Shown here piece after piece: positions 1 through 64,000 of a stretch of 64,000 nt of DNA (positions are counted from its first letter, which is position 1; every line of letters starts with the position of its first letter). This stretch comes from a virus. Both the position numbers and the translations under genes were made by a program. The stretch is from IMG/VR virus record IMGVR_UViG_3300028569_002801, positions 1-64,000 of that record. One strand, given 5' to 3'. The notes under the pieces are model-generated. The model was not told the DNA's origin and did no database searches. It worked only from the letters and a program-made list of their open reading frames with translations.

Positions 1-306
1 TCATAGTTCTTGAATTTGAATCATTATCCAATCTACTTCTCCTTCAGTTTGGTTTCCAATAATATCTTCCGCAATTGGTGTATTATATGTTATATCCCAA
101 TCATGTTCGTCACCATAAAGTATTGCAACTTCCCATTCACTTTCATCTGATGTATATGAACCATATCTAAAACCTTTTTTAGATGTGGGACTTGGTAACT
201 TAAACCTAACAACAGATATACCATACCCATTAGGGAAAAATAATAGTCCGTGTAACCCCTCATAGTTTGGGTGGGGTTTAAATACTATGTCTTTAAATGA
301 TTTCAT
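1..306 (-). CDS. Hypothetical protein, 101 aa
   Basis: Complete ORF with ATG at 306 and TGA at 1-3. No domain is recognised. The protein is globular-looking, without membrane segment or signal peptide, and has a Trp/Asp-rich C-terminal half (EWEVAIL, DWDITYN, VDWIMIQ). It closes a run of small minus-strand genes that starts at 760. Function unknown. Confidence 0.75.
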   Translation of the reverse strand: MKSFKDIVFKPHPNYEGLHGLLFFPNGYGISVVRFKLPSPTSKKGFRYGSYTSDESEWEVAILYGDEHDWDITYNTPIAEDIIGNQTEGEVDWIMIQIQEL

Positions 307-318
307 ATCACCAATTAA

Positions 319-471
319 TTATAAGAACGTTTTTTTGTGTTTTGTTTTTCTATTATAAAGATTCTTTGGCGTTTCAACTCTAGATACAAATCTCCCATCA
401 AAGAATCCATCCTCAACTTGATCCTTTCTTACTTGTGTTCTTTTCATCTTATGTTGATCATATGTCTTCAT
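319..471 (-). CDS. Small basic hypothetical protein, 50 aa
   Basis: Uninterrupted frame from ATG at 471 to TAA at 319. The peptide is strongly basic and ends in a Lys-rich tail (NRKTKHKKTFL). A TACCTTTG box at about 493-500, matching the Bacteroidota -7 consensus, lies upstream, but I see no good -33 TTTG. It sits tightly between two other small genes. Product unknown; coding status is inferred from packing and frame length only. Confidence 0.5.
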   Translation of the reverse strand: MKTYDQHKMKRTQVRKDQVEDGFFDGRFVSRVETPKNLYNRKTKHKKTFL

Positions 472-505
472 CTCATTTGTTTTTTACAAAGGTATAAAAT
501 ATTAT

Positions 506-760
506 TTACCACTTTCTTTTTTTCTCAAGTTTTTTGGTTTTTTGTTCTTCCATCATTGTGTGGTATTCATCTTTAGTTAACCTTTTAAACGAATCTTCAT
601 CAATATTAAAATTACTAAACCTTTTTTTAACACTTGCCTTTGCATGGATGAGGTTTTTACTCCACACAATATTAGAACCTATAACCTTATTGTTTTCAAC
701 CATATCAAAAACATATAGGAACTCACCTTCTTTATTTGTCATCAACTTTTCCATCTTCAC
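506..760 (-). CDS. Hypothetical protein, 84 aa
   Basis: ATG at 760; a second Met two codons later (754) is an equally possible start. Mixed charge, ending in a Lys-rich tail (KTKKLEKKRKW). The pattern VWSKNLIHAKASVKKRF suggests a small alpha/beta protein, but no family is recognised. Lies just 3' of tRNA-Leu in the direction of transcription. Confidence 0.65.
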   Translation of the reverse strand: MKMEKLMTNKEGEFLYVFDMVENNKVIGSNIVWSKNLIHAKASVKKRFSNFNIDEDSFKRLTKDEYHTMMEEQKTKKLEKKRKW

Positions 761-773
761 TTTTTTTTATTTG

Positions 774-854
774 TACCCCCGGAGAGACTCGAACTCTCAC
801 ACCGCTTGGCATCAGATCCTAAATCTGACGTGTCTACCATTCCACCACGGAGGC
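774..854 (-). tRNA. trnL: tRNA-Leu(UAG)
   Basis: Acceptor GCCTCCG pairs with CGGGGGT (G1-U72 and one internal wobble), discriminator A73. The anticodon loop TTTAGGA gives UAG, reading CUN leucine codons. A long variable arm fits class II tRNA-Leu, and the T-loop is canonical (GTTCGAGTC). No CCA is encoded; the 3' end reads A-CA. First member of the minus-strand tRNA array. Confidence 0.93.
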
Positions 855-861
855 ATTTATA

Positions 862-1572
862 TTACCAATTTTTAATTCTTTCTTTCAGCTCATCAAGTGT
901 TATTGAACAACTATAATTCTTTTTATTGTTTTCACTATGTAATAATAATTTACAATTTGCAGGATGTTTAATGATTTCAGGGTCAACTCCATTTATAAAA
1001 CCCTCCCTTACACTATACATATGATCCTTACTAACTCCACCTAAATTATTACCTTTATTTTTAGGACTATACCATCCATATTCATTTACAATAGTTAAAT
1101 CAAATTTTTCAACATACTGTTTTATATTAAAATCAAAAACACACAAAGGTTTATAAAATTTATAAAATTTAGTTTTACAATTATCACAAATTAATTTGTG
1201 TTTTTCAATAACCTTACTTTCCTTACAAAATCGACAAATCTTAGATTCAGTAATCTTTTCTTTTTTAGGTTTAATTAATTTTTCTCTAACTTTTTGTTTT
1301 TGTTCTTCACTAACAACTCTACCTTTATTATTAAACATTGCAGCACAAGAACTATTACAAAATTTCCTATTATGGGATATTAACCCATCAAACTCATCAC
1401 TACAATTAAGACAAGTTATTTTTTTATGGTAAACAGTTTTAATCCCTAACCTATTGGATCTATTCATAATTGATCGATATGTTACACCCATAAGGTTAGC
1501 AATAGTTTGGTATCTAACCCCTTCGTCAACTAATTTTTCCAATTCCTCGTCCTTTTCTTTCGTCCATTTCAT
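862..1572 (-). CDS. HNH-type homing endonuclease with zinc fingers, 236 aa
   Basis: The N-terminus (residues 1-45) is a helix-turn-helix resembling a SANT/Myb module (WTKEKDEELEKLVDEGV). Two Cys-pair zinc fingers follow (CLNCSDEF with KFCNSSCA, then ICRFC with LICDNC). The C-terminus has an HNH-like core with an Asp-His pair (SKDHMYSVREG) and later Asn and His (HPANCKLLLHSENNKKNY). Such free-standing endonucleases nick phage DNA and promote their own spread. It lies between tRNA-Leu and tRNA-Cys. A TATTTAT motif at 1577-1583 sits just upstream of the ATG. Confidence 0.8.
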   Translation of the reverse strand: MKWTKEKDEELEKLVDEGVRYQTIANLMGVTYRSIMNRSNRLGIKTVYHKKITCLNCSDEFDGLISHNRKFCNSSCAAMFNNKGRVVSEEQKQKVREKLIKPKKEKITESKICRFCKESKVIEKHKLICDNCKTKFYKFYKPLCVFDFNIKQYVEKFDLTIVNEYGWYSPKNKGNNLGGVSKDHMYSVREGFINGVDPEIIKHPANCKLLLHSENNKKNYSCSITLDELKERIKNW

Positions 1573-1626
1573 ATAAATAAATATTACAAAAAAGAGTTTA
1601 TAACGAATTTTGAACCTATTTTTTTG

Positions 1627-1711
1627 AGTAAGTGGTCAGATTTGAACTGACGTGATACTTTCGTATACCGGTTTTGCAGACCGGCGGTTTCAACCACTCA
1701 CCCACACTTAC
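1627..1711 (-). tRNA. trnC: tRNA-Cys(GCA) with a class II (long) variable arm
   Basis: Acceptor GTAAGTG/CACTTAC (7 bp). The anticodon loop CTGCAAA between CCGGT and ACCGG gives GCA (Cys). Discriminator U73 agrees with cysteine identity. The variable region is about 16 nt and folds into ATAC-GAAA-GTAT, as in class II tRNAs, and the D-arm (GGTGAGTGGTTGAAACC) looks serine-like. T-loop TTCAAAT. The long arm is unusual for cysteine tRNA. Confidence 0.88.
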
Positions 1712-1716
1712 ATATT

Positions 1717-2172
1717 TTAACGGCAGTGGTGATCTGCCGCTCTTGTTGCAATTTGATTGTCAGGTTTAATATTTGCTTTGTAACCTAACGACGTTGCCCA
1801 CCCAACAACGGGAGGAACTAGTTTTGAACTGTAATGTTTTTCTTCGCAGTTATAATCCAAATCTATTTCAACCTTAACTTTTACTTTTTGAGTTAACCAT
1901 TCGGCAACCTCAATTGAATAATCAGCTTCATTCCATAATCGTGTCCACTTATCTTTAATCTTCTTAACCTTTTGTTTATGAAGGATGTAGTGGACACCAC
2001 GATTTCCATACCTGTAAGCAATTACCGTAACGTATACGGTACTTCTTCTGTGGTTTTGTGAATCTGTACCGATGTGTATCTCAACCCAAGGACATTCCTT
2101 TAAAACGTCTAAGGTGTGATTTACCACATCAGGAACCGTATCACCATTAACCGTTCTAAATACTCTGTTCAT
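1717..2172 (-). CDS. YkuK/DUF458-like RNase H-fold protein, 151 aa
   Basis: Resembles the YkuK (DUF458) family of predicted RNase H-like nucleases. The first strand carries an acidic IHIGTDSQ motif (about residues 32-39). A central strand has VEIDLDYN, and the C-terminal end (NQIATRAADHHCR) matches the family's conserved closing motif. The molecular role is not established for the family; nucleic-acid processing is an inference from the fold. It lies between tRNA-Cys and tRNA-Phe, so a link to RNA processing is possible but unproven. Confidence 0.7.
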   Translation of the reverse strand: MNRVFRTVNGDTVPDVVNHTLDVLKECPWVEIHIGTDSQNHRRSTVYVTVIAYRYGNRGVHYILHKQKVKKIKDKWTRLWNEADYSIEVAEWLTQKVKVKVEIDLDYNCEEKHYSSKLVPPVVGWATSLGYKANIKPDNQIATRAADHHCR

Positions 2173-2188
2173 TGTTTCTATTTTTTTG

Positions 2189-2261
2189 TGGACAGAGAGG
2201 GTTTCGAACCCCCGACTCCAAGAGCTTCAATCCTGAGCTCTACCAACTGAGCTACCTATCC
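2189..2261 (-). tRNA. trnF: tRNA-Phe(GAA)
   Basis: Acceptor GGATAGG pairs with TCTGTCC, D-arm GCTCAGTTGGTAGAGC. The anticodon loop TTGAAGC gives GAA. T-arm GGGGGTTCGAAACCCTC, discriminator A. Its 5' end abuts the stop codon of the preceding gene (2262), so both are probably cut from one transcript. Confidence 0.95.
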
Positions 2262-2756
2262 TTATTTAACTTCAAACGCATGTAGTAATATACGTTTTTT
2301 CTTGGTTGAGTCCTCGTGGTTACCGATTACCACACCATCTTTGATTGTGAAGGCGTGACGACTAACTAACATAAAGAATGTCCCAACAGGGTTTTGTTTT
2401 GCAAATGTACCAACAGTCATTTTACGTTTAACTCTTTCACCATTTACTTTAACCTCGTACTCCAAAGTTCGTCTGTTGTTATTATTTACTTTACCAACAC
2501 ACTTAACTTTTTTGTAGTTTACTTGACTTCTATTTTCTGCAAGTTTAGTCATTTTATCTACAGTACCATAAGTACCGTTACGATCTCTACGATAAAAATT
2601 TTCTCTAACGTATTTGTGAGCGTAATCGTAAGATACATCAAAACAAGATGCAAATGCTCTTACAACACAATCGTTGGTTTCATTTTTTGCGATTGCAGAT
2701 TCTTCATAACCTTTAATGGCTTTTCCTGTAGTACAATATGGTAGTGCGTCTTTCAT
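2262..2756 (-). CDS. Possible papain-like cysteine peptidase-fold protein, 164 aa
   Basis: The start at 2756 is chosen because a host-type promoter lies immediately upstream (2761-2791). The frame stays open to 2921, but that extension runs through tRNA-Trp. An N-terminal NDCVVRAFA motif (Cys at about residue 29) and a C-terminal SRHAFTIKDGVVIGN (His and Asn) are arranged like the Cys-His-Asn triad of papain or C39-type folds. This is recognised by pattern only, and catalytic activity is not shown. The nearby tRNAs suggest expression early or throughout infection. Confidence 0.7.
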   Translation of the reverse strand: MKDALPYCTTGKAIKGYEESAIAKNETNDCVVRAFASCFDVSYDYAHKYVRENFYRRDRNGTYGTVDKMTKLAENRSQVNYKKVKCVGKVNNNNRRTLEYEVKVNGERVKRKMTVGTFAKQNPVGTFFMLVSRHAFTIKDGVVIGNHEDSTKKKRILLHAFEVK

Positions 2757-2760
2757 ACTG

Positions 2761-2791
2761 TAAAGATACGAAATCTTTTTTAATTGGCAAA
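2761..2791 (-). promoter_or_regulatory. Bacteroidota-type promoter for the 2262-2756 gene
   Basis: On the minus strand TTTG (2788-2791) is followed after 19 nt by TATCTTTA (2761-2768). This has one mismatch to the Bacteroidota TTTG-N19/20-TAnnTTTG consensus. The ATG begins only about 4 nt downstream, so a leaderless or very short-leader mRNA is expected. Confidence 0.65.
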
Positions 2792-2803
2792 ATTTAATTT
2801 TAG

Positions 2804-2874
2804 CACATGGTGTTAGAATCGAACTAACCCGTCGAGGTTTTGGAAACCTGACCGACACCTTGTCTGTACCATGT
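2804..2874 (-). tRNA. trnW: tRNA-Trp(CCA)
   Basis: Acceptor ACATGGT/ACCATGT, discriminator G73 as expected for tryptophan. The anticodon loop TTCCAAA gives CCA. The anticodon stem CAGGT/ACCTC has a C-C mismatch at 27-43. T-loop TTCGATT. Confidence 0.9.
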
Positions 2875-2912
2875 AAATTGCCCGACCTATCTCGGGACCG
2901 ACATCGGATCCG

Positions 2913-2985
2913 TACCCCCACAGAGATTCAAACTCCGATCTTTCCCTTAGAAGGGGAACGTCCTGTTCAGTTGGACGATGGGGGC
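2913..2985 (-). tRNA. trnR: tRNA-Arg(UCU), copy 1
   Basis: Acceptor GCCCCCA/TGGGGGT. Anticodon stem TTCCC/GGGAA with loop CTTCTAA gives UCU. T-loop TTTGAAT, discriminator A. A second UCU arginine tRNA of different sequence lies at 5982-6055, so the two are not a recent duplication. Confidence 0.92.
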
Positions 2986-3167
2986 AAATAAAAGATGATA
3001 AATGACTTTATCAGGAATCTGGGGTTCGTATCACTACGATGCTTCACACACCATTAGAGAGTCGGGTTATTACATCAATACAATTAAGATTGAATACCTA
3101 TCCTTAGTGTGTACCCTTACGACACGTCTCTCCACGTCTGTCATTCTACGTTTTGTATCATCTTTTG
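2986..3167. other. 182-nt intergenic stretch within the tRNA array
   Basis: No tRNA cloverleaf or convincing ORF was found. A 24-codon minus-strand frame ending at 3070 is the only open frame and has no supporting context. The spacer is somewhat GC-richer than coding parts of the window, so a structured precursor or degraded tRNA sequence is possible. Confidence 0.4.
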
Positions 3168-3240
3168 TACCCTCAAAGAGATTCAAACTCCTATCTCCCG
3201 ATCCGTAGTCGGGTGTTCTCTTCAGTTGAACTATGTGGGT
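3168..3240 (-). tRNA. trnR: tRNA-Arg(ACG)
   Basis: Acceptor ACCCACA/TGAGGGT with an A-A mismatch at 5-68. D-arm GTTC...GAAC. Anticodon stem CCCGA/TCGGG with loop CTACGGA gives ACG, which would need A34-to-inosine editing by the host. T-loop TTTGAAT, discriminator A. Confidence 0.85.
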
Positions 3241-3375
3241 AATTAAAGAATTTTGGTCAACCACTCGCATCCCACCAATCTCTTGTATCAAACTTTTTGT
3301 AGTCCAAACGATTATATCTCCTACGACTCATTCTCAACTCACTTGCCTAAGCCTTGTCCGTTGTAAATTCTTTTG

Positions 3376-3449
3376 TGTGTATGACAGGTTACGATCCTGC
3401 GACCTCTTGAACCACAATCAAGCACTCTGCCAACTGAGCTACATACACC
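3376..3449 (-). tRNA. trnH: tRNA-His(GUG)
   Basis: Acceptor GTGTATG/CATACAC with an encoded extra G at the 5' end (position -1), the hallmark of histidine tRNAs. Position 73 is A rather than the usual C. Anticodon stem CTTGA/TCAAG with loop TTGTGGT gives GUG. The T-loop ATCGTAA is atypical, with A54 and T58 in place of T54 and A58. Confidence 0.88.
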
Positions 3450-3455
3450 ATGTTG

Positions 3456-3523
3456 TCCCGTATGTTGGACTTGAACCAACCTCAAGTCGGATATGAGCCA
3501 ACTTTGATCCCTGATCATACGGG
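3456..3523 (-). tRNA. tRNA with CAU anticodon (Met or lysidine-type Ile), short D-arm
   Basis: Acceptor CCCGTAT/ATACGGG. Anticodon stem GTTGG/CCGAC with loop CTCATAT gives CAU. T-arm GTTGGTTCAAGTCCAAC, discriminator A. Total length is only 68 nt, with 14 nt between acceptor and anticodon stem. The D-region reads GATC-AGG-GATC. C1-G72 argues against an initiator tRNA. Whether it reads AUG, or AUA after lysidine modification, cannot be told. Confidence 0.75.
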
Positions 3524-3529
3524 TTATTG

Positions 3530-3613
3530 CGGAAGATATTGGAATCGAACCAAATACCCGAAGGTACATCTCGCTTAGCAGGCGGACCCCATCCCCATCA
3601 GGGTTTATCTTCC
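3530..3613 (-). tRNA. trnS: tRNA-Ser(GCU)
   Basis: Acceptor GGAAGAT/ATCTTCC, discriminator G73 (serine). D-stem ACCC/GGGT, anticodon loop CTGCTAA giving GCU. Long variable arm with a GTACC-TTC-GGGTA-type hairpin. T-loop TTCGATT. One C-A mismatch in the anticodon stem. Confidence 0.9.
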
Positions 3614-3618
3614 AAAGA

Positions 3619-3654
3619 GCGTAGTGGGACTGCAGTTCCCCAAGGCTCCTACGC
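3619..3654. other. Stable hairpin between two tRNA genes
   Basis: GCGTAG (3619-3624) pairs with CTACGC (3649-3654), enclosing a second stem GGGA/TCCC around CTGCAGT. No T-run follows, so it is not an intrinsic terminator. It may be a processing signal or the remnant of a deleted tRNA. Confidence 0.45.
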
Positions 3655-3670
3655 AAGTTACTCCTCTTTG

Positions 3671-3747
3671 TCGGCACAGTAGGAATTGAACCTACATGAA
3701 ACCAATTAACCTTTCAACCGCGTATCAGGCGGAGGGTATATGTGCCG
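3671..3747 (-). tRNA. Atypical tRNA-like gene (best anticodon GAU), D-arm not recognisable
   Basis: Acceptor CGGCACA/TGTGCCG is perfect and the T-arm GTAGG-TTCAATT-CCTAC is canonical, discriminator A. The only good anticodon arm is CCGC-CTGATAC-GCGG (GAU). This leaves just 7 nt for the D-region and a 21-nt variable region with a TGAAA/TTTCA stem. It could be a degenerate tRNA or a genuine noncanonical one; identity is uncertain. Confidence 0.55.
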
Positions 3748-3909
3748 TGGTGCGTATTTAGGAGTATTTCTTAACCACCCCCTCAGCTCGCCAGCGTCTC
3801 GGTGGTCGATACTTTAGTCGTGATGAACCCATCTGTCACTTCTTACTAGATTCTTGTGGTCTACTTACTCGAGACGTTACCACTGGGGAACCCAACATTG
3901 TATCTTTGG
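3748..3909. other. 162-nt gap in the tRNA array, no gene recognised
   Basis: Neither strand shows a T-loop consensus or a convincing ORF; the best frame is 24 codons, about 3775-3849 on the minus strand. GC content is visibly above the window average, so a structured RNA or decayed tRNA genes are possible. Confidence 0.4.
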
Positions 3910-3984
3910 CGGGTCAGGTAGGGCTCGAACCTACTATCCCTCGCTTAACAGGAGAAAGCTTATAACCACTTAAGCTTCTGGTCC
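3910..3984 (-). tRNA. trnN: tRNA-Asn(GUU)
   Basis: The anticodon loop CTGTTAA gives GUU, discriminator G73 is followed by an encoded CCA (3907-3909). D-arm AGCTT...AAGCT with GG in the loop, T-arm GTAGG-TTCGAGC-CCTAC. The acceptor GGACCAG against CTGACCC has two adjacent mismatches in the middle, and the anticodon stem has one, so function may be reduced. Confidence 0.8.
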
Positions 3985-4045
3985 AATACTTGAACGTGTT
4001 ACCTAATTACACTAAGGGAGGACTCGAACCGACATTTTTCACTCG

Positions 4046-4126
4046 TGGGAGAGAAGGGACTCGAACCCCCAAGGCTTTCGCGACAGATTTACAGTCTGCT
4101 GAGCCAACCAATTGCTCAACTCTCCC
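4046..4126 (-). tRNA. trnY: tRNA-Tyr(GUA)
   Basis: Acceptor GGGAGAG/CTCTCCC. Anticodon stem GCAGA/TCTGT with loop CTGTAAA gives GUA. Class II variable arm (CGCGAAAGC region), T-loop TTCGAGT, discriminator A73. Confidence 0.95.
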
Positions 4127-4188
4127 AAAAATCTAATTCTATGATTCCGTCGTCACATAAGGACTATGAATTAGTAACGGTCTCCTCG

Positions 4189-4262
4189 TACACCCTACAG
4201 GATTCGAACCTGTGACCTGTTGTATGTAAGACAACCGCTACTACCAACTGAGCTAAGAGTGC
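4189..4262 (-). tRNA. trnV: tRNA-Val(UAC)
   Basis: Acceptor GCACTCT/AGGGTGT including wobble pairs, D-arm AGCTCAGTTGGTAGT. Anticodon stem GTTGT/ACAAC with loop CTTACAT gives UAC. T-arm ACAGG-TTCGAAT-CCTGT, discriminator A. Confidence 0.93.
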
Positions 4263-4328
4263 TTATTTTAGTTTTTCTTTACGAATATAACCATTTTTTG
4301 GTATAAATCGCTCAGTTTTACTAAATTT

Positions 4329-4961
4329 TTAATCCTTCAAATTTTGGTATTCTTTTTTTAACTTGTGACATCTATTATAATTTCCCCCTTTAGCCGCTAA
4401 ACCAACTTCTATTAATGCTTGTCTCATATTCCAATTATGTATTAATAAGACATTTAAAAGTTTTTCATCTGAAATTTTATTTCTAAGTTGTTTTGTTTTA
4501 TTTCTACCCCTCCATGTGTCAGTCAATGCGTGACAATTTGGGCAAAGTAACTCTAAATTTTCTCTTTGGTTATTAAAGTGATTTCCGTCCTTATGTTCTA
4601 ACTCTAATGGAATTTCAACCCCCATCCAAGTTTTTAATTCACATTTATTACATGAACCATCTTGTTCATAGTAAATCCTTTTTTTTAGTGATTCGAATTT
4701 TAAATCTTCATATTTTGAATTGATAATTTTTATCTTATCGTTTTCTTTTCTTTTTTCCGCGATTTGGTTCCAAAAACCATCAGGTCTTTTTCTATTTGCT
4801 TCTTTAACTTTTTCAGAATTTTTGTTTGATTTAGATTTTTTTTCCTTATCTTTTTCTGACCACACCCTACTATTACGGCACATTAAAGAACAATAACTAA
4901 TCAAACCTTTTTTTGGTTCAAACTCTTTTTGACATTTAATACAATTTTTCATAATTCCCAT
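4329..4961 (-). CDS. HNH endonuclease with N-terminal zinc finger, 210 aa
   Basis: The N-terminus has a Cys4 finger (CIKCQKEF with YCSLMC, about residues 7-30). The central HNH core shows ELEHKDGNHFNN (His and Asn) followed by LCPNCHAL (second metal-binding Cys pair and the catalytic-region His). The linker is Lys/Glu-rich. Like the 862-1572 gene, it is a free-standing homing-type nuclease in the tRNA array. ATG at 4961; a second Met at 4952 is also possible. A TATTTAT motif lies at 4968-4974. Confidence 0.85.
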   Translation of the reverse strand: MGIMKNCIKCQKEFEPKKGLISYCSLMCRNSRVWSEKDKEKKSKSNKNSEKVKEANRKRPDGFWNQIAEKRKENDKIKIINSKYEDLKFESLKKRIYYEQDGSCNKCELKTWMGVEIPLELEHKDGNHFNNQRENLELLCPNCHALTDTWRGRNKTKQLRNKISDEKLLNVLLIHNWNMRQALIEVGLAAKGGNYNRCHKLKKEYQNLKD

Positions 4962-5024
4962 TTATTAATAAATATCAAGTCGAACCTAAAAAACACATAA
5001 AACTTAAAAAATACTTAAAATTTG

Positions 5025-5095
5025 TTCCCCCGGACGGTAACGCTCCGACTTCTTTCCGTTAAAAGCGGAAAGCTTCACTTTAAAGCTTCGAGGGA
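5025..5095 (-). tRNA. trnK: tRNA-Lys(UUU)
   Basis: Acceptor TCCCTCG/CGGGGGA, discriminator A. Anticodon stem TTCCG/CGGAA with loop CTTTTAA gives UUU. The T-loop is AGCGTTA instead of the TTCRANY form, and the T-stem has one T-T mismatch. The A54/T58 pattern is shared with tRNA-His at 3376-3449. Confidence 0.85.
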
Positions 5096-5167
5096 TTCTA
5101 TTTACGACTCTTGTCATACTTGTCACTTTCCATGATACTTGTTTTTTATTTGTTTATTTATTTATAG

Positions 5168-5240
5168 TAGGGTAGACCGGACTCGAACCGACATCGTCCA
5201 CGTCCCAAACGTGGTGACTTACCAATTAGTCAACTACCCT
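5168..5240 (-). tRNA. trnP: tRNA-Pro(UGG)
   Basis: Acceptor AGGGTAG/CTACCCT. Anticodon stem CCACG/CGTGG with loop TTTGGGA gives UGG. T-loop TTCGAGT, discriminator A. Confidence 0.94.
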
Positions 5241-5310
5241 AGTTAAAAAATCAATACCCTGACTCCTTTCGAACTTTGAGGATTCGTATCATTCATTCTG
5301 TATTGATTCG

Positions 5311-5396
5311 AGGAGAGAGCGGGATTCGAACCCGCGGAACCGTGAAGTTCTCCGGTTTTCAAGACCGGTGCAATAAACCAACTCTACCATCTCTCC
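5311..5396 (-). tRNA. trnS: tRNA-Ser(UGA)
   Basis: Acceptor GGAGAGA/TCTCTCC. Anticodon stem CCGGT/ACCGG with loop CTTGAAA gives UGA. Long variable arm (GAACTTCACGGTTC) as in class II serine tRNAs, T-arm GCGGG-TTCGAAT-CCCGC. Position 73 is U rather than the usual G. Confidence 0.93.
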
Positions 5397-5402
5397 TTAT
5401 TG

Positions 5403-5473
5403 TTGTTCCCCAAGGACTCGAACCCCAATTCCACGGACCAAAACCGCGTGTCCTTCCATTAGACGAGGGAACA
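5403..5473 (-). tRNA. trnQ: tRNA-Gln(UUG)
   Basis: Acceptor TGTTCCC/GGGAACA, with the U1-A72 pair typical of glutamine tRNAs. The anticodon loop TTTTGGT gives UUG. T-loop TTCGAGT, discriminator A followed by CA. Confidence 0.92.
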
Positions 5474-5509
5474 AAATAAAGCCAATATTTCAAAGAACTT
5501 TTTCTTTTG

Positions 5510-5582
5510 AGGTTCCTGTCAGGTTCGAACTGACGACTCCGGGTTACAAAGCCGGGGTATTACCAAACTATACTAAGGAACC
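5510..5582 (-). tRNA. trnT: tRNA-Thr(UGU)
   Basis: Acceptor GGTTCCT/AGGAACC. The anticodon loop TTTGTAA gives UGU. The stem CCGGC/CCCGG has a C-C mismatch next to the loop. T-arm GTCAG-TTCGAAC-CTGAC, discriminator U. Confidence 0.9.
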
Positions 5583-5595
5583 GAATTTTTGGGTA

Positions 5596-5626
5596 TAAAA
5601 AAACCCGAACTGTTTTGAGTTCGGGT
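5596..5626 (-). terminator. Intrinsic terminator, minus strand
   Basis: Hairpin ACCCGAACT (loop CAAAAC) AGTTCGGGT followed on the minus strand by a run of seven T. It lies between the 5661-5771 small gene and the main tRNA array, so the array downstream must start from its own promoter or from read-through. Confidence 0.8.
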
Positions 5627-5660
5627 CTTATATTTCTTTTATATTTTTAGTTAATCTTTA

Positions 5661-5771
5661 TCAACTCATAAATGAAAATGCCCTAATATGCGACTTAAGC
5701 GTACGATACACGTTAAACGACCACTGAATGCTCGGGTTACAAATGTTCATATGTCTATTAGTTGTTTTCAT
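5661..5771 (-). CDS. Small basic hypothetical protein, 36 aa
   Basis: ATG at 5771, TGA at 5661. A TATTTAT motif (5778-5784) ends about 6 nt before the ATG. The terminator at 5596-5626 follows. These flanking signals support a real, separately expressed small gene. Product unknown. Confidence 0.5.
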   Translation of the reverse strand: MKTTNRHMNICNPSIQWSFNVYRTLKSHIRAFSFMS

Positions 5772-5821
5772 CTTGTTATAAATATATCGTTGTTTCTAAA
5801 AGTTTTAATTCTTGTACGAAT

Positions 5822-5968
5822 TTAGTTGTTTTTTTCTATTTGACAAGTGTTTTTGTCATTTATTTTTAAATATTCTTCTTCTTGTTCTTCCTCCAACCTA
5901 CGTAAAAACACGTAGTAATCTTCAGAGTTTATGAACTCATTGTGTATTAATTCTAAAATTTCTTCCAT
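5822..5968 (-). CDS. Small acidic hypothetical protein, 48 aa
   Basis: ATG at 5968, TAA at 5822. Predicted helical, with an acidic central run (RRLEEEQEEEYLK). Lies 13 nt beyond tRNA-Arg(UCU) copy 2 in the direction of transcription. No family recognised. Confidence 0.6.
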   Translation of the reverse strand: MEEILELIHNEFINSEDYYVFLRRLEEEQEEEYLKINDKNTCQIEKNN

Positions 5969-5981
5969 AAAATTGTGTTAG

Positions 5982-6055
5982 TGATCCCGAATGGATTCGA
6001 ACCATTGACCTACTCATTAGAAGTGAGTTGCTCTATCCAACTGAGCTACGGAACC
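5982..6055 (-). tRNA. trnR: tRNA-Arg(UCU), copy 2
   Basis: Acceptor GGTTCCG/CGGGATC, D-arm GCTCAGTTGGATAGAGC. Anticodon stem ACTCA/TGAGT with loop CTTCTAA gives UCU. T-arm AATGG-TTCGAAT-CCATT, discriminator A. Most canonical member of the array. Confidence 0.95.
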
Positions 6056-6061
6056 ATATTA

Positions 6062-6247
6062 TTAGAGTTTCTTAACCTCGTAAACGTGTCCCGAATCTGA
6101 ATTGGTTTGGAAAATCTCTTTCATTTCTTCAGCCTCTTTTTCAGTTTCAAACTCCCAAACCTCAGTATCACTATTTAAAAGTATTACAGGAACTTTCCTA
6201 CTCATAGGGCTTGAATTCATTTTAACGTGTTTAACTATTACGTACAT
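6062..6247 (-). CDS. Hypothetical protein, 61 aa
   Basis: Complete small ORF with a TATTTAT motif at 6262-6268. The sequence suggests a small alpha/beta fold (VPVILLN, then an acidic helix EKEAEEMKEIF). It is followed by tRNA-Arg(UCU). Function unknown. Confidence 0.65.
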   Translation of the reverse strand: MYVIVKHVKMNSSPMSRKVPVILLNSDTEVWEFETEKEAEEMKEIFQTNSDSGHVYEVKKL

Positions 6248-6275
6248 ATCTTTATTTTTTTATAAATATAAGAAA

Positions 6276-6308
6276 TAAAAAACCCCCAGTCAATAAAGAA
6301 AGGGGGGG
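6276..6308 (-). terminator. Intrinsic terminator, minus strand
   Basis: On the minus strand a CCCCC...GGGGG stem with a 15-nt loop is followed by TTTTTT. It ends the 9735-6329 virion-protein group. Confidence 0.7.
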
Positions 6309-6328
6309 ATTATTAAACATAATTAGTA

Positions 6329-6628
6329 TTATCTACCAATAACTATCTGATCAAAATTAATGTCGTTTGCTCCTTTCATTTTACCTTCAACCTCATCGTA
6401 CATATATGATTTTACAACTGCAGTTACAGATTGTTCCGCTTGTGCAATTTTGGTTTCCATCCAATCCTCAAGTTCATCACCTTCTTCCATTAACTCCCAC
6501 ATTTTATAACATAGTGTTGCCATTGTAAAAAGTTGTTGTTTCGCCATATAAGAACCGTCCTGATTATTTTCCTTAAGGATCTTAACCATTCGTTCCAATT
6601 GTTTTTCTGTTATAATAATTTTGCTCAT
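6329..6628 (-). CDS. Probable head-packaged protein with [L/I]xE leader, 99 aa
   Basis: Begins with the leader IIITEKQLERMVKILKE, giving a candidate cleavage after LKE (residue 20). The [IL]TE-x4-R start is shared with the proteins at 7449, 9735 and 43333. The mature part is an acidic helical domain (MWELMEEGDELEDWME). Its ATG overlaps the stop of the upstream gene by one base (TAATG), implying translational coupling. Capsid packaging is inferred from the leader; the function of the body is unknown. Confidence 0.7.
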   Translation of the reverse strand: MSKIIITEKQLERMVKILKENNQDGSYMAKQQLFTMATLCYKMWELMEEGDELEDWMETKIAQAEQSVTAVVKSYMYDEVEGKMKGANDINFDQIVIGR

Positions 6629-7449
6629 TAGTAAGTTATATTAGTACATTTTTTAGCCTCACATGCTTTTATTGCTTTAGAATTACAATATTTCATATCT
6701 TTATTTGGTCCAGGCATACAATTTAAAGATTTAGGACATTCAATTATGCGTTTATATCCTTGTGTTGTGTCGTTTGTTCTTATATGCCATGTACATCCCT
6801 CAACAAACCCATCTTTATCTAAATTAATATTGTCTTTCAGATCTGTATCATCTTTTTGTCCAACCCCAATACACTTATTAAATTTATTATAATCAGGAAC
6901 AGGAACCATTATAATGTGATCGTAAACACATTTTTTTAATGTATCACAATTAACATCATCTAACATTTTTTTAGGGTCATCAAACTTTAAATCATTGTCT
7001 TGTTTTTGATTATTATCATCATCACATTTACAATCAGGTAAATCAATACATCCTTCTTCTTGTAATGACATTAAAGTGTTGTAACCAACTTTACCGTCAA
7101 CAGTCAATTTGTTATCTTTTTGAAACTCTTTTACTGCATCTCTTGTATGTTGTCTAAATTTTCCATCACAACTATTTTTATCTTTTGCACAACCGGTGTT
7201 CATTCCACCACCTTCGTACTTTGCATTGTAACCACATTTAGCAAGTGCGTGTTGTATTTCTTTAACCGCATCGCCATTTGATCCGTATGCTGCCATTTTT
7301 CTTTTACAAATAATTTCACATAAATCATCACCTTCTTGAATTATTCCTCCTTCGTAAATTTCATTAAGATGTTGTGTTCTTGTTGCATAAGTATGCATTC
7401 CAATAATACGTTTTCTTTCTTGTTCGGTAATCAAAAAACTTTTATTCAT
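6628..7449 (-). CDS. Peptidoglycan-binding-domain virion protein with leader, 273 aa
   Basis: The leader FLITEQERKRIIGMH is followed by HLNE (residues 27-30), a candidate prohead-protease site. Residues about 50-130 match a PG_binding_1 domain (GSNGDAVKEIQHALAKCGY, then FQKDNKLTVDGKVGYNTLM), which binds cell-wall peptidoglycan. The C-terminal half is Cys-rich (over ten Cys), unusual for a cytoplasmic protein and consistent with extracellular or virion residence. It may be ejected with DNA to act at the wall. It forms an operon with the 6329 gene. Confidence 0.75.
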   Translation of the reverse strand: MNKSFLITEQERKRIIGMHTYATRTQHLNEIYEGGIIQEGDDLCEIICKRKMAAYGSNGDAVKEIQHALAKCGYNAKYEGGGMNTGCAKDKNSCDGKFRQHTRDAVKEFQKDNKLTVDGKVGYNTLMSLQEEGCIDLPDCKCDDDNNQKQDNDLKFDDPKKMLDDVNCDTLKKCVYDHIIMVPVPDYNKFNKCIGVGQKDDTDLKDNINLDKDGFVEGCTWHIRTNDTTQGYKRIIECPKSLNCMPGPNKDMKYCNSKAIKACEAKKCTNITY

Positions 7450-7460
7450 CTAATATAGTA

Positions 7461-7943
7461 TTAAGCGGATTTAACGGTTTCTAAAAACCCCTGATTTATT
7501 CCTTTCAGTTGGGATATCGCTTCAGAGTATGCTTTCATACCTTCATTTAATTTTTCCATTCTATTTTCAATATCTTCTCCTCGTCTTGTTGTTCCTAATT
7601 TTTCAACTCTTTTTTCAACTTTTTCTTTGTTTGCTTCATCATATAAAAGCGACAAATCGTTTTCCATTTCAGTTAATTCATTTTGCATTGAGTTTGCTCT
7701 GTTTCTAACTCTACTATATGCCGCCTCAAGTGCAGGATTTAATTGGGATCCTCCAGCAAATGTTGATCCAAGATTTTGTCCAAACGTTTTAAATCGACTA
7801 AAGAACCCTGCAGCGTTTGCCTTTAATCTATCCCACCATCCTTCATTTAATGGTTCAATTCTTTGTTTACTTTCTTGAATAAATCTTTTTTCTGCAATTT
7901 TATTCAATTCTTGCATTTGTCTAATTTTTGTGTAACTTTTCAT
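7461..7943 (-). CDS. Coiled-coil virion protein with leader, 160 aa
   Basis: The N-terminal basic helix has IQE (22-24) and LNE (32-34, followed by GWWDRLK), both candidate protease sites. The body (70-160) is helical and heptad-like. No enzyme motif. A TATTTAT motif lies at 7959-7965. The aromatic sequence GWWDRLKANAAGFFSRFK just after the second site could be a membrane-active or DNA-associated segment. Packaging is inferred. Confidence 0.65.
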   Translation of the reverse strand: MKSYTKIRQMQELNKIAEKRFIQESKQRIEPLNEGWWDRLKANAAGFFSRFKTFGQNLGSTFAGGSQLNPALEAAYSRVRNRANSMQNELTEMENDLSLLYDEANKEKVEKRVEKLGTTRRGEDIENRMEKLNEGMKAYSEAISQLKGINQGFLETVKSA

Positions 7944-7983
7944 TTTTACTTTTTTAATATAAATAGTTTATTGTTTTATAAAT

Positions 7984-8352
7984 TTACCATGATTTACATG
8001 CCCAATATCTTGGTTTCCATCTTGGTCCAGGAGTATCGCAGTTCATTCTTGCCCTAAACGATTTTCTACGTTCAGGATTATTCTTTTTTATAACCATTCG
8101 TTTACCATGTGCTGATTTACCACCAAACCCAAAGTTTACTTTAACAACCTTTCCTTTGTCGTTTTTAACGTACACCTTGAACTTTTTAATGTCTCCTTGC
8201 ATAATCTTACCAAGTTGAATATTTCTTCCCTGATACTCAGCCTCGTTTAAAAAATTAACTTCTTCAACCGATCCAAATATGTCCTCATAGATTAAAGAAT
8301 CATTAATAAATTCTTCGTTTAATACTTTTTTTATGATTTGGTTAATGTTCAT
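7984..8352 (-). CDS. Probable head-packaged protein with leader, 122 aa
   Basis: Very short leader MNINQIIKKVLNE (LNE at 11-13). The C-terminus is basic, with an aromatic-Cys signature (RKSFRARMNCDTPGP, then RYWACKSW) that I recall as recurring in environmental phage proteins but cannot assign to a named family. A TATTTAT motif at 8358-8364 ends about 5 nt before the ATG. Confidence 0.65.
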   Translation of the reverse strand: MNINQIIKKVLNEEFINDSLIYEDIFGSVEEVNFLNEAEYQGRNIQLGKIMQGDIKKFKVYVKNDKGKVVKVNFGFGGKSAHGKRMVIKKNNPERRKSFRARMNCDTPGPRWKPRYWACKSW

Positions 8353-8355
8353 ATT

Positions 8356-9735
8356 TTATAAATATGGTTTAATAAATTTATCGAATCTAGTATCAGGAGC
8401 GTCAGGGTTACCGGCTTTCAATGCTAACTTGAAGAATTCGTCATTTGGGTCAATTTGTTTACTTGGGAAGATACCTTTTGGATCATACTCTTTATTTACT
8501 TGTTGTTGTAAAACTTTTGTAATTTTATTATTTGTGTCCCAATATATTTTCCACCTAACAACAGGTCTAACGTATGGTTGACCATTTACGTTCATTTGAT
8601 ATTTAATCTCGTAACTAGACATGTGTGAGTCTGCCGATTTTTTATCTTTGTCTACCTGAAGTTGTACCTGACCACACGAATCAAAGGTGTTTGCTTGTGC
8701 TCCAGCATTTAATGAGTTTTTACCGTTACAGAAATAAGCGCCGGTTAATACAAACCCATCTCTACCTAATTTTTTGAACTCATCAATATTATTTGGTATT
8801 TTACCTCCAATTGGGTCTTTTGGTGTATTATCTGTTGAGCTACTTGATGCCGTTGCACATACATCCATTTCTACTATTACGACTTGTCCCGGATTTTTGT
8901 ATTTTGACGTGTCTCTTGTCGAGTCGATGTTACCTCCTGTATCAACAGTATAACCAACAACTTGTGCAGTCACATTTGGTCCAAAATTTAATTTTATTGC
9001 CGGTAACTGTTTTTGTAGTTCAGCATATAAACCATTGGCTCTTTGAACCGCAAGTTCCTTGTTTTTAAGTCCGTCTGATGCACTATAAGAAACATTATCA
9101 GGATATGGTTGAACATTATAATTATTGTCCATTTCAGGTTTTATAACCTTAGAATACTTGTTACTTGCCCCACCTATAAGTTTAATTCCAGCAATGTACG
9201 CCTTACCCGCAGCATAGTCTTTACTAACTGCCGGATTATTTTGTAATTCAGCTTTAACTTTATTAATAAAATTTGTAATGTTTGCAGGATTTGACGTTAC
9301 TTTGGCAGCAAAACTACCTATCACAGTTATCTTCGTACAATTAGCACCAAGAGCTGAAGGTGATACACCATCAATAATTGTTTGTCCTCCTGCGGTTACT
9401 CCACTATCCATACCACCACTTGTCGATTGTTGTGTTCCTAAATTTTGTTGTGTGGTACCACCACCTGTACCTGTTGAACAACCTGCAGGTTCTCCAAAGA
9501 CTCTTGTACAAATAGCCTCAATTCCTTTTGGGTTAGTTTGTTCTCTCCAATTAGGCGTTAATCCTTCTGATTTAGATGCGTAATAATATTTATTACCTTC
9601 TTTTTTATATTGATAAGGGTCACCCTTTCCTCCTTGCTTAACTTCTTGTTCTGAAAGAACTTGTTTTATTGCTTGTTTATGTAAACCTAAAATTCTATTT
9701 TTTTCACTTTCAGTGATTATAAACTTATTTCTCAT
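8356..9735 (-). CDS. Large virion protein with leader and possible OmpA-like domain, 459 aa
   Basis: The leader IITESEKNRILGLHKQ continues to VLSE (LSE at 27-29). A low-complexity Gly/Thr/Gln linker (residues 90-120) follows. Residues about 165-290 resemble an OmpA-like peptidoglycan-binding domain (IKLIGGASN, then NKELAVQRANGLYAELQ), but the core is divergent. With the adjacent PG-binding protein, it suggests that several packaged proteins act at the host wall. A TATTTAT motif lies at 9748-9754. The annotation is tentative. Confidence 0.65.
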   Translation of the reverse strand: MRNKFIITESEKNRILGLHKQAIKQVLSEQEVKQGGKGDPYQYKKEGNKYYYASKSEGLTPNWREQTNPKGIEAICTRVFGEPAGCSTGTGGGTTQQNLGTQQSTSGGMDSGVTAGGQTIIDGVSPSALGANCTKITVIGSFAAKVTSNPANITNFINKVKAELQNNPAVSKDYAAGKAYIAGIKLIGGASNKYSKVIKPEMDNNYNVQPYPDNVSYSASDGLKNKELAVQRANGLYAELQKQLPAIKLNFGPNVTAQVVGYTVDTGGNIDSTRDTSKYKNPGQVVIVEMDVCATASSSSTDNTPKDPIGGKIPNNIDEFKKLGRDGFVLTGAYFCNGKNSLNAGAQANTFDSCGQVQLQVDKDKKSADSHMSSYEIKYQMNVNGQPYVRPVVRWKIYWDTNNKITKVLQQQVNKEYDPKGIFPSKQIDPNDEFFKLALKAGNPDAPDTRFDKFIKPYL

Positions 9736-9764
9736 GATGTTTTTTTAATAAATATCACATAAAT

Positions 9765-9789
9765 AAAAAAAGGTGAGATTTCTCTCACC
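9765..9789 (-). terminator. Intrinsic terminator, minus strand
   Basis: GGTGAGA-GAAA-TCTCACC followed by seven T on the minus strand. It separates the 9855-10121 gene from the virion-protein group beginning at 9735. Confidence 0.85.
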
Positions 9790-9854
9790 TTTCAGGGCCG
9801 AAACGGATTATGTTTCGAACTACCACCACTTTGTTTTAAAGAGAAACAAAGAAA

Positions 9855-10121
9855 CTACCCCTCTAACTTGGATTTTGCAACCACCATTTCAGCCATGGAC
9901 ACCTCCTTTGCTAGACCGATTACCATACACTCCTTTAACATTTGTGCCGGTACGTGAATCAAAAAGTCTTTCCCGTTAAACGTTGAAAGGTTATCACCTA
10001 ACTCTATGGATGCGTGTATCATTTTTAAAAACAATTTGAACTGTACGTCATCCATAAATGTCTCATTCAAAACTTCCCCGTATTTAGGGTGAACAATCGT
10101 TACGTGTTTTAGTGTTGCCAT
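9855..10121 (-). CDS. Hypothetical protein, 88 aa
   Basis: Complete ORF and no recognised domain. Mostly helical prediction, no membrane segment. It lies 41 nt 3' of the 10163-10582 gene and upstream of a terminator, so the two are probably cotranscribed from the promoter at 10587-10617. Confidence 0.65.
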   Translation of the reverse strand: MATLKHVTIVHPKYGEVLNETFMDDVQFKLFLKMIHASIELGDNLSTFNGKDFLIHVPAQMLKECMVIGLAKEVSMAEMVVAKSKLEG

Positions 10122-10162
10122 ATCTTTGATTTATGTAAATGTAATACCTTTTTTTTAAATTA

Positions 10163-10582
10163 TCAAATTTCTTTGTACTCAATTTTTGAAATAACTATAT
10201 TCATTTCACGGTTATCAATTCCAAAATATTTTAGTTCTTGTGTTACTGCACCTAAAATAGCGTTTCTGTAGTATTTGTTGTGTGTTTTAGCGTTTCGTTG
10301 ACAATAACGGTTACTTCCATAATAAAAGTATTCTCCCTGAGATCTCATATCAACAATGACATCAATTTCGTATACGTATTTTTCTTTATTTTCTAACCAT
10401 TGTGTATGTCTGTGTGAATACTTTCTAACTGATTTAATTTTAATCACTGAGTTATTTAGATCACTATCCAAATAATACCCATCATTTTGTAATGGTCTAA
10501 TTAACATATTTTTAGTTAGTTTTTTAACAGACTTAATGTGTGTGTCTGAGATTGCCTTTCCTATTTTGTCCCCGTTTTCCAT
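10163..10582 (-). CDS. Hypothetical protein under a host-type promoter, 139 aa
   Basis: ATG at 10582, about 4 nt after a perfect Bacteroidota -7 box. The protein is basic and Tyr-rich (GYYLDSDL, EYFYYGSNRYCQRN). No family recognised. The promoter type suggests transcription by unmodified host RNA polymerase early in infection. Confidence 0.75.
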   Translation of the reverse strand: MENGDKIGKAISDTHIKSVKKLTKNMLIRPLQNDGYYLDSDLNNSVIKIKSVRKYSHRHTQWLENKEKYVYEIDVIVDMRSQGEYFYYGSNRYCQRNAKTHNKYYRNAILGAVTQELKYFGIDNREMNIVISKIEYKEI

Positions 10583-10586
10583 ACAT

Positions 10587-10617
10587 CAAAGATAGAAAAA
10601 AAAATTTAATGCACAAA
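10587..10617 (-). promoter_or_regulatory. Bacteroidota-type promoter
   Basis: Minus strand TTTG (10614-10617), 19 nt, TATCTTTG (10587-10594): an exact match to TTTG-N19-TAnnTTTG. It overlaps the T-run of the upstream terminator, so one transcription unit ends where the next begins. Confidence 0.85.
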
Positions 10618-10647
10618 AAAATGGATACAAATATTATCTGTATCCAT
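10614..10647 (-). terminator. Intrinsic terminator, minus strand
   Basis: ATGGATAC (11-nt loop) GTATCCAT followed by seven T on the minus strand. It ends the small-gene operon 11434-10780. Confidence 0.85.
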
Positions 10648-10779
10648 CAATTTTTTTCCTTATAAGATTTTAAACCTAAAAATAAAAACCTGAGATTACA
10701 GTTTTTGTTGAGAATCTTTAGAGTCATTATTGTTTCTACTCTTATCCACCATCTTTTGAATGGTATTTCTCAGTGACGA

Positions 10780-11106
10780 TTATTTAGGTGAATCACTCCT
10801 TGAGGTACTAGCTACTCTCTCATTACTCAACTCTCTTCGAGACTGCCGTCCCAACTCTTCCTTGCGGGAATAGAGGTTTTTGGTAAGAATATCGTTAAAC
10901 TTGCGGTTTAAACGATGCAATGAACGGCTCATTACTATGTAGTCACCTTTCACTATTACCTGACGAACACTTTTGCTTTTTAGTTTTAGTTTTACCTTTT
11001 CCATAAAAGTTTTTGTGTTGTGGATTGACCAAAGCAGTGGTCCGTCTTTCAGATTCGTTGTCTTTTGAACAACGAAATACCAAACTGCTTCGTGAAATGT
11101 CCCCAT
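10780..11106 (-). CDS. Hypothetical basic protein, 108 aa
   Basis: ATG at 11106, 1 nt after the stop of the upstream gene. Strongly basic (KVKLKLKSKSVRQVIVKGDY, SLHRLNRKF), with a Ser/Arg-rich C-terminus. Possibly nucleic-acid binding; no family recognised. It is the last gene before the terminator at 10614-10647. Codon and base composition are slightly GC-richer than the structural genes. Confidence 0.65.
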   Translation of the reverse strand: MGTFHEAVWYFVVQKTTNLKDGPLLWSIHNTKTFMEKVKLKLKSKSVRQVIVKGDYIVMSRSLHRLNRKFNDILTKNLYSRKEELGRQSRRELSNERVASTSRSDSPK

Positions 11107-11107
11107 C

Positions 11108-11296
11108 TCAATATTTCAAGACTACTTCGAGATTTAACCTTTGGTAAGGTTCAATCAAGGTTAGTAACAACACCACTTGTACACCAACATACCTTTCGGT
11201 TTTAAGTATCCTATCATAATGGAACACGCAATAATAAAATTGGATAACCTTATTTTTTGCAATATCCCTACGAGTTATTCCTATTGATGTTCCCAT
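11108..11296 (-). CDS. Hypothetical protein, 62 aa
   Basis: The start at 11296 (MGTSIGITRRD) is preferred; an in-frame Met at 11314 adds six residues. Alpha/beta pattern with a hydrophobic strand (VGVQVVLLLTLI) but no clear membrane segment. Middle gene of a closely spaced run. Confidence 0.55.
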   Translation of the reverse strand: MGTSIGITRRDIAKNKVIQFYYCVFHYDRILKTERYVGVQVVLLLTLIEPYQRLNLEVVLKY

Positions 11297-11323
11297 CTCA
11301 AACTGACAACCCACATTGCCAAT

Positions 11324-11434
11324 TCATCTAACCACTTTCCCTACAGCGTTGCCCTCGGTACTAAAGATTAAACGGTATCCCGCTTGTGTACTCAATCTCA
11401 ACAAGTCCGAAGACTCACCAAGACGCAAACCCAT
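11324..11434 (-). CDS. Small hypothetical protein, 36 aa
   Basis: Short frame with a balanced, soluble-looking sequence (GLRLGESSDLLRLSTQAGYR). First coding frame downstream of the promoter at 11622-11653, followed closely by two other small genes. Support is positional. Confidence 0.45.
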   Translation of the reverse strand: MGLRLGESSDLLRLSTQAGYRLIFSTEGNAVGKVVR

Positions 11435-11596
11435 TACACGTTAGGTTCACTTTATCCTACTTTCGTAGTTTATTTTAATGGACCATACACGGCCCAATGA
11501 CTTAATTTAGTTTCACTCTTAAAGTAAGGGAGGTGTTAAGTCTCTCTTTTAAATGTGACGACTGTTTCGGTCGGATTTAGATTTTCAAAGAACGTT

Positions 11597-11612
11597 TCAG
11601 GACTTTTCCTGA
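11597..11612 (-). promoter_or_regulatory. 5'-leader hairpin (copy 2)
   Basis: TCAGGA-AAAG-TCCTGA beginning 9 nt after the -7 box. Same size and position as the hairpin at 11856-11871, with one compensated base-pair change (T-A to C-G), which supports formation in RNA. Confidence 0.6.
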
Positions 11613-11621
11613 TTTGTTTTA

Positions 11622-11653
11622 CAAAGTTAAGTCTTTTTTTTTATTTAGACAAG
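11622..11653 (-). promoter_or_regulatory. Bacteroidota-type promoter for the 11434-10780 operon
   Basis: Minus strand CTTG (11650-11653), 20 nt, TAACTTTG (11622-11629): one mismatch in the -33 element. It is followed by TAAAACAAA and a hairpin, as at 11880. Confidence 0.65.
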
Positions 11654-11671
11654 TACTTTATGAACTTTTTT

Positions 11672-11818
11672 TTAAACTTTTTCTACGTACACCTCGTGTG
11701 TTCCGTATTTGTTAGCTTGATCAGTAGCAAACTCACCGTTAGGTGTGTAAAACTTCTCCCCTTTTGCTCCGTAGTAGTAGTACATTACGTTCTCAACCAC
11801 TTCAGTGTTTTCACCCAT
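11672..11818 (-). CDS. Small hypothetical protein, 48 aa
   Basis: ATG at 11818, TAA at 11672. Contains a run of four Tyr (MYYYYGAKGEKF) and reads as a compact soluble domain. It has its own promoter (11880-11911) and an RNA hairpin in its leader. Likely an early small protein; function unknown. Confidence 0.65.
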   Translation of the reverse strand: MGENTEVVENVMYYYYGAKGEKFYTPNGEFATDQANKYGTHEVYVEKV

Positions 11819-11855
11819 TTTTTTTGAGTTTAAAGGTTAATATTTCAATTTATTG

Positions 11856-11871
11856 TTAGGACGTTTCCTAA
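11856..11871 (-). promoter_or_regulatory. 5'-leader hairpin (copy 1)
   Basis: TTAGGA-AACG-TCCTAA beginning 8 nt after the -7 box of the promoter at 11880. Such a 5'-terminal stem could stabilise the mRNA or be a protein or RNA target. Confidence 0.6.
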
Positions 11872-11879
11872 TTGTTTTA

Positions 11880-11911
11880 CAAATCTAATTATATTAAATT
11901 GTTTTGTCAAA
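11880..11911 (-). promoter_or_regulatory. Bacteroidota-type promoter
   Basis: Minus strand TTTG (11908-11911), 20 nt, TAGATTTG (11880-11887): an exact consensus match. Drives the 11672-11818 gene and possibly everything to the terminator at 10614. Confidence 0.8.
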
Positions 11912-12013
11912 TATTTAAATGAAAAAAATTGATTTTTTACGGAAGTAAATATAAATATAACTATGTACACCAAAAGTTACTTTAAAATACAAATTTTTTA
12001 TTCTTTTTAATTG

Positions 12014-12020
12014 TATTTAT
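12014..12020 (+). promoter_or_regulatory. TATTTAT (late-type) motif on the plus strand
   Basis: TATTTAT ends 5 nt before the ATG at 12026. It shows that the motif follows the gene's sense strand also for plus-strand genes. Confidence 0.5.
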
Positions 12021-12025
12021 ACTAT

Positions 12026-12382
12026 ATGAATATTTTTATACACGATAATCAATTTAGATGTAAGGTTTGCGTAACCCCTCAATCTGTTCAAGAAGGAATG
12101 AAACACAAAACATTCAACATGAATTTTAATGGTATGTTTTTTATTATGCCAAGTAATGGAAAACAAAGTTTTTGGATGTATGAGTGTATTGAAATGTTAG
12201 ATATAATATTCATAGATAATGATACTATAACAGAAGTACACCATAACTGTTTACCTTGTGATGATGAATATGCTTGTGAACAATATGGGGGGGTTGGTGA
12301 TAAGGTACTAGAAGTTGCTGGTGGTACTTGTCAAAAATTAGATATTAAAAAAGGTGACAAAATAAAAATGTCAATGTATTAA
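12026..12382 (+). CDS. DUF192 family protein, 118 aa
   Basis: Matches DUF192 along its length: GMKHKTF, GMFFIMP, QSFWMYECIEMLDIIFID (family FWMKNT...LDIxFID), then VLEVAGGTC and a closing GDKI. The family is widespread and of unknown biochemical role. Start set at ATG 12026 because the TATTTAT motif lies just upstream; the frame is open to a TTG at 12011. No signal peptide, unlike many bacterial members. The convergent minus-strand gene overlaps its stop by 4 nt. Confidence 0.85.
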   Translation: MNIFIHDNQFRCKVCVTPQSVQEGMKHKTFNMNFNGMFFIMPSNGKQSFWMYECIEMLDIIFIDNDTITEVHHNCLPCDDEYACEQYGGVGDKVLEVAGGTCQKLDIKKGDKIKMSMY

Positions 12383-12567
12383 TCGTTTTCATACTTCCAA
12401 ACCATATTTGTTGTGTAAGGTTTAAGAGTGAACCCATTATCTTTAATTAAGTTAATGTATTCAGTATCATTATTTGGTGTATCCACTTCCTCAACAATAA
12501 TATATTTTTGTTTTAAATATCTTTGTTCTAAAATTATGTTTACATTTTTAATAGTGCTTTTTTTCAT
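12379..12567 (-). CDS. Small protein with possible [L/I]xE leader, 62 aa
   Basis: The N-terminus KKSTIKNVNIILE has ILE at 12-14, a weaker instance of the packaging leader. The remainder is a small alpha/beta domain ending NMVWKYEND. A TATTTAT motif lies at 12573-12579. Function unknown. Confidence 0.55.
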   Translation of the reverse strand: MKKSTIKNVNIILEQRYLKQKYIIVEEVDTPNNDTEYINLIKDNGFTLKPYTTNMVWKYEND

Positions 12568-12593
12568 ATATAATAAATACCATTAAAAACAAA

Positions 12594-12617
12594 AAATCCA
12601 AAATTACTCTTGGATTT
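12594..12617 (-). terminator. Intrinsic terminator overlapping a stop codon
   Basis: AAATCCAA-GAGTAATT-TTGGATTT followed by a T-rich tract on the minus strand. The loop contains the TAA stop of the methyltransferase gene. Confidence 0.75.
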
Positions 12618-13455
12618 CCTCTGATACTGCCTGTAAGTTTTTAAAATACTCAACTCTTGTTTTTGCTACCTCAACATAGTTTGGTGATAGTTCAATACCC
12701 AACCAACGTCTTCCTAATATTTCCGCAGCAACTAAACTAGTTCCTGAACCAGCAAATGGATCTAAAATTATATCGTTTTTGTAGGACAATATTTTAATCG
12801 CCTTAGTTGGGATGTCCATTGAGAACGTTGCCTTGGTGAGTGATTTAGTATCTGCAAAGTAATTCCACTGACCAAAAACAAGTTCCATAAATTCCTTCTT
12901 ATCTTGTTCTTCATATACCACTTTCTTTTTTATGGTTCCATCCTCCTGTTCAATTTCAGTTGGTGTCCCTTTCCATTGTGGTTCTCCTTTAACTTTTTTG
13001 ATGTGTAATTTTTTATATGCCAAAATAACACATTCTTTTGGGTTATAAATATACGGGCTTGACGGGCTCATCCAAGATCCCCAAGCGGTTGTCTTACTAC
13101 GATGAGGTGATTGTTCTTCTAAATCTACAATCCCAAAGAACCCAAACCCAATTTCTTTCATTATTTGATACATCTCAGAAACAAAGAAAATTCTTCCTCC
13201 CTTCTTTTGTCTGTTGATTTCATATGGTATGTTTAACGCGATACGTCCGTCATCTTTCAAAACATTATACGCTTCTGTTAACCAATTTTTAGCAAACACC
13301 AAATACTCATCAAATGGTGCATCATCTTCGTGAACATCATAAGCAATACCAACACCATATGGTGGTGATGTAACAATCAAGTCAACACAACCTTCAGGTA
13401 ATGTTTTCATCACCTCAATACAGTCCCCATTTATTATTTTTCCTGTTTCTATCAT
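12604..13455 (-). CDS. DNA methyltransferase (beta-type, N4-C or N6-A), 283 aa
   Basis: Catalytic TSPPYG motif near the N-terminus (about residue 26) and the SAM-binding motif LDPFAGSGTS near the C-terminus: the order of beta-class amino-methyltransferases. Start taken at 13455, where ATGA overlaps the upstream stop; an in-frame Met at 13494 would overlap that gene by 43 nt. No restriction enzyme is adjacent, so it probably methylates phage DNA for protection or timing. Base specificity cannot be read from the sequence. Confidence 0.88.
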   Translation of the reverse strand: MIETGKIINGDCIEVMKTLPEGCVDLIVTSPPYGVGIAYDVHEDDAPFDEYLVFAKNWLTEAYNVLKDDGRIALNIPYEINRQKKGGRIFFVSEMYQIMKEIGFGFFGIVDLEEQSPHRSKTTAWGSWMSPSSPYIYNPKECVILAYKKLHIKKVKGEPQWKGTPTEIEQEDGTIKKKVVYEEQDKKEFMELVFGQWNYFADTKSLTKATFSMDIPTKAIKILSYKNDIILDPFAGSGTSLVAAEILGRRWLGIELSPNYVEVAKTRVEYFKNLQAVSEEIQE

Positions 13456-13676
13456 TTTTTCTCTAATGTTTCTATATGGTGTTGTAGATACCATAATGCT
13501 TTTTTTAAGTCCTCTAACTCTTTTTCTTTATTTTTTTTACCGGCTCTTGATATGTACTTAACAGTATTACCAAGTGAGAACCCTAAGTCCCAATTATCTA
13601 TCACCTTGATTGCTTCGTATGGGTTTGATTCTCCCCCATAATGTTCTGGGTGGTTTACTTGTTCATTTGTTTTCAT
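13452..13676 (-). CDS. DUF3310 family protein, 74 aa
   Basis: VNHPEHYGG at the N-terminus and GNTVKYISRAGKKNKEKELEDLKKA with WYLQ match the DUF3310 signature, common in phages and sometimes labelled nucleotide-kinase-like. The role is unknown. Overlaps both neighbours (ATGA with the methyltransferase), indicating one coupled operon. Confidence 0.85.
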   Translation of the reverse strand: MKTNEQVNHPEHYGGESNPYEAIKVIDNWDLGFSLGNTVKYISRAGKKNKEKELEDLKKALWYLQHHIETLEKK

Positions 13677-13956
13677 TTATATAATTTAGTATTTCTTCCT
13701 CCGTTTTACCTTGATTAAACATTCTATAAACTTCTCTTGAGAACTCGTCGGTTGTAAATACCGCATCAGCATCAAGATATTTCATTATCCAATCAATGTT
13801 TTGAATAATATGTTTTTTACTTAGAAACCTCTTGAGAATCCCATTTTTTTGATTTTTAATTTCCAACATCATTTTTCTGATTTGTTTACCTAAATCCATA
13901 TCATTTGGATTTTCTTTTACTAATTGTTCTAAAACTGTTAATTTAATATCTTCCAT
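13663..13956 (-). CDS. Hypothetical protein, 97 aa
   Basis: Predicted all-helical, soluble. No family recognised. Its 3' end overlaps the DUF3310 gene by 14 nt. Confidence 0.7.
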   Translation of the reverse strand: MEDIKLTVLEQLVKENPNDMDLGKQIRKMMLEIKNQKNGILKRFLSKKHIIQNIDWIMKYLDADAVFTTDEFSREVYRMFNQGKTEEEILNYINENK

Positions 13957-13981
13957 AATTTTTTATTAAAAAAGTAATAAA

Positions 13982-14734
13982 TTAAATCTTACCTGTCAAA
14001 TTCTTATGTCTAATAATTTTTGACTGAATCATATAATTCATAATTTTTCTTTTAACCATTGGTAGTAGGGTTTCTCTTAGTGGATAATTATTATTGTGGT
14101 TTACTGTAAACACAATTAATTTTCCGTGTACGTCTTCATCTTGTAAGTTTTTAATTAGTGGGGTTTTAATAGATTTTAATTTTTCATTAAACTCCCCATT
14201 TGGGCATTCACATATCTTTTTAATCTGACATTTTGTTTCTACACTATCCTTTTTAATTTGTTTAATAATAAACTCATATAGATATGTTTTTTCTTTATAG
14301 TCTAAAAAGAAAAGTCCTTGTTTTGGTTCTATATTTTTTGGGTTTTGTACTACTTCTATAGAAACAGTGTAATTAACAATATCCCATATTGCTTTTGCGT
14401 GATTAAAGTAGTCTCGTAAGTTTTCAGTTGAGTATCTACATACGTGGTAAACCTCAAGAATCTCATCTTTTGTTAGGATGGGACAGTCTACCGCCACTAA
14501 ATCAGATATTAGTATTTCGTCGTCAGGAGACTTCAATGTTCGATTCGTTGTCAGATATTGTCCCTTTTCAATTAATAAATTGATACTTGCAAGATGTAAG
14601 GATATCTCTTGGAATTGCGGGTATAATTTTAAATTGTTTAGATTTTTATCTAATTTTTGTAGATAATCTAAAAGTACGTATTGCTTATGTTCTAAATCAA
14701 TAGGTTCTTGGAATAACCAATCTGTTTTCATCAA
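13982..14734 (-). CDS. Hypothetical protein, 250 aa
   Basis: Starts MMKTDWLFQEPIDLEHKQY (either Met possible). An alpha/beta protein without membrane segments. A late CECPNGEF could contribute one Cys pair. No family assigned. It heads the operon running to 12604. Confidence 0.75.
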   Translation of the reverse strand: MMKTDWLFQEPIDLEHKQYVLLDYLQKLDKNLNNLKLYPQFQEISLHLASINLLIEKGQYLTTNRTLKSPDDEILISDLVAVDCPILTKDEILEVYHVCRYSTENLRDYFNHAKAIWDIVNYTVSIEVVQNPKNIEPKQGLFFLDYKEKTYLYEFIIKQIKKDSVETKCQIKKICECPNGEFNEKLKSIKTPLIKNLQDEDVHGKLIVFTVNHNNNYPLRETLLPMVKRKIMNYMIQSKIIRHKNLTGKI

Positions 14735-14780
14735 TTTTTTTAAAATAAATGTAAGTGAATTTGTAATAAGTGTAAATAAA

Positions 14781-15989
14781 TTAATTATGTCTCATTACGT
14801 GATACCACTTACCATTTACCATATATTCATCGTCATTTCCATCGTATCCGTTTAAAATATTACCGTAACCATCATTACTTATAATGTCTTCACAAACACC
14901 ATCAATATCAACAAATTCTAAAAGATATTTATCATCAAATCCGTTATCCTTTAAATAACCTGGGAAATCATTAGAATAATCATCGACAAGTGATTGTATT
15001 CTATCTTCAATTTCATCCTCACTATAATCACCTTCAGGGTTTTCTTTTATTTCTTCAACAATATCTTCAATATTTGATATTTCGTCTTCAATTTCTTCAG
15101 TTTCTTCGTCTGTTAATTCTTCGTTTTCTAATCTATAATTTAACCTTTCTAATTTTTGTTCATATATTTCAACATATTTTTCTTGTTGTGATGAAAGTTC
15201 TTTTGTTATATCCCAATTTTCAGGATCACTTATTACATAATCTTCGTAATAATCATATAACCAAGACTCAACTTGTTTAGTATCTAAATTATTTTCCCAA
15301 ACCAAAGGTTGGAACGATTCATAACCCGAATGATCTATTTGTTGTTTTAATGCTTCAGTTGCTGCGGAGTGAATTTTGTCATCAGGTATCACGATCCATT
15401 CACTTTCAAACATATCATCTCCTAACCATTCAAACATTGATGTATTTCCATAGGATTTGTACTTAGTTTTCCAAATAAAATATTTATCTTCTTCTACTTC
15501 TTCCCCTTCGTCATTTTCATATTTACTTACATTACCATTTTCATTTAAATGCATAAAGAGTGCTTCAGTTTCATTTGATTCTTCATCATTATGATTAACG
15601 TCCCATTCACCTTCTTGTCTGTACCCATCAAGAGTGGCTAACTTTTGATTTAAAATTCTCTTTTTTTCTATACTGTGCATTGTACTGTACCAATAACTAA
15701 ATCTACCCTTAACTTTATTTTTATCAAAATAAGATATATTTGTACTATCAATACTTAAACTACCATCAACATAATCAATACTATCAATATTTGATATGTC
15801 TTTATGTCCATTTAAGTCTAAGTCACCAGTAATTCTAATTTTTTTACCGTTATAATCAGGTAGTCTTTTTATTATTGCTCCGTTACCATTAACATATGTT
15901 AAAATATCCACATAATATTCAGGTGAAACATCAGCCCATTCCTCATCCTGTTCGTTTAAAACCCTTCTAATTATATTTTTTAAATTCAT
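14781..15989 (-). CDS. Acidic virion-type protein with leader, 402 aa
   Basis: Leader MNLKNIIRRVLNE (LNE at 11-13). Then a short region resembling repeated beta-strand or LRR-like segments (ITGDLDLNGHKDISNI, DGSLSIDST), followed by a long very acidic stretch with a Glu-rich coiled coil (about residues 265-320). Extreme acidity suggests a DNA mimic or a scaffold-like packaged protein, but this is inference. A TATTTAT motif lies at 15995-16001. Confidence 0.65.
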   Translation of the reverse strand: MNLKNIIRRVLNEQDEEWADVSPEYYVDILTYVNGNGAIIKRLPDYNGKKIRITGDLDLNGHKDISNIDSIDYVDGSLSIDSTNISYFDKNKVKGRFSYWYSTMHSIEKKRILNQKLATLDGYRQEGEWDVNHNDEESNETEALFMHLNENGNVSKYENDEGEEVEEDKYFIWKTKYKSYGNTSMFEWLGDDMFESEWIVIPDDKIHSAATEALKQQIDHSGYESFQPLVWENNLDTKQVESWLYDYYEDYVISDPENWDITKELSSQQEKYVEIYEQKLERLNYRLENEELTDEETEEIEDEISNIEDIVEEIKENPEGDYSEDEIEDRIQSLVDDYSNDFPGYLKDNGFDDKYLLEFVDIDGVCEDIISNDGYGNILNGYDGNDDEYMVNGKWYHVMRHN

Positions 15990-16078
15990 ATATTATAAAT
16001 ACTTTCTATTTACAAATGATTCTTTTACTGTTATCAAATATTTATATAAAACATAAACTAATTAAAAAACATTAAGCC

Positions 16079-16231
16079 ATGGGATGCGGATGTAAAAACA
16101 AAAACAACGGTCAACAAGCACAACCAGAAACGACTAACGGAGTTGTAGTTAACACACAACAACAACAAAACAATGAGTCTGTTAAGAGTGCAGTTACAAA
16201 AATTGTTGAAAAATATTACAATAAAAAATAA
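16079..16231 (+). CDS. Small Cys/Gln-rich protein, 50 aa
   Basis: Starts MGCGCKNKNNGQQ, has a poly-Gln stretch, and ends in a basic helix. A TATTTAT motif lies at 16039-16045, 33 nt upstream. The GCGCK start is reminiscent of small metal- or lipid-attached peptides, but nothing is established. Followed 64 nt later by a plus-strand gene. Confidence 0.6.
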   Translation: MGCGCKNKNNGQQAQPETTNGVVVNTQQQQNNESVKSAVTKIVEKYYNKK

Positions 16232-16295
16232 TTACTGTTTAAGGTATTGTTTTTTTTATTTAAGATTGTTTAAAATAAACAATTAAATAAAAACT

Positions 16296-17183
16296 ATGAT
16301 CACAGTAAACGTTTACAACTTCTTAGATGGTGTTAACCTTTGCAATATTTTCGCAAATTTAATAGTCTTAAATATAAAAGAATTAGTTCCTGACGCAAAA
16401 ACTGAAATTACAGTTATAAACGTCAGGAATTTTTTTATTATAAAAGGACAAACTACTTGTGAAACACTTATTAATATTGCAGAACTATTCCAAAATTACT
16501 TAAACCTGTATGATGAAGAATTATCAAAAAAAATAAGAGTATTTGATATGGTATTATACGGTAAACAATTTGACGATTTGCCGTTAAATATTTCACATAA
16601 AGAAGTTAAATCTGAATCTGAAAAAATTATTAATCTACAAAAGTTTATTAACGGATTTGCAAAAAATAAAATCTACTTTAACATCAAAGTAGATGAACAA
16701 TCTAAACTACTATTTTTTGATTGTACCGATAACCAATACAACGAGATAAAGTTAATTCTTGACAAACACTTTGATGGTTACGAATACATTAAACACGACT
16801 TTTCAAATGAGATTTATGTTTCAGAAAAATTGTATGGGTTATCGATGCATAATGAAAAACCATATTTATTTTTATTAAAGTTCATAACAGATCATTTATT
16901 TAAATTAGGAATAAGTAAAGAAATTGATTTATCAATTAATACTAATTTAAATACGTTGGATTTGAATAACGAGACAATTAATCTTAAAATTAAAAATCTT
17001 AATCACATTGTTAATAAAGATTGGTTAGAATCTTTAGTCATGGATGTATTTCCTTTTGACTTACCAACATTAAAAGATAAATTTAAAGATTGTGAGAATT
17101 TAATTAATCTTATTGTTGAATGTAATTTAGAAGATTATTCATTATCCGATTTATCGGTAAGACATGAAATGATTTTAATCTAA
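16296..17183 (+). CDS. Hypothetical protein, 295 aa
   Basis: Plus-strand gene. The N-terminal beta-alpha-beta pattern (VNVYNFLDGVNLCNIFANLI, then ITVINVRNFFIIKGQTTC) is faintly like the N-terminal domain of S-adenosylmethionine synthetases, but the ATP- and methionine-binding motifs are not seen, so I do not call it that. Overlaps the convergent glutaredoxin gene by 9 nt. Confidence 0.7.
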   Translation: MITVNVYNFLDGVNLCNIFANLIVLNIKELVPDAKTEITVINVRNFFIIKGQTTCETLINIAELFQNYLNLYDEELSKKIRVFDMVLYGKQFDDLPLNISHKEVKSESEKIINLQKFINGFAKNKIYFNIKVDEQSKLLFFDCTDNQYNEIKLILDKHFDGYEYIKHDFSNEIYVSEKLYGLSMHNEKPYLFLLKFITDHLFKLGISKEIDLSINTNLNTLDLNNETINLKIKNLNHIVNKDWLESLVMDVFPFDLPTLKDKFKDCENLINLIVECNLEDYSLSDLSVRHEMILI

Positions 17184-17462
17184 AAGATATTCTTTAACCA
17201 TTTTAACGCCCTCGTAGATGTCTTGATAGTCTCTATCGGGGGCTAATAATTTAACATTACTTGTTTCATCATTTTCCCCTATGGTTAATAACATAAGTGC
17301 AGGAACATACTCGTTATTAGTGATTTTAGTAAATTCATCATACTCCTCCTCAAATTCGTCAATATCTCTTTCAATGAATAGAATATTATTTTTTGTTAAT
17401 TCTTCTTTAATATGTGTACAATGTGGACATCCATTCATTGTATAGACAACAGTAACTTTCAT
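17175..17462 (-). CDS. Glutaredoxin-like protein, 95 aa
   Basis: Thioredoxin fold with a CPHC redox motif at residues 12-15 after the first beta strand (VTVVYTMNG) and a cis-Pro region (EYVPALMLL). Phage glutaredoxins reduce ribonucleotide reductase or other thiols. Two residues between its start and the stop of the next upstream gene indicate one operon with 17465-19476. Confidence 0.85.
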   Translation of the reverse strand: MKVTVVYTMNGCPHCTHIKEELTKNNILFIERDIDEFEEEYDEFTKITNNEYVPALMLLTIGENDETSNVKLLAPDRDYQDIYEGVKMVKEYLLD

Positions 17463-17464
17463 AA

Positions 17465-17803
17465 TTAATTAATTGTATAAAATTTTTTCAAACCATTTAT
17501 AAGTAGTGTGAATGTTTGATCTTCAACACCATCATTTAATATATATAGTTTATATACATTTTCATCTTTATTTCTGTCATAATAAACTATTAACTTACCG
17601 TATTCTATCACCCCCTCAATATCAATAGTAAAATCAGATAATAATATTTTATTATACCACAATCTTTTATTTTTTACCATTAACGTTTTTAACCCATCAT
17701 ATGTTATATTTCTAAGTCTAGTTATGGAAGGGTAATTTTCATATTTTTTTAAAAATATATTAATAACGTGTTCAGGTATAGTATTTTCTTTTTTTTCTTC
17801 CAT
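17465..17803 (-). CDS. Hypothetical protein, 112 aa
   Basis: Alpha/beta protein without recognised motif. Spaced 2 nt from both neighbouring genes, so tightly co-translated between the PcfJ-like protein and glutaredoxin. Confidence 0.7.
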   Translation of the reverse strand: MEEKKENTIPEHVINIFLKKYENYPSITRLRNITYDGLKTLMVKNKRLWYNKILLSDFTIDIEGVIEYGKLIVYYDRNKDENVYKLYILNDGVEDQTFTLLINGLKKFYTIN

Positions 17804-17805
17804 TT

Positions 17806-19476
17806 TTAAGGTAAATCTTCAAATAAATAATAATTAGGTTCATTTTCTAGTAAAGAGTTATCATCACTCCACACAGGATACATATTTCTAATTTTATCTT
17901 CATCTTTAAACTCTGCAAAAGATTTAATGGTTTTACCGTTTGGAAATCTTTTTGACATTTCGGGTAATTTAATCATACCTTTAGTATAAAGATAGTTTGC
18001 AAACCCTTCCAACTCGTGAATCGGTGACAACCATTCTTCTGATAACCCTTTATTATATTTACCTAATTTCTGAACCACTTTAAGTCCGTCAACCCCATAT
18101 CTGAACTCAATACTCGCTCTCTTATCTCCTGTTACACTACCGTTTCTTAAAGAAACAATAAAACAGTAAGGCACCTCACTATATGTTCTTACACAGTTAC
18201 TTTGTACCATAGATTCACCTTCATATTGTTCTGTAGTTTTTAATAATACAGGATAATACGTTTCACCATTATGGTTAATTGGTTTTTCAATCAAATACGA
18301 ATCCTCTCCATAAAATCTTGTAACAACCCCTGAACGATATGATTGAACAAGTGTCGACCACTCTGAGTGTTCTTTTACATAATCATCATAGTTTGTTGCT
18401 GTAATTTTAACAAATTCTCCATACTTTTTTAAAGACTCTTTATATTGAAGATGATCATTTAAAGAATTTAATAAGGTTTCTGATGTTGTTGTATTTAATA
18501 TTTTAGAAATATTTTTAATTTCTTTTTTATTAATATTTAAAATATCCACACCGTTATACCCATAATGTTCAACCCCAAGTTTACTTTCAGTCAAAAATGA
18601 TTCATTATTAATCGTATTAAATAAGTCTTGGTCAAATAACCTATAAAAAGTGATAATACCATTTAAATCAATATTATTATATCTATTCAATAGTTCTCTG
18701 ATTTTAGTCCCTTTAAACTCATTTTTATTCATAAACCAAGTAACTAAATTATTTCCATGATCTCTAATTTCTTTTTTAGGGGTGTAAAATGTCTTGAACT
18801 TTGAAAAAGCGTCAGGGTATTTAATACCTGAAAATTTAAGGTACAGTTGGTAAAACTTATCGTTGTTGTCTAATTCAGTGTCAAATTTAGTTCCCGTTCT
18901 TTCTGCAACTAGATTTAGAAACGTAGTAATTACCTCATCTGTAAGTCTTATATTATCACCTTCTTTAGATGTCATATAAAAATACATCATGTTGTTATAT
19001 ATCGATAAATTACGTAAATCCGTTTTATGTATAGACATTTTAGAACTAATTTTAACTTTCTTTTTAAGTTTAAGTTCACCGGAATAAAAAGTTTTTCTTT
19101 TAATATTAAATGTCAGGTAATTAATTTCCTTTCTAGTTCTAAAAAACTTTTTTGATACGTCTCTATAATTATTGTATGAATAAAACTTTAACGCTATTTT
19201 ATTTTCATTCTCTTCAATCACCAAAGTCTTTCTTTTCATATGTACTTCAGCAAATGGGTTTCCGTAGTTTTCTAAAAAAACAGTTTCATCGTGTGATTTA
19301 AGTTTTAATTTAAATACCCCTTGAGGTCTATAACTTACTTCTGTATTTTGAAAATCTAAAATATTAAAAATGTCATGCGTTTCGCTTTTTTTATTTTTAA
19401 TTTCATTAAAATTTTCAAAAATTTCAGTTGTATATATAACGTCTTGTACTTTAAACAAGTTTGTCATTTCAGACAT
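17806..19476 (-). CDS. PcfJ-like domain protein, 556 aa
   Basis: The C-terminal third has a pattern close to PcfJ-like proteins: EGESMVQSNCVRTYSEVPY, then KRASIEFR and VVQKLGKYNK. In PcfJ proteins the comparable segment carries conserved Cys/Val-Arg and Gln-x2-Gly-x2-Asn positions. The family occurs on plasmids and phages with unknown function. The N-terminal 350 residues are unassigned. First gene of the operon ending with glutaredoxin. Confidence 0.6.
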   Translation of the reverse strand: MSEMTNLFKVQDVIYTTEIFENFNEIKNKKSETHDIFNILDFQNTEVSYRPQGVFKLKLKSHDETVFLENYGNPFAEVHMKRKTLVIEENENKIALKFYSYNNYRDVSKKFFRTRKEINYLTFNIKRKTFYSGELKLKKKVKISSKMSIHKTDLRNLSIYNNMMYFYMTSKEGDNIRLTDEVITTFLNLVAERTGTKFDTELDNNDKFYQLYLKFSGIKYPDAFSKFKTFYTPKKEIRDHGNNLVTWFMNKNEFKGTKIRELLNRYNNIDLNGIITFYRLFDQDLFNTINNESFLTESKLGVEHYGYNGVDILNINKKEIKNISKILNTTTSETLLNSLNDHLQYKESLKKYGEFVKITATNYDDYVKEHSEWSTLVQSYRSGVVTRFYGEDSYLIEKPINHNGETYYPVLLKTTEQYEGESMVQSNCVRTYSEVPYCFIVSLRNGSVTGDKRASIEFRYGVDGLKVVQKLGKYNKGLSEEWLSPIHELEGFANYLYTKGMIKLPEMSKRFPNGKTIKSFAEFKDEDKIRNMYPVWSDDNSLLENEPNYYLFEDLP

Positions 19477-19497
19477 AAAAATAATATTATAAGGTTA

Positions 19498-19788
19498 CTA
19501 ATTCAAATAAATAAATCCCATATGATGTTCCATAAATGGGATTAGTCTTTTTTCTACGGTTTCTTTTGTACCACCATTTAAATCCACAATTAAAATTAAG
19601 ATTTGTTTTCTTGTTGGTTCAAGTGGTGAGTCTTCTTTTTTGGTATTTTCCTCAACAATGGATCTAACACCGTCAAAGAATTTTTCAGGGTTAACGTCTC
19701 CTATTAACATTTTTAATTGCTGGGGGTTCTTATCAAAGAACCCCTTAAATTGTGTCATATAAATATCAATGTCAACACTCATTATCAA
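19498..19788 (-). CDS. Hypothetical protein, 96 aa
   Basis: Met at 19788 or MSVDIDI two codons later. Helical N-terminus (QFKGFFDKNPQQLKMLIGDV). No family recognised. Confidence 0.65.
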   Translation of the reverse strand: MIMSVDIDIYMTQFKGFFDKNPQQLKMLIGDVNPEKFFDGVRSIVEENTKKEDSPLEPTRKQILILIVDLNGGTKETVEKRLIPFMEHHMGFIYLN

Positions 19789-19839
19789 TACATTTAAAGT
19801 TTATCAAAAATACGTATTATTCTTGACGTACACAACTCT

Positions 19840-21207
19840 TTAAGCAAATAAATGGAAATTATCGTCCTGATCTATTTTTTGTTTTAATGAATCAGGGATA
19901 ACACTACTCGCATTACTATTTTTCAAGTTGATTACAGTCAATCTAGGAAGGTTTGCAAGACAACTTGGTAACATTTGTAGTCCTGGGTTATCAGGTAATG
20001 AAAGGAATTGTAATTTGTCAAGATTACAAATCGATTCAGGGAATTTACTAACACACCCAACTAAATGTAATGCTGTTAAATTTTTAAATTTACCAATACT
20101 TTCAGGAATGTTTAATGATATATCAGCGCCACCTTTTTTAACAAACTCAAGTCTTTCAATGTTTTCAGGTAAAGTTTCAAAAAACTCCTCAAAACCATAT
20201 AGTGCAATGAATTTAGATGCCGAATCGCTAGGGTAGTTAACGGATACTTTAGTTCCTCCTTTAGATGCCAATCCTGACATAAACTCAGGTTTAAAGTATT
20301 CTTTAAGTCCTGGCTCTTGCTGATTCAAGAACTCTACCAAATCAATATTTCTATCGTCAGGTGTCATAAACTGATTAGATGGGAAGTGGAATTGGATTCT
20401 GTATGCTGGAAGTCCAGATTCTTCACCAATATCCATACTACCTGTAAATTTACGTGGTGAATTAGGAATAACAACATATAAAGGTCCGTCTTTGATGTAT
20501 CTATCAAACCAAGTTAAACCTGGAGAGGATGTACACCATCTTGTTTCACCTCTTTGTGGTTCTTTAAAGTTTCCACCATAGAAACAAGCCGCGTTTTTAC
20601 CTAATTGTCCTTGATCTGAAATACGAGCAACTGTCCACTCAGATCCACGATAAACGATATCAGCACCAGGGTGTTTGTATGTTGTGGACGCCTCAATCTT
20701 CTCGTCTTTAGTTGCTCTAGTTTTTTCTAATGAGAAATCTTTAACTTTATCATAAAGAGTTTCAGGTGTCAACTTATTAATATCTCTATATTCTTGTGGT
20801 AACCTTCCTTTAAATTTTTCATACTTGATTAAGTCACCTGTAACCTTATAAAGGTCTTCTAAAAATTGTGCTTGGTATTGTTTAATTAACTGTTTTGCTG
20901 CAGGACTATTCGGATCAGAAATCCCACTATCCGACTCAATCTTAGGTGTTGTAAAGTTTTTAAGTAACCATTGAACATATTTTCCAATTTTTACTTTCTC
21001 CATATCTTCTGGTTTTGCTGTTTCCGCAGTCATACCTTCAGGTACTCTTGAAGTGGGGTCAGCAGCAATGATTTCAAATAATGTAGGGAACGGCATTAAA
21101 GCCTTTCTTGTTTCCTTGTTTGGATTTACATATTTGTCAAATAAGATTTGGAATCTTGAACTTTCAATAATCAAATCTCTTAGGATGTTCGTAAATTTAA
21201 TCGCCAT
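19840..21207 (-). CDS. Leucine-rich-repeat virion-type protein with leader, 455 aa
   Basis: Leader MAIKFTNILRDLIIE (IIE at 13-15). Residues about 195-310 form a globular domain around GETRWCTSSPGLTWF and PLYVVIPNS. Residues about 340-440 are leucine-rich repeats (IPESIGKFKNLTALHLVG, FPESICNLDKLQFLSLPD, LPSCLANLPRLTVINLKN). LRRs mediate protein binding, so this may be a packaged effector that meets a host target. A TATTTAT motif lies at 21225-21231. Packaging is inferred from the leader. Confidence 0.75.
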   Translation of the reverse strand: MAIKFTNILRDLIIESSRFQILFDKYVNPNKETRKALMPFPTLFEIIAADPTSRVPEGMTAETAKPEDMEKVKIGKYVQWLLKNFTTPKIESDSGISDPNSPAAKQLIKQYQAQFLEDLYKVTGDLIKYEKFKGRLPQEYRDINKLTPETLYDKVKDFSLEKTRATKDEKIEASTTYKHPGADIVYRGSEWTVARISDQGQLGKNAACFYGGNFKEPQRGETRWCTSSPGLTWFDRYIKDGPLYVVIPNSPRKFTGSMDIGEESGLPAYRIQFHFPSNQFMTPDDRNIDLVEFLNQQEPGLKEYFKPEFMSGLASKGGTKVSVNYPSDSASKFIALYGFEEFFETLPENIERLEFVKKGGADISLNIPESIGKFKNLTALHLVGCVSKFPESICNLDKLQFLSLPDNPGLQMLPSCLANLPRLTVINLKNSNASSVIPDSLKQKIDQDDNFHLFA

Positions 21208-21255
21208 TTTAAATAGTTTTATTAATAAATATCACAAATATAAGAAAAATATTCT

Positions 21256-22095
21256 TTAATAGTTCATTATTAATAGTTCTTCCCCCATATTTTGTTTTGT
21301 TCCTTTTTTTGCTGCTGCGGCTTTTGCGAATTCTTTTTTAACCCAAGTATATTGTTCTTCAGGGAACCATTCGTGAAGAAGTTCAAAATCATAGTAAGAT
21401 AAACTAAATTTACCTTTAACTTCTTTTAATGTATTTGCAAGTCTTTCGTGATCTTGTCTATCAAAATCATGATTGGAGTAATAATTTTCTGTTTTCCAAT
21501 ACGGTGGATCTAAATAGATATATGTTGTTGGTGAGTCGTACTTTTTAATTACGTCAGCAAAATCCATATTTTCAACTTCAGTGATTTTTAAAAAGTACTC
21601 AACCCAATCAGGTTTCATTAACTTATCTCGGAATGTTAAGTATTTTGATTTGTACTTACCTTTTAAATCAATGAATGAACTTTTTTCAGGTTTAGAACCA
21701 CTAAACACTTGTGTTAAAACATATACGTATTTGGCGGCAACATCATAATTACCAGGTTCTACGCTGAAACCTTCACTAAAAATTTCAGCCTGAAACCTTA
21801 TAAACTGTTCTTTGTAGATTGGTGGTGTAGGTTCCTCACCAAATTTCTGACAATCAATATCATTAATCGCCTTCAACAATTCACTAGGATTTTGAACACA
21901 TTTAAATAGATTATAATTTAACGGATTAAAGTCGTTGTAAACAACTTTCTTTAGGTTTGGGTACTGTTTTAAATCCATATTAAAGAAACACCAAAACATC
22001 CCTCCAAATGTTTCCACATACGTTTCCATATCTTTATTGTAGAAAGGGACAATCCACTTTCCAATTTTACTTTTTCCTCCAATATAACTTAACAT
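21256..22095 (-). CDS. D12-class (Dam-like) adenine-N6 DNA methyltransferase, 279 aa
   Basis: SAM-binding YIGGKSKIGKWIVPF at the N-terminus, target-recognition region in the middle, and the catalytic DPPY (TYIYLDPPYWKTE, about residue 181). This is the alpha-class order of Dam and T4 Dam; recognition sequence unknown. A candidate host-type promoter (GTTG-N20-TATATTTG, 22100-22131) precedes the ATG. One of three orphan methyltransferases in the window. Confidence 0.9.
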   Translation of the reverse strand: MLSYIGGKSKIGKWIVPFYNKDMETYVETFGGMFWCFFNMDLKQYPNLKKVVYNDFNPLNYNLFKCVQNPSELLKAINDIDCQKFGEEPTPPIYKEQFIRFQAEIFSEGFSVEPGNYDVAAKYVYVLTQVFSGSKPEKSSFIDLKGKYKSKYLTFRDKLMKPDWVEYFLKITEVENMDFADVIKKYDSPTTYIYLDPPYWKTENYYSNHDFDRQDHERLANTLKEVKGKFSLSYYDFELLHEWFPEEQYTWVKKEFAKAAAAKKGTKQNMGEELLIMNY

Positions 22096-22099
22096 AATA

Positions 22100-22131
22100 C
22101 AAATATAGTTTTTTAAATATTTATTTTCAAC
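22100..22131 (-). promoter_or_regulatory. Candidate Bacteroidota-type promoter
   Basis: TATATTTG (22100-22107) on the minus strand matches TAnnTTTG; the -33 element GTTG, 20 nt upstream, is one base off. The ATG begins 5 nt downstream. Confidence 0.45.
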
Positions 22132-22154
22132 CCCTTTATAATTAAAATATAACT

Positions 22155-22313
22155 ATGGAAACTAAAAAAGCAACACAAGTTAAAGGATGTAAACAATGTA
22201 AAAAAGGTTTAAACTTAACGCAAAAATCATTAATTGTGGTATCTATCTACATGTTATTTGCCGCAATATACGGAACAGTAGAAATAATAAAAGATTTAAG
22301 TAACCTCTTTTAA
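22155..22313 (+). CDS. Small membrane protein, 52 aa
   Basis: Plus-strand frame with a Cys pair (GCKQCKKG) in a basic N-terminus, then one hydrophobic segment ([18 protein letters not shown]). A TATTTAT motif lies at 22118-22124. Converges on dnaJ and overlaps its 3' end by 18 nt. Topology suggests a single-span inner-membrane protein; role unknown. Confidence 0.6.
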
Positions 22314-23285
22314 TAACTCCATTAAACTTTCCTTTACGTCACTAGTTAAAGTATAGTCGTTAGTTATTGTCATTTTAACATAAAAATCACCACTACCTAC
22401 ACCATCTCTATACCCTTTTTTAACTAACCTTAAAGGTTTATCTGAATTTAAATTTTTTGGCATATTAATAATTAAATCCCCATCAGGATGAGGTAAACGT
22501 ATTTGTTTTTCCGTTAATATATCAATGACGTTTAATTTTAAAGAATATACTAAATCCTTACCTATCTTTTCAAAATTATCATGTTTTATTAAATCAACTT
22601 TAATAATTAAATCCCCTCTAACTCCAGTAGTCTTTCCATAATCCCCCTTAGTCGCGATTCTTAAAAAATCCCCGTTATCTACGTTCTTTGGTATGGAAAT
22701 AGCGATTTTTTCTTTTTCTTTTACCATTCCATTACCGTTACATGTGTCACATTTTTTAGTGATTACACTACCTTGTCCTCCACAACCGTTACAAGTGACA
22801 TTAAATATTTGTTGGAACATTCCTGTACCCATTCTTTGCATCACATATCCTTGTCCTGCACACGTACTACAAACCGATCTATTACCCCCATTACCGTCAC
22901 ATGGTTTACAAACTTTTAAATAATCGTATGAAATTTCTTTTTCAATCCCAAAGTATGAATCTATAGGTGTCATTGATATAGAAATGACTTTATCAGGTGA
23001 TCTAGTGTTTTGTCGTCTACCGCCATTTACCATCTCCTCAAAAATACTTTGAGCATCAAAATTACCCCCCCTACCGGCAAATGGGTTATTTTTTCTTTGG
23101 TTATAATGCTGTCTTTTATTTTCATCTCCTAAAATGTCGTAGGCTTCAGCAATATCTTTAAACTTTTCTTCACCTTCAGGGTTTACATCTGGGTGATATT
23201 GTTTACTTAATTTTCTATATGATTTTTTTATTTCATCCTGAGACGCATTTTCTGCAACTCCTAATATTTCGTAATAATTTTTCAT
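22296..23285 (-). CDS. dnaJ: DnaJ (Hsp40) co-chaperone, 329 aa
   Basis: J-domain at 1-65 with YHPDVNP (HPD at about 32-34), Gly/Phe-rich linker, four CxxCxGxG zinc-finger repeats ([32 protein letters not shown], about residues 128-195), then the C-terminal client-binding domain. The domain order is that of a full type I DnaJ, only slightly shorter than bacterial ones. It likely recruits host DnaK to virion assembly or replication proteins. Its start codon overlaps that of the divergent gene at 23284. Confidence 0.95.
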
Positions 23286-23928
23286 GAACGGGGATTACTT
23301 AATTGTTTTATTTAAAAATAAGAAAAAAAGAAAAATTATCAAATCTTACTTAACTAAAAACACCGCAATTAATAAATTTAATGATATGTTATTAAAAAAT
23401 GATGACATATATTTTGAAAAAGTCATAGAAAATGCGACTCCGTCTAATTATGAATTGGGTTTATTAACAAATAAAACAAAGATACAACAAAGTCTATTTT
23501 TAACAGATGACTTGGGTAGGAATACTCCGGTTAATTTAGAAAATCCGGAATACGTATTTTTAGATATAAAAAAATATAAAGTAGAAGAAACAATTTTTGA
23601 TTGGCAAACACAAAGTAAAATTACTTTTTTAGATTTAATAAAAAAGTACGGTAAAACTAAAAATTTAAAAAGTATTTTTACATTACATAATAAAATTTGT
23701 ATTCAAATAGATGAGGATGTGTCTATTTTTTCATTAAAAGATAAAAACGAATCTGATAGACTTTTAGAATCCTTACAGACATATTTTATTGACAACTCAA
23801 GGGTTGACGCAATATTTGTTAGGGACATATCATCAGCACAAAGGAAATGGATATATAAGGTTTTAGAGGATAAAGGATTTGATAAAAAAAGGTTATATAG
23901 GTTAAAAACTACTTTTTCAAAAAGATAA
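23284..23928 (+). CDS. Hypothetical protein, 214 aa
   Basis: Divergent from dnaJ; the two ATGs overlap within CATG (23283-23286), leaving no intergenic space for a shared promoter. An alpha/beta protein, basic N-terminus ([14 protein letters not shown]) and C-terminus. No domain recognised. Confidence 0.75.
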
Positions 23929-24130
23929 ATTCAACATTCCCTATAGAAATAATAGACTTATCATTTTTAATGTCGTTATTTAATTCACGACACATATTAT
24001 CGAAGTCTGTCTCTTTTAACTCAATATTAACTTTGATGTTTTTAGATTCTTTAAAGGTGTCTTCAATGATCTCTACCATTTGAGCCATCTTTATTAATTG
24101 ATTCCTAAAACTCTCTTCATTCGTTCCCAT
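23909..24130 (-). CDS. Hypothetical protein, 73 aa
   Basis: Small helical protein; an internal Met at 24088 is an alternative start that would avoid overlap with its neighbour. Converges on the 23284-23928 gene with a 20-nt overlap. Confidence 0.55.
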   Translation of the reverse strand: MGTNEESFRNQLIKMAQMVEIIEDTFKESKNIKVNIELKETDFDNMCRELNNDIKNDKSIISIGNVEFIFLKK

Positions 24131-24312
24131 ATAGTATATTTTTTTTCAACGAATATGGTGTTTTTTATAACCTCTGGTTTGATTTTTTTAATCTCTTCGC
24201 AAAACCGATTTTTAGAATCGTCATTAAGTTTTTGAGTTAAAGCTCTTTCCTCATTAAGCTGGTTCAGTTGTTTCTGTAACTCCAGTATTGATTTCGTTTG
24301 TTTCATTTTCAA
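24094..24312 (-). CDS. Hypothetical coiled-coil protein, 72 aa
   Basis: N-terminal heptad-type helix (ILELQKQLNQLNEERALTQK). Overlaps both neighbours (59 nt upstream), which is long but typical of this packed run. Function unknown. Confidence 0.55.
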   Translation of the reverse strand: MKMKQTKSILELQKQLNQLNEERALTQKLNDDSKNRFCEEIKKIKPEVIKNTIFVEKKYTIWERMKRVLGIN

Positions 24313-24688
24313 TAAATTTTGTTAGTTCTTCAATATCAAATTTTAAACCTTTAAGGTTTTCTAAATTTTGGTTTTCAAATATACTTTTTAATTCTAGTAC
24401 TTTAGTCTTAAATAGTCTTTCTTTTTCTTCTCTTTCTACGTTAGTTTTAATTACCAAATCTAAAGTATTTTCCAACCCATCAATTAATTCTTTTTTATTT
24501 TCACACACAAATGAAGTAATTTGTTTACCGTCTTGTCCTTCATTTTGAAGTATTTCTACACCGTTTGGGTTGTTTTTTAACATTAACCACGTTGTTGGGA
24601 ATATCATGTCAAAACTTATATAGTTTTTTAATACTCTAACCGATTTAAGGTATTTTGATGTTTTACCTATAAAATTGCTGTATATCAT
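24254..24688 (-). CDS. Hypothetical protein, 144 aa
   Basis: N-terminal alpha/beta portion (about 1-75), then a charged helix and an acidic Glu/Thr-rich tail (NEINTGVTETTEPA). No domain recognised. Confidence 0.7.
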   Translation of the reverse strand: MIYSNFIGKTSKYLKSVRVLKNYISFDMIFPTTWLMLKNNPNGVEILQNEGQDGKQITSFVCENKKELIDGLENTLDLVIKTNVEREEKERLFKTKVLELKSIFENQNLENLKGLKFDIEELTKFIENETNEINTGVTETTEPA

Positions 24689-24691
24689 TTT

Positions 24692-24880
24692 TTAATATAT
24701 TATATATGTTATTACATAAGAAATAAATAATCCATAGATTACTGTCTCTAATATTGTCATTTCAAAAGGTTTTGGTGTTTCAGAAAAAATGGCTCTAAGG
24801 AAATTAATCCCTAACCTCAAAAGAGCCATTATTGAGAAAATTAAAATAAAACCAAAAATAGGTATTATATTATTATGCAT
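24692..24880 (-). CDS. Small two-span membrane protein, 62 aa
   Basis: Two hydrophobic segments (IIPIFGFILIFSIMALL and VIYGLFISYVITYIIY) joined by a short charged loop. Overlaps the H1-like gene by 8 nt. Size and topology are holin-like, but there is no lysis gene immediately adjacent, so no function is assigned. Confidence 0.65.
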   Translation of the reverse strand: MHNNIIPIFGFILIFSIMALLRLGINFLRAIFSETPKPFEMTILETVIYGLFISYVITYIIY

Positions 24881-25058
24881 CTTTTTCTTCTTTCGTGTGA
24901 TTTAAGATTTCTTTTCTTAAAACTTGCATAAGTTCTTTAATTTCTTGAGCCGCCTTCCTTGCTCTTGTTCCTGCTGATTGATTACCTTTCGTGTAGAATT
25001 TAGTAGTTTCAGCAGATAAAGTCTCAACCAACGTTTTTACTTGTTCTAAAGTGTCCAT
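24873..25058 (-). CDS. Histone H1-like (Hc1-type) protein, 61 aa
   Basis: The pattern KFYTKGNQSAGTRARKAAQE followed by IKELMQVLRKEI matches Bacteroidota histone H1-like proteins (FY-x-KGN-x-AAGTR-x-RK core) almost across its length. Those proteins are thought to bind DNA. A phage copy could compact phage DNA or compete on the host nucleoid. The family's Lys-rich tail is missing here; the C-terminus is HTKEEKDA. Confidence 0.75.
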   Translation of the reverse strand: MDTLEQVKTLVETLSAETTKFYTKGNQSAGTRARKAAQEIKELMQVLRKEILNHTKEEKDA

Positions 25059-25133
25059 TTTTAAAAAAATTATATTTTTATTTTTATTTTTATTATATGA
25101 TATGCATTATAAATTATTTGTAAATAATATACA

Positions 25134-25628
25134 TCAATTTTTAAGTGATCTTTCAAGTACCTTATATATGTCCGTGAAAATTTCAATATCTGATTTTGTT
25201 TTTTTATACTTGTTATCAAAAATTTGTCTAAAAAAAGAATTAATATTATCTTTTATTTTTTGATCCTGTTGGTTATAAAAGACTTCAAAGAAAAAACTTT
25301 CAAAGAACTCGGAGTCATCTTCTTTAAAATTAAATCTTATACTTTCTTTGGTAAAATTTTCAACGGTTTTGTCCCAACACCATTTAAAATGTTTCTTTTT
25401 TTGATCATTAGTCATACCAACCTTTGTTTCTTTATTACTTTCAAAATCATCACCTAAATAAGTGTCATTTAATAAGTTTAAAAAAGATATGCAGAAATCT
25501 CTAAAAAGTTCAGTAAGTTCAGGTATAATATTATTTGCGAGATACCAAGCGGTGATATCTTCTTGGGACATTGGTTTGGCTAACCAATCAAAAAAACGAC
25601 CCATGTTGTTATCTGTGTTCATATACAA
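25134..25628 (-). CDS. Hypothetical protein, 164 aa
   Basis: Start may be any of three early Met (25628, 25622, 25604). Helical, aromatic-rich protein (MGRFFDWLAKPMSQEDITAW). No membrane segment or known motif. Confidence 0.7.
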   Translation of the reverse strand: MYMNTDNNMGRFFDWLAKPMSQEDITAWYLANNIIPELTELFRDFCISFLNLLNDTYLGDDFESNKETKVGMTNDQKKKHFKWCWDKTVENFTKESIRFNFKEDDSEFFESFFFEVFYNQQDQKIKDNINSFFRQIFDNKYKKTKSDIEIFTDIYKVLERSLKN

Positions 25629-25664
25629 ATAATAACATGGGTCTTATTAAAAATGAAGTTTAAA

Positions 25665-26852
25665 TTATTGTGTTTTTTTACCGTAAGTTATTAAAGTTTT
25701 CATTTTTTCAATGTCACCAATAACTTTTCTTTCACTTTCGGATTCTAATTTCATCATAATCTTACTTGCCTTGTCGTTATCGCTACCAGTACTATCATTA
25801 ACAATCGGTTGTGGTGATTTGTTATATGCCTTTCTTTTTATCTTAGCAAGTAAATTATCTTTTCTAATTTTATTTCTTAACTTGTTATTTGGCGTCTCAA
25901 CTGCATTTGCCCATTCAGGGTTATTTCCCGTTCTTGAAGACCCAACAACGTTATCAGTTACCCAATCTTCGTTAGGATGAATTCCATCATAATCAATATT
26001 TTCTAAAGACGCTGCGGTAAAATTGGTAATATACTCAGCCACATCATCTGAAGGTATATAAGCCATTTTTTTCATTTTAGCCAATTCACCATTACCTTTA
26101 GGGAAATGTTTTGGGTTCATGTTGTATTCACCTTTAGAACCATCCTTAAGATGGGCTTTCATTTTTTTAACAACACTATCAATATAGTCGTCGTTTTCTT
26201 TTTTAGATTTATCTTGATTAGCCTTAGTTAACTTTATTGGGTTTTTTGGTTTTGATTTAGTTTTTTTCTTTTCTTCTAAAACAATATTTTCAATGATATC
26301 AATAATCTCATTCTCACTAAAAACAAACTTTCTATCTGTACCATCTAATGTTAATTCATACATTTCTTTTCTTAACATTTTAAAGTCTTCTCTATCAATT
26401 CTTCCGTTTTTGTTTTTGTCTATTCTTTTTTGGTTACCGTAAAGTCTTTCATCTATTTCACCATCATTATGTTTTCTATTTGAATGTTGTGACATTCTTC
26501 TTTTAATAAATCCAGGCTTGGTAGGGTAGTCATCATCTGAAGATGATATTTCCTCTTCGTCATCACCTCTAAGTAACTTTTCAATCTCTTCAGGACCCAT
26601 TCTTTTAGGTAGTCTTTTTTTACCAAGTCTTGGGTGTCCGTCATCCATACCTCCTAATTCTTGAATGTCTCCTTCATACATACTTCCACATTCCATACAT
26701 TCCCCTTCATACATTTCTTTAGAACCACATTCTGAGCATATTTCTTTTTTCATGTTATTAGTTTCAAAAATTTTATTCTTAACGTTTTTAATTCTTCCTG
26801 AAATCTCTTCAGAAAGAACCTTGTTGACTATATTTGCGATTTCTTTATTCAT
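25665..26852 (-). CDS. Virion-type protein with leader, zinc ribbon and EF-hand, 395 aa
   Basis: Leader MNKEIANIVNKVLSE (LSE at 13-15). A Cys4 zinc ribbon follows (ICSECGSKEMY and GECMECGSMY, about 38-60), then a linker rich in Asp/Glu/Ser. A canonical EF-hand loop (DKNKNGRIDREDF, about 145) suggests calcium binding. The C-terminal half is basic and helical. This combination in one leader-bearing protein is unusual. A TATTTAT motif lies at 26857-26863. Role in head assembly or after ejection is inference. Confidence 0.7.
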   Translation of the reverse strand: MNKEIANIVNKVLSEEISGRIKNVKNKIFETNNMKKEICSECGSKEMYEGECMECGSMYEGDIQELGGMDDGHPRLGKKRLPKRMGPEEIEKLLRGDDEEEISSSDDDYPTKPGFIKRRMSQHSNRKHNDGEIDERLYGNQKRIDKNKNGRIDREDFKMLRKEMYELTLDGTDRKFVFSENEIIDIIENIVLEEKKKTKSKPKNPIKLTKANQDKSKKENDDYIDSVVKKMKAHLKDGSKGEYNMNPKHFPKGNGELAKMKKMAYIPSDDVAEYITNFTAASLENIDYDGIHPNEDWVTDNVVGSSRTGNNPEWANAVETPNNKLRNKIRKDNLLAKIKRKAYNKSPQPIVNDSTGSDNDKASKIMMKLESESERKVIGDIEKMKTLITYGKKTQ

Positions 26853-26872
26853 ATTTATAAATATCTAATATT

Positions 26873-27373
26873 TTATAAAGTACCATCTATTTTATTTAAT
26901 ATGATATTTTTTATTTCATCAACACTTAATCCTGTTTTTAAAGATACATTATATATCGCTTCATTCATTGGTGATGATTTTCTTGTTCTGACAGGTTTAT
27001 CTTTACTGTTACCCTGACTACAATAGGGAAAAGTTTTACATTTTGGGTTAATATCTACAAACGAACCTCCTTTAAATTGGGGTTTCTTCCAAGATCGTCC
27101 CCTTCCTTTTAGGGTGTTCCCATTCATTCCTATATTTTCAAAGCTATTTGCATCGTAGGCACCAACGGATCCACTACCTGTTGCTTCTGTAAATTCTCCT
27201 TCGATAGCTTCACCTTTTTTGTATTCTGACTTCGCCTCATCGTCTTCTGACCACATACTAAATGCCGGTGCCGAATAACCACCACCAGTTCCTGTCGCTT
27301 CCTTAGTTTCTTTAGTGTTTTTTATTTTTTTTAACCCTTCTCCGATTAAAAAATCTAATAGTTCTTTTCTCAT
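26873..27373 (-). CDS. Virion-type protein with duplicated EATG motif, 166 aa
   Basis: Starts MRKELLDFLIGE (IGE at 10-12, a possible leader). Two copies of an EATGxGx-GxY/A-type motif (KEATGTGGGYSAPAF and TEATGSGSVGAYDANSF) are followed by CKTFPYCSQG, a pattern I associate with uncharacterised phage structural proteins. The C-terminus is a small helical domain. Overlaps the next upstream gene by 4 nt. Confidence 0.65.
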   Translation of the reverse strand: MRKELLDFLIGEGLKKIKNTKETKEATGTGGGYSAPAFSMWSEDDEAKSEYKKGEAIEGEFTEATGSGSVGAYDANSFENIGMNGNTLKGRGRSWKKPQFKGGSFVDINPKCKTFPYCSQGNSKDKPVRTRKSSPMNEAIYNVSLKTGLSVDEIKNIILNKIDGTL

Positions 27374-27618
27374 TTTTTATTTTTTAAGGTTGTTTGCCAT
27401 TGATTTTTTTTACTCCACATTAAATAGTAAAATTCTGACATCATGTGTACAATAATATCATTAATGTCCCCTCTTAACGTCCCTTTTTTTAACTCTGATT
27501 TTATTGTGTCAATCATGTTTTTTTCAAACTGTTTAAGTGTTGTTGCAGATAAGAAATCTTTAATCTCTTTTCTAACCATAGTTTCGATTTCTTTCTTGTC
27601 TGCCGGTGATAGTGCCAT
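27370..27618 (-). CDS. Hypothetical protein, 82 aa
   Basis: Helical protein (KKEIETMVRKEIKDFL). One-base overlap with the upstream gene's stop and 4-nt overlap with the downstream gene show a coupled operon. No family recognised. Confidence 0.7.
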   Translation of the reverse strand: MALSPADKKEIETMVRKEIKDFLSATTLKQFEKNMIDTIKSELKKGTLRGDINDIIVHMMSEFYYLMWSKKNQWQTTLKNKK

Positions 27619-28040
27619 TACTTAAAAACAATTATGTATGTTAATGCTCCAACTATTGCTCCTGATACGATTTCAATTATTGTGTTTTTAGTTTTAATTT
27701 TTTTAATGTCTTTTCTTAAATTTTTATTATCATCTTCAAGTAAAGTAACCTTTTCTTCGGTATCTTTAATAATAACTTGATTTGTACTGTCTTTTTGTTC
27801 TAAAAACTTAATAACCCCTTCTTCTTTAACCACTTTATTTTCAAGTTGTTTAATTTCTTTTTTATCTAAGTCGGATTGTTTTTTTAATCTATCAAGATCA
27901 TTTAAATCCAATAAAATTTGTTTACCAACATTTACAGGAAAACAAATTTTTGTGGTGTCTTCTTTCTGTGGTTTTGTTTGAGTTAAACCAACAAATGAAA
28001 ACATTAAAAACGTTATTAAAATAATTTTTTTCATAATCAA
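27618..28040 (-). CDS. Secreted coiled-coil membrane protein, possible spanin partner, 140 aa
   Basis: Met at 28040 or 28034 (MKKIILITFLMFSFVGLTQ, a signal-peptide-like start). A long coiled coil (about 45-115) and a C-terminal hydrophobic segment (IVSGAIVGALTYIIVFK) follow. Periplasmic coiled coils anchored in membrane are typical of phage spanins, and the amidase-fold protein lies in the same operon. The assignment is contextual. Confidence 0.65.
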   Translation of the reverse strand: MIMKKIILITFLMFSFVGLTQTKPQKEDTTKICFPVNVGKQILLDLNDLDRLKKQSDLDKKEIKQLENKVVKEEGVIKFLEQKDSTNQVIIKDTEEKVTLLEDDNKNLRKDIKKIKTKNTIIEIVSGAIVGALTYIIVFK

Positions 28041-28390
28041 TATTTATATCTTTGTCTAAATGAACTATCAATTTCTTTTTTATCCATTCCTTTTATTTCT
28101 TCTTTCTTTTGTTCAAAGAAATTATTAACTGTAGATTTTTCAATCTTTATTTTTGAGATATTCTCATCAATTTTTTTTATATCTTTTTTATATGATACAA
28201 TCGAATCATTTAACTGTAATTGTAATTGTTTCATTTTATTAATATTCTGATTCAATTGCTCTAATTTGTATTTTAACAGTTCTGACTTATCAGGTGCCGG
28301 TGTAAATGTCCTTACTAATAAAAAAACCAATAACAACCCAAGAACTACTTGAATTATCTCTTTATAATATATTTTTATAAACTCTTTCAT
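28037..28390 (-). CDS. Membrane-anchored coiled-coil protein, i-spanin-like, 117 aa
   Basis: One N-terminal transmembrane helix (IIQVVLGLLLVFLLVRTF) followed by a periplasmic coiled coil to the C-terminus. This is the topology of inner-membrane spanins (Rz type). Overlaps the next gene by 4 nt (ATGA). Together they could fuse inner and outer membranes at lysis; this is inferred from topology only. Confidence 0.6.
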   Translation of the reverse strand: MKEFIKIYYKEIIQVVLGLLLVFLLVRTFTPAPDKSELLKYKLEQLNQNINKMKQLQLQLNDSIVSYKKDIKKIDENISKIKIEKSTVNNFFEQKKEEIKGMDKKEIDSSFRQRYKY

Positions 28391-28929
28391 TACATTTCAG
28401 TTTTTTGTGATGTCTTTTTTCGACCTGATATTACTTTTGCCCATTTAGCTTTAAACTTATCGTAAAACCCAGTTAATTTTCCAATAAGTTCTCCTAGATT
28501 TTCATCTAATTTAATCATATCTCCGTTGATGTATACTCCATTATTCTCACCAATAGAGAAGAAGAACTCAATATCAAAGTCAATAACTTTACCACTCCAT
28601 TGAACTTCGTTTTGGTACATATTTAATACCCCAAAATCTGATAAGTCGGAAACATCTTCAACAAATTCGTCCATAGTTTCTTGAAATGCCGATTTTTCTT
28701 CAGTTGTTAATTCTAAATCACGTTTTTCTTTACCATGTAACGTTAATAACCCACCAGAGATTCTATAAGTCTTACTTTTATCTCGTTTAACGGGTTCATC
28801 ACTCTGAGCAATTTCGTCATCCTCAATATTGTTTTCAATACTTTTTGCTAAGTTAACTGCCTCAGGTTGTTCCATTAACATCCTTGATTTTTTTAATAGC
28901 GATTTTAATTCATCATATTCATTAATCAT
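28390..28929 (-). CDS. Probable head-packaged protein with leader, 179 aa
   Basis: The leader DELKSLLKKSRMLME gives LME at 18-20. An acidic linker and a compact alpha/beta domain (about 55-160) follow, then a basic C-terminus (KAKWAKVISGRKKTSQK). One-base overlap with the downstream gene and 8-nt overlap with the amidase-fold gene. Function unknown. Confidence 0.65.
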   Translation of the reverse strand: MINEYDELKSLLKKSRMLMEQPEAVNLAKSIENNIEDDEIAQSDEPVKRDKSKTYRISGGLLTLHGKEKRDLELTTEEKSAFQETMDEFVEDVSDLSDFGVLNMYQNEVQWSGKVIDFDIEFFFSIGENNGVYINGDMIKLDENLGELIGKLTGFYDKFKAKWAKVISGRKKTSQKTEM

Positions 28930-29518
28930 GTTCTAAAAGTTCTTTAAAATGTTTAAAATTAAAAGAGGGGTTTACGTCTTTATAAATGAAATCAAAATTA
29001 CTTTTAGAAACCACACCTTTATAAAATTCAACACCATCCATTTTAACGTTATGTCCTAGACACTCATTTGGTATTTTAAACTTTATACAAATATCAATGA
29101 CTAACTTTGATAAGGTTTTCATTTGATCTTCGCTGTATGGTTCCCAAAAAAAATAGTCTCTCCATTTTTTTTCGTATACCTCTTTTTTATAAATATCACC
29201 TATCCAGTTTACATACGTATTATCTAATGGATTTTTTTTTAACCACCCATTATTTTCAATGGCGATTACTATTGAATTTTTATCAATATTCTCATCATTC
29301 ATAAAATCAGAATACTTTTCAGGTTCTAATATTCTATATATATCCCCGTCTTTTGTGATTAGGTAGTTTGGTAAAAATGGGTTCTCTTTATTGTACCGAT
29401 ACCTTAAAGAGTTTATATAATTTTTATAGTCTCTTTTAGTGTCGGTTAAAATAATTTGTTTTTTTTTATTATTAACCCCTTTTTCTTTAAATTCTGCTAA
29501 TTCGTAAAGATTTCCCAT
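28922..29518 (-). CDS. Amidase_2-fold protein, probable endolysin or relative, 198 aa
   Basis: Resembles N-acetylmuramoyl-L-alanine amidases: PNYLITKDGDIYRIL and SIVIAIENNGWL occupy the positions of the family's YxIDxxG and (V)SIExxN segments, and GHN (about residue 155) provides the second zinc ligand. The first zinc His (family HHT-like motif) is replaced by LTDT at about residue 26. Activity may therefore be altered. It would cut peptidoglycan stem peptides at lysis. Sits beside spanin-like membrane genes. 32-nt overlap with the upstream gene. Confidence 0.65.
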   Translation of the reverse strand: MGNLYELAEFKEKGVNNKKKQIILTDTKRDYKNYINSLRYRYNKENPFLPNYLITKDGDIYRILEPEKYSDFMNDENIDKNSIVIAIENNGWLKKNPLDNTYVNWIGDIYKKEVYEKKWRDYFFWEPYSEDQMKTLSKLVIDICIKFKIPNECLGHNVKMDGVEFYKGVVSKSNFDFIYKDVNPSFNFKHFKELLEHD

Positions 29519-30677
29519 ATCCGTCTCTATTAAGGTATGATAATTTTTTAGTTTGTGGTGTCTTAATCGGATTCGGTTCGTTACTTACCATCTTATCTTC
29601 TTTTTCAACTATACCATCTATGTTATCGTTTTTTTTTATACTTAATAGTTCCTCTAATTTTTTTAACTCTTCTTCTGTAGGAGTTATTGGTTCTTCGTTA
29701 TTGTTTTCAGATGTTTTATAATTCTCATCTAAAACCTTTTCTAACTTTTTAAGGAATTCTTCTGTTGGTGATATTTTTTTTAATTTTTTAACTCTTTCCA
29801 ACATCCTTTTAACTTGATCGGTACTTGGTCGGAACCTAGTCGGTACTTGGGGGGTAACTTGGGGGGTAACATCTTCCTTTCGTCTTGATTTAAACGCTTG
29901 ATTTGTTGCAATAACTAACGTAATGGCTAATGGATCAAATACAAATATCAAAATTAAAATAAAAAGATTTGCAGTTCTTTTAATATCCCAATCAAGTAAT
30001 TCACTTACATATTTTAATGCTCCAAGTTCGCTTCCTGATATTTCTTCTGATTCCATATTTAAAATATCAACATCAAGTTTTGTAATACTATCATTCATAT
30101 TATCTATTCTTTTAGCTATAGTGTCTCTTCTTACTTGTGCTTGTGATAATTGTATTTCAAATGACTTTCTATTTGCATTATTTGCTCTAGTTATTATTTG
30201 TCCTGTCCTACCATCTACAGACTGTGTTGTAGTGTTATTAGATAACCCATCTCTTAATTTGGTGATGTCTCCGTCTAATGTAGTTTTTTCTTTGGTTAGT
30301 TCATCTTTAACTTCTTCAAACCTTTTCTTTTTTACCTCAACATTTTTGACTTGTTTTTCGTTAATTTCAAGTTTTGCAATGTTCCCTTGAAACCCTGTAC
30401 TTAATAGTCCATATATTCCAAGTGACGTTATTAATGATAATGTTACAAGAGCAATTGTAAGGTATATTTTTAATACCCCGTACGTTTCTTTCCATTTATC
30501 GTGTAGATAAGTGGCTATAGCTATTTTTGATATCTCAAGAAACGAACCCATAATAATTACAGGTAATGCTACTCCAACAAAAACAATGGATAAACCAACA
30601 ACACTATAATACGCGGCGGTTCCTGATAACCCTAAAGCGCAAAATAATAAAAACCAAGGCAAAAATTTCTCTTTCAT
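29487..30677 (-). CDS. Multi-span membrane protein with coiled coil, 396 aa
   Basis: Three hydrophobic segments in the first 105 residues (FLLFCALGLSGTAAYY region, VVGLSIVFVGVALPVIIMG, LTIALVTLSLITSLGIYGLL), a long coiled coil (about 105-215), and a fourth segment (LFILILIFVFDPLAITLVIA), then a charged cytoplasmic tail with TPQVTPQV. No enzymatic motif. Heads the lysis-like operon; could organise lysis or inner-membrane takeover. Two ATAAATA copies (30696-30702, 30706-30712) lie upstream. Confidence 0.7.
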   Translation of the reverse strand: MKEKFLPWFLLFCALGLSGTAAYYSVVGLSIVFVGVALPVIIMGSFLEISKIAIATYLHDKWKETYGVLKIYLTIALVTLSLITSLGIYGLLSTGFQGNIAKLEINEKQVKNVEVKKKRFEEVKDELTKEKTTLDGDITKLRDGLSNNTTTQSVDGRTGQIITRANNANRKSFEIQLSQAQVRRDTIAKRIDNMNDSITKLDVDILNMESEEISGSELGALKYVSELLDWDIKRTANLFILILIFVFDPLAITLVIATNQAFKSRRKEDVTPQVTPQVPTRFRPSTDQVKRMLERVKKLKKISPTEEFLKKLEKVLDENYKTSENNNEEPITPTEEELKKLEELLSIKKNDNIDGIVEKEDKMVSNEPNPIKTPQTKKLSYLNRDGYGKSLRISRI

Positions 30678-30695
30678 ATTATTAAACTATAATAT

Positions 30696-30712
30696 ATAAA
30701 TACTTATAAATA
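30696..30712. promoter_or_regulatory. Double late-type motif between divergent genes
   Basis: Two copies of ATAAATA (TATTTAT on the minus strand) 10 bp apart in the 47-bp gap between genes starting at 30677 (minus) and 30725 (plus). On the plus strand this reads TATAAATA twice, resembling the T4 late promoter core, so both orientations may be used. Confidence 0.5.
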
Positions 30713-30724
30713 AAGATTAACGTT

Positions 30725-31180
30725 ATGTCATTACTTAGAGAGTCAATAAGAAAGCACTTATTAGTTGAAAAGACTATTGCACAAATTATTTCAACCATAG
30801 AGGTTTCATTCAATCTTGAGATTGATCGTGGTGTTCACGCCTTTAATAGAAAACAAAGAAAAGATTTAGAAGGTAAGGGATTTGAGTTAACCGGTAAACA
30901 CAGTTATGAATATAACCAAAGAGAAATTAGTAACCCTGAAATAAAAGAAGTTATTAATTTAGCAAAAAAAGAAATTGCTGAAAAAATTGTATCAAGAGAA
31001 ATTAACAATGATATTCCGTTTATAATAAAGTCTTTGAAATGGGAAATGGCTCTCACAATATATCCTATGTTTCAGGGTGGAACATATTGGATTTTAAACG
31101 TCGGTACCGTGTTTAGGGAGTCTTTAGTAAATCCTTTTAGGGTTGGTGAATATCAACTTGTAATTTGGGTTGAAAAATAA
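30725..31180 (+). CDS. Probable head-packaged protein with leader, 151 aa
   Basis: Plus-strand gene with leader MSLLRESIRKHLLVE (LVE at 13-15). The body is alpha/beta with a C-terminal beta-rich segment (GGTYWILNVGTVFRESL). Its TAA abuts the convergent terminator at 31174-31204. No family recognised. Confidence 0.65.
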   Translation: MSLLRESIRKHLLVEKTIAQIISTIEVSFNLEIDRGVHAFNRKQRKDLEGKGFELTGKHSYEYNQREISNPEIKEVINLAKKEIAEKIVSREINNDIPFIIKSLKWEMALTIYPMFQGGTYWILNVGTVFRESLVNPFRVGEYQLVIWVEK

Positions 31181-31204
31181 AACCCCCACTGGTACCAATG
31201 GGGG
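31174..31204 (-). terminator. Intrinsic terminator, minus strand
   Basis: CCCCCA/TGGGGG stem with an inner TGG-TA-CCA stem, followed by a T-rich tract on the minus strand. It would end the transcript starting near 31322. Confidence 0.75.
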
Positions 31205-31322
31205 AGTGTAGTTTCATCATACCATATAGATAAGATTGAGGATTTTCACCTTGAGAACCTCGTGTCTCATTCCGCCGAGTTGTGTGGGTATTCTCGGTTC
31301 AACCCATTCGTTAATCAGATTA
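31183..31322 (-). ncRNA. Candidate small RNA or micro-ORF transcript, about 140 nt
   Basis: Bounded by an exact host-type promoter (31329-31360) and an intrinsic terminator (31174-31204). It starts with a hairpin GTTAAT-CTG-ATTAAC (31310-31324). No ATG ORF longer than 17 codons, but a 32-codon frame without ATG (from ATT at about 31316) reads like protein (NEWVEPRIPTQLGGMRHEVL). It is either a small regulatory RNA or a leaderless micro-gene with a non-ATG start. Confidence 0.5.
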
Positions 31323-31328
31323 ACAATA

Positions 31329-31360
31329 CAAAGATATGTTCTTCATTTCAATCTGCCAAA
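31329..31360 (-). promoter_or_regulatory. Bacteroidota-type promoter
   Basis: TTTG (31357-31360), 20 nt, TATCTTTG (31329-31336) on the minus strand; exact consensus match. Located immediately after the sigma factor gene. Confidence 0.8.
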
Positions 31361-31367
31361 TTTTTTA

Positions 31368-32183
31368 TCATAAATATTCAAATAAATCTGAACATTCATT
31401 TCTAAGCTTACGAAGTGCCTTTTCTTTAATCTGTCGAACACGTTCTTTTGTTAAGGAAAAGTCAGATCCGATATCTTCTAATGTTCGTGGGGTTCCTGTT
31501 ATTCCGTAGTAATCCTCTACTATCGCTCTTTCTCTATCATCTAACATAGACATGATTTTTATCATCTTTCCTTTTAGTGCGTCTTTGTTGGAGAAAACCT
31601 CATCTGGCGATTCTGCATTATCGTTTTTTATCACATCAACTAACGTATCTCCGTCCTCATTAATATGCATATCTAAATCAATGATTTTAGGTAACGTCGC
31701 AAACTTATCGGATAAATCCTTATTAGTTTTTTCATTCTCCTTTTTTTCTTTATACATATCCTGAACAACATTGACAGGTAATCTAATTGTTCTTGAATTC
31801 TCATTTAAAGACTGCAAAATAGATTGTTTAATCCACCAAACAGCGTATGAAATAAATCGGTTATTCTTAGTCCAATCAAAGTTTTTAATTGCTTTCATTA
31901 ACCCAAAGTTACCTTCAGCAATTAAATCTGCCAAGTCTATTCCTTGATTTTGGTATTGTTTTGCCACGGTGATGACAAATCTTAAATTACCCTCAAGTAA
32001 TTCTTTATAAATCTTTTCACGTTCATTTTCACTACAATTATCAGACATAATTCTTTGTGATAACACCCTTTCTCTTTCAGGTGTCATAACTTTAAATTTT
32101 CTAATGTCTTTTAAGTAGATTTGAATCTCGTCTTGATTTAACGGGTTTGTTGATTTAGTGTCATCCATTTTTTCTCTTGCCAT
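31368..32183 (-). CDS. RNA polymerase sigma-70 family factor, 271 aa
   Basis: Region 2 is nearly textbook (NLRFVITVAKQYQNQG, DLIAEGNFGLMKAIKNFD, FISYAVWWIKQSIL), with the usual aromatic -10-melting residues. Region 3 is short. Region 4 at the end has an HTH (TLEDIGSDFSLTKERVRQIK). It is closer to Bacteroidota primary sigma factors than to T4 gp55. Probably redirects host RNA polymerase to phage promoters, for which the TATTTAT motif is the best candidate. Met at 32168 is an alternative start. Confidence 0.93.
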   Translation of the reverse strand: MAREKMDDTKSTNPLNQDEIQIYLKDIRKFKVMTPERERVLSQRIMSDNCSENEREKIYKELLEGNLRFVITVAKQYQNQGIDLADLIAEGNFGLMKAIKNFDWTKNNRFISYAVWWIKQSILQSLNENSRTIRLPVNVVQDMYKEKKENEKTNKDLSDKFATLPKIIDLDMHINEDGDTLVDVIKNDNAESPDEVFSNKDALKGKMIKIMSMLDDRERAIVEDYYGITGTPRTLEDIGSDFSLTKERVRQIKEKALRKLRNECSDLFEYL

Positions 32184-32802
32184 AATTTTCTAAAATTTCT
32201 TTTTCTTTCTCTGTTAGTGTATCTATTCCTTCCTCTGATATTTTGTCTAATATGTCGTCCACTGATGGTTCAACAATTTCGACAGGTGTTTCTGTATTAA
32301 ACTGTGATTCGGGATCAAAGATAGGTAAAAATATGTCAAATCTCATATTTTTAAAATCTTTTTTTCTTTCTTCTTTTAAATCATCCACTTTAAAACCACC
32401 TAATTTTGGTTCTTCTCTTTTTAAATCTCCGTCTATGTTTAAAAAATCCTTTTTAAGTTTTTTTGGCATTTTTATATCAAAATTCTTACCAACTTCCAAT
32501 AAAAAATATTGATCAGTAATTTGATTAAATGCCATGTCCATATATTCTTTTAAATCTAAAAACGTTTCATTACTTCTAAAATGAAACACTATACCGTACT
32601 CACCATATGTGAATTTTAAAAATGGTGAACTAACAACCGTTAATAACTGACCTGACAATTCCTGTGTTATCGCTTCAGACTCTTCAAAATCACCAAATAT
32701 GAATAACATATATGACGGATCTTTCTTTATTGTTTTTTTTCTTATCATTTTACTTTTTATATACAAAACAAAGTTATAAATTTTTTCTCCGATTCCAAAC
32801 AT
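32161..32802 (-). CDS. Hypothetical protein, 213 aa
   Basis: N-terminal alpha/beta part, then a charged linker. The end (DILDKISEEGIDTLTEKEKE) resembles the small C-terminal helical hairpin found at the end of several Bacteroidota membrane proteases, but no protease motif is present. Overlaps the sigma factor gene start by 23 nt. TATTTAT motif at 32811-32817. Confidence 0.7.
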   Translation of the reverse strand: MFGIGEKIYNFVLYIKSKMIRKKTIKKDPSYMLFIFGDFEESEAITQELSGQLLTVVSSPFLKFTYGEYGIVFHFRSNETFLDLKEYMDMAFNQITDQYFLLEVGKNFDIKMPKKLKKDFLNIDGDLKREEPKLGGFKVDDLKEERKKDFKNMRFDIFLPIFDPESQFNTETPVEIVEPSVDDILDKISEEGIDTLTEKEKEILENYGKRKNG

Positions 32803-32819
32803 CTTTATTAATAAATATT

Positions 32820-33719
32820 TTATTTAGATGTTTTATTATTCTTTCTCTTTAATAATGCGTCTTTTTTAGATAATAAAAATTTACTTTTTGGGTTTGGGGT
32901 TTCAAAACTGTAAGGTGTTAAATTTTCTACTCTTCTATTAGATAAATTAACGTATTCTTCATTTAAGTCAATTCCAACGTAATTTCTATTATTTAGTTTT
33001 GCCATCTTCAATGTCGTTCCACTACCACACATTGGATCTAAAACTAAATCTCCTTCTTCAGACCAAGATAGTATGTGATCTTCAGCCAAAGACTCAGGAA
33101 ATATTGCTGGATGTTGGAATGCGATATCATCTTTCGATGAAAAACCTTTACCGTTATTAATGTACCAAACATTATATCTAGTTCCAAACTCCGATACCAC
33201 AAACTTATCCACTTTTTTAAGATTTCCATCTTTTTCTCTTTTAGATGGTTCCCCAAAGTTACTGTGTCCTGCCCATCTATTTGGCTTATCTTTAAGTAGA
33301 TTTACTGTTTTAGGAGTACCTTTTGAGAATATAAACATATATTCAAATACTTGTGAGTATCTACCTGTTTCGGGGAATGGTGCTCCGTTTTTATGATAAA
33401 TCATAGTATCATACAAAGTAAAACCAATCTCCATAAATTTAAGTGCTTGTTTGAATGAGCTACCTGTTTCTCCTCCATTCTTTACCTGATCATTAACAAC
33501 CCAAACAACCACACTACCCTTCTTAGTGACACGGTATAGTTCTTTAGCCATTTCAACGAACGGAAAACTAAACCCATCCTCATATACTACCTCATCTTTA
33601 ATCTTACCGTTATAGGTTCTAAGATTATCATATGGCGGTGATGTTACCGTCAAATCAAAGGTGTTATCTTCATAACTTTGTAACACCTCAATAGCATCAC
33701 CTAATATTACTTCATTCAT
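32820..33719 (-). CDS. DNA methyltransferase (beta-type, N4-C or N6-A), 299 aa
   Basis: Catalytic TSPPYD at about residue 27 and SAM-binding LDPMCGSGTT at about 227, with the following YVGIDLNEEY strand. Different in sequence from the enzyme at 12604-13455. A basic C-terminal tail (KKDALLKRKNNKTSK). No cognate restriction enzyme nearby. A TATTTAT motif lies at 33727-33733. Confidence 0.9.
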   Translation of the reverse strand: MNEVILGDAIEVLQSYEDNTFDLTVTSPPYDNLRTYNGKIKDEVVYEDGFSFPFVEMAKELYRVTKKGSVVVWVVNDQVKNGGETGSSFKQALKFMEIGFTLYDTMIYHKNGAPFPETGRYSQVFEYMFIFSKGTPKTVNLLKDKPNRWAGHSNFGEPSKREKDGNLKKVDKFVVSEFGTRYNVWYINNGKGFSSKDDIAFQHPAIFPESLAEDHILSWSEEGDLVLDPMCGSGTTLKMAKLNNRNYVGIDLNEEYVNLSNRRVENLTPYSFETPNPKSKFLLSKKDALLKRKNNKTSK

Positions 33720-33724
33720 ATTTT

Positions 33725-34258
33725 TTATAAATATTGTTTATTTGATTCGTACCAATCTTCTCTAATTTTAGATACGGGTACTTTTTGTTTTGTTTTATCG
33801 CAAATTAATTCAGTAATACCAACAGACTCAAGTTTTTTATCCCAATTAATACACGATTCAATATCATCATAATTAAAACTCCATTCGTGTTTAAAAACTT
33901 TACTATTATTTAAACTTTTTTCTATAGGTAGTAGTACATTCAAAGCCTTCAATGTTTTTTTAAAATCTTCAACGTTATTCCATTTATTATGTAACCCTCT
34001 TTTGTACATATATAAAACAATATTACTAATACCAATTAAATGATCCTCGGTTTCTTTATTCATATTTTCAATAGAATAAGGTAGTATTGTTTTAACTACC
34101 TTAACATTGTTATCAAATATTATAGGATTTCTCAACATGGTTGCACATGTTTGTAATTTTTTAGTATCCCCTTCGAAATCAACTGAAAGTGTATCCATTA
34201 CAGACATAAGTCTTTTAACACACTGATATCTATTTTCCCACTCTTCTTTTGTTCTCAT
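33725..34258 (-). CDS. Hypothetical protein, 177 aa
   Basis: Start placed at 34258 (MRTKEEWENRY); the frame also has a Met at 34273, but a TATATTTG box (34263-34270) overlaps that position. All-helical prediction, no recognised motif. Confidence 0.65.
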   Translation of the reverse strand: MRTKEEWENRYQCVKRLMSVMDTLSVDFEGDTKKLQTCATMLRNPIIFDNNVKVVKTILPYSIENMNKETEDHLIGISNIVLYMYKRGLHNKWNNVEDFKKTLKALNVLLPIEKSLNNSKVFKHEWSFNYDDIESCINWDKKLESVGITELICDKTKQKVPVSKIREDWYESNKQYL

Positions 34259-34298
34259 ATTACAAATATACAAACAATATTTAATATCGTTTCACTTT

Positions 34299-36632
34299 TT
34301 ATTGAAAAACTTTTGAAATATTATCTTCTTTTTTAATTTTAACAAGATTGTCAGCCCAATTTGTAATTAATGGGTTATGTGATATAATTAATATTTTTTC
34401 AAAATAGTCTTTTATTTTTATAAAAAATTCACCTACTAAATCTAAATTATCGTTAGATATTTTACCAAAGACTTCATCCATTACCACAATATTTGGTTTT
34501 GGTAAAGAACATATCTTACTTAACACAGATCTTAAAGCTAACGATGCTATCGTTCTTTCATAACCCGAACCTGAAGACATTAGTTTTTCAATTCCCGTTC
34601 CATTATCTATCATTAAAAACTCAACTTCATTTTTATCGGAGATTCTAATTTCCAACTTGAAGTATGAACTATCCTCCATTAATCTTTGAAGTTCCGAGTT
34701 AATTAAAGGCATCATAGTTTTCATTATAATTTTGGATATTCCGTTTTTACCGTAAGCTTCCAAATATATTTTGTGAATTTTTTCTTTTTCCTGTTCTTCA
34801 GAAATTTTTATGATGTTAGTTAAATTTGTTTTAATTTTTTCTTCTAAAGACTTAATCAAATATTCATCAGAATTAATTTGATTTTGTTTTTGTGTTTTTT
34901 GTCTTTCTAAGTCTTCCAATCTCAACCCAGCCTTAATTAACATACTATCGATATGTTCGTTAGCTTTAATTTTATCTAACATTTTATCATATTCTGTTAA
35001 CTTGGTTTGAAGAGTCCCTATTTTTAACTGATAGTTCTCAATAGTTGCTTCGTGTTTTTCTTTGATTAGTTTGTTTTTCTCATACTCATCAAACTGTTTT
35101 TTAATATGAACAAATCCCTTTTCTTTGCTTGTTAAAACAGTCATTAACCCCTCTTTTTCCCCTTTTTGCCTAATATAACCATCAAGTTCGGATATCTTTT
35201 GTTGTGTAATCGATGCGTTCATCAAGTCAATACCACAGTGTTCACACTTAATACCTCCCTTAACAGAACTTTTCAATTTCTCAATCTCAGAGATTTTTGT
35301 ATCCAACTGAACCTTTTCTTTAAACACGTTATTATACTCTTCTTTTACTTTATCGTGCTCATCTTCTTTATAGAATTCTTTTGGTTCAACAACATTAAGT
35401 TCGTCAAGTTTTAATTTTGTTTGTTCTACCTGATACGTATGTCCTTCAATTTCTTGGTTTACTTGACTAGGATTCATTCTACTTAATTCTACATCTATGT
35501 CAGTATGTTTTTTCTTCAACATATCATCACGATATTCCTTACCTTTTACAATATTTTCATTAATTGTTTGAAGTTCCAATTTGTACGTATCAAGATTACC
35601 GTTTAATTCTGTAATTTTTAATTCGTTATTTTCGTTATCAGTCTTAAGTTGTTCAGTATTATAAATGTTTGATAACATTGATTTTGAAAAGTCTGAATAA
35701 ATTCCTTTTGCAGATTCTTCTTTTCTTTTCAAAAACTCAAGTCCCATAAAACGTGACAATACCTGACCTCTTGCTGTTGGTTTTGCATCAATCAGCTCCT
35801 CAAGGTTTGTTGCCGTTGTAAGTATTGTCATCAAGAAATCGTCTTTAGTTCCGATAGATTCTTTGATAAACTTTTCAGTTTCTCGTCTTTGTTCTCCAGT
35901 AAAGTTTTGAAGTGTTCCGTCAGATAATTTTTTAAAGAAGTCCAACTCAGTTTTAACATTCCATTCACCCTTTTTAGACATCTTTCTTTCGATATTTCTT
36001 ACAATGATGTATTCTTCACCATCAATTACAATATCTCCTTTTACGGACACTTTATCTATGTCTGTAAACCTATTAAAGATTTCTTCAGCCTTTGTTGTTT
36101 TTGTTGTCTCATTAAAGAATAAAAACAAAAGTAAGTCAACCGATAGTACAGTTTTACCCCCAAAGTTAGGTGGGTTTGATTCTATAACCGTTAACCCATT
36201 ACATTTTTCAAAATCAATCTTTTGGTTTTCTCCATAAGAAAGGAAATTAGAAAACTCAATGTTTTTAATATACCATTTTTTGAATACCGTTGTTTCGGTA
36301 TCATTTTCCTGCATCTTATTCTCAACCATTCTGTTGTGATTCAAAATACGATCTAAATAATTATCGTAACCCTTACTTGTTAAGTACTGTTTTAACAAAT
36401 CAACCTGATAGTTTGTATCCATAACATTCATAGATACATCAACAGTTTGTTCACTATCTTCCTGTGTAGTTTTAACTTTAGTTATAACATTAACATTGGT
36501 TGTGTTATACTTTTTTTGAAAATAGTGTTTTACCCCCTTAATTTTATCTTGGGTGAAGTTTTCATTAACGTCTTCCCAAACCACTTGTATATATGGGTTT
36601 TCAAACTTCGAAAAGTCTATTTCTTTTGTCAT
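34299..36632 (-). CDS. SbcC/Rad50-like recombination ATPase (T4 gp46-like), 777 aa
   Basis: ABC/SMC-type ATPase: Walker A region NFGGKT (about 156-161), two long coiled-coil arms around a zinc-hook CEHC (about 465), signature SSGSGYERTIASLALRSV, and Walker B NIVVMDEVFGK. With the gp47-like nuclease it would resect DNA ends for recombination-dependent replication. The N-terminal approximately 120 residues before the ATPase are extra. The frame remains open to 36728, but that start would overlap the upstream gene by 77 nt, so 36632 is used. The first Gly of Walker A is replaced by Pro. Confidence 0.92.
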   Translation of the reverse strand: MTKEIDFSKFENPYIQVVWEDVNENFTQDKIKGVKHYFQKKYNTTNVNVITKVKTTQEDSEQTVDVSMNVMDTNYQVDLLKQYLTSKGYDNYLDRILNHNRMVENKMQENDTETTVFKKWYIKNIEFSNFLSYGENQKIDFEKCNGLTVIESNPPNFGGKTVLSVDLLLFLFFNETTKTTKAEEIFNRFTDIDKVSVKGDIVIDGEEYIIVRNIERKMSKKGEWNVKTELDFFKKLSDGTLQNFTGEQRRETEKFIKESIGTKDDFLMTILTTATNLEELIDAKPTARGQVLSRFMGLEFLKRKEESAKGIYSDFSKSMLSNIYNTEQLKTDNENNELKITELNGNLDTYKLELQTINENIVKGKEYRDDMLKKKHTDIDVELSRMNPSQVNQEIEGHTYQVEQTKLKLDELNVVEPKEFYKEDEHDKVKEEYNNVFKEKVQLDTKISEIEKLKSSVKGGIKCEHCGIDLMNASITQQKISELDGYIRQKGEKEGLMTVLTSKEKGFVHIKKQFDEYEKNKLIKEKHEATIENYQLKIGTLQTKLTEYDKMLDKIKANEHIDSMLIKAGLRLEDLERQKTQKQNQINSDEYLIKSLEEKIKTNLTNIIKISEEQEKEKIHKIYLEAYGKNGISKIIMKTMMPLINSELQRLMEDSSYFKLEIRISDKNEVEFLMIDNGTGIEKLMSSGSGYERTIASLALRSVLSKICSLPKPNIVVMDEVFGKISNDNLDLVGEFFIKIKDYFEKILIISHNPLITNWADNLVKIKKEDNISKVFQ

Positions 36633-36651
36633 CAATTCGTAATTAAATAGT

Positions 36652-36906
36652 TTACTCTCCTTGAACAGGTTCAACTGATTCGGATCCTTCTTGTGTTGTT
36701 TCTTCTTGTACGTTCTCTTCATCTCCAAATAGTCCTGTTAATCCTGACATTGTATCACCTGACATAGCAGCAAATTGTTCTTTCATTTTTTCCATCTGTT
36801 CTTGGAAAGCGTCTTGCCAAACTTTTTTCATTTGTTTTTCTTGTACTTTCAAATTATCGTTTCTTTTCGCTACCTTCGCTCTATGAGCCTTTGCTGCTTT
36901 TCCCAT
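36652..36906 (-). CDS. Hypothetical protein, basic N-terminus and acidic tail, 84 aa
   Basis: Lys/Arg-rich start (MGKAAKAHRAKVAKRNDNLK), helical middle, and a strongly acidic C-terminus. Possibly a nucleic-acid-binding accessory factor given its place directly upstream of the recombination ATPase; unproven. No family recognised. Confidence 0.65.
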   Translation of the reverse strand: MGKAAKAHRAKVAKRNDNLKVQEKQMKKVWQDAFQEQMEKMKEQFAAMSGDTMSGLTGLFGDEENVQEETTQEGSESVEPVQGE

Positions 36907-36918
36907 TCTATATTTGTT

Positions 36919-37281
36919 TTATTTATTATTACTTGGTCTATTCTCTTCAAACCATTCTATCACCGCATTTATTGCCCATACAAATCCAGCAGATAACATA
37001 CCATCAAAAAATACGGATAAATATTTATTAAGTCCAATAATCTCCACGTTTGGTGAAAAATAAGCTAAGGATAAAAAGAATCCAACCCACGTACTAGTAC
37101 ATAAAATACATTTTATTAAGTCAGACACAAAAGAAAACACAGAAGTTAATATTTTCAATCCATTACCTGGTTGTGCGTTTTTGTGTATCCAATTTCTCAA
37201 TCCGTTAAAGATTGAACCATAAACTAAAATTGTCGTCATTCCATAGGCTACGACCGCCCAAATTAATAAATTCATAATCAT
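36919..37281 (-). CDS. Membrane protein, DUF1360-like, 120 aa
   Basis: Three to four hydrophobic segments and a Cys-x2-Cys-x3-Trp-x-Gly motif (CILCTSTWVGFF) resembling DUF1360-type small membrane proteins. Met at 37281 or 37275. Overlaps the coiled-coil gene by 4 nt. Function unknown. Confidence 0.65.
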   Translation of the reverse strand: MIMNLLIWAVVAYGMTTILVYGSIFNGLRNWIHKNAQPGNGLKILTSVFSFVSDLIKCILCTSTWVGFFLSLAYFSPNVEIIGLNKYLSVFFDGMLSAGFVWAINAVIEWFEENRPSNNK

Positions 37282-37871
37282 TTGTATAAATCATTGTTTA
37301 GGTTAGATCCACCATGAAACTTGGCGGGAATATTGCCAAGTTGTTTTGGTATGTCTAACAATTGTTTTTCTAATTCTTCGTTTTTCTTTTTTAATTCTCT
37401 AACCTCCGAAGTAAGGTTTTGAATTGTTTGTTGTAACATCTTTAACTTATTATCGTCTACAGGAATGTCTAAATTACGTCTAAGTTCGTCTAAAGTTTGA
37501 CTAAGTTTAGATATTTCTTCATCTTTTTTAGTTATAGTTTCATTAAGGTCATTTTCAATGTTTTTGTCACTAATATATTCTATTTTTGTGACAATTTTCT
37601 CAACTTCTTTGATTACCTCAACTGGTACTTCTACCCGTTTTTCACGGATTACCTCAATTTCTACCCGTTTTTCACCAACAATACCCGTTTTTAAGTCTTT
37701 TTCATCTTCATTAAGTGTTTTTCCTAAAAGTCCGTATTTCTGAATATTAAATCCGGTGTCAAAACATTTTTTAATAAACCCATCAACATCTTCAATACTG
37801 TTTAGTTTACAGTATTCAGATACTGATTTCAATATGGTTTTATTAAATATTTCTGAGTACTTCAGTTCCAT
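37278..37871 (-). CDS. Coiled-coil protein with VEV/EKR repeats, 197 aa
   Basis: N-terminal helical domain, then short repeats (EKRVEIEVIREKRVEVPVEV), then a long coiled coil (about 110-175). Such repeats suggest an extended stalk. Internal in the gp46-gp47 interval. Overlaps the HNH gene start region by 29 nt. No enzyme motif. Confidence 0.7.
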   Translation of the reverse strand: MELKYSEIFNKTILKSVSEYCKLNSIEDVDGFIKKCFDTGFNIQKYGLLGKTLNEDEKDLKTGIVGEKRVEIEVIREKRVEVPVEVIKEVEKIVTKIEYISDKNIENDLNETITKKDEEISKLSQTLDELRRNLDIPVDDNKLKMLQQTIQNLTSEVRELKKKNEELEKQLLDIPKQLGNIPAKFHGGSNLNNDLYK

Positions 37872-38556
37872 TTATTTTATTACTTTTTTTCAAATTATCT
37901 TCAGCCCATAGTGGTTGGAGATTTGTGTAATGACAAAGTTTATAAACTTCATCTTTGGTTTTTGCTGAAGATAGTGGTATTATGTGATCTATATGTATCT
38001 TTTCACCCAATAATTCCCAACACATACTATCAGTAAATTTATTTTCAATATATTCTTTAAGAAATTCAGGCGTACACCCAACAATTTCAAATGTTTTGTT
38101 TTTTTTATATATATTTTTAGTTTTTATAAACTTATTAATCCTATTTCTAACATATGTTTTTAATTTAAAAAAACTATCATATTTTAACCTATTTTTGGTA
38201 TAATTTATACTTCTTTCAATAACTTTTTCCTTATTGTTTTCATAATATTTTTTTAATCTATTTTTTTCTTTTTCTTTATTTTTTTCCCGATATTCTTTAC
38301 TTAAAATTTTAAGTTTTTCTTTATTTATATTCCTATAATTGGATGCCACTTCTTTTCTTTTTTCAGTATTATTTTGTCTCCATAATTTAGATTTTAACTT
38401 TATCTCTTCAACATTCTCTAAATAATTTTCTGACGCCATTTTTTTACGACAAACTTTACAAGTTGTAAACCTACCATATAACCCACCTTTTCTTTTATGG
38501 AAATCATCCAATTTTTTATTACAATTACAAATTTTACATATTTTTGTATTTTTCAT
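37843..38556 (-). CDS. HNH endonuclease, 237 aa
   Basis: N-terminal zinc-finger pair (CKICNCNKKLDDFH, CKVCRKKM), very Lys-rich middle, and C-terminal HNH core KIHIDHIIPLSSAK with TNLQPLWAEDNLKKSNK. This is the same family as the gene at 42250-42771. A probable mobile homing endonuclease that interrupts the recombination module between gp46- and gp47-like genes. Confidence 0.88.
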   Translation of the reverse strand: MKNTKICKICNCNKKLDDFHKRKGGLYGRFTTCKVCRKKMASENYLENVEEIKLKSKLWRQNNTEKRKEVASNYRNINKEKLKILSKEYREKNKEKEKNRLKKYYENNKEKVIERSINYTKNRLKYDSFFKLKTYVRNRINKFIKTKNIYKKNKTFEIVGCTPEFLKEYIENKFTDSMCWELLGEKIHIDHIIPLSSAKTKDEVYKLCHYTNLQPLWAEDNLKKSNKINGTEVLRNI

Positions 38557-38695
38557 CTTTATAATCTTTAAGTAGTTTATTTACTAAAGAAGATAAATTA
38601 ATATGTAATGATCGATAAAACTTTAGTAATTCAGGATCAAGTGATACAGATACTTTAGTTTTTTTATCATCATCTTTTATTTTAGATCTTCCCAT
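38534..38695 (-). CDS. Ribbon-helix-helix DNA-binding protein, 53 aa
   Basis: TKVSVSLDPELLKFYRSL is a typical RHH strand-helix, followed by a second helix (NLSSLVNKLLKDY). Such proteins bind DNA as dimers and often repress neighbouring genes. Directly upstream of, and overlapping (23 nt), the HNH gene, it may control it. A TATTTAT motif at 38701-38707 lies just before the ATG. Confidence 0.75.
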   Translation of the reverse strand: MGRSKIKDDDKKTKVSVSLDPELLKFYRSLHINLSSLVNKLLKDYKDEKYKNM

Positions 38696-38740
38696 ATAAT
38701 ATAAATATATCAATAAATTAAAAAGTGTGAATAATATTAA

Positions 38741-39520
38741 TTAAATATTTAATAATTTTTCAGTCCCGTTTTCAATATCCTCAAAAGATTTTATTGAAAA
38801 TTTCAAGAATGGTTTTGGGTTGAATAAATCAACATAATCATATTCCTTTGTTTCAACATCATAAATACCATACCCATGTTTTGTAATACTTTCACCGATA
38901 TTGTTTTGGATTGTGGATCCAATCATATACCCCTTACCTCCCTTAATTTGAAATTCAGCACGTTTATGAATATCCCCACATAAAACAATTTCTAACCCAT
39001 CAAATTTAGATAACGAATATGCCTCCTCACCGAACTCAAAACCTAAATCCGTTTTAAGTCCCTGTATTGGCCCATGAAATAAACCAATTTTAATGCCGGT
39101 TGCTTCATTAATATCTGGTGGAATGTTTCCTTGAAACTGTGAATACACACACCAACTGATATTTTCATCTTCATAGACACCTCTATCTCTATAGTAAACA
39201 ATATTTGGATTATTTAATGACTCAATTATTGGTGTTAAGGAATCTAATCTATCTAAATTATTTATAATTGCATCGTGATTTCCAGGTATAATGATTGTTT
39301 TAGTAATGTTAGAGCATTCCTTCAATAACCACGAAACAATACTTATTAATTCAGGAGTTAACTGATTTTTGGAATGTATTAAGTCTCCAGAAAAAATTAT
39401 ACGGTCAGGAGATAATTCTTTCCATTGGTCAATTGCGTTCTCCAATATTTTTCTGTATTGATCGTGATCCTTAAACAGTTTTATGTGAAGGTCTGAAAAA
39501 TGTACTAGTTTTTTTATCAT
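38741..39520 (-). CDS. SbcD/Mre11-like nuclease (T4 gp47-like), 259 aa
   Basis: Calcineurin-like phosphoesterase with all metal motifs in order: SDLH (9-12), GDLIH (45-49), GNHD (81-84), FHGP (about 149) and GDIH (about 182). It lacks the long C-terminal capping region, as in phage forms. Partner of the gp46-like ATPase. The two are separated here by membrane, coiled-coil, HNH and RHH genes. Confidence 0.93.
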   Translation of the reverse strand: MIKKLVHFSDLHIKLFKDHDQYRKILENAIDQWKELSPDRIIFSGDLIHSKNQLTPELISIVSWLLKECSNITKTIIIPGNHDAIINNLDRLDSLTPIIESLNNPNIVYYRDRGVYEDENISWCVYSQFQGNIPPDINEATGIKIGLFHGPIQGLKTDLGFEFGEEAYSLSKFDGLEIVLCGDIHKRAEFQIKGGKGYMIGSTIQNNIGESITKHGYGIYDVETKEYDYVDLFNPKPFLKFSIKSFEDIENGTEKLLNI

Positions 39521-39753
39521 TACATTACAATTTTTGGTGGTTTACCTAACTCATCTTCGTCAGCATTAAATAAAGGAACCTTTATCCTATTAAATGGTTT
39601 TGGTATTGTGGTTGATGGATTCGGAAAAAATGGATCAACATCTTTAACTTCCTGCATTTTTTCAACAATAGGTGATATGTCGATATTCTTATCTTCCAAT
39701 TTACCATGTAAATATCCTTCTAACCAAAAATAAAATTCTTTAAAACTTATCAT
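39520..39753 (-). CDS. Hypothetical protein, 77 aa
   Basis: Starts MISFKEFYFWLEGYLHGKLE, a short aromatic helix, followed by Pro-rich, probably unstructured sequence. One-base overlap with the gp47-like gene and 4-nt overlap upstream, so one operon. No family recognised. Confidence 0.65.
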   Translation of the reverse strand: MISFKEFYFWLEGYLHGKLEDKNIDISPIVEKMQEVKDVDPFFPNPSTTIPKPFNRIKVPLFNADEDELGKPPKIVM

Positions 39754-39956
39754 ACGTAATCCTCCTCTATACTAAAATCATATTCATCTTCGTCTTGGAT
39801 TTTATCACAATCAAATTCCTGATTTCCTCTAAAATCAACTTCTTCGTAAAACTTTTCTTCATCTTCTTCAAAAAGTTTTGCTTCTTCATGTGTTAACTCG
39901 GCAGAATACTTACAAATAGTTTTGTAAGACTCAAACCATACTAATTTTTTTCCCAT
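39750..39956 (-). CDS. Hypothetical acidic protein, 68 aa
   Basis: Highly acidic (EEDEEKFYEEVDF, QDEDEYDFSIEEDYV). Could mimic DNA or bind a basic partner; this is speculation. First of the closely coupled set leading to the gp47-like nuclease. Confidence 0.65.
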   Translation of the reverse strand: MGKKLVWFESYKTICKYSAELTHEEAKLFEEDEEKFYEEVDFRGNQEFDCDKIQDEDEYDFSIEEDYV

Positions 39957-39962
39957 TTTTAT

Positions 39963-40109
39963 TTAATTTAATTCTCGATTATAAAGGTTTGCTAAAATAA
40001 TCCTTGCAAACTTAAATTCTTTTGCTATGTTTAATTTTAAACCATAAGTGTTTGCAATCACTTTAAGGTGTGGATACGCTTCACTTATGGTCATCTTACC
40101 TATTACCAT
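39963..40109 (-). CDS. Small hypothetical protein, 48 aa
   Basis: ATG at 40109 overlaps the upstream stop by one base (TAATG), as elsewhere in this genome. Helical, basic (LKLNIAKEFKFARIILANLY). Coding supported by coupling and packing. Confidence 0.6.
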   Translation of the reverse strand: MVIGKMTISEAYPHLKVIANTYGLKLNIAKEFKFARIILANLYNRELN

Positions 40110-40324
40110 TACTTATCAAATAATTTGAACTCGTCATTTATGTAACCACATTCATCACAACGATATGTGGGAAAGGGAATGATGGTGTCCTCCAAACTAC
40201 CTGTTAATAGTTTAGGTACTTTTTTTAAGATGGTGACTTCTTTAAAATAAATTGAGTCACATTTCTCACACACAACCGTAGGTTGGTCTTTTAAATTGAT
40301 TTTTGGTTTGATGATTTCGTCCAT
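40109..40324 (-). CDS. Zinc-ribbon protein, 71 aa
   Basis: Two CxxC pairs (VVCEKCDS and YRCDECGY) separated by about 35 residues form a likely zinc ribbon. Such small ribbons can bind DNA, RNA polymerase or act structurally; here the role is unknown. Confidence 0.75.
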   Translation of the reverse strand: MDEIIKPKINLKDQPTVVCEKCDSIYFKEVTILKKVPKLLTGSLEDTIIPFPTYRCDECGYINDEFKLFDK

Positions 40325-40413
40325 TATTTTATAATATAATTTATGTTTATTTTAATTGTTGAATGGTCCCAACTTGTGTTGGTGTACCAAATAGGTGTTA
40401 TTGTACTTTCCAT
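40324..40413 (-). CDS. Micro-protein, 29 aa
   Basis: Short frame whose TAA overlaps the next ATG (TAATG). The coupling is the main support. Sequence ESTITPIWYTNTSWDHST. Could equally be a regulatory leader peptide. Confidence 0.4.
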   Translation of the reverse strand: MESTITPIWYTNTSWDHSTIKININYIIK

Positions 40414-40426
40414 AGTTTAATATAAT

Positions 40427-41302
40427 TTATTTTTTTAATGTTGTCAACTTTGGTTTTATGTCCATTTCCATAATCGTATCAATATCCTTTCTATCTACTC
40501 GATATTCTGTAAATTCCTGATCATCTGTTAAGTGGACAATAATACATCCTAAAAGTGGTAAATTTTCATATTCCGATCCTTTTAACATCTTTAACAATAA
40601 CTTACCATAAAGAGGTAATTGTGTATTATAGTGACCAAGAGCATTGTTAGGTAAATGTTTAAAAGGTTCTCTCATGGGTTTTGTATAGTTATTGGTTTCC
40701 ATATTTTTCTTTTTGTTTGATTTATAGTCGGTAATAATAAATCCATATCCGGTTTTACTTTTATTCATAATTAACCAACAAGTATCTCCCTGACCAACAT
40801 AACCCAGTTCCGGATCACCTAAAACAATTTCAGTATCAATTAATACCGCACCTCTTTCTTCCATAAGTTTTAAAAAATTATAACCAGCCTTAATCATACG
40901 ATCACCCTTCATAATCATTTCCATGTCACACTCATAAATTGGTTGTCTTACTTCTTTATTTAGTCCACACCTTTTTAATGTTTCAATTTCCAACTCATAA
41001 TGCACCCTACTACCCATATTTGTGGATATCTTACCCATCTCTTCCCATTCATCTAGTAATGTTTGCATCACATAAGGATCCCCCTTCGCCTTTGCCCTTG
41101 CCGCCTCCTCAGTAGGAAATTCATCATAAAATAATTTCATTACTTTTGAAACCGATGGGAAATCTTTTTTAAATTTTCCATCAACATCCATCATAGTATA
41201 TTCGTGACCATCTTCTTCAAAAGATAATTTTAACTCATTTCGTCTTATTGATAAGACATTTCTTATGTCTTCCGCAACTTTTTTTATTTCTTTTAAATTC
41301 AT
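40427..41302 (-). CDS. PD-(D/E)XK exonuclease (RecB/Cas4-like), 291 aa
   Basis: Core motifs in order: EIVLGDPELGYVGQGD (metal Asp), IITDYKSNKK (D-x-K), and HYNTQLPLYGKLL (Q-x3-Y). Typical of phage single-strand exonucleases of the RecB superfamily. Overlaps the primase gene by 4 nt, linking it with replication-recombination. Confidence 0.88.
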   Translation of the reverse strand: MNLKEIKKVAEDIRNVLSIRRNELKLSFEEDGHEYTMMDVDGKFKKDFPSVSKVMKLFYDEFPTEEAARAKAKGDPYVMQTLLDEWEEMGKISTNMGSRVHYELEIETLKRCGLNKEVRQPIYECDMEMIMKGDRMIKAGYNFLKLMEERGAVLIDTEIVLGDPELGYVGQGDTCWLIMNKSKTGYGFIITDYKSNKKKNMETNNYTKPMREPFKHLPNNALGHYNTQLPLYGKLLLKMLKGSEYENLPLLGCIIVHLTDDQEFTEYRVDRKDIDTIMEMDIKPKLTTLKK

Positions 41303-42219
41303 TTTTTATCTTCCACATAATATGGTGTAATATCACCCCTTAGATCACAAACGTCCTTGTCTTTTGGTAGTTTGACGAGTTTTACTCTATTATAAAGGGC
41401 TCCACCATTCAGTTTATCGTACAGTTTTTTTGCGTCGTCGTACGCATCTCCATCAAGACAAATGATGATATCCTTTTTTGCCTTGGTATAGAGTTTTTCC
41501 CACATATTGTCATTGATATACTTACCAAGTAACGCAATTGAGTTTTCTAAAAAGAAGGAATCAAAAACTCCTTCCACAATATAAATGTCTTTTTTAAAAT
41601 CAATCAGACTTTCATTAAAGATTAAAAAGTCCTTTGCAGCTTCGGGGTTTTTATATTTAAGTTTTGATTTTGGATTCCAAGATCTAGAAACGAAAAAGTT
41701 TAGATCACCTTTTTTATTAAAAGACGGGACAATAATCCTTCCGGCGTATTCACCTTCAATACAAATACCTATTTGGAATTTATCTATAATTTCTTGTGTG
41801 ATTCCTCGTTTTTTAAGGTAATTAAAGGCTTCTTTTCTTGGTATATGGACTGGATGTATTTCATCAAACTTTTTATATTCCTTTGGTAGTTCTAATTCTT
41901 TAAAGACTTTTTCTTTCTTTTCAAACTTATCGGGACGTATTAACTTATATGTTTTCTTATCTTTTTTTGAACCAAATTGACTAATAAGTTTTCCTATGTG
42001 TCCGTGAGTGTCGTGAGTTTCCCCACAGGACCAACAATGGTAAACACTTTTTTCTAAAGAAACCTCCAAATTACCTTTACCATCACCTCTATCCAATCCC
42101 TTTATTTCGTAAGAACAAACAGGACAATCATACGCAATCTGACCAATACTATCGTCGTATTTATGTGGGTCACCTAAAAAATTATCTAATACGTCTTTTA
42201 ATATGTCATAATCCATCAT
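41299..42219 (-). CDS. DNA primase with zinc finger and TOPRIM domain, 306 aa
   Basis: N-terminal zinc-binding module with Cys at 32, 35, 62 and 65 (CPVC, CWSC; a Cys4 instead of CHC2). TOPRIM at about 210-270 with IYIVEGVFD (Glu) and IIICLDGDAYDD (DxD). Makes RNA primers for lagging-strand synthesis. No helicase domain is fused, so a separate helicase is expected elsewhere. Start may be either of two adjacent Met. Confidence 0.9.
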   Translation of the reverse strand: MMDYDILKDVLDNFLGDPHKYDDSIGQIAYDCPVCSYEIKGLDRGDGKGNLEVSLEKSVYHCWSCGETHDTHGHIGKLISQFGSKKDKKTYKLIRPDKFEKKEKVFKELELPKEYKKFDEIHPVHIPRKEAFNYLKKRGITQEIIDKFQIGICIEGEYAGRIIVPSFNKKGDLNFFVSRSWNPKSKLKYKNPEAAKDFLIFNESLIDFKKDIYIVEGVFDSFFLENSIALLGKYINDNMWEKLYTKAKKDIIICLDGDAYDDAKKLYDKLNGGALYNRVKLVKLPKDKDVCDLRGDITPYYVEDKK

Positions 42220-42249
42220 AAACTAATAATAGTAAAAGTTTTTAAATTA

Positions 42250-42771
42250 TCAAAACTTATTACTTTTAATATAATTTTCTAACGCCCATAATGGTTGTAA
42301 ATTTCCTAATGAATTAATCACTTTGGGGACCTCTTCTTTATCAAATGAAGATATTGGTTTTATATGGTCTATATGCCATAAACCGTAGTTTTCCCAAGAC
42401 ATCCCTTCTTTAAAGTTTTTTTCTAAATGTTGTTTAAGATCTTCCGCACTATAACCCAAAATATTTATTGTGTGATCTTTTTTTGAAATCTTTAAATGTT
42501 TTATTGTCCGATAAAGTAAAGTCCTCCAAGAATGGACATGTTTGTTTTTTTTATAATAGTTTTTATAAAATTCTTTTAAATAATCTTTATTATTTTCTCT
42601 AAACGTTTTGGCTCTTTTCCTATGTTCTATTTTTATATCTTCGTAATTTTCTTTAAAATTATTAGATCTACATATTTTGCACTGTTCCCTATAACCATCT
42701 TTTCTTCTTTTATGTTTATGAAATTCTGTTAATGGTTTTTCAATTTTACAAATTATACATACTTTACACAT
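42250..42771 (-). CDS. HNH endonuclease, 173 aa
   Basis: N-terminal CIICKIEKPLTEFHKHK and CKICRSNN finger, C-terminal HNH core LWHIDHIKPISSF with LGNLQPLWALENYIKS. Clearly related to 37843-38556, with a shorter linker. Located between terminator and primase. A TATTTAT motif lies at 42779-42785. Confidence 0.88.
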   Translation of the reverse strand: MCKVCIICKIEKPLTEFHKHKRRKDGYREQCKICRSNNFKENYEDIKIEHRKRAKTFRENNKDYLKEFYKNYYKKNKHVHSWRTLLYRTIKHLKISKKDHTINILGYSAEDLKQHLEKNFKEGMSWENYGLWHIDHIKPISSFDKEEVPKVINSLGNLQPLWALENYIKSNKF

Positions 42772-42791
42772 ACATTATATAAATATTTACA

Positions 42792-42822
42792 AAATAAAAA
42801 ACCCACCTTTATGGGGTGGGTT
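42792..42822 (-). terminator. Intrinsic terminator, minus strand
   Basis: AACCCACC/GGTGGGTT stem followed by a T-rich tract on the minus strand. It ends the 43333-42842 gene. Confidence 0.8.
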
Positions 42823-42841
42823 AATAAAATATTTTATTTTT

Positions 42842-43333
42842 TTATTCGTCAGATGCATCGCAATAATCATAACACTTATCCTCTAATTCAGAACATTCTA
42901 TTTCAAATTTTTGCATTCCACCAAAGAATTTTTTCTTACCTCTTAAATATAATTGGTTTTTTTCGCAATCATAAAATAATTCTAATTTAGTATCCATTCC
43001 TGGTTCCCAATTTTCTCCTCGTTCATATAAAAATTTATGTAGTTTTTTGTTACAACCTTCTTCAGGTCCATTTTCAAAAAATATAGGGTTATTTGACATG
43101 TCTACAACTTCTAATATGCTGTTACAACCTAACCCGTCTTTGGTTTGTGTTTCACAAGCAGCACCACGTAATACAACTTCCATAATTTCTAAACCACAAC
43201 TTGGATCAATTATCGTAAATTCTTTACCTCTAACTTTCATATCTAATTTAGAAATTCCAGATTCTGATTCTTTAATTATTCGTCTAACTATTCTAGTTAA
43301 ATCCGATTCAGTAAGTTTAATAATTTTTTTCAT
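42842..43333 (-). CDS. Cys-rich virion-type protein with leader, 163 aa
   Basis: Leader KLTESDLTRIVRRIIKE (IKE at 20-22), the clearest of the [IL]TE-type. The body has about nine Cys (GAACETQTKDGLGCN, GCNKKLH, CSELEDKCYDYCD), suggesting disulfides or metal binding. It has its own terminator and a TATTTAT motif (43360-43366), so it is expressed as a single-gene unit. Function unknown. Confidence 0.7.
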   Translation of the reverse strand: MKKIIKLTESDLTRIVRRIIKESESGISKLDMKVRGKEFTIIDPSCGLEIMEVVLRGAACETQTKDGLGCNSILEVVDMSNNPIFFENGPEEGCNKKLHKFLYERGENWEPGMDTKLELFYDCEKNQLYLRGKKKFFGGMQKFEIECSELEDKCYDYCDASDE

Positions 43334-43390
43334 TATTTTTTTTTAATTATTTATAATAATAAATATACGTTAGTTGTAAAAAAAACTAGT

Positions 43391-43996
43391 TTACCAAATC
43401 TTTTCTTGGTTCATATAACCAAGTACACAAGTGTAAGAATCCGCCATATCATAACACTCTTTCTTAAGTGTGTTATTTTTAGTATATAACCAAGTAATTT
43501 GTGGTTCTTTGTCTGATACCTTTTTCCAAATTAATTCTTTTTTGTCAATGTCTTTTGGTAATCCTCCAAATAGTACGTGTTTCCCTTTATCGTTTTGTTG
43601 TACAAAATCGGGCCAAGCATATTTTCTTGAATTATATGTAGATATATAATTAGGTACTATACCTAAAATATCATATATAGATTTGGTAATCATTGAATTA
43701 TATCTTAATAATGTTCCTACTGTCCACACATTATTAGAATTTAATAGTGGTTCTTCAATGATAACTTTAGATATCCCTAAGTTTTTATATCCTTGTAGTT
43801 TTTCTTCAAATAGATTTACCTTTAATAATAACTCGTGTATCTTATCGTCTACTTTTGGTTTTATAGTAGGAGAGAAATGAGTTAACTCTAAAAGTTCTTT
43901 TGTTTTAATATCAAATAAACTCCACCCTATTGTTTTGGTAGAGATATCCAACCCCAACACTTTAGGGGTATTTTTAAAATCTGATTTTTCTGACAT
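43391..43996 (-). CDS. RuvC-like Holliday junction resolvase (RNase H fold), 201 aa
   Basis: First strand VLGLDISTKTIGWSLF with catalytic Asp (about 17), second acidic motif VIIEEPLL (about 81), and closing CYDMADSYTCVLGY with the two C-terminal acidic positions. Matches RuvC-type nucleases in motif order. Would resolve branched replicating DNA before packaging, as gp49 does in T4 by a different fold. Confidence 0.85.
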   Translation of the reverse strand: MSEKSDFKNTPKVLGLDISTKTIGWSLFDIKTKELLELTHFSPTIKPKVDDKIHELLLKVNLFEEKLQGYKNLGISKVIIEEPLLNSNNVWTVGTLLRYNSMITKSIYDILGIVPNYISTYNSRKYAWPDFVQQNDKGKHVLFGGLPKDIDKKELIWKKVSDKEPQITWLYTKNNTLKKECYDMADSYTCVLGYMNQEKIW

Positions 43997-44000
43997 ATAA

Positions 44001-46214
44001 TTAAAAATCTAACTTAATCGGATACTGTTGTATTCCCTGTCTTTTTTCAGGTGATTGTATCTTCGATATAACCATAAGTTCTTTATTTGCGTTGTAAAGA
44101 GCAACTTCTGTTACGTATGGTGGTGTTGAATTATTCCAAGTTGGGTTAGACGAATCAAAGAATTGTGTCTGTCCTAAATTACAAAGGAAGTTCATTACAT
44201 AGATAGTCGCTTGAATATCTATTTCTATATTACCAAAGAAATAGTATTCACCCCCAAAATTTAAAGTTAAACCTGTTTGTCCTACCTGTGGTAATTGTAT
44301 GTAATTATTTAAATCGTAAGTAGGTGCGGTATCGTACATATTTTTTGTAATCTGTATAGTAGTCCCCGTCATACCGGTTTGTGTTAAATAATTATTTACA
44401 GTTGTTGCCGATATTTGTGAATAAACATCAATTTCTTTCCATAATGTCGATGATGGTCTTGTGGTTCCGCTACCAACTTTTTGAGCCAATATTTTTATAT
44501 TATTTGCAGTAAACCCTGAAGGTAATCCTGATATATTTTCTTGTAAGAATGGGAACTCATTACCGAACCTTACTAATATGTCTGATGCTCCTGGTAGTAA
44601 ACTCTGATCATTACCCGTTATTTCAGAATAATAATTACAATGTAAGGAATTGGTAAATCCTGTGTTTTCAAACAAATATGTTAAAAACAAAGACTCACTG
44701 CTACCTGTTAATAAACCTGCGGTTCCACCTAAAACACCACTAAAGGTATTTGGTGTTACTAACCCTAATTTAGGTGCGGGTAAAGTCCAAGAACGATTAG
44801 ACTTGTAGTTTAAAGCCGCAATTATTTCATCGTCATCAAAAACAATTATTTTTAAATCAGGAAAAACTTTACCTATTCTATTTGGTTGTCCGTTAGTATT
44901 TGCGTGTGTATCCCATAAATGGTAATACCTTAAACCAGGTGCGTTAAAATTTTGATCTTTTTTAGATTTAATATAATGTAATTCAAATAAGTTTTGGTTA
45001 GTAAATCCTGAAGGATCAGTATAGAATACCTCACCTATTGTTGCGTTTGGATTTTTATGCCACATTAACCACGGAATTGATAATTTAAAATTACGAGCCT
45101 GTCCTGTATTACCTGGATTTGTTGGATCATAGTCTTCCATAGCGAATTTTTCACCGTAGAAGTTATCAATTGATTGGTTTGTGTAGTGAACAATAGCAAT
45201 AGCTTTTTGATCCACAGGGGATACCGTAATTTCCTCTAAAAATGAATTATAATAATAAACAGAATCAGTATCTAACTGACCTTCTTCACTATTGTAACCT
45301 AAATACTCTTTAGTGTTGGTATATCCCGTTGATTTAAATTGATTAAAGTCTTGGTATGTGTTACTGAATAATCCTGCGGGTGATTCAGTCCAAGGTATGT
45401 TCATATTCCAAACATAAACATTTCTTTGTGATACGTCACAGTTTGTTTCAAAATTAAAAACATCTGTCGCCCAAAAAGGTTCAGGGGTAAAGGTATCATA
45501 CATTACTGTCATACCACTAGGGTAAAAAACAATACTAGAACTTCCACTTAACCCCATAGAATTAAAATTAGGTAGGTTCCTATCTACTTCAACATTTATT
45601 GTTGTTGCTGTAGAACTATCACCTGTAACTGAAACCACCAAATATGTAAACATAGGTGTTGCAGCAGATAATGGTTGTATGTTATCAGTACTAAAAAGTG
45701 TTAAAAACATTCCCGGAGTCACCGTACCTGAAACTGAGGTGTTAATACTTGTAGCTGAAAGTGTTAAAACATTACCTGACGTGATTCCTGAATTTTGAAT
45801 TACAAAATTAGGGTTAATGGTATATGCTGATGAGGTAAAGGCACTGAAATTAATTGATGTTCCTGTTGAACCACTGAAAAACCCTCTTGGTGCCGCACTA
45901 TTATAAACACTATCAATATACGAATTATCAAAAGGAACACCAAAAGTACTTCCCGATGTTGAATCAATAAAAAGTGGATACTTAATATGCATTCTATTTT
46001 TTTGGGGTACCGGTGATAAATTTTGAGCATTGTACTGTGGCATTAATACATTATAATCAACCATATCCATGTTTGATACGCAATCATAACAAACCTCACT
46101 ATCACCTATTTGGAAATACGCAATGTCAAATTTACCTTGTGATATTTTTTTTCTTGCCGCATCAGTCATTAATGTGTTTATTAATGCTGCGGTATTTTTT
46201 ATGATGTATGACAT
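44001..46214 (-). CDS. Structural (tail or baseplate appendage) protein, 737 aa
   Basis: The N-terminus (INTLMTDAARKKISQGKFD, then AYFQIGDSEVCYD) is like the attachment end of phage tail-collar or baseplate proteins. The rest is Thr/Ser/Gly/Asn-rich beta structure. No enzyme motif. A TATTTAT motif lies at 46220-46226. It closes the tail block, next to the resolvase gene. Exact T4 counterpart not identified. Confidence 0.7.
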   Translation of the reverse strand: MSYIIKNTAALINTLMTDAARKKISQGKFDIAYFQIGDSEVCYDCVSNMDMVDYNVLMPQYNAQNLSPVPQKNRMHIKYPLFIDSTSGSTFGVPFDNSYIDSVYNSAAPRGFFSGSTGTSINFSAFTSSAYTINPNFVIQNSGITSGNVLTLSATSINTSVSGTVTPGMFLTLFSTDNIQPLSAATPMFTYLVVSVTGDSSTATTINVEVDRNLPNFNSMGLSGSSSIVFYPSGMTVMYDTFTPEPFWATDVFNFETNCDVSQRNVYVWNMNIPWTESPAGLFSNTYQDFNQFKSTGYTNTKEYLGYNSEEGQLDTDSVYYYNSFLEEITVSPVDQKAIAIVHYTNQSIDNFYGEKFAMEDYDPTNPGNTGQARNFKLSIPWLMWHKNPNATIGEVFYTDPSGFTNQNLFELHYIKSKKDQNFNAPGLRYYHLWDTHANTNGQPNRIGKVFPDLKIIVFDDDEIIAALNYKSNRSWTLPAPKLGLVTPNTFSGVLGGTAGLLTGSSESLFLTYLFENTGFTNSLHCNYYSEITGNDQSLLPGASDILVRFGNEFPFLQENISGLPSGFTANNIKILAQKVGSGTTRPSSTLWKEIDVYSQISATTVNNYLTQTGMTGTTIQITKNMYDTAPTYDLNNYIQLPQVGQTGLTLNFGGEYYFFGNIEIDIQATIYVMNFLCNLGQTQFFDSSNPTWNNSTPPYVTEVALYNANKELMVISKIQSPEKRQGIQQYPIKLDF

Positions 46215-46245
46215 ATTATATAAATACTATTTTTTATATTTTTAT

Positions 46246-47847
46246 TTAACCAACTCTTATAGGTCTTGGACATATTAATCCAGTTTTTACCAATATCACT
46301 TCTTGAGGGTTAACAGAAGAGTTAACCGATTTACATAATGTAGGTGTTATTGTTATGTTTTGTATATTAACACTATCTTTTATCATTCCAAATAAATTGC
46401 AATGATCGCTTTCAACACAAGGAGTGTTTATGTATTGTACGATAGTTCCTGATATGGTCCCACTACCCGATAATTGTACAGTATAAGAAGTTGTGTAAGA
46501 ACTTAAATTTATATTACCTACTTCACACGCTGGATTAAAAGATGTTGATCCAACTGTCGATCCGGTTGTTGGTGATGATATCGTAAACCCACCTGTTTGG
46601 TTTGTTGTGATATTATTACTATAACTAATCGTAGGTGAAGTAATCGTATAAGCAGTTGTATTAACATTAAATAATAAATTCATATTAATAACGGTACCTA
46701 CAGGTAAAGGGTATGGACTAACACTTATCGACCAATTAGAGGTTTTTGTTGTTGAGTTACCTACCGTTATATTTGAACCAGGTGTTAAAATCAAACTTAC
46801 GTTATAATTTTGAAATAATTGTTGTGGTGTTAAAATCACTGTTTGACTTATAACTGTTAAATTAGAATCCTTAACATAAACAGTGTAAGTACCAGAAGAT
46901 AAACCAATAAAAGTATTAGATACTTGGTAATTTACAGAATCAATGGAATATAAATATGGTGATAATCCACCATTAGGGGTTATTGTTATAGAACCGTTAC
47001 TTGTTGTAGAACAAGTTGGGTTTGTCTTATTAACTGTCATTGTTAATGGTGGTGTTTGACAAATACCTGAGCTAACATATACAGTTGATCCATACGATAA
47101 TTGTCCGGTTAATGTCCAATTACCTGTTGGTGGTATAGTTGGTGATGCATAATATAAACCTCCCGGATATGTCCACCCACTAACGTTCCATTGTGTTGTA
47201 CCTGTATTATAATATATTGTTTGTGTATTGCTTGTCCAAGACGGATATCCATTTATTGTTGATCCTGAATTAAAATTAAATTGTGTTATATTTGTCCCTT
47301 GAGTAAGTTGTAAACACAAATCGTTTGGATATACGGGTGTCGGTGTAGGTGGTGGTAGACATTCGGTACAACCTGTAAACGGTCCATCAGATACTATTGG
47401 GAAATTACCAATATAAGTTTGTCCTGTATATAATGTTGTTCCACTGTTTGTCCAACAACCTATTTGTGTTGTTAACTGATAAACTGATCCACCACTTAAT
47501 GGGTTAACTAAATCTGCTAAATAATAAATAAAATTACCGGGAGTTTTACAATCCTCAAATGTATCGAGATAAAAACTATCATAACCAACGGTACATGTTG
47601 TTGTCGCGGTAAAATCGCCATAATAATCAACAACAGTCGCGGTATAATTACCGGGACTTAAATTAGTTAATAATGTCCCTTGTGAACCATTGTTCCAAGT
47701 AACATTATACGGAGACGTTCCTCCTGTTACAAATAACGCAATTAACCCATTGGTTGATTGAGGTGTTGACGCATTTATACTATCACACTCCAACCCCAAA
47801 GGTAAAATTGTTATGATATTACAACTATTTCCACTTAATTGTCCCAT
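46246..47847 (-). CDS. Tail protein with SprB-like repeats, 533 aa
   Basis: Two SprB-like units: GTSPYNVTWNNGS with LSPGNYTATVVD near the N-terminus and GLSPYLYSIDS with LSSGTYTVYVKDS near 300. A short Pro-Thr linker (PPPTPTPVYP) lies in between. SprB repeats occur in flavobacterial gliding adhesins. This is probably a host-contact tail fibre. Starts 1 nt after the stop of the upstream gene. Confidence 0.75.
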   Translation of the reverse strand: MGQLSGNSCNIITILPLGLECDSINASTPQSTNGLIALFVTGGTSPYNVTWNNGSQGTLLTNLSPGNYTATVVDYYGDFTATTTCTVGYDSFYLDTFEDCKTPGNFIYYLADLVNPLSGGSVYQLTTQIGCWTNSGTTLYTGQTYIGNFPIVSDGPFTGCTECLPPPTPTPVYPNDLCLQLTQGTNITQFNFNSGSTINGYPSWTSNTQTIYYNTGTTQWNVSGWTYPGGLYYASPTIPPTGNWTLTGQLSYGSTVYVSSGICQTPPLTMTVNKTNPTCSTTSNGSITITPNGGLSPYLYSIDSVNYQVSNTFIGLSSGTYTVYVKDSNLTVISQTVILTPQQLFQNYNVSLILTPGSNITVGNSTTKTSNWSISVSPYPLPVGTVINMNLLFNVNTTAYTITSPTISYSNNITTNQTGGFTISSPTTGSTVGSTSFNPACEVGNINLSSYTTSYTVQLSGSGTISGTIVQYINTPCVESDHCNLFGMIKDSVNIQNITITPTLCKSVNSSVNPQEVILVKTGLICPRPIRVG

Positions 47848-47848
47848 A

Positions 47849-49684
47849 TTAGAATGTTGAACCGCTTAATTGTTTCCATCCACTGTTATCCTTATAATAA
47901 AGGTAATTATTATCCCAAGTTATTGAACCTGGTTCACCTGTAGTGTCAACACTACTTGTTGGTGTGTATGAGGTACTAATTACAAAATTAGGTACGTAAG
48001 TTGTATCCGAATTAATGGCATTAATACCTGTTCCTCCTAATACAACGCTTCTAGATCCACTTACTGTGTTATTTCCACCCCCAATAATTGCGGACATAAA
48101 TGAATTAACAGTGTTTCCTGAACCACCAATAATTGCAGATTGTTTAACATCATCAGACGGAGATAAAAAGGTTATTTCATTTTCATATCCACCAAGTATC
48201 GCCCCACCATCAGTATCACCACTAGTTACTATATTATTCATTCCACCTAATGATACTGATAAGGGTCCGTTAGACTCATTATTATCTCCGTGTGTAAAGG
48301 ATACAATACCGTAAGAAACCGTCCCGACACCACCAGCATGTGAATTATCACCACTCGCTAATGTTCCTTTATTTTGTGAATGTGAATATTGTCCCGATGC
48401 AATTGTAAAGTCTCCTTCGGCGTGTGAGCCAATACCTATGGCATTACTTCCTGAACCTTCACTATGTGAATAATCACCATAGGATGTCGTTAAAAACCCT
48501 TCAGCATGTCCATAGATACCATATGTATACGATTGCCCTTCTGATGATGAATACAAACCAATACTATAAGAACCAGATCCTTTGGATGTTGATCCGTCAC
48601 CTATTGCCTGTGTTCTTTGTCCTGTTGCGTTTGCATTACGTCCCCCAAAAACTTGATTACCTCCCCATGATGATGGAGGATTTGTATCTGACATAATTGC
48701 TTGTGCTCCTAATGTATCGACTGATGTGTCATATAAATAAACTATAGTATTTGTACCATCAAATGTTACCGCACTAACACTAAATACAGATGACGGGTAT
48801 AATGAAGAATATGAAATATCATCAAAAAATACAAATGAAGTTGTTCCTGTCGTAAAGTTTAGTGAAACGTCACTATATGAAGAATCTAAAGTACATATCC
48901 CTGCGGTACACCCTGTTAATAAATAACCGTCATTTGATCCTGTTTTGGTTAGAGTGCCATTTGCATGTGAGTAGTTCCCATAAGTTCTACTACCGTTACC
49001 CAATGAAAATGATAATGTTCCATAAGCGTTAGAACCGTTAGTTTGTGTTTCATCCCATATTGAGATGGGTGAACATCCGTGAACGTTTCTTACATAAAAA
49101 TCAACAAAACAATTTCCTGAAGATGATCCAGGTAGATTATAGTATGTTGTTGCACTTATGGTATTTGCGGTTAAACCATTTGTAAAATTAGTCGGACCAT
49201 TAACTGTTCCTCCTGTAAATACACTACTACCACCTGTAGTTAAACCCGTTACCGTGAACGTACCTCCTTGATTATTTGTGAATGTAATCGTGTCAATACT
49301 AAACGTTCCTCCTGTAACATATGTGTCTCCTGTAATTTGTACTCCGTTAACAAAAAGGGTACTAGCGGATAGTGTATTAGCCGTTACACCATTACTAAAA
49401 ATAGTCGCACCTGGAACTGTACCACCCGTAAATACGGAACCTGAAGTGACTCCCGTTATATTTACCGTACCTCCGGTACTATTAGTGATAGTTATTGTAC
49501 CTGTACCACTATTATATGTTCCGCCGGTAATAGTCACAGAAGGGTATGCGTCAAACACTTGTTGTATTGATGCTTTATAAGATGACCCCGCAGGATCTTG
49601 TGATGTATCTCCTGTTATTACGATGTGAAGTAAATCGTCTACGGTTACTCCACTCGCTAAGGTTCTTGTTGTTAATTTTGCCAT
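47849..49684 (-). CDS. Tail fibre with YadA-head-like repeats, 611 aa
   Basis: The N-terminal module (RTLASGVTVDDLLHIVITGD, GSSYKASIQQVF) is shared with the 53092-53667 protein. The middle has Gly/Thr beta repeats. Residues about 370-500 carry repeats of the type SHAEGxxTxAxGxxSHSxG, as in YadA-family trimeric adhesin heads, then AIIGG-type repeats. Likely a trimeric fibre attached via the N-terminus. Confidence 0.8.
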   Translation of the reverse strand: MAKLTTRTLASGVTVDDLLHIVITGDTSQDPAGSSYKASIQQVFDAYPSVTITGGTYNSGTGTITITNSTGGTVNITGVTSGSVFTGGTVPGATIFSNGVTANTLSASTLFVNGVQITGDTYVTGGTFSIDTITFTNNQGGTFTVTGLTTGGSSVFTGGTVNGPTNFTNGLTANTISATTYYNLPGSSSGNCFVDFYVRNVHGCSPISIWDETQTNGSNAYGTLSFSLGNGSRTYGNYSHANGTLTKTGSNDGYLLTGCTAGICTLDSSYSDVSLNFTTGTTSFVFFDDISYSSLYPSSVFSVSAVTFDGTNTIVYLYDTSVDTLGAQAIMSDTNPPSSWGGNQVFGGRNANATGQRTQAIGDGSTSKGSGSYSIGLYSSSEGQSYTYGIYGHAEGFLTTSYGDYSHSEGSGSNAIGIGSHAEGDFTIASGQYSHSQNKGTLASGDNSHAGGVGTVSYGIVSFTHGDNNESNGPLSVSLGGMNNIVTSGDTDGGAILGGYENEITFLSPSDDVKQSAIIGGSGNTVNSFMSAIIGGGNNTVSGSRSVVLGGTGINAINSDTTYVPNFVISTSYTPTSSVDTTGEPGSITWDNNYLYYKDNSGWKQLSGSTF

Positions 49685-49708
49685 TTCTTTTTTATAATAT
49701 ATATAAGT

Positions 49709-49990
49709 TTATTGAAATTCATATGGTACTCCATCCATAAATTCAAATAAATCTGAATTTTGGAATTGTTTATAGTATATTTCAGTATCACAATAAACAC
49801 ACCCGTTATCATCAATTATTTTTACAACGTAACTAGTGTATGTTTCATATATCGCGGGTAATGTAAATGTGTATGGTATTGTTGGTGTTGTGTCTATGTA
49901 TTGACAAGTACCATAACAGGTGTCACAAACCCATATATCGTATGGTGATGTTCCTGATGTTACTGAATTAATTGTTACTATTGTTGACAT
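49709..49990 (-). CDS. Small tail protein, 93 aa
   Basis: Starts with a single SprB-like half-unit (GTSPYDIWVCD...IIDDNGC) and ends FEFMDGVPYEFQ. The same C-terminal motif closes the 53689-53976 protein (FNFMDGVGYIFQ), and the N-terminus is shared with 53991-54560. Probably a minor tail or baseplate component. Confidence 0.7.
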   Translation of the reverse strand: MSTIVTINSVTSGTSPYDIWVCDTCYGTCQYIDTTPTIPYTFTLPAIYETYTSYVVKIIDDNGCVYCDTEIYYKQFQNSDLFEFMDGVPYEFQ

Positions 49991-49994
49991 AATT

Positions 49995-51791
49995 TTAACA
50001 GTTTCCGTTTGGTGTGCATCTGAATGTTAACTTACCGTTACCGTCAACCTCAAATATTTGTGATATTGCATTACCACTTTGGTTGATAGGTACTTTTATG
50101 TATGTTAAACTCAAAGGTATTGTTAATGAACTATCTTCGTAAGCATATACTCCTGTTTGTATTGTATTCACATTAAATGATGTGAAGAAATTACCCACGA
50201 CACCAAAATTAGTGAGTTCACAAATAGGACAAGAGAGTGAAAATTCTCCTGATGCTCTCCATTCTTTATATTTTGGGGTCGGTGTTGGTTCAGGAGCTAA
50301 ACATTCTAAACAAGTAACATATGTTGTTGCAGTAGTCGCAGTAAAAGTATCTTGTGTTACTGATATAAATCCTGATGGTGGTGTATAACCCACATAGTTA
50401 CCGATATAATTATAACAATCCCCTGTGGTTTTTAAGATATCACCAATCAATACGTTTATCGGTGGATATGCGTTTTGTATAATCATGGTATTATTAGTAC
50501 AAGACGTGAATATAAATTGTGTTCCCATAGGGTATGATATTGGTATTGGTAACGCACATTCGGTATCGTCCGTACAAGTATTTCCCGATAATATCGTAGT
50601 TGTTCCTGTTACACAAGTAAATGATACGGTATTCTCTTGAGCACAAATACCAAAACTTGTATTACCCGTTATTATTAATGTTTCAGAGTTTCCTGAACAA
50701 CCAACCCAATTTACAGTACAACCACTTTCACTTGTTACCGTATAACAATAACATTGTGGAGTTGGTGTAGGTGTTGGTGTAGGTGTCGGCGTTACACAAA
50801 CCGAACAATCTGAATAAACGTCTAATACTTGTATTAAGTTTCTATTTGAAGATGCGGTTGTTTTACCGATATACGTTACACACTGTATTTGATTTGACGC
50901 ACTTCCGTATAAAAGTGCTAAGAATGTAGTTCCCGTACTAACAACAGACCCTGAATATGTTATTGGTTCTGTAATATAATAATGTTCACCCGTATCACAG
51001 TCCAATAAGTCTTTAACTGACGAACAAACAAAATCTCCGCTATCAACAACAAATGTTACTGTATCCGCCGATGGTGTTACAGGGCAATATGATGGTGTTG
51101 GTGTCGGAGTTGGTGTCGGAGTTGGTGTTGTCCCTGAAGTGGATATCGTTATTGTGGCAGTAAACGCACTACATATATCTGGTGTTGGTGTGGGAGTCGG
51201 TGTAGGTGTAGGGGTGGGGGTTGGTGTCAGAGTAGGTGTCGGGGTTGGAATATCACATTCTAACAATACGTCAAAATCTAAATCTGAACACGGATCTGTA
51301 GGAATTGGTGTTATTGAACATATTCCTTCGTACATTATGGTACTATCTAAATCGGGACATCCGTATGTTGTTGGGTTCTGCCCAAAAAAATCACAGGTTC
51401 CACCTAATGAATTACTTAAACACCAATTTGTTCCGTTAAAAAATATGTATCTCGGATTAGTTCCTCCTGTCCAATAATAATCCCCGCCATAATTACCTTC
51501 TAATGTATATGTGCCGTTATACCCACTATATGAACTAATAGGTATTGATAAGCAATAGTTATTTTGACAATACCCACTACAAAGTGAGTCATTACAGTCA
51601 GTAACCAAAGTAGCAACACCATCGATTGTAACGGTACTATTTACCAATGACCCAATAGTATAACAACCATCAGGTATATTTGTGTCACCCGTAATATTAA
51701 AGACTAAACCGAGCGTTGTCGAATAACTCCACCCACTTACACTAAAGTTTACACTACTATTTAAACAACTTTCTATGTTAACTAATGCCAT
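49995..51791 (-). CDS. Tail protein with four Pro-Thr tracts, 598 aa
   Basis: Contains four (Pro-Thr)n tracts, encoded at about 51178-51250, 51097-51133, 50758-50796 and 50273-50289. They join Cys-rich beta domains (over 35 Cys). Such tracts are flexible linkers and, in principle, substrates for O- or hydroxyproline-glycosylation. No enzyme motif. Likely a multidomain fibre. A TATTTAT motif lies at 51811-51817. Adjacent to the glycosyltransferase gene. Confidence 0.8.
   Translation of the reverse strand: MALVNIESCLNSSVNFSVSGWSYSTTLGLVFNITGDTNIPDGCYTIGSLVNSTVTIDGVATLVTDCNDSLCSGYCQNNYCLSIPISSYSGYNGTYTLEGNYGGDYYWTGGTNPRYIFFNGTNWCLSNSLGGTCDFFGQNPTTYGCPDLDSTIMYEGICSITPIPTDPCSDLDFDVLLECDIPTPTPTLTPTPTPTPTPTPTPTPDICSAFTATITISTSGTTPTPTPTPTPTPSYCPVTPSADTVTFVVDSGDFVCSSVKDLLDCDTGEHYYITEPITYSGSVVSTGTTFLALLYGSASNQIQCVTYIGKTTASSNRNLIQVLDVYSDCSVCVTPTPTPTPTPTPQCYCYTVTSESGCTVNWVGCSGNSETLIITGNTSFGICAQENTVSFTCVTGTTTILSGNTCTDDTECALPIPISYPMGTQFIFTSCTNNTMIIQNAYPPINVLIGDILKTTGDCYNYIGNYVGYTPPSGFISVTQDTFTATTATTYVTCLECLAPEPTPTPKYKEWRASGEFSLSCPICELTNFGVVGNFFTSFNVNTIQTGVYAYEDSSLTIPLSLTYIKVPINQSGNAISQIFEVDGNGKLTFRCTPNGNC
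50758..51250 (-). repeat. Pro-Thr-encoding microsatellite-like tracts
   Basis: Three arrays of 6-nt units (CCNACN on the minus strand, GGNGTN on plus) at 50758-50796, 51097-51133 and 51178-51250. Third-base variation shows selection for the peptide rather than recent slippage. Confidence 0.75.
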
Positions 51792-51854
51792 TGAATTATT
51801 ACTTTATTATATAAATAATCAAAAGTTTATTTTATTGATGGTTTGTTTTTAAAA

Positions 51855-53051
51855 TTATAAACTAAAGTCAATTCTGTTTACCCAATTACCTTCATTATCG
51901 TTTACCCAATACACCCATTTAACAGGGGTTTCTGTCGTTTTTAGTTTAACGTTTAAATATTCCTGATAACTGTACATGTCTTGTCTATGTAATACATTAC
52001 CTAACTCATTTTCAATTCCTATATATATAAATTTAAAATTTTCAGTATAAGGTATGTAAAGTTTGAACTCATATTCAATTTCCTTTAATTCGTACCAATC
52101 TGTATTATCGTTCACCGGTGGGTTTGTTCCTTTTATGGTTTCGGGATGTAACTTTTTATTTTTAAAGTTTATTCCCGCATAATTTTCATATTGTGTGTGT
52201 GTTCTAACGTCACCTAACCCATAAACCCCTAAAGCTATATTGTTATCCTCTTCTTGTAACATATGTCTTAATCTACGTTTAGAGTCGTTATCCATTTCCC
52301 ACCATTGTTTTTCAACAATACCATTATTTTTATTTTCTTGATTAAAGTCTGTCCAATGTTTTGTTCTACCTTCTCTTGTGTATTCATGCCAAACCACAGT
52401 CTTATGTGGGTGAAATAAATCGTAACCTAACGTATATGAACGAATAGATAAACTAATTTCATCACCAGCAAAATAGATATTAGGGTCATACTTATATTCT
52501 TCACAATGTTTTCCGATTGTAAAAAAGAAATGTCCACTAACAAATCTTGCGGGGATTGGTTTATCTAATGTTTGCCAATTTGGTATTGCGTGTGGTCTAA
52601 AAAGGATTGTTCCTCCCGGTGTGAAGTTAGACGCGACCATCATATATGGTTCAACATTTAATAATTGGTTATCTGATGGTCGGTACATTCCGGCATATGA
52701 TGTGATGATTGGTTTTTTTGAACCTGTTATATTCATCATTTCAATCAATTCCACATCCCAATCTTGTAAAAATCTATGATGTGAATCTAATTGTATGGTG
52801 TATTCTTCACCGTCCCATAATTTTTGAATTTCAGAACGAGCCCAACAAAGCCCTTTACTTTCACTCCAATGATAATCTAATATTTTAAATCTTTCATCAT
52901 TTGTGAATTCTTCCATCGATTCAGTTTCATCACGTTGCCAACAAATTCCAAATGTTAAATTTTCAGGGTGTTTTGCTTTATTAATACAATCCCTAATGGT
53001 TGGTAATAACTCAGGATCTCTATAAGATGCGATTTGTACAAATATTTTCAT
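51855..53051 (-). CDS. GlcNAc-type glycosyltransferase (PF11397-like), 398 aa
   Basis: The N-terminus IFVQIASYRDPELLPTIRDC and ENLTFGICWQRD match the GlcNAc transferase family that includes the eukaryotic Skp1 hydroxyproline GlcNAc-transferase. The metal DxH-type motif IQLDSHHRF, the acceptor-region GHFFFTIG, and FAGDEISLSIR follow as in the family. The C-terminal 120 residues are extra beta domain. Embedded among tail genes, so it most likely decorates tail proteins; host-surface modification is the alternative. Confidence 0.85.
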   Translation of the reverse strand: MKIFVQIASYRDPELLPTIRDCINKAKHPENLTFGICWQRDETESMEEFTNDERFKILDYHWSESKGLCWARSEIQKLWDGEEYTIQLDSHHRFLQDWDVELIEMMNITGSKKPIITSYAGMYRPSDNQLLNVEPYMMVASNFTPGGTILFRPHAIPNWQTLDKPIPARFVSGHFFFTIGKHCEEYKYDPNIYFAGDEISLSIRSYTLGYDLFHPHKTVVWHEYTREGRTKHWTDFNQENKNNGIVEKQWWEMDNDSKRRLRHMLQEEDNNIALGVYGLGDVRTHTQYENYAGINFKNKKLHPETIKGTNPPVNDNTDWYELKEIEYEFKLYIPYTENFKFIYIGIENELGNVLHRQDMYSYQEYLNVKLKTTETPVKWVYWVNDNEGNWVNRIDFSL

Positions 53052-53091
53052 ACAAATAAATTAGTTTTTTTTTCTTTTTTGTAAATCTTTA

Positions 53092-53667
53092 TTAACTTGA
53101 AGTGTACTTAATCTTCATTCCTAAAACATAAAGATTAGTATCATTTTGAAAAACACTTAAACCAAAAACATTATTTGATGTTATTCCAGACATATAAGGT
53201 AAAACATCCAATGATGTGAATTTATTGATATTATAACTATATGTCTGTCCTGTCGTTATTGTTGTGGCACTATAAAACGAATTTACGGGTCCGTATTGTA
53301 CGTTTATATCAGTAGAAACATTACCACTAAATGTTGGTATTGTTACCACTTCAGCGGATATCATAGAAGATAAATCGTTTGGAATTAATCCATTTATATA
53401 AACAGGGTCGGTACCTGCATTACAGGTACCAGCATAAAAGTTACCAATATAAGTAGGATTTGTTTCTGAACCTTTAAAGAAAATCTCTTTTATTTGATTA
53501 GTATTACCACTAAATATAGTACTTAATTGTTGTAACTCAACTTTATATGATGACCCGTAAAGGCTTTGTGACGTATCTGCAGTTGTTACAATATGTATAA
53601 TTGTAGTCGGAGTAATCGCCGATGATTGAGCTAATGTTCTATCTGTTAATAATTGGTATGTTGGCAT
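53092..53667 (-). CDS. Short tail fibre protein, 191 aa
   Basis: N-terminal module DRTLAQSSAITPTTIIHIV with GSSYKVELQQL is homologous to the first 50 residues of the 47849-49684 fibre. The C-terminal domain is different. Both probably dock to the same baseplate site. A TATTTAT motif lies at 53678-53684. Confidence 0.75.
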   Translation of the reverse strand: MPTYQLLTDRTLAQSSAITPTTIIHIVTTADTSQSLYGSSYKVELQQLSTIFSGNTNQIKEIFFKGSETNPTYIGNFYAGTCNAGTDPVYINGLIPNDLSSMISAEVVTIPTFSGNVSTDINVQYGPVNSFYSATTITTGQTYSYNINKFTSLDVLPYMSGITSNNVFGLSVFQNDTNLYVLGMKIKYTSS

Positions 53668-53688
53668 AGTTTATTTAATAAATATTAT

Positions 53689-53976
53689 TTATTGGAAAAT
53701 ATAACCTACTCCGTCCATAAAATTAAAATATATATCATTTTGAAACGCCTTTTGGACCTCACAATTAATAACTGTCGAGTACACACATCCATTTGTATCA
53801 ACAATTCTTAAATAAAGGTAATTTTCGTTTGGAAAAAAGTCATCAGTATCAAATATAATATTTGGTGGTATAAAGGTACTCCCTGAAACAAAAAAACAAG
53901 ACGTGTTAGTTGAGTCACATATAAAAATATCATATGGTGGTTGTCCGCTCGTTACTCCTGTTATTTCTACGTTCAT
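53689..53976 (-). CDS. Small tail protein, 95 aa
   Basis: Paralogue of 49709-49990 (QPPYDIFICD start, FNFMDGVGYIFQ end). A TATTTAT motif lies at 53982-53988. Minor tail component of unknown position. Confidence 0.7.
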   Translation of the reverse strand: MNVEITGVTSGQPPYDIFICDSTNTSCFFVSGSTFIPPNIIFDTDDFFPNENYLYLRIVDTNGCVYSTVINCEVQKAFQNDIYFNFMDGVGYIFQ

Positions 53977-53990
53977 ATATTATAAATACT

Positions 53991-54560
53991 TTAAGGGCAA
54001 GAAGGTAAATCGGTTACCACACCGGCAGTAACTTCTGCGATTGCATTATATGTTGGTGAACCACCTATTTTAACTAAAAAGTATCCTGTTAATAATGTTG
54101 GTGAACACCCAACATTATTAGAATATAAAATAGAACCGATTTGAGGTTCACTTTCATCAAGATACGCCAAAAAAGCCGCATTAACGGCACAAGTACCACC
54201 TGTAACACAATTAAATGCGGTACAGGCACTTAAAAATGAAGTATAAAAGTATCCCGTAATATTAGTTGAACTACCAAAAGGTGTGTAGTATGGATGTACT
54301 GTGCTTGGACCACAAGTTGGTGTCGGAGTTGGTGTAGGGGTTGGGGGTGGGTCATAACAAGAAACTAATTCAAAGTATTCACATCCTGTTGAATCAATAG
54401 TTTTAACCATTAATGTATTCGCACTTGAATAGAAGGAATTAAGTGTATATGTCCCTCCTGTTGTACTTGTTAAATAACAGTTATTTCCATATTCATCACA
54501 TAGGTAAACACTCAATGGTGGTGTTCCCCCTGTTGTTCCTGATATCGTAATAACACTCAT
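53991..54560 (-). CDS. Tail protein with Pro-Thr linker, 189 aa
   Basis: The N-terminal half resembles the two small tail proteins (GTPPLSVYLCD, then IDSTGCEYF). A (Pro-Thr)5-6 linker (encoded near 54318-54350) follows, then a Cys-containing C-terminal domain. Overlaps the upstream gene's stop by one base. Confidence 0.75.
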   Translation of the reverse strand: MSVITISGTTGGTPPLSVYLCDEYGNNCYLTSTTGGTYTLNSFYSSANTLMVKTIDSTGCEYFELVSCYDPPPTPTPTPTPTCGPSTVHPYYTPFGSSTNITGYFYTSFLSACTAFNCVTGGTCAVNAAFLAYLDESEPQIGSILYSNNVGCSPTLLTGYFLVKIGGSPTYNAIAEVTAGVVTDLPSCP

Positions 54561-57034
54561 TATTGATAAACTAATGTAAACCCCTCTTCTGTTATCATAA
54601 AATAACTATCTTCAGTTAATATTATAAATGATTGACTACAATCGTTACATACTACCTCATATTCTATTTTTAATCTTAAATAAAATTTACAATCACCTAA
54701 AGGATCAACATCACCAACACATTTTGAAATAATTTCAAATGTATTTGTTAATAAATCAATAGTAAAACTTTGTATGTTCGGTATACTACCTAAAATACCT
54801 TCGATTGTTGATTGCCAAAGAGTGTCTTGTGGAATATCATTTAGTGTTGTTGCAGTATAAAATGGTACAGTATATATAGTATCTCCCGATTCACAATCCG
54901 TATATACCAAGAAATCACCATTTTCTGTTGTAATTGTAAATACGTCCTCAGTTAAAATAAAACACGTATCACCAGATCCTGGACAATCAATTTCTATTTG
55001 ACAACTAAATACCGCCCCACTAAAACTACATCCGGTATATCCCGAAATAATATCAATATACCCCTCATTTAACATTTCCGATAAACCTCTTTTAGTTCCA
55101 ACAGTAGTCGTAAAAGTACTATTACAAATATTAAATAACTGATAAGATGTTGGAGAGATACCGTTACAATCTATTGTAAAATCTTGTATATCGTAACAAC
55201 CATTACTATCAGTTATTTCAACATAATAGTTTCCAGCGGATAAACCACTTACAGTTGATCCCGTTTGTCCGTTACTCCAATTATACGTAAAAGTTGGTTC
55301 TCCTTGATATATTACTACGGAAGCCGATCCGTCATTTCCATTAACACAATCTATTTTTTGTATGGAAGTTAAAAGTTGTCCTCCTGTTGTTATTGTAAAA
55401 CCTGTGGATACCGCACAACCAACACTATCAGTGACGGTTATCGTATAATTTCCTGGTAGTAAATTATTATATGTTATTCCTGTCGATGTGGTATCTATTA
55501 GGGTGTCTCCGTTACTTAATACATAATCTAAAACTCCCGTATATCCTGAAAATACCTCAATAACCGCAACACCGTTTGGTTCCCCACATGTTGACCCGGT
55601 AGTTGTTGCACTAACAATAAATTTTTGAGTAGATGTTATATTTAATGTTGTTGTATAAACACAACTTGTTCCTGAACCTGAAATTGTTAATTCATATGTA
55701 TCATTTTGTAAGTTAGTAAAACTATTAGTTTGATTAAGACTTGTATTTTGATAAACGGTGTTACCACTTAAACCTGATAAAGTGTATGTGTAATATCCTC
55801 CAAGCCCTGCAATTTGCACATCTATTTGTCCATTATTCTGATTGCAGTCTGAGTTGGTAACAATTATGTCTACCACATTAAATCCTCCTACGGGACTTAG
55901 AAACCCACTTAATGTTGTTTCACAAAAATTGGCGTCTCTTACAACAACTTGATAAGTTCCAGCAGCAAGGTTTGTTAATGTGAACACGTTTGATAATGTA
56001 TACCCAACTTGGGCGGTAGAAGCCGAATAATAGAAAGGAGCGGTACCTCCAGTTAAAAAATACGTCAGACTACCATCAGATGCGAAACAACTTGGTGTTG
56101 ATGCACTTAATAACCCTATACCTAATGGATCAGCAGCACCTACAAATTCACTTTTAGTTACCTCACAACCATTAATATCTGTTACCGTACAAGTATATAC
56201 TCCTTGTGTTAATCCCGTAATTAATTGTGTGGTTTCTCCATTACTCCACAAATACGTATAAGGTCCGGTTCCCGTAACTCCTGTTACCGCCAATTTACCT
56301 TTATCAATAACACAATTAGATGTATTCACCTTCCAAAAACCAAAATCTAAAGAAGTACTTGCAGATATTACCGCGTTTTCAGTGTTAGCCGTGGTACCAC
56401 CTGAATCAAAAACAGTAGCATAATAAATACCACTAGGTAATCCGTTAAAATCATATGGTAAAGTTCCTGTTGTTTCTACAACGTAAGGAACACCATCTTG
56501 ATAAAGAAGAATAGTATATGGGGCACCTGAAGATGTTGCACTTATAGTTAAAAATCCGGTATCTTGTCCACAAGTAGTTCCTGATGCGGTAACTACATTT
56601 GCCTCAAAACATCCCGTTACATTAACATTAACATATAATTCATTATTTTGTAAATTAAGAGTATCATTTATTCTGAACACATAAGTACCTCCTGTTAGCC
56701 CTGTAAATGTTATAGGAGAACTACTTGTTTGAGCAGTTAAAGTTCCCGGAATAATATTATCAATTGTGTATGGGGCAACACCACCATATGAAGTGAAAGT
56801 CACACTACCTGTTGCTGCGGAGCAAACCCCCGTAACTTGGAATCCGTAACTAAGTGGTCCTGATGTACATGTTTCTGTACAAGTTACCCCTGTAGCAATA
56901 TAAACCCCTCTTGCCGAACCAGAATATGATTCATCTATACATATACTTTCACCAAGTGAAACTCCGAATTGGTATAATCCACAACAGTCTACATATTCAT
57001 AAACACCATCCGTTAATCCTGATACACAAGCCAT
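54560..57034 (-). CDS. SprB-repeat tail protein, seven repeats, 824 aa
   Basis: About seven SprB-like units, for example GPYTYLWSNGETTQ with LTQGVYTCTVTDINGC, and PTFTYNWSNGQTG with LSAGNYYVEITDSNGC. Each starts at a Cys followed by NG or DG. The C-terminus contains two copies of an ILTEDxFxIT...LVY motif. Such repeats are typical of Bacteroidota adhesins, so the protein is probably a long host-binding fibre. Confidence 0.85.
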   Translation of the reverse strand: MACVSGLTDGVYEYVDCCGLYQFGVSLGESICIDESYSGSARGVYIATGVTCTETCTSGPLSYGFQVTGVCSAATGSVTFTSYGGVAPYTIDNIIPGTLTAQTSSSPITFTGLTGGTYVFRINDTLNLQNNELYVNVNVTGCFEANVVTASGTTCGQDTGFLTISATSSGAPYTILLYQDGVPYVVETTGTLPYDFNGLPSGIYYATVFDSGGTTANTENAVISASTSLDFGFWKVNTSNCVIDKGKLAVTGVTGTGPYTYLWSNGETTQLITGLTQGVYTCTVTDINGCEVTKSEFVGAADPLGIGLLSASTPSCFASDGSLTYFLTGGTAPFYYSASTAQVGYTLSNVFTLTNLAAGTYQVVVRDANFCETTLSGFLSPVGGFNVVDIIVTNSDCNQNNGQIDVQIAGLGGYYTYTLSGLSGNTVYQNTSLNQTNSFTNLQNDTYELTISGSGTSCVYTTTLNITSTQKFIVSATTTGSTCGEPNGVAVIEVFSGYTGVLDYVLSNGDTLIDTTSTGITYNNLLPGNYTITVTDSVGCAVSTGFTITTGGQLLTSIQKIDCVNGNDGSASVVIYQGEPTFTYNWSNGQTGSTVSGLSAGNYYVEITDSNGCYDIQDFTIDCNGISPTSYQLFNICNSTFTTTVGTKRGLSEMLNEGYIDIISGYTGCSFSGAVFSCQIEIDCPGSGDTCFILTEDVFTITTENGDFLVYTDCESGDTIYTVPFYTATTLNDIPQDTLWQSTIEGILGSIPNIQSFTIDLLTNTFEIISKCVGDVDPLGDCKFYLRLKIEYEVVCNDCSQSFIILTEDSYFMITEEGFTLVYQ

Positions 57035-57060
57035 ATATAATTTTTTTCTTTATTTTTTTA

Positions 57061-60000
57061 TTAAGGACAAACCCCCATGTTTATTGCTGATACAAATCTT
57101 GGAGATGTACTTGTTGGTATTGTAGTTGAGCAAACATTAAATGTTCCTCCACCTAAAAATGAAGTAGTCGTCCCAACCCCACTACAGTTATATGTGGTAT
57201 AAGCTCCTCCAGTTGGACTAAACGTTACTGCCCACATATATGTCACGCAAGGTGTAGGGGTTGGTGTAGGTGTTGGAGTTGGAGTTGGCGTCAAAACTGT
57301 TTGTTGTGAACAATTTATTTGTAAATCAACCCCTATGTTAAGATATAAGGTTTTACTTGTAAAATCGTCGTAACATGTTGAATTACTAACTACAAGTGTA
57401 CTTCCAGCCAAATAAAAATTTAATCCGTAATTGTATAATTCAACTAAATATGTATTAACCGCATTTACCAAATCAGTGGTTGATGGGTAACCACCAATAC
57501 CATACCCTGTATAAAATTGTTCTTGTACTAAAATTTGTGAATCTAACCTACAGTCAATATACCAATTAGTAACTATACTATTAATATCACAATCACTCTG
57601 TGTGAATCCACTATTAGTTAAAACGTTATTTAACGCATAATTCAATATTGCTGCCGGATCGGTTTTTACATCACATTTTAATGTCTGATCAATACAATCA
57701 TAACTAAATGGTTCTCCGTTATACGTACACGGAATACAAGAAACAGGAATAAATGTACAACCTCTTTGTCTTCTCCAAACAAACTTTTGTCTATGGAAAA
57801 TAGAATTTTCCATTTTTTGTCCTGTTAACCATAAAGTGGTTCCTGGAACTACTTGTTCTAATAGTCTTTGCCAATGATCACCTAAACCTAAAGTATAGTC
57901 TATCATTTTTTGATATGTAAACTTATTAGAAGGTATTCCTACAGTTTGATCAGACTCCAAATATCTCCAATAAACTGATTGTAACGTAGGGTAACCTCCC
58001 GTTTTACCATCAAATATTGTTTGTCGATTTCTAACATTAATGAAGTTATTATAAAAACTTTGAGCGAACTCAAAGAATGTTTTTTCTTTTGGTTTTGGGT
58101 TAATAAATGTCCAATCTATATTACCAGGATATGGGTATGGTGCCGTCAATCCTGAATTTGGTATAGGGTATCCGTACTTTACAGACATATCCCATATATC
58201 ATAAGTAATACCTTGACCCATGTTAGTATATAACTCAATATTTTTAGAATTAATTACTAACCTATCATCACTAACAGTATAATCTACCCCATTAAAATTT
58301 GACCCGTCTTTTCTATTCCCCGTATCATTAACTGCCCAAGATTTTTGATTATCACTTATCTTAGTTAACGTATACCCTTCTGCAATATCAGGAAAATCTC
58401 TAAACCTATCCATATATTCTTGTCCATATGTGAATGGTTTTAATGATGATATTAAATATGGGTTGGTTGGGTTAAAGGATGAGTTTACAGAGTCAGCCTC
58501 TTGATTTGATCTATGTTCAGGACTTGTCTCAAACCATCCAGCCCCTTTTTGGAAGAAGTTGTCGTCTGTAATTGCGGGACTTTGGGGGTACCCATCAGAA
58601 TCAACTCCGTAATCGTTTAATGTCGTTGTTATTAAATTTATAACCCCACTTGTAGTATATCCTGTGTAAATCACACCCAATAAACTAAATGTATTAGCCG
58701 GATCAAAAACAGGTGTCTCTACATATGTTGTCCCTCCAGAAATTTGACAATACTTTTCGTAAAAATCATTATAATTTATTTTAGTATCAGCCAAATAAAT
58801 AACTTCATTAAACTCTAATAATGCTTCAGGGGCACCTATAAATCTCATAACATATTCCAAAGATTGTCTAGTCCCCTTTGTTCTAAACATGTGTGCGGAG
58901 TTTAATATTATATTTCTATAGTATTGATAGTTTAACTCTGTTGGTGTGTCTGAAACTGACTGCCCAGGAAAAACTTGTTTAGCGTTTGGATCAAATACTG
59001 AATTTAAAAACCCTTCATTTGTTATTGGTGAGATGTCTGAATTAATCCCTAATGTTTGAGCTAAATTTGTGAGTAGTTGTGAAGGTATATCATTACCTAC
59101 TTGGTAATTTACAGAGTTCATATATGCTAACGCATCAATAAACTTTTTAACTTCATCAAAACTTCTACCGTATATTTGTAATACCTTTTCAATTTTTTGA
59201 TCATCAGTATCAAACTCTTTGAATGATCCTGTAATTAAAAATCTACTTATTAAATTTGTTTTATATTCGTCTAATTTTTCAGCAATACTCTGTATTTGAG
59301 ATATATATTGTTCAAATTTAGTACTATTAATATCTAAGTTCCAATACTTGTCTATCGGCCAAGTTACTTGTTTTGTAAATAAAGTATATTTACCTGCCGA
59401 ATCGTAATCAGGATATGTAAATTTAGCACTGTATTTTGGATACACACTTCTATTTAACATAAAATCTTCAACCTCATCAAAGTTATCTAAAAATACCTTT
59501 TCTGTTGTTTCATTATTTAATTTTATAACTAAATTAAAAGTTGATGCACTTTGTCCGGGAAACATATCCCCTTTCACTGTTAATGTAAGAGTACCCCCTG
59601 TCATATTCTCAACAGGAATCATATCCGTTACTTTGTATTCTGTACTAACATCTCTAAAATAAACGGCATAACTTTCAAAGTTATTAGTCATATCCCTAAA
59701 TGGACTAACAGTTATCGGTCTAGTTAATATGTTTCTAGCGGCGTTTTCAGAATAATCAATACTAAATGGGTTATAGATTAAACCAGTATTAATATCAAAA
59801 GTGGTTTCATCGTTTTTTCTATCATAAACAATATTAGATGCAGTATTTCCTGTATATAATCCTGACGTTTGTCTTGGATAAACCTCTAAAGCCGCAGGGA
59901 AAAAATTTATTACCTTTATAATTGAGGTTGACATTCTTTTCTGTAGGGAACCATACAACGAAAAACTAGTGATTTCCGATATATCAAAATTTGGGTAAAC

Positions 60001-60240
60001 TTTAAAAGTCTTTTCAATAATCCTTTTTACCTCTTCAATATTATCTATTTTAAGGTTTTCTAAAGTATAAGGATTAGAAAATATACCAGTGTCAAATTTT
60101 CTATTTGTCTTTTCATATATTGCACTAGTAAACTCAAAATTACCTTGCGTCAAACCTCCCCCATCCACAATTTGGAATCCTACAAGGTTATCAGAAAAGG
60201 TTTTAACCCCACCAGGTGGAAAAAATATTTTATTTGCCAT
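57061..60240 (-). CDS. Large baseplate or tail protein with Pro-Thr tail, 1059 aa
   Basis: The middle has ILNSAHMFRTKGTRQSLEYV with MRFIGAPEALL, a pattern seen in baseplate-wedge and P2 gpI-like tail proteins. The C-terminal portion carries a (Pro-Thr)n tract (encoded near 57249-57296) followed by a small domain. Overlaps the gene at 60240 by one base. Likely baseplate wedge; exact T4 equivalent uncertain. Confidence 0.75.
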   Translation of the reverse strand: MANKIFFPPGGVKTFSDNLVGFQIVDGGGLTQGNFEFTSAIYEKTNRKFDTGIFSNPYTLENLKIDNIEEVKRIIEKTFKVYPNFDISEITSFSLYGSLQKRMSTSIIKVINFFPAALEVYPRQTSGLYTGNTASNIVYDRKNDETTFDINTGLIYNPFSIDYSENAARNILTRPITVSPFRDMTNNFESYAVYFRDVSTEYKVTDMIPVENMTGGTLTLTVKGDMFPGQSASTFNLVIKLNNETTEKVFLDNFDEVEDFMLNRSVYPKYSAKFTYPDYDSAGKYTLFTKQVTWPIDKYWNLDINSTKFEQYISQIQSIAEKLDEYKTNLISRFLITGSFKEFDTDDQKIEKVLQIYGRSFDEVKKFIDALAYMNSVNYQVGNDIPSQLLTNLAQTLGINSDISPITNEGFLNSVFDPNAKQVFPGQSVSDTPTELNYQYYRNIILNSAHMFRTKGTRQSLEYVMRFIGAPEALLEFNEVIYLADTKINYNDFYEKYCQISGGTTYVETPVFDPANTFSLLGVIYTGYTTSGVINLITTTLNDYGVDSDGYPQSPAITDDNFFQKGAGWFETSPEHRSNQEADSVNSSFNPTNPYLISSLKPFTYGQEYMDRFRDFPDIAEGYTLTKISDNQKSWAVNDTGNRKDGSNFNGVDYTVSDDRLVINSKNIELYTNMGQGITYDIWDMSVKYGYPIPNSGLTAPYPYPGNIDWTFINPKPKEKTFFEFAQSFYNNFINVRNRQTIFDGKTGGYPTLQSVYWRYLESDQTVGIPSNKFTYQKMIDYTLGLGDHWQRLLEQVVPGTTLWLTGQKMENSIFHRQKFVWRRQRGCTFIPVSCIPCTYNGEPFSYDCIDQTLKCDVKTDPAAILNYALNNVLTNSGFTQSDCDINSIVTNWYIDCRLDSQILVQEQFYTGYGIGGYPSTTDLVNAVNTYLVELYNYGLNFYLAGSTLVVSNSTCYDDFTSKTLYLNIGVDLQINCSQQTVLTPTPTPTPTPTPTPCVTYMWAVTFSPTGGAYTTYNCSGVGTTTSFLGGGTFNVCSTTIPTSTSPRFVSAINMGVCP

Positions 60241-61148
60241 TAACTAATAATATTTGTAAAGTTTTTACTAAAATCTATATTGTTTCCTCTATCTTGTCTA
60301 ACCTCATATAGTAATTCATTAAAATTATCTCTAACCTCAAACAAGTTATATTGTTTATAGATATTACCGCCACTATCATATAACGTGTAAATACCGTCTT
60401 CAATACTTTTAGTTTGGTTACCATAAAGAGCAATCGCTATAGTATCTAAATCATAATCAGCCATTTGAATATCAATGGTGATTGGATTAAAAAACGTATT
60501 CGTAACTATGATGTTTTGGTTTGGTTGCCCAATAAATGGAGTCGCGTTTGGTTTATTGGTTGGTGACGACGATGGTGATAGCGTACAAAACACTAAATCA
60601 CTTCCTCCATCAACATATCTATATCTTATACTTTTTTGTGAGGAATTAACTTGTTCTGTAACAATAGGTTCACAAAAGAAAGAAGATGTAACGATTCTAT
60701 AAAAATTAGGTATTTTTGTCCCGTCCTGATTTAAGTACTCAACTCTATACCCAACAAGTCCTTGGTTTGTAAATTTATTTCTAAATTGTGCAGGTACTTG
60801 GTTAATGTCTATTATAATACCTTTAACGTTGGGTAATGCAGATAATACTCCACAATCACTGATTGTTGTTCTTATTTCTGCAGGACGTAAATAAACGGTA
60901 TATATTCCTTTCTTATTAAACTCTGAAGCCGGAAGTTTTAAACTATACAATCCACCTAAAATTTCAACATTAGCATTACCACCTGTATCGCCATTATGAA
61001 AATACGGTGTCAATATACTTCTTGAGTTTAATTTCTTTAAAAGAAAGTTATCTGTAACATCTCTTGAGACGGTGTAATGTAAAATTATATCTACATCATC
61101 TGGTGACACGTCAGCCGGTCTAACTATTCCATAAGTTCCTAATGCCAT
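60240..61148 (-). CDS. Tail or baseplate protein, 302 aa
   Basis: Starts ALGTYGIVRPADVSPDDVDI. Beta-rich, no enzymatic motif. One-base overlap with the large baseplate gene indicates coupled expression. A TATTTAT motif lies at 61160-61166. Confidence 0.7.
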   Translation of the reverse strand: MALGTYGIVRPADVSPDDVDIILHYTVSRDVTDNFLLKKLNSRSILTPYFHNGDTGGNANVEILGGLYSLKLPASEFNKKGIYTVYLRPAEIRTTISDCGVLSALPNVKGIIIDINQVPAQFRNKFTNQGLVGYRVEYLNQDGTKIPNFYRIVTSSFFCEPIVTEQVNSSQKSIRYRYVDGGSDLVFCTLSPSSSPTNKPNATPFIGQPNQNIIVTNTFFNPITIDIQMADYDLDTIAIALYGNQTKSIEDGIYTLYDSGGNIYKQYNLFEVRDNFNELLYEVRQDRGNNIDFSKNFTNIIS

Positions 61149-61181
61149 TTTTTTATTTTATAAATAGTTTATATTGTTTTT

Positions 61182-62324
61182 TTATGTGGTTTTTATTCGA
61201 TAATACCCATAACCGTATCTTACAAGATCACCAATATTATCAACCTCACCTAACCTTTGTAGTGGTTCAAATGCCGAATACTTACCCCTTTCTATATAAA
61301 CATCCGTTTGTATTTCAGGTGACATAACAAAATCAAGTAAATACTCATTTTTAGTCATTGCCGATGCGATTATATCATTTGATGTTATACCACTACTATT
61401 AACAATATAAAAGGTTTTACCATTAACTAAATCGTAATAATTAACATTATTAATTGTATAGGCAGTATAATCAGGAGTCATTGAGTCAACTTGACCAAAT
61501 ACTTGATTGTTTTTATTAAACACATAACCGACGGTGTATGGTGCTGGACCCCACCTTTTTAAATCTTGTATCCTTGATTTTGTGAATCCAGAAATTGGGA
61601 ATGGTACTGTCGTGAAGTTACTTGATATTTGATATGGTATATTATTTTGTGCGTCCCCATCAAAAATGTAGTTATAAGATATTGGCGTATTAGCCCAATT
61701 ACCTTGTTGTGGTATAAATGTTATAGTTCCTTGTGGATTCGTAACTGATGCCAAAACTAAAGGTATTGTTATTGGTTTTTCTATTATGGTTACCCCCCAC
61801 GGATTTGACCCCGATAATGTTATTGTATAATCACCTGAACTTACATATGTATGATTTAAAAATGACGTTGTTAGTGGTTGTGATAAACCATCTCCCCAAT
61901 CAACACTATATGTTGTGAAGTCTAAATAACTAACAGTAAAATCTCCAGAAGTGTTATATAATGTAACTTCATACGTATTAAATGGGTTTGCTCCTGAAAA
62001 TAAAAAGTTGGTTACTATATCTTTTTGTAATATTAATCCGTCAAATTCAGAATAAAACCCAATGTCGTTATATGTTTGTGTAAACATGATAGGTATCGTT
62101 AATCCTGTTAATACCGAATCTCCGTTTGTCCCCCCACTTAAAATGTCAGACATTCCAGAGTAAATATATATTTGATCCGTTCTAAAAATTTGATTAGGTA
62201 CCGCAAGATCTAGACACGGTTGTTCCTCATAACTATACCCCGTATCTGCGGTATAAATAAACCCGTATATGTCTAAAGCTAAGGTTTCGGGTGATATTAA
62301 AATACTAAATTTTTCTGATTCCAT
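61182..62324 (-). CDS. Tail protein with PKD-like domain, 380 aa
   Basis: Residues about 140-190 match a PKD domain (YSVDWGDGLSQP, then NHTYVSSGDYTITLSG). PKD domains are beta sandwiches used for surface contact. One-base overlap with the upstream gene. Probably baseplate-associated. Confidence 0.75.
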   Translation of the reverse strand: MESEKFSILISPETLALDIYGFIYTADTGYSYEEQPCLDLAVPNQIFRTDQIYIYSGMSDILSGGTNGDSVLTGLTIPIMFTQTYNDIGFYSEFDGLILQKDIVTNFLFSGANPFNTYEVTLYNTSGDFTVSYLDFTTYSVDWGDGLSQPLTTSFLNHTYVSSGDYTITLSGSNPWGVTIIEKPITIPLVLASVTNPQGTITFIPQQGNWANTPISYNYIFDGDAQNNIPYQISSNFTTVPFPISGFTKSRIQDLKRWGPAPYTVGYVFNKNNQVFGQVDSMTPDYTAYTINNVNYYDLVNGKTFYIVNSSGITSNDIIASAMTKNEYLLDFVMSPEIQTDVYIERGKYSAFEPLQRLGEVDNIGDLVRYGYGYYRIKTT

Positions 62325-63169
62325 TATGGGTTAACGTATTCATACCAGATTATAGCTTCAGAGGCTAAAGGACCAACACCAACTCTTGTTAATGCTGGAG
62401 TTTCTTTATATATTTTATATTCATATGTTGAATAATCTATATCTACTTTATAGTAAAAGTACTGTGATTTATCAAAGTTGTACACCGTAGGTCCAACTAA
62501 TGACGATTGTGGTGTGTTCATCATTCTTACAAATTGTCCTTTTTTTGCATTAAAGAATTTAGCACTCATATAAAATGTGGTGTTTGTTAAATATGATGGG
62601 TTTTTCAACCAATAATAAAAAAACCCCTCTTTATCTGCACCAACATAATCAAGTAAAAATTTTGGTTTTTTAACGTCTACCTGTGTAGGATTTAAAATTG
62701 GACCAATGAAACCAGGTTCTTTTAATCCTTGTTGTGTTGGTAGTACCACTGAAAAAAGTATCTTTTGATTTTCAGGTACTTTAGTGTCGTAAAAATCCAA
62801 TTTAAAAAAACTACCTTTAAATGAATTTGCAAAATAATATATCTCACTGTCAGTAAAAGTCGCATACTGATAATCATCTAACCAATTAGTGATTGATGGT
62901 GGGTTATTCATAAAGTCTGTTGTTGTTGCTGGATCAAAAAAGTTAAATTGGTAGTATATCTCTGTTTTATCTTGATTTAAATCCCACGGCGCGTGAGCAA
63001 ATTTTGTAGTTTCAAAATCATCAATACCGTTTATCGCCTTTTTAACAACTTCGGATTCATATTCCTCAACACCCATTTCCCTACCTTCGGTATCAAAAGA
63101 TAATTCAATAGGTATAATAACATCTCTATCATTAACATTAAGATTAAATCTATAGTAATTATTATTCAC
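62324..63169 (-). CDS. Tail or baseplate protein, 281 aa
   Basis: Beta-rich, aromatic-rich structural protein (YYFANSFKGSFFKLDFYD). No family recognised; context only. Overlaps its neighbours by 1 and 8 nt. Confidence 0.65.
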   Translation of the reverse strand: MNNNYYRFNLNVNDRDVIIPIELSFDTEGREMGVEEYESEVVKKAINGIDDFETTKFAHAPWDLNQDKTEIYYQFNFFDPATTTDFMNNPPSITNWLDDYQYATFTDSEIYYFANSFKGSFFKLDFYDTKVPENQKILFSVVLPTQQGLKEPGFIGPILNPTQVDVKKPKFLLDYVGADKEGFFYYWLKNPSYLTNTTFYMSAKFFNAKKGQFVRMMNTPQSSLVGPTVYNFDKSQYFYYKVDIDYSTYEYKIYKETPALTRVGVGPLASEAIIWYEYVNP

Positions 63170-64000
63170 AGTCGTCGTTAATTGGATCGTTTATCAATGA
63201 TGTTGTCACCATATTATTTCTCTTAATAGGTTTTTGTAAAAACAATATGTTTTTAAATGGATAATGGGCACCGTTTATAAATGGGTTATCAATACCAATT
63301 CCGTCACCATCTATGTATCCATATGTATATATATCCCTCCATATGAAAGTCTCTTCGTATTGTGAATACCAAGCATAGTTAGGGATATTATCTACCTCAC
63401 CTTTTTTACCATATTCTAAATAGTCACTAAATACCCGTATAGGTACTTCGTAGTGTGGTTCATATGCGTAACCACTCGGTAAATTTAATGGTGAATTATC
63501 TAAAAAATTAATAGGGTTAAATGAATATTTGTGATATAATGATGATATAACATATTCTTTTTGTTCCATATAATTATACTCACAAAAATCACCTTTAATA
63601 ACGTCACCAACATTTAATAAGTTGTTATAATAAAAATATTGACCACTACCAACGGGGTATTCGTATGAGGATGATGTTATATTATCTTTATTTATAGATG
63701 ATCCGTGATCCCACCAGTTATCTACATTATTTCTTTGGAAGTTAAATCCCCAACCAATATCCAACCCAACAACATTACCGTTTTGGTTTATCGATGGTGG
63801 GTTAAACCAACCCATGTATCCTCTTTGTATTATACTAACAAATAAATCCATTACGGGTTTACCGTTATTATCTTTTAATTGGTTTATTTCAATATCTTTA
63901 TCAAAACTATAACTAAAGGTTTTTGATCCATCTTTAACGGATACCCTTTGTAGTTGGTTTGGTGTAAGTGCTGAATATTCCAATTTTGATTTAACAGGAA
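63162..64000 (-). CDS. Tail or baseplate protein, 5' truncated by the window edge
   Basis: The frame is open to the end of the window, and the first in-window start candidate is only a TTG at 63983, so the true start is probably beyond 64000. Beta-rich with GYMGWFNPP and WGFNFQRNN. It belongs to the same coupled operon as the next three genes. Confidence 0.65.
   Translation of the reverse strand, partial: PVKSKLEYSALTPNQLQRVSVKDGSKTFSYSFDKDIEINQLKDNNGKPVMDLFVSIIQRGYMGWFNPPSINQNGNVVGLDIGWGFNFQRNNVDNWWDHGSSINKDNITSSSYEYPVGSGQYFYYNNLLNVGDVIKGDFCEYNYMEQKEYVISSLYHKYSFNPINFLDNSPLNLPSGYAYEPHYEVPIRVFSDYLEYGKKGEVDNIPNYAWYSQYEETFIWRDIYTYGYIDGDGIGIDNPFINGAHYPFKNILFLQKPIKRNNMVTTSLINDPINDDCE

Follow-up and report, generated by a model that had tools for sequence, protein, structure and literature searches.

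The window analysed here comprises positions 1-64,000 of the viral record IMGVR_UViG_3300028569_002801 from IMG/VR (record length 114,715 bases). On its minus strand lies a glycosyltransferase gene (hereafter the GT), surrounded by genes for proteins with proline-threonine (Pro-Thr) tracts (Table 1). In a profile search the GT is the sole PF11397 gene of the entire record. It matches this family, which corresponds to CAZy GT60, over most of the Pfam model (E 3.5e-66, 224.5 bits against a cut-off of 21), with the best stretch covering model positions 95-350 of 352 and a second one positions 2-44. PHROG 24687, 'glycosyltransferase', is matched as well (E 6.5e-97); a sequence search against PDB chains returned no match at E <= 1. 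Given the strength of the Pfam match, a PF11397-like transferase, as announced in a preliminary description of this DNA, is indeed encoded here.

Table 1. Features of the GT locus, with positions in the window.
Feature	Position	Strand	Remarks
533-aa SprB-repeat protein	46246..47847	(-)	only PPPTPTP (47335-47355), no true tract
598-aa Pro-Thr tract protein	49995..51791	(-)	directly downstream of the GT; tract beyond all shuffles
Tract 3 of the 598-aa protein, residues 334-345	50757..50792	(-)	
Tract 2 of the 598-aa protein, residues 221-233	51093..51131	(-)	
Tracts 1a/1b of the 598-aa protein, residues 182-204	51180..51248	(-)	scrambled codons
GT, PF11397/GT60-type polypeptide glycosyltransferase (predicted)	51855..53051	(-)	398 aa; Pfam, PHROG, AF2 model, PDB fold matches
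C-terminal all-beta segment of the GT, residues 325-397	51861..52079	(-)	AF2 secondary structure
H222 of the GT, candidate C-His (in WHEYTR)	52386..52388	(-)	invariant in 50 sequences; assigned by motif
DxH motif of the GT, D89-S90-H91 (in QLDSHHRF)	52779..52787	(-)	no variation among 50 aligned homologues from viruses and bacteria
191-aa ORF, family c1	53092..53667	(-)	directly upstream of the GT; hypervariable among relatives
189-aa protein	53991..54560	(-)	N-terminal beta domain and PPPTPTPTPTPT linker (54315-54350)
824-aa SprB-repeat protein	54560..57034	(-)	PF13573 E 1e-17, 6 stretches
1059-aa conserved structural-module protein	57061..60240	(-)	(TP)7 tract (57250-57291) near the C-terminus

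The tracts of the 598-aa protein read PTPTPT, (TP)8, TTPTPTPTPTPTP and (TP)6. Its longest alternating run spans 16 residues, whereas shuffling the protein 2,000 times gave runs of at most 6. The codons are mixed (CCA/CCC/CCT/CCG with ACA/ACC/ACT/ACG), so the tract is kept at the protein level; an origin as a DNA microsatellite is ruled out by this scrambling together with the shuffles. Judged by sequence, these dense, low-complexity runs of Thr/Ser and Pro look like mucin-type substrates. A tract-bearing member of the same family lies one or two genes downstream of the GT at nearly all of the loci L003-L043, with few exceptions, and the 598-aa protein is most likely the main substrate of the enzyme. 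The 189-aa and 1059-aa proteins are likewise Pro-Thr linker proteins, as had been described; counting the 533-aa SprB-repeat protein among them was an overstatement, because it contains a single short motif. The 189-aa protein belongs to family c0, in common with two small ORFs of 93 aa (49709-49990) and 95 aa (53689-53976). Relatives of the 1059-aa protein occur as 980-aa forms without the tract or as 1120-aa forms with it, and the 824-aa protein has no Pro-Thr tract here, although the same gene in relatives often does (up to 101 residues). The Pro-Thr genes are located downstream of, and co-directional with, a baseplate-J/baseplate-wedge gene, and a tail-sheath gene is present elsewhere in the record; from these two genes we infer that the Pro-Thr proteins are tail proteins. 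That label, which they had been given from the start, is supported by the baseplate neighbourhood but not by homology: Pfam, PHROG and phage-collection searches yielded no annotated tail homologue for any of them, and the tract protein and two neighbours had no match in the phage collection.

The AF2 model of the GT (pLDDT 94.9) is all-globular, with no evident membrane segment. All of the best 50 PDB fold matches listed by Foldseek are polypeptide GalNAc-transferases, enzymes that initiate mucin O-glycosylation, and several of these 50 were crystallised with Thr/Pro-containing mucin peptides. The best matches (E 2e-12) belong to GT27, the family of animal and Toxoplasma mucin-type O-glycosylation, which has the DxH motif and the C-His in common with the GT. 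DxH replaces DxD in both GT27 and GT60 (PMC7185993), and the GT has D89/H91 in place of DxD together with H222 as the C-His, the latter assigned by motif; by analogy with its role in GT27, H222 is a candidate metal ligand (PMC7185993). However, identity to GT27 is about 13%, the TM-score is about 0.5 over the query, and neither sequence-level membership nor a ricin-like lectin domain was found, the C-terminal segment being a different all-beta piece. The model thus suggests an enzyme that works like a GT27 transferase without being one, and the predicted GT-A fold, related to GT27 and devoid of the lectin domain, is that of GT60. The all-beta segment occupies the place that the ricin-like lectin domain has in GT27 enzymes, and most phage relatives of the GT also have such a segment.

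Mucin-like ORFs, defined as T/P/S-rich, were counted within 3 kb of the GT. Such an ORF is present at 85 of 124 viral loci and not at the remaining 39, and apart from the tract the ORFs divide into 32 families without relationship to one another. In the close lineage, tracts are still present at 33/37 loci with no GT within 10 kb; of the contigs concerned, 16/29 have a GT elsewhere and 13/29 have none. Simple co-inheritance within one lineage, assessed with the structural gene c7, explains much of the signal among close relatives. Since tracts persist without a nearby GT, close relatives taken by themselves are weak evidence, and it is the distant loci and the sampling of contigs that carry the argument. 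Among distant relatives, a mucin-like neighbour accompanies 43/71 GT loci (61%), compared with 4/77 and 7/79 control genes (5-9%) and with 19/65 pseudo-centres in the same distant loci (p 3e-4). Tracts are carried by 15.6% of the genes one or two positions away from the GT and by 2.7% of those beyond five genes (p 1e-10). The reverse test, which started from viral (PT)7 contigs chosen by tract alone, recovered PF11397 in 10/50 of them, against 0/48 (PA)7 and 1/49 neutral contigs (1/97 controls; Fisher p 9e-5, length-corrected p 6e-4). The linkage between the GT and mucin-like tracts is not chance. Nonetheless, Pro-Thr linkers do not require PF11397, because 40/50 (PT)7 contigs have no such gene within the recovered sequence. 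The family also has other substrates, as bacterial homologues lie beside a mucin-like ORF much more rarely than viral ones (12/68).

These counts bear on the possibility that the GT, as part of a mobile module for tail fibres, acts on the host surface polysaccharide or another host target, leading to superinfection exclusion or receptor change, with the Pro-Thr proteins nearby only because variable regions are shared. Some phage glycosyltransferases, mostly those of temperate phages, are known to alter host surface antigens (PMC12619734), tail-fibre regions are hypervariable here too, and tracts are also found without the GT. Yet it is the tract, not one type of fibre, that the GT accompanies, in 32 families that show no other relationship, and the GT is enriched even where contigs were selected by tract alone. 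The nearest folds of the model are polypeptide transferases and, being all-globular, it shows no membrane segment. We therefore consider a host-surface target unlikely.

As to the acceptor, the preliminary description had started from Skp1 and suggested searching the rest of the genome for a prolyl hydroxylase, which would make hydroxyproline in the tracts before the GT adds GlcNAc. The Skp1 GlcNAc-transferase Gnt1 (GT60) is cytoplasmic and soluble and belongs to the same Pfam family as the GT, the Skp1 member of PF11397/GT60 does use hydroxyproline (PMC8724618), and prolines are abundant in the tracts. Gnt1, however, targets the hydroxyproline of a single folded protein and goes together with a partner prolyl 4-hydroxylase, a 2OG-Fe(II) dioxygenase. 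A search for the corresponding family, 2OG-FeII_Oxy_3 (PF13640), recovered it in two control genomes but neither in this record nor in any of 50 further viral contigs that carry the GT (0/51, contigs that may be incomplete). Moreover, across 42 tracts next to the GT in distant phages, T/S make up 87% of the Thr phase but P only 53% of the Pro phase; tracts such as TSTQTSTQTSTQTPTNTQT occur, and APTTTTSTTSTTTSTT is found close to the GT in the neutral contig G114. With PF13640 not found and Thr, not Pro, as the constant residue, the Skp1 analogy was abandoned as the lead reading, and we give a hydroxyproline route very little credence.

Threonine is the acceptor of other GT60 members. The alpha-GlcNAc-transferases of this CAZy family (the Dictyostelium Golgi enzyme and TcOGNT of Trypanosoma cruzi) resemble the GT in Pfam family, DxH motif and lack of a ricin-like lectin domain, and protist GT60 enzymes place alpha-GlcNAc directly on Thr of Thr-rich mucin-like domains (PMC8724618, PMC9472816, PMC3769586), an example peptide being KPPTTTTTTTTKPP (PMC3769586). 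T. cruzi gp72 carries PTVTPTPPLTPTPTPEV... (PMC3630849), near-identical in style to the phage tracts. Unlike the protist enzymes, the GT is viral, soluble by prediction and without a Golgi/signal anchor, has the extra C-terminal all-beta segment, and would have virion tail proteins as its substrates.

Judging from sequence and model, then, the GT probably adds HexNAc to Thr in the Pro-Thr linkers of the phage's own tail-module proteins. The encoded enzyme would be soluble and metal-dependent, a polypeptide glycosyltransferase with GT-A fold and of PF11397/GT60 type that, in the infected cell, moves HexNAc, most likely alpha-GlcNAc, from host UDP-GlcNAc to threonines of the tracts, foremost in the 598-aa protein and probably also in the 189-aa protein and the C-terminal tract of the 1059-aa protein. 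The tracts, probably carried into the virion, may act as extended mucin-like linkers that glycosylation would stiffen and shield. Across aquatic phages, the GT and a tract are found together again and again, with dozens of proteins that are not related to one another, so that these phages probably sugar-coat parts of their tails.

To our knowledge, virion glycosylation is documented in only few bacteriophages; mycobacteriophage virions are among them, reportedly in work by Freeman et al. from 2023. Mycobacteriophages likewise glycosylate their own virions, but on capsid and tail-tube C-termini (PMC12619734), whereas the site proposed here is the Pro-Thr linkers of tail-module proteins. By that precedent the GT might modify another virion protein (capsid, tail tube) or else modified DNA bases, DNA glucosylation by phage glycosyltransferases being known (PMC12619734). 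The position of the gene in the baseplate/fibre region, its repeated linkage to tract ORFs and the predicted polypeptide-transferase fold make such targets quite improbable. Another case that bears on the proposed self-glycosylation of tail proteins is Xanthomonas phage XacN1, a 384-kb jumbo phage of another clade than this record, in which the GT homologue ORF334 (36.5% identity) shares a region with the tract-rich ORF350 and the 3051-aa ORF325. According to the available part of its description, XacN1 has two glycosyltransferases, ORF328 and ORF334, and at least two glycoproteins were detected in its virions; these were not assigned to tract proteins, and their link to ORF334 is a suggestion of its authors (PMC5852040). 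Self-glycosylation of the Pro-Thr linkers, already put forward in the preliminary description, is well supported by the genomic association, the match to polypeptide GalNAc-transferase folds and the published XacN1 glycoproteins; its hydroxyproline framing is probably wrong, and protease protection or adsorption, the gains proposed there, may be the benefit.

Mucin-type O-glycosylation is regarded as a process of the eukaryotic secretory pathway, and a literature search for PF11397 or mucin-type glycosylation in phages found nothing. A GT60 enzyme tied genetically to mucin-like tracts of 32 unrelated phage families constitutes a specific, testable enzyme-substrate pair. Such an enzyme also offers a role for the (PT)n linkers, a puzzling feature of many viral proteins from aquatic habitats, and suggests that glycans on the virion surface add a layer to the interaction of phages with their hosts and to their antigenicity. 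As a simple and, by prediction, soluble enzyme, the GT could further be used to produce mucin-like glycopeptides in bacterial cells.

In many relatives, further glycan genes adjoin the GT or tract genes, namely c12 (a second glycosyltransferase), GT25, GT10, PF04488, GT29, GT34 and UDP-galactopyranose mutase, and these neighbours would lengthen the first sugar into a lineage-specific glycan. No second glycosyltransferase was found in this record among PF00535, PF04488 and c12, the latter two searched there without a positive control. The chances seem even that aquatic tailed phages possess a complete, modular mucin-type O-glycosylation, in which a GT60 initiator acts on Thr of any tract-bearing adhesion or tail protein and is followed by exchangeable extenders. 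Fucosyl-, galactosyl- and sialyltransferase-like enzymes, UDP-galactopyranose mutase and a sugar O-methyltransferase would then give each phage a virion glycan of its own. The Moraphages, large aquatic Bacteroidota phages with DnaJ and several core glycosyltransferases, share DnaJ with the window; the available part of their account mentions neither an assignment to GT60 nor a Pro-Thr substrate (PMC12619734). Family c12 had no match in Pfam or PHROG, and its AF2 model, of moderate quality (pLDDT 72), has GT6- and GT31-like fold matches.

The description that fits this system best is a predicted starter of mucin-type O-glycosylation, encoded by a phage, whose partners are mucin-like linkers within tail-module proteins of that same phage; as such it varies two known things, GT60 mucin-type glycosylation and virion glycosylation. 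The glycosyltransferase (GT) named in the preliminary description is real, and it is the sole PF11397 gene across the 114,715-base viral record. A search by sequence found no PDB chain for it. Among the PDB matches to its AlphaFold2 model (50-sequence alignment, pLDDT 94.9), the top 50 are all polypeptide GalNAc-transferases (best E 2e-12, identity about 13%). D89-S90-H91 and H222 do not vary in 50 viral and bacterial homologues; DxH replacing DxD is a hallmark of GT27 and GT60 (PMC7185993). Where GT27 has a lectin domain, the phage enzyme instead has an all-beta C-terminal segment.

Long Pro-Thr tracts are present in 49995-51791, 53991-54560 and the C-terminal end of 57061-60240, as had been claimed, but the fourth proposed linker protein, 46246-47847, has PPPTPTP only. 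The first of these contains an alternating run of 16 residues, against a maximum of 6 in 2,000 shuffles of the same protein, and synonymous codons are mixed in the tracts of the window, which together argue that the tracts are maintained as protein. The tract region lies downstream of a baseplate-J/baseplate-wedge gene and a tail-sheath gene is also in the record, so that "tail-module proteins" is a fair inference; the earlier "tail proteins" stands to that extent, but an annotated homologue was found for none of the tract proteins of the window. Paralogous beta domains of 93-95 aa (ITGVTSGQPPYDI...FMDGV.Y.FQ) recur among the fibre genes, one of them fused to a Pro-Thr tract. The two HNH-like ORFs are possible homing endonucleases.

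Features of the window and of loci in related contigs (L-numbers)
Feature	Location	Strand	Remarks
GT	51855-53051	-	398 aa; PF11397 E 3.5e-66; PHROG 24687 E 6.5e-97
All-beta C-terminal segment of GT	residues 325-397	-	occupies place of GT27 lectin domain
Small paralogous beta-domain ORFs	49709-49990, 53689-53976, 53991-54560	all -	repeated motif
611-aa adhesin-like protein	47849-49684	-	weak YadA-head-like repeats (SHAEG motifs)
Two HNH-endonuclease-like ORFs	37843-38556, 42250-42771	-	HIDHIIPLSS, HIDHIKPISS
14 tRNA genes, clustered	773-6055	-	
DnaJ chaperone and Fe/Mn superoxide dismutase	22296-23285; L046:2578-3663	-; +	same phage record
GT25	L440, L446		beside GT
Fucosyltransferase GT10	L450		beside GT
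Rhamnosyl-O-methyltransferase/CmcI-like protein	L433		beside GT
Weak GT group 1 match	L437		beside GT
PF04488	L039, L179		beside GT
c12 (265-aa ORF family)	L033, L408, L413, L416, L423		follows GT
GT29 (sialyltransferase family), PF00777	L581:2083-2673; L562:5222-5824	-; -	E 1e-17 and 3e-22; directly beside Pro-Thr tract genes
GT34	L582		next to tract gene
UDP-galactopyranose mutase, PF03275	L595:4428-5531	+	E 1e-76; adjoins Pro-Thr tract gene

A first scan gave 41 viral relatives. In almost every one with sufficient flank, the first or second gene downstream of the GT codes for a protein of 532-698 aa that has several (PT)n tracts, often with the c12 ORF in between; alone, this linkage is weak evidence, since relatives inherit the module as one unit. 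Around a conserved structural-gene family (c7), tracts occurred within 10 kb at 43/43 GT-positive and 33/37 GT-negative loci, and are thus not dependent on an adjacent GT; PF11397 was present elsewhere on 16/29 GT-negative contigs. Scanning with a profile brought at least 586 viral matches; of the best 80, which were kept, 71 were new. At these distant loci the gene adjoining the GT is often mucin-like (PTVTPTPTPTVTPT, TQTPTNTQTPTQTP, PTATPTATPT, SPTPSPSPSP), and tract-bearing genes made up 42/269 at positions ±1/2 versus 15/551 beyond five genes (p 1e-10). A mucin-like ORF lay within 3 kb of 43/71 distant GTs, versus 4/77 and 7/79 for genes at the centre of control contigs and 19/65 for pseudo-centres placed at other points of these loci. 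The overall figure of 85/124 viral GT loci (XacN1 and RAS14 included), like the other locus counts, overstates independence because some phages are represented by redundant contigs; the safer number is the 32 families into which the 128 mucin-like ORFs fall after tract masking, which indicates that the GT follows the tract and not one particular fibre gene. Among bacterial homologues the pairing is far rarer (12/68).

The reverse test, in which viral contigs were chosen solely for DNA encoding (PT)7, found PF11397 on 10/50, versus 0/48 contigs chosen for (PA)7 and 1/49 for a neutral motif (Fisher p 9e-5; length-corrected binomial p 6e-4). The GT was about 2.5 kb or less from a tract gene in six of the ten, 6.6 kb in one and 12 kb in one; in the remaining two, no tract gene was found in the sequence read immediately next to the GT. 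The single control contig with a GT (L404, GT at 9970-10998) has Thr-rich tracts in its neighbourhood (APTTTTSTTSTTTSTT), and the poly-Thr/Ser mucin-like tracts close to the GT (VAPTTTTSTTSTTTSTT) are consistent with Thr as acceptor.

The central idea that the phage glycosylates its own Pro-Thr linkers is probably right, but the Skp1-type hydroxyproline chemistry proposed with it is probably wrong. GT60 is broader than the Skp1 enzyme and includes the polypeptide alpha-GlcNAc-transferases with which Dictyostelium and Trypanosoma cruzi begin mucin-type O-glycosylation, using Thr as the acceptor (PMC8724618; PMC9472816; PMC3188802). Assays of the T. cruzi activity used KPPTTTTTTTTKPP (PMC3769586), and the Thr/Pro domain of gp72, a surface protein of that species (PTVTPTPPLTPTPTPEVTPTP...; PMC3630849), matches the phage tracts in style. 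Across 42 tracts adjoining distant GTs, T makes up 77% of the Thr phase and S another 10%, versus 53% P in the alternate phase, which also holds V, T, S, I, Q and A; the 84% P of GT-less tract contigs is a biased comparison, since these were selected for PT. The PF13640 hydroxylase domain, found in two control genomes, was absent from the window's record and from 50 GT-positive viral contigs. Together with the known Thr activity, tract phases and hydroxylase absence favour Thr as the predicted acceptor, short of proof.

Among isolates, Xanthomonas phage XacN1 encodes two glycosyltransferases, ORF328 and ORF334; at least two glycoproteins were detected by proteomics, and its authors suggested that the phage's own enzymes make them (PMC5852040). 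ORF334 is the GT homologue (36.5% identity), and mucin-like tracts are present in ORF350 and the 3051-aa ORF325 of the same region.

Several neighbouring genes could extend a glycan. The model of c12, a putative second GT, is moderate (pLDDT 72), and its matches are GT6-type GT-A transferases. The record to which the window belongs gave no PF00535 match, and searches of it for PF04488 and c12, run without a positive control for either, were empty; the glycan of this phage may consist of just one sugar, or its extender may have escaped recognition. At GT-negative loci other glycan genes can adjoin the tract gene (L581, L562, L582, L595), including GT29, a family known mainly from eukaryotes. 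L582 and L595 carry PF11397 elsewhere on the contig; L595 also has a weak GT31-like match by the tract gene, and its mutase gene suggests galactofuranose on a virion glycan. Directly upstream of the GT in some relatives, collagen-like (GTSGTNGTSGSS)n proteins (L031:8899-9801(+), also L413 and L467) are candidates for a further Thr/Ser-rich substrate. Finally, a protein of L030 (14392-15570(+)) and L038, whose gene comes after one for a von Willebrand A domain protein, joins a long N-terminal PT rod to a C-terminal legume-lectin domain and, from this layout, looks like a lectin-tipped tail fibre.
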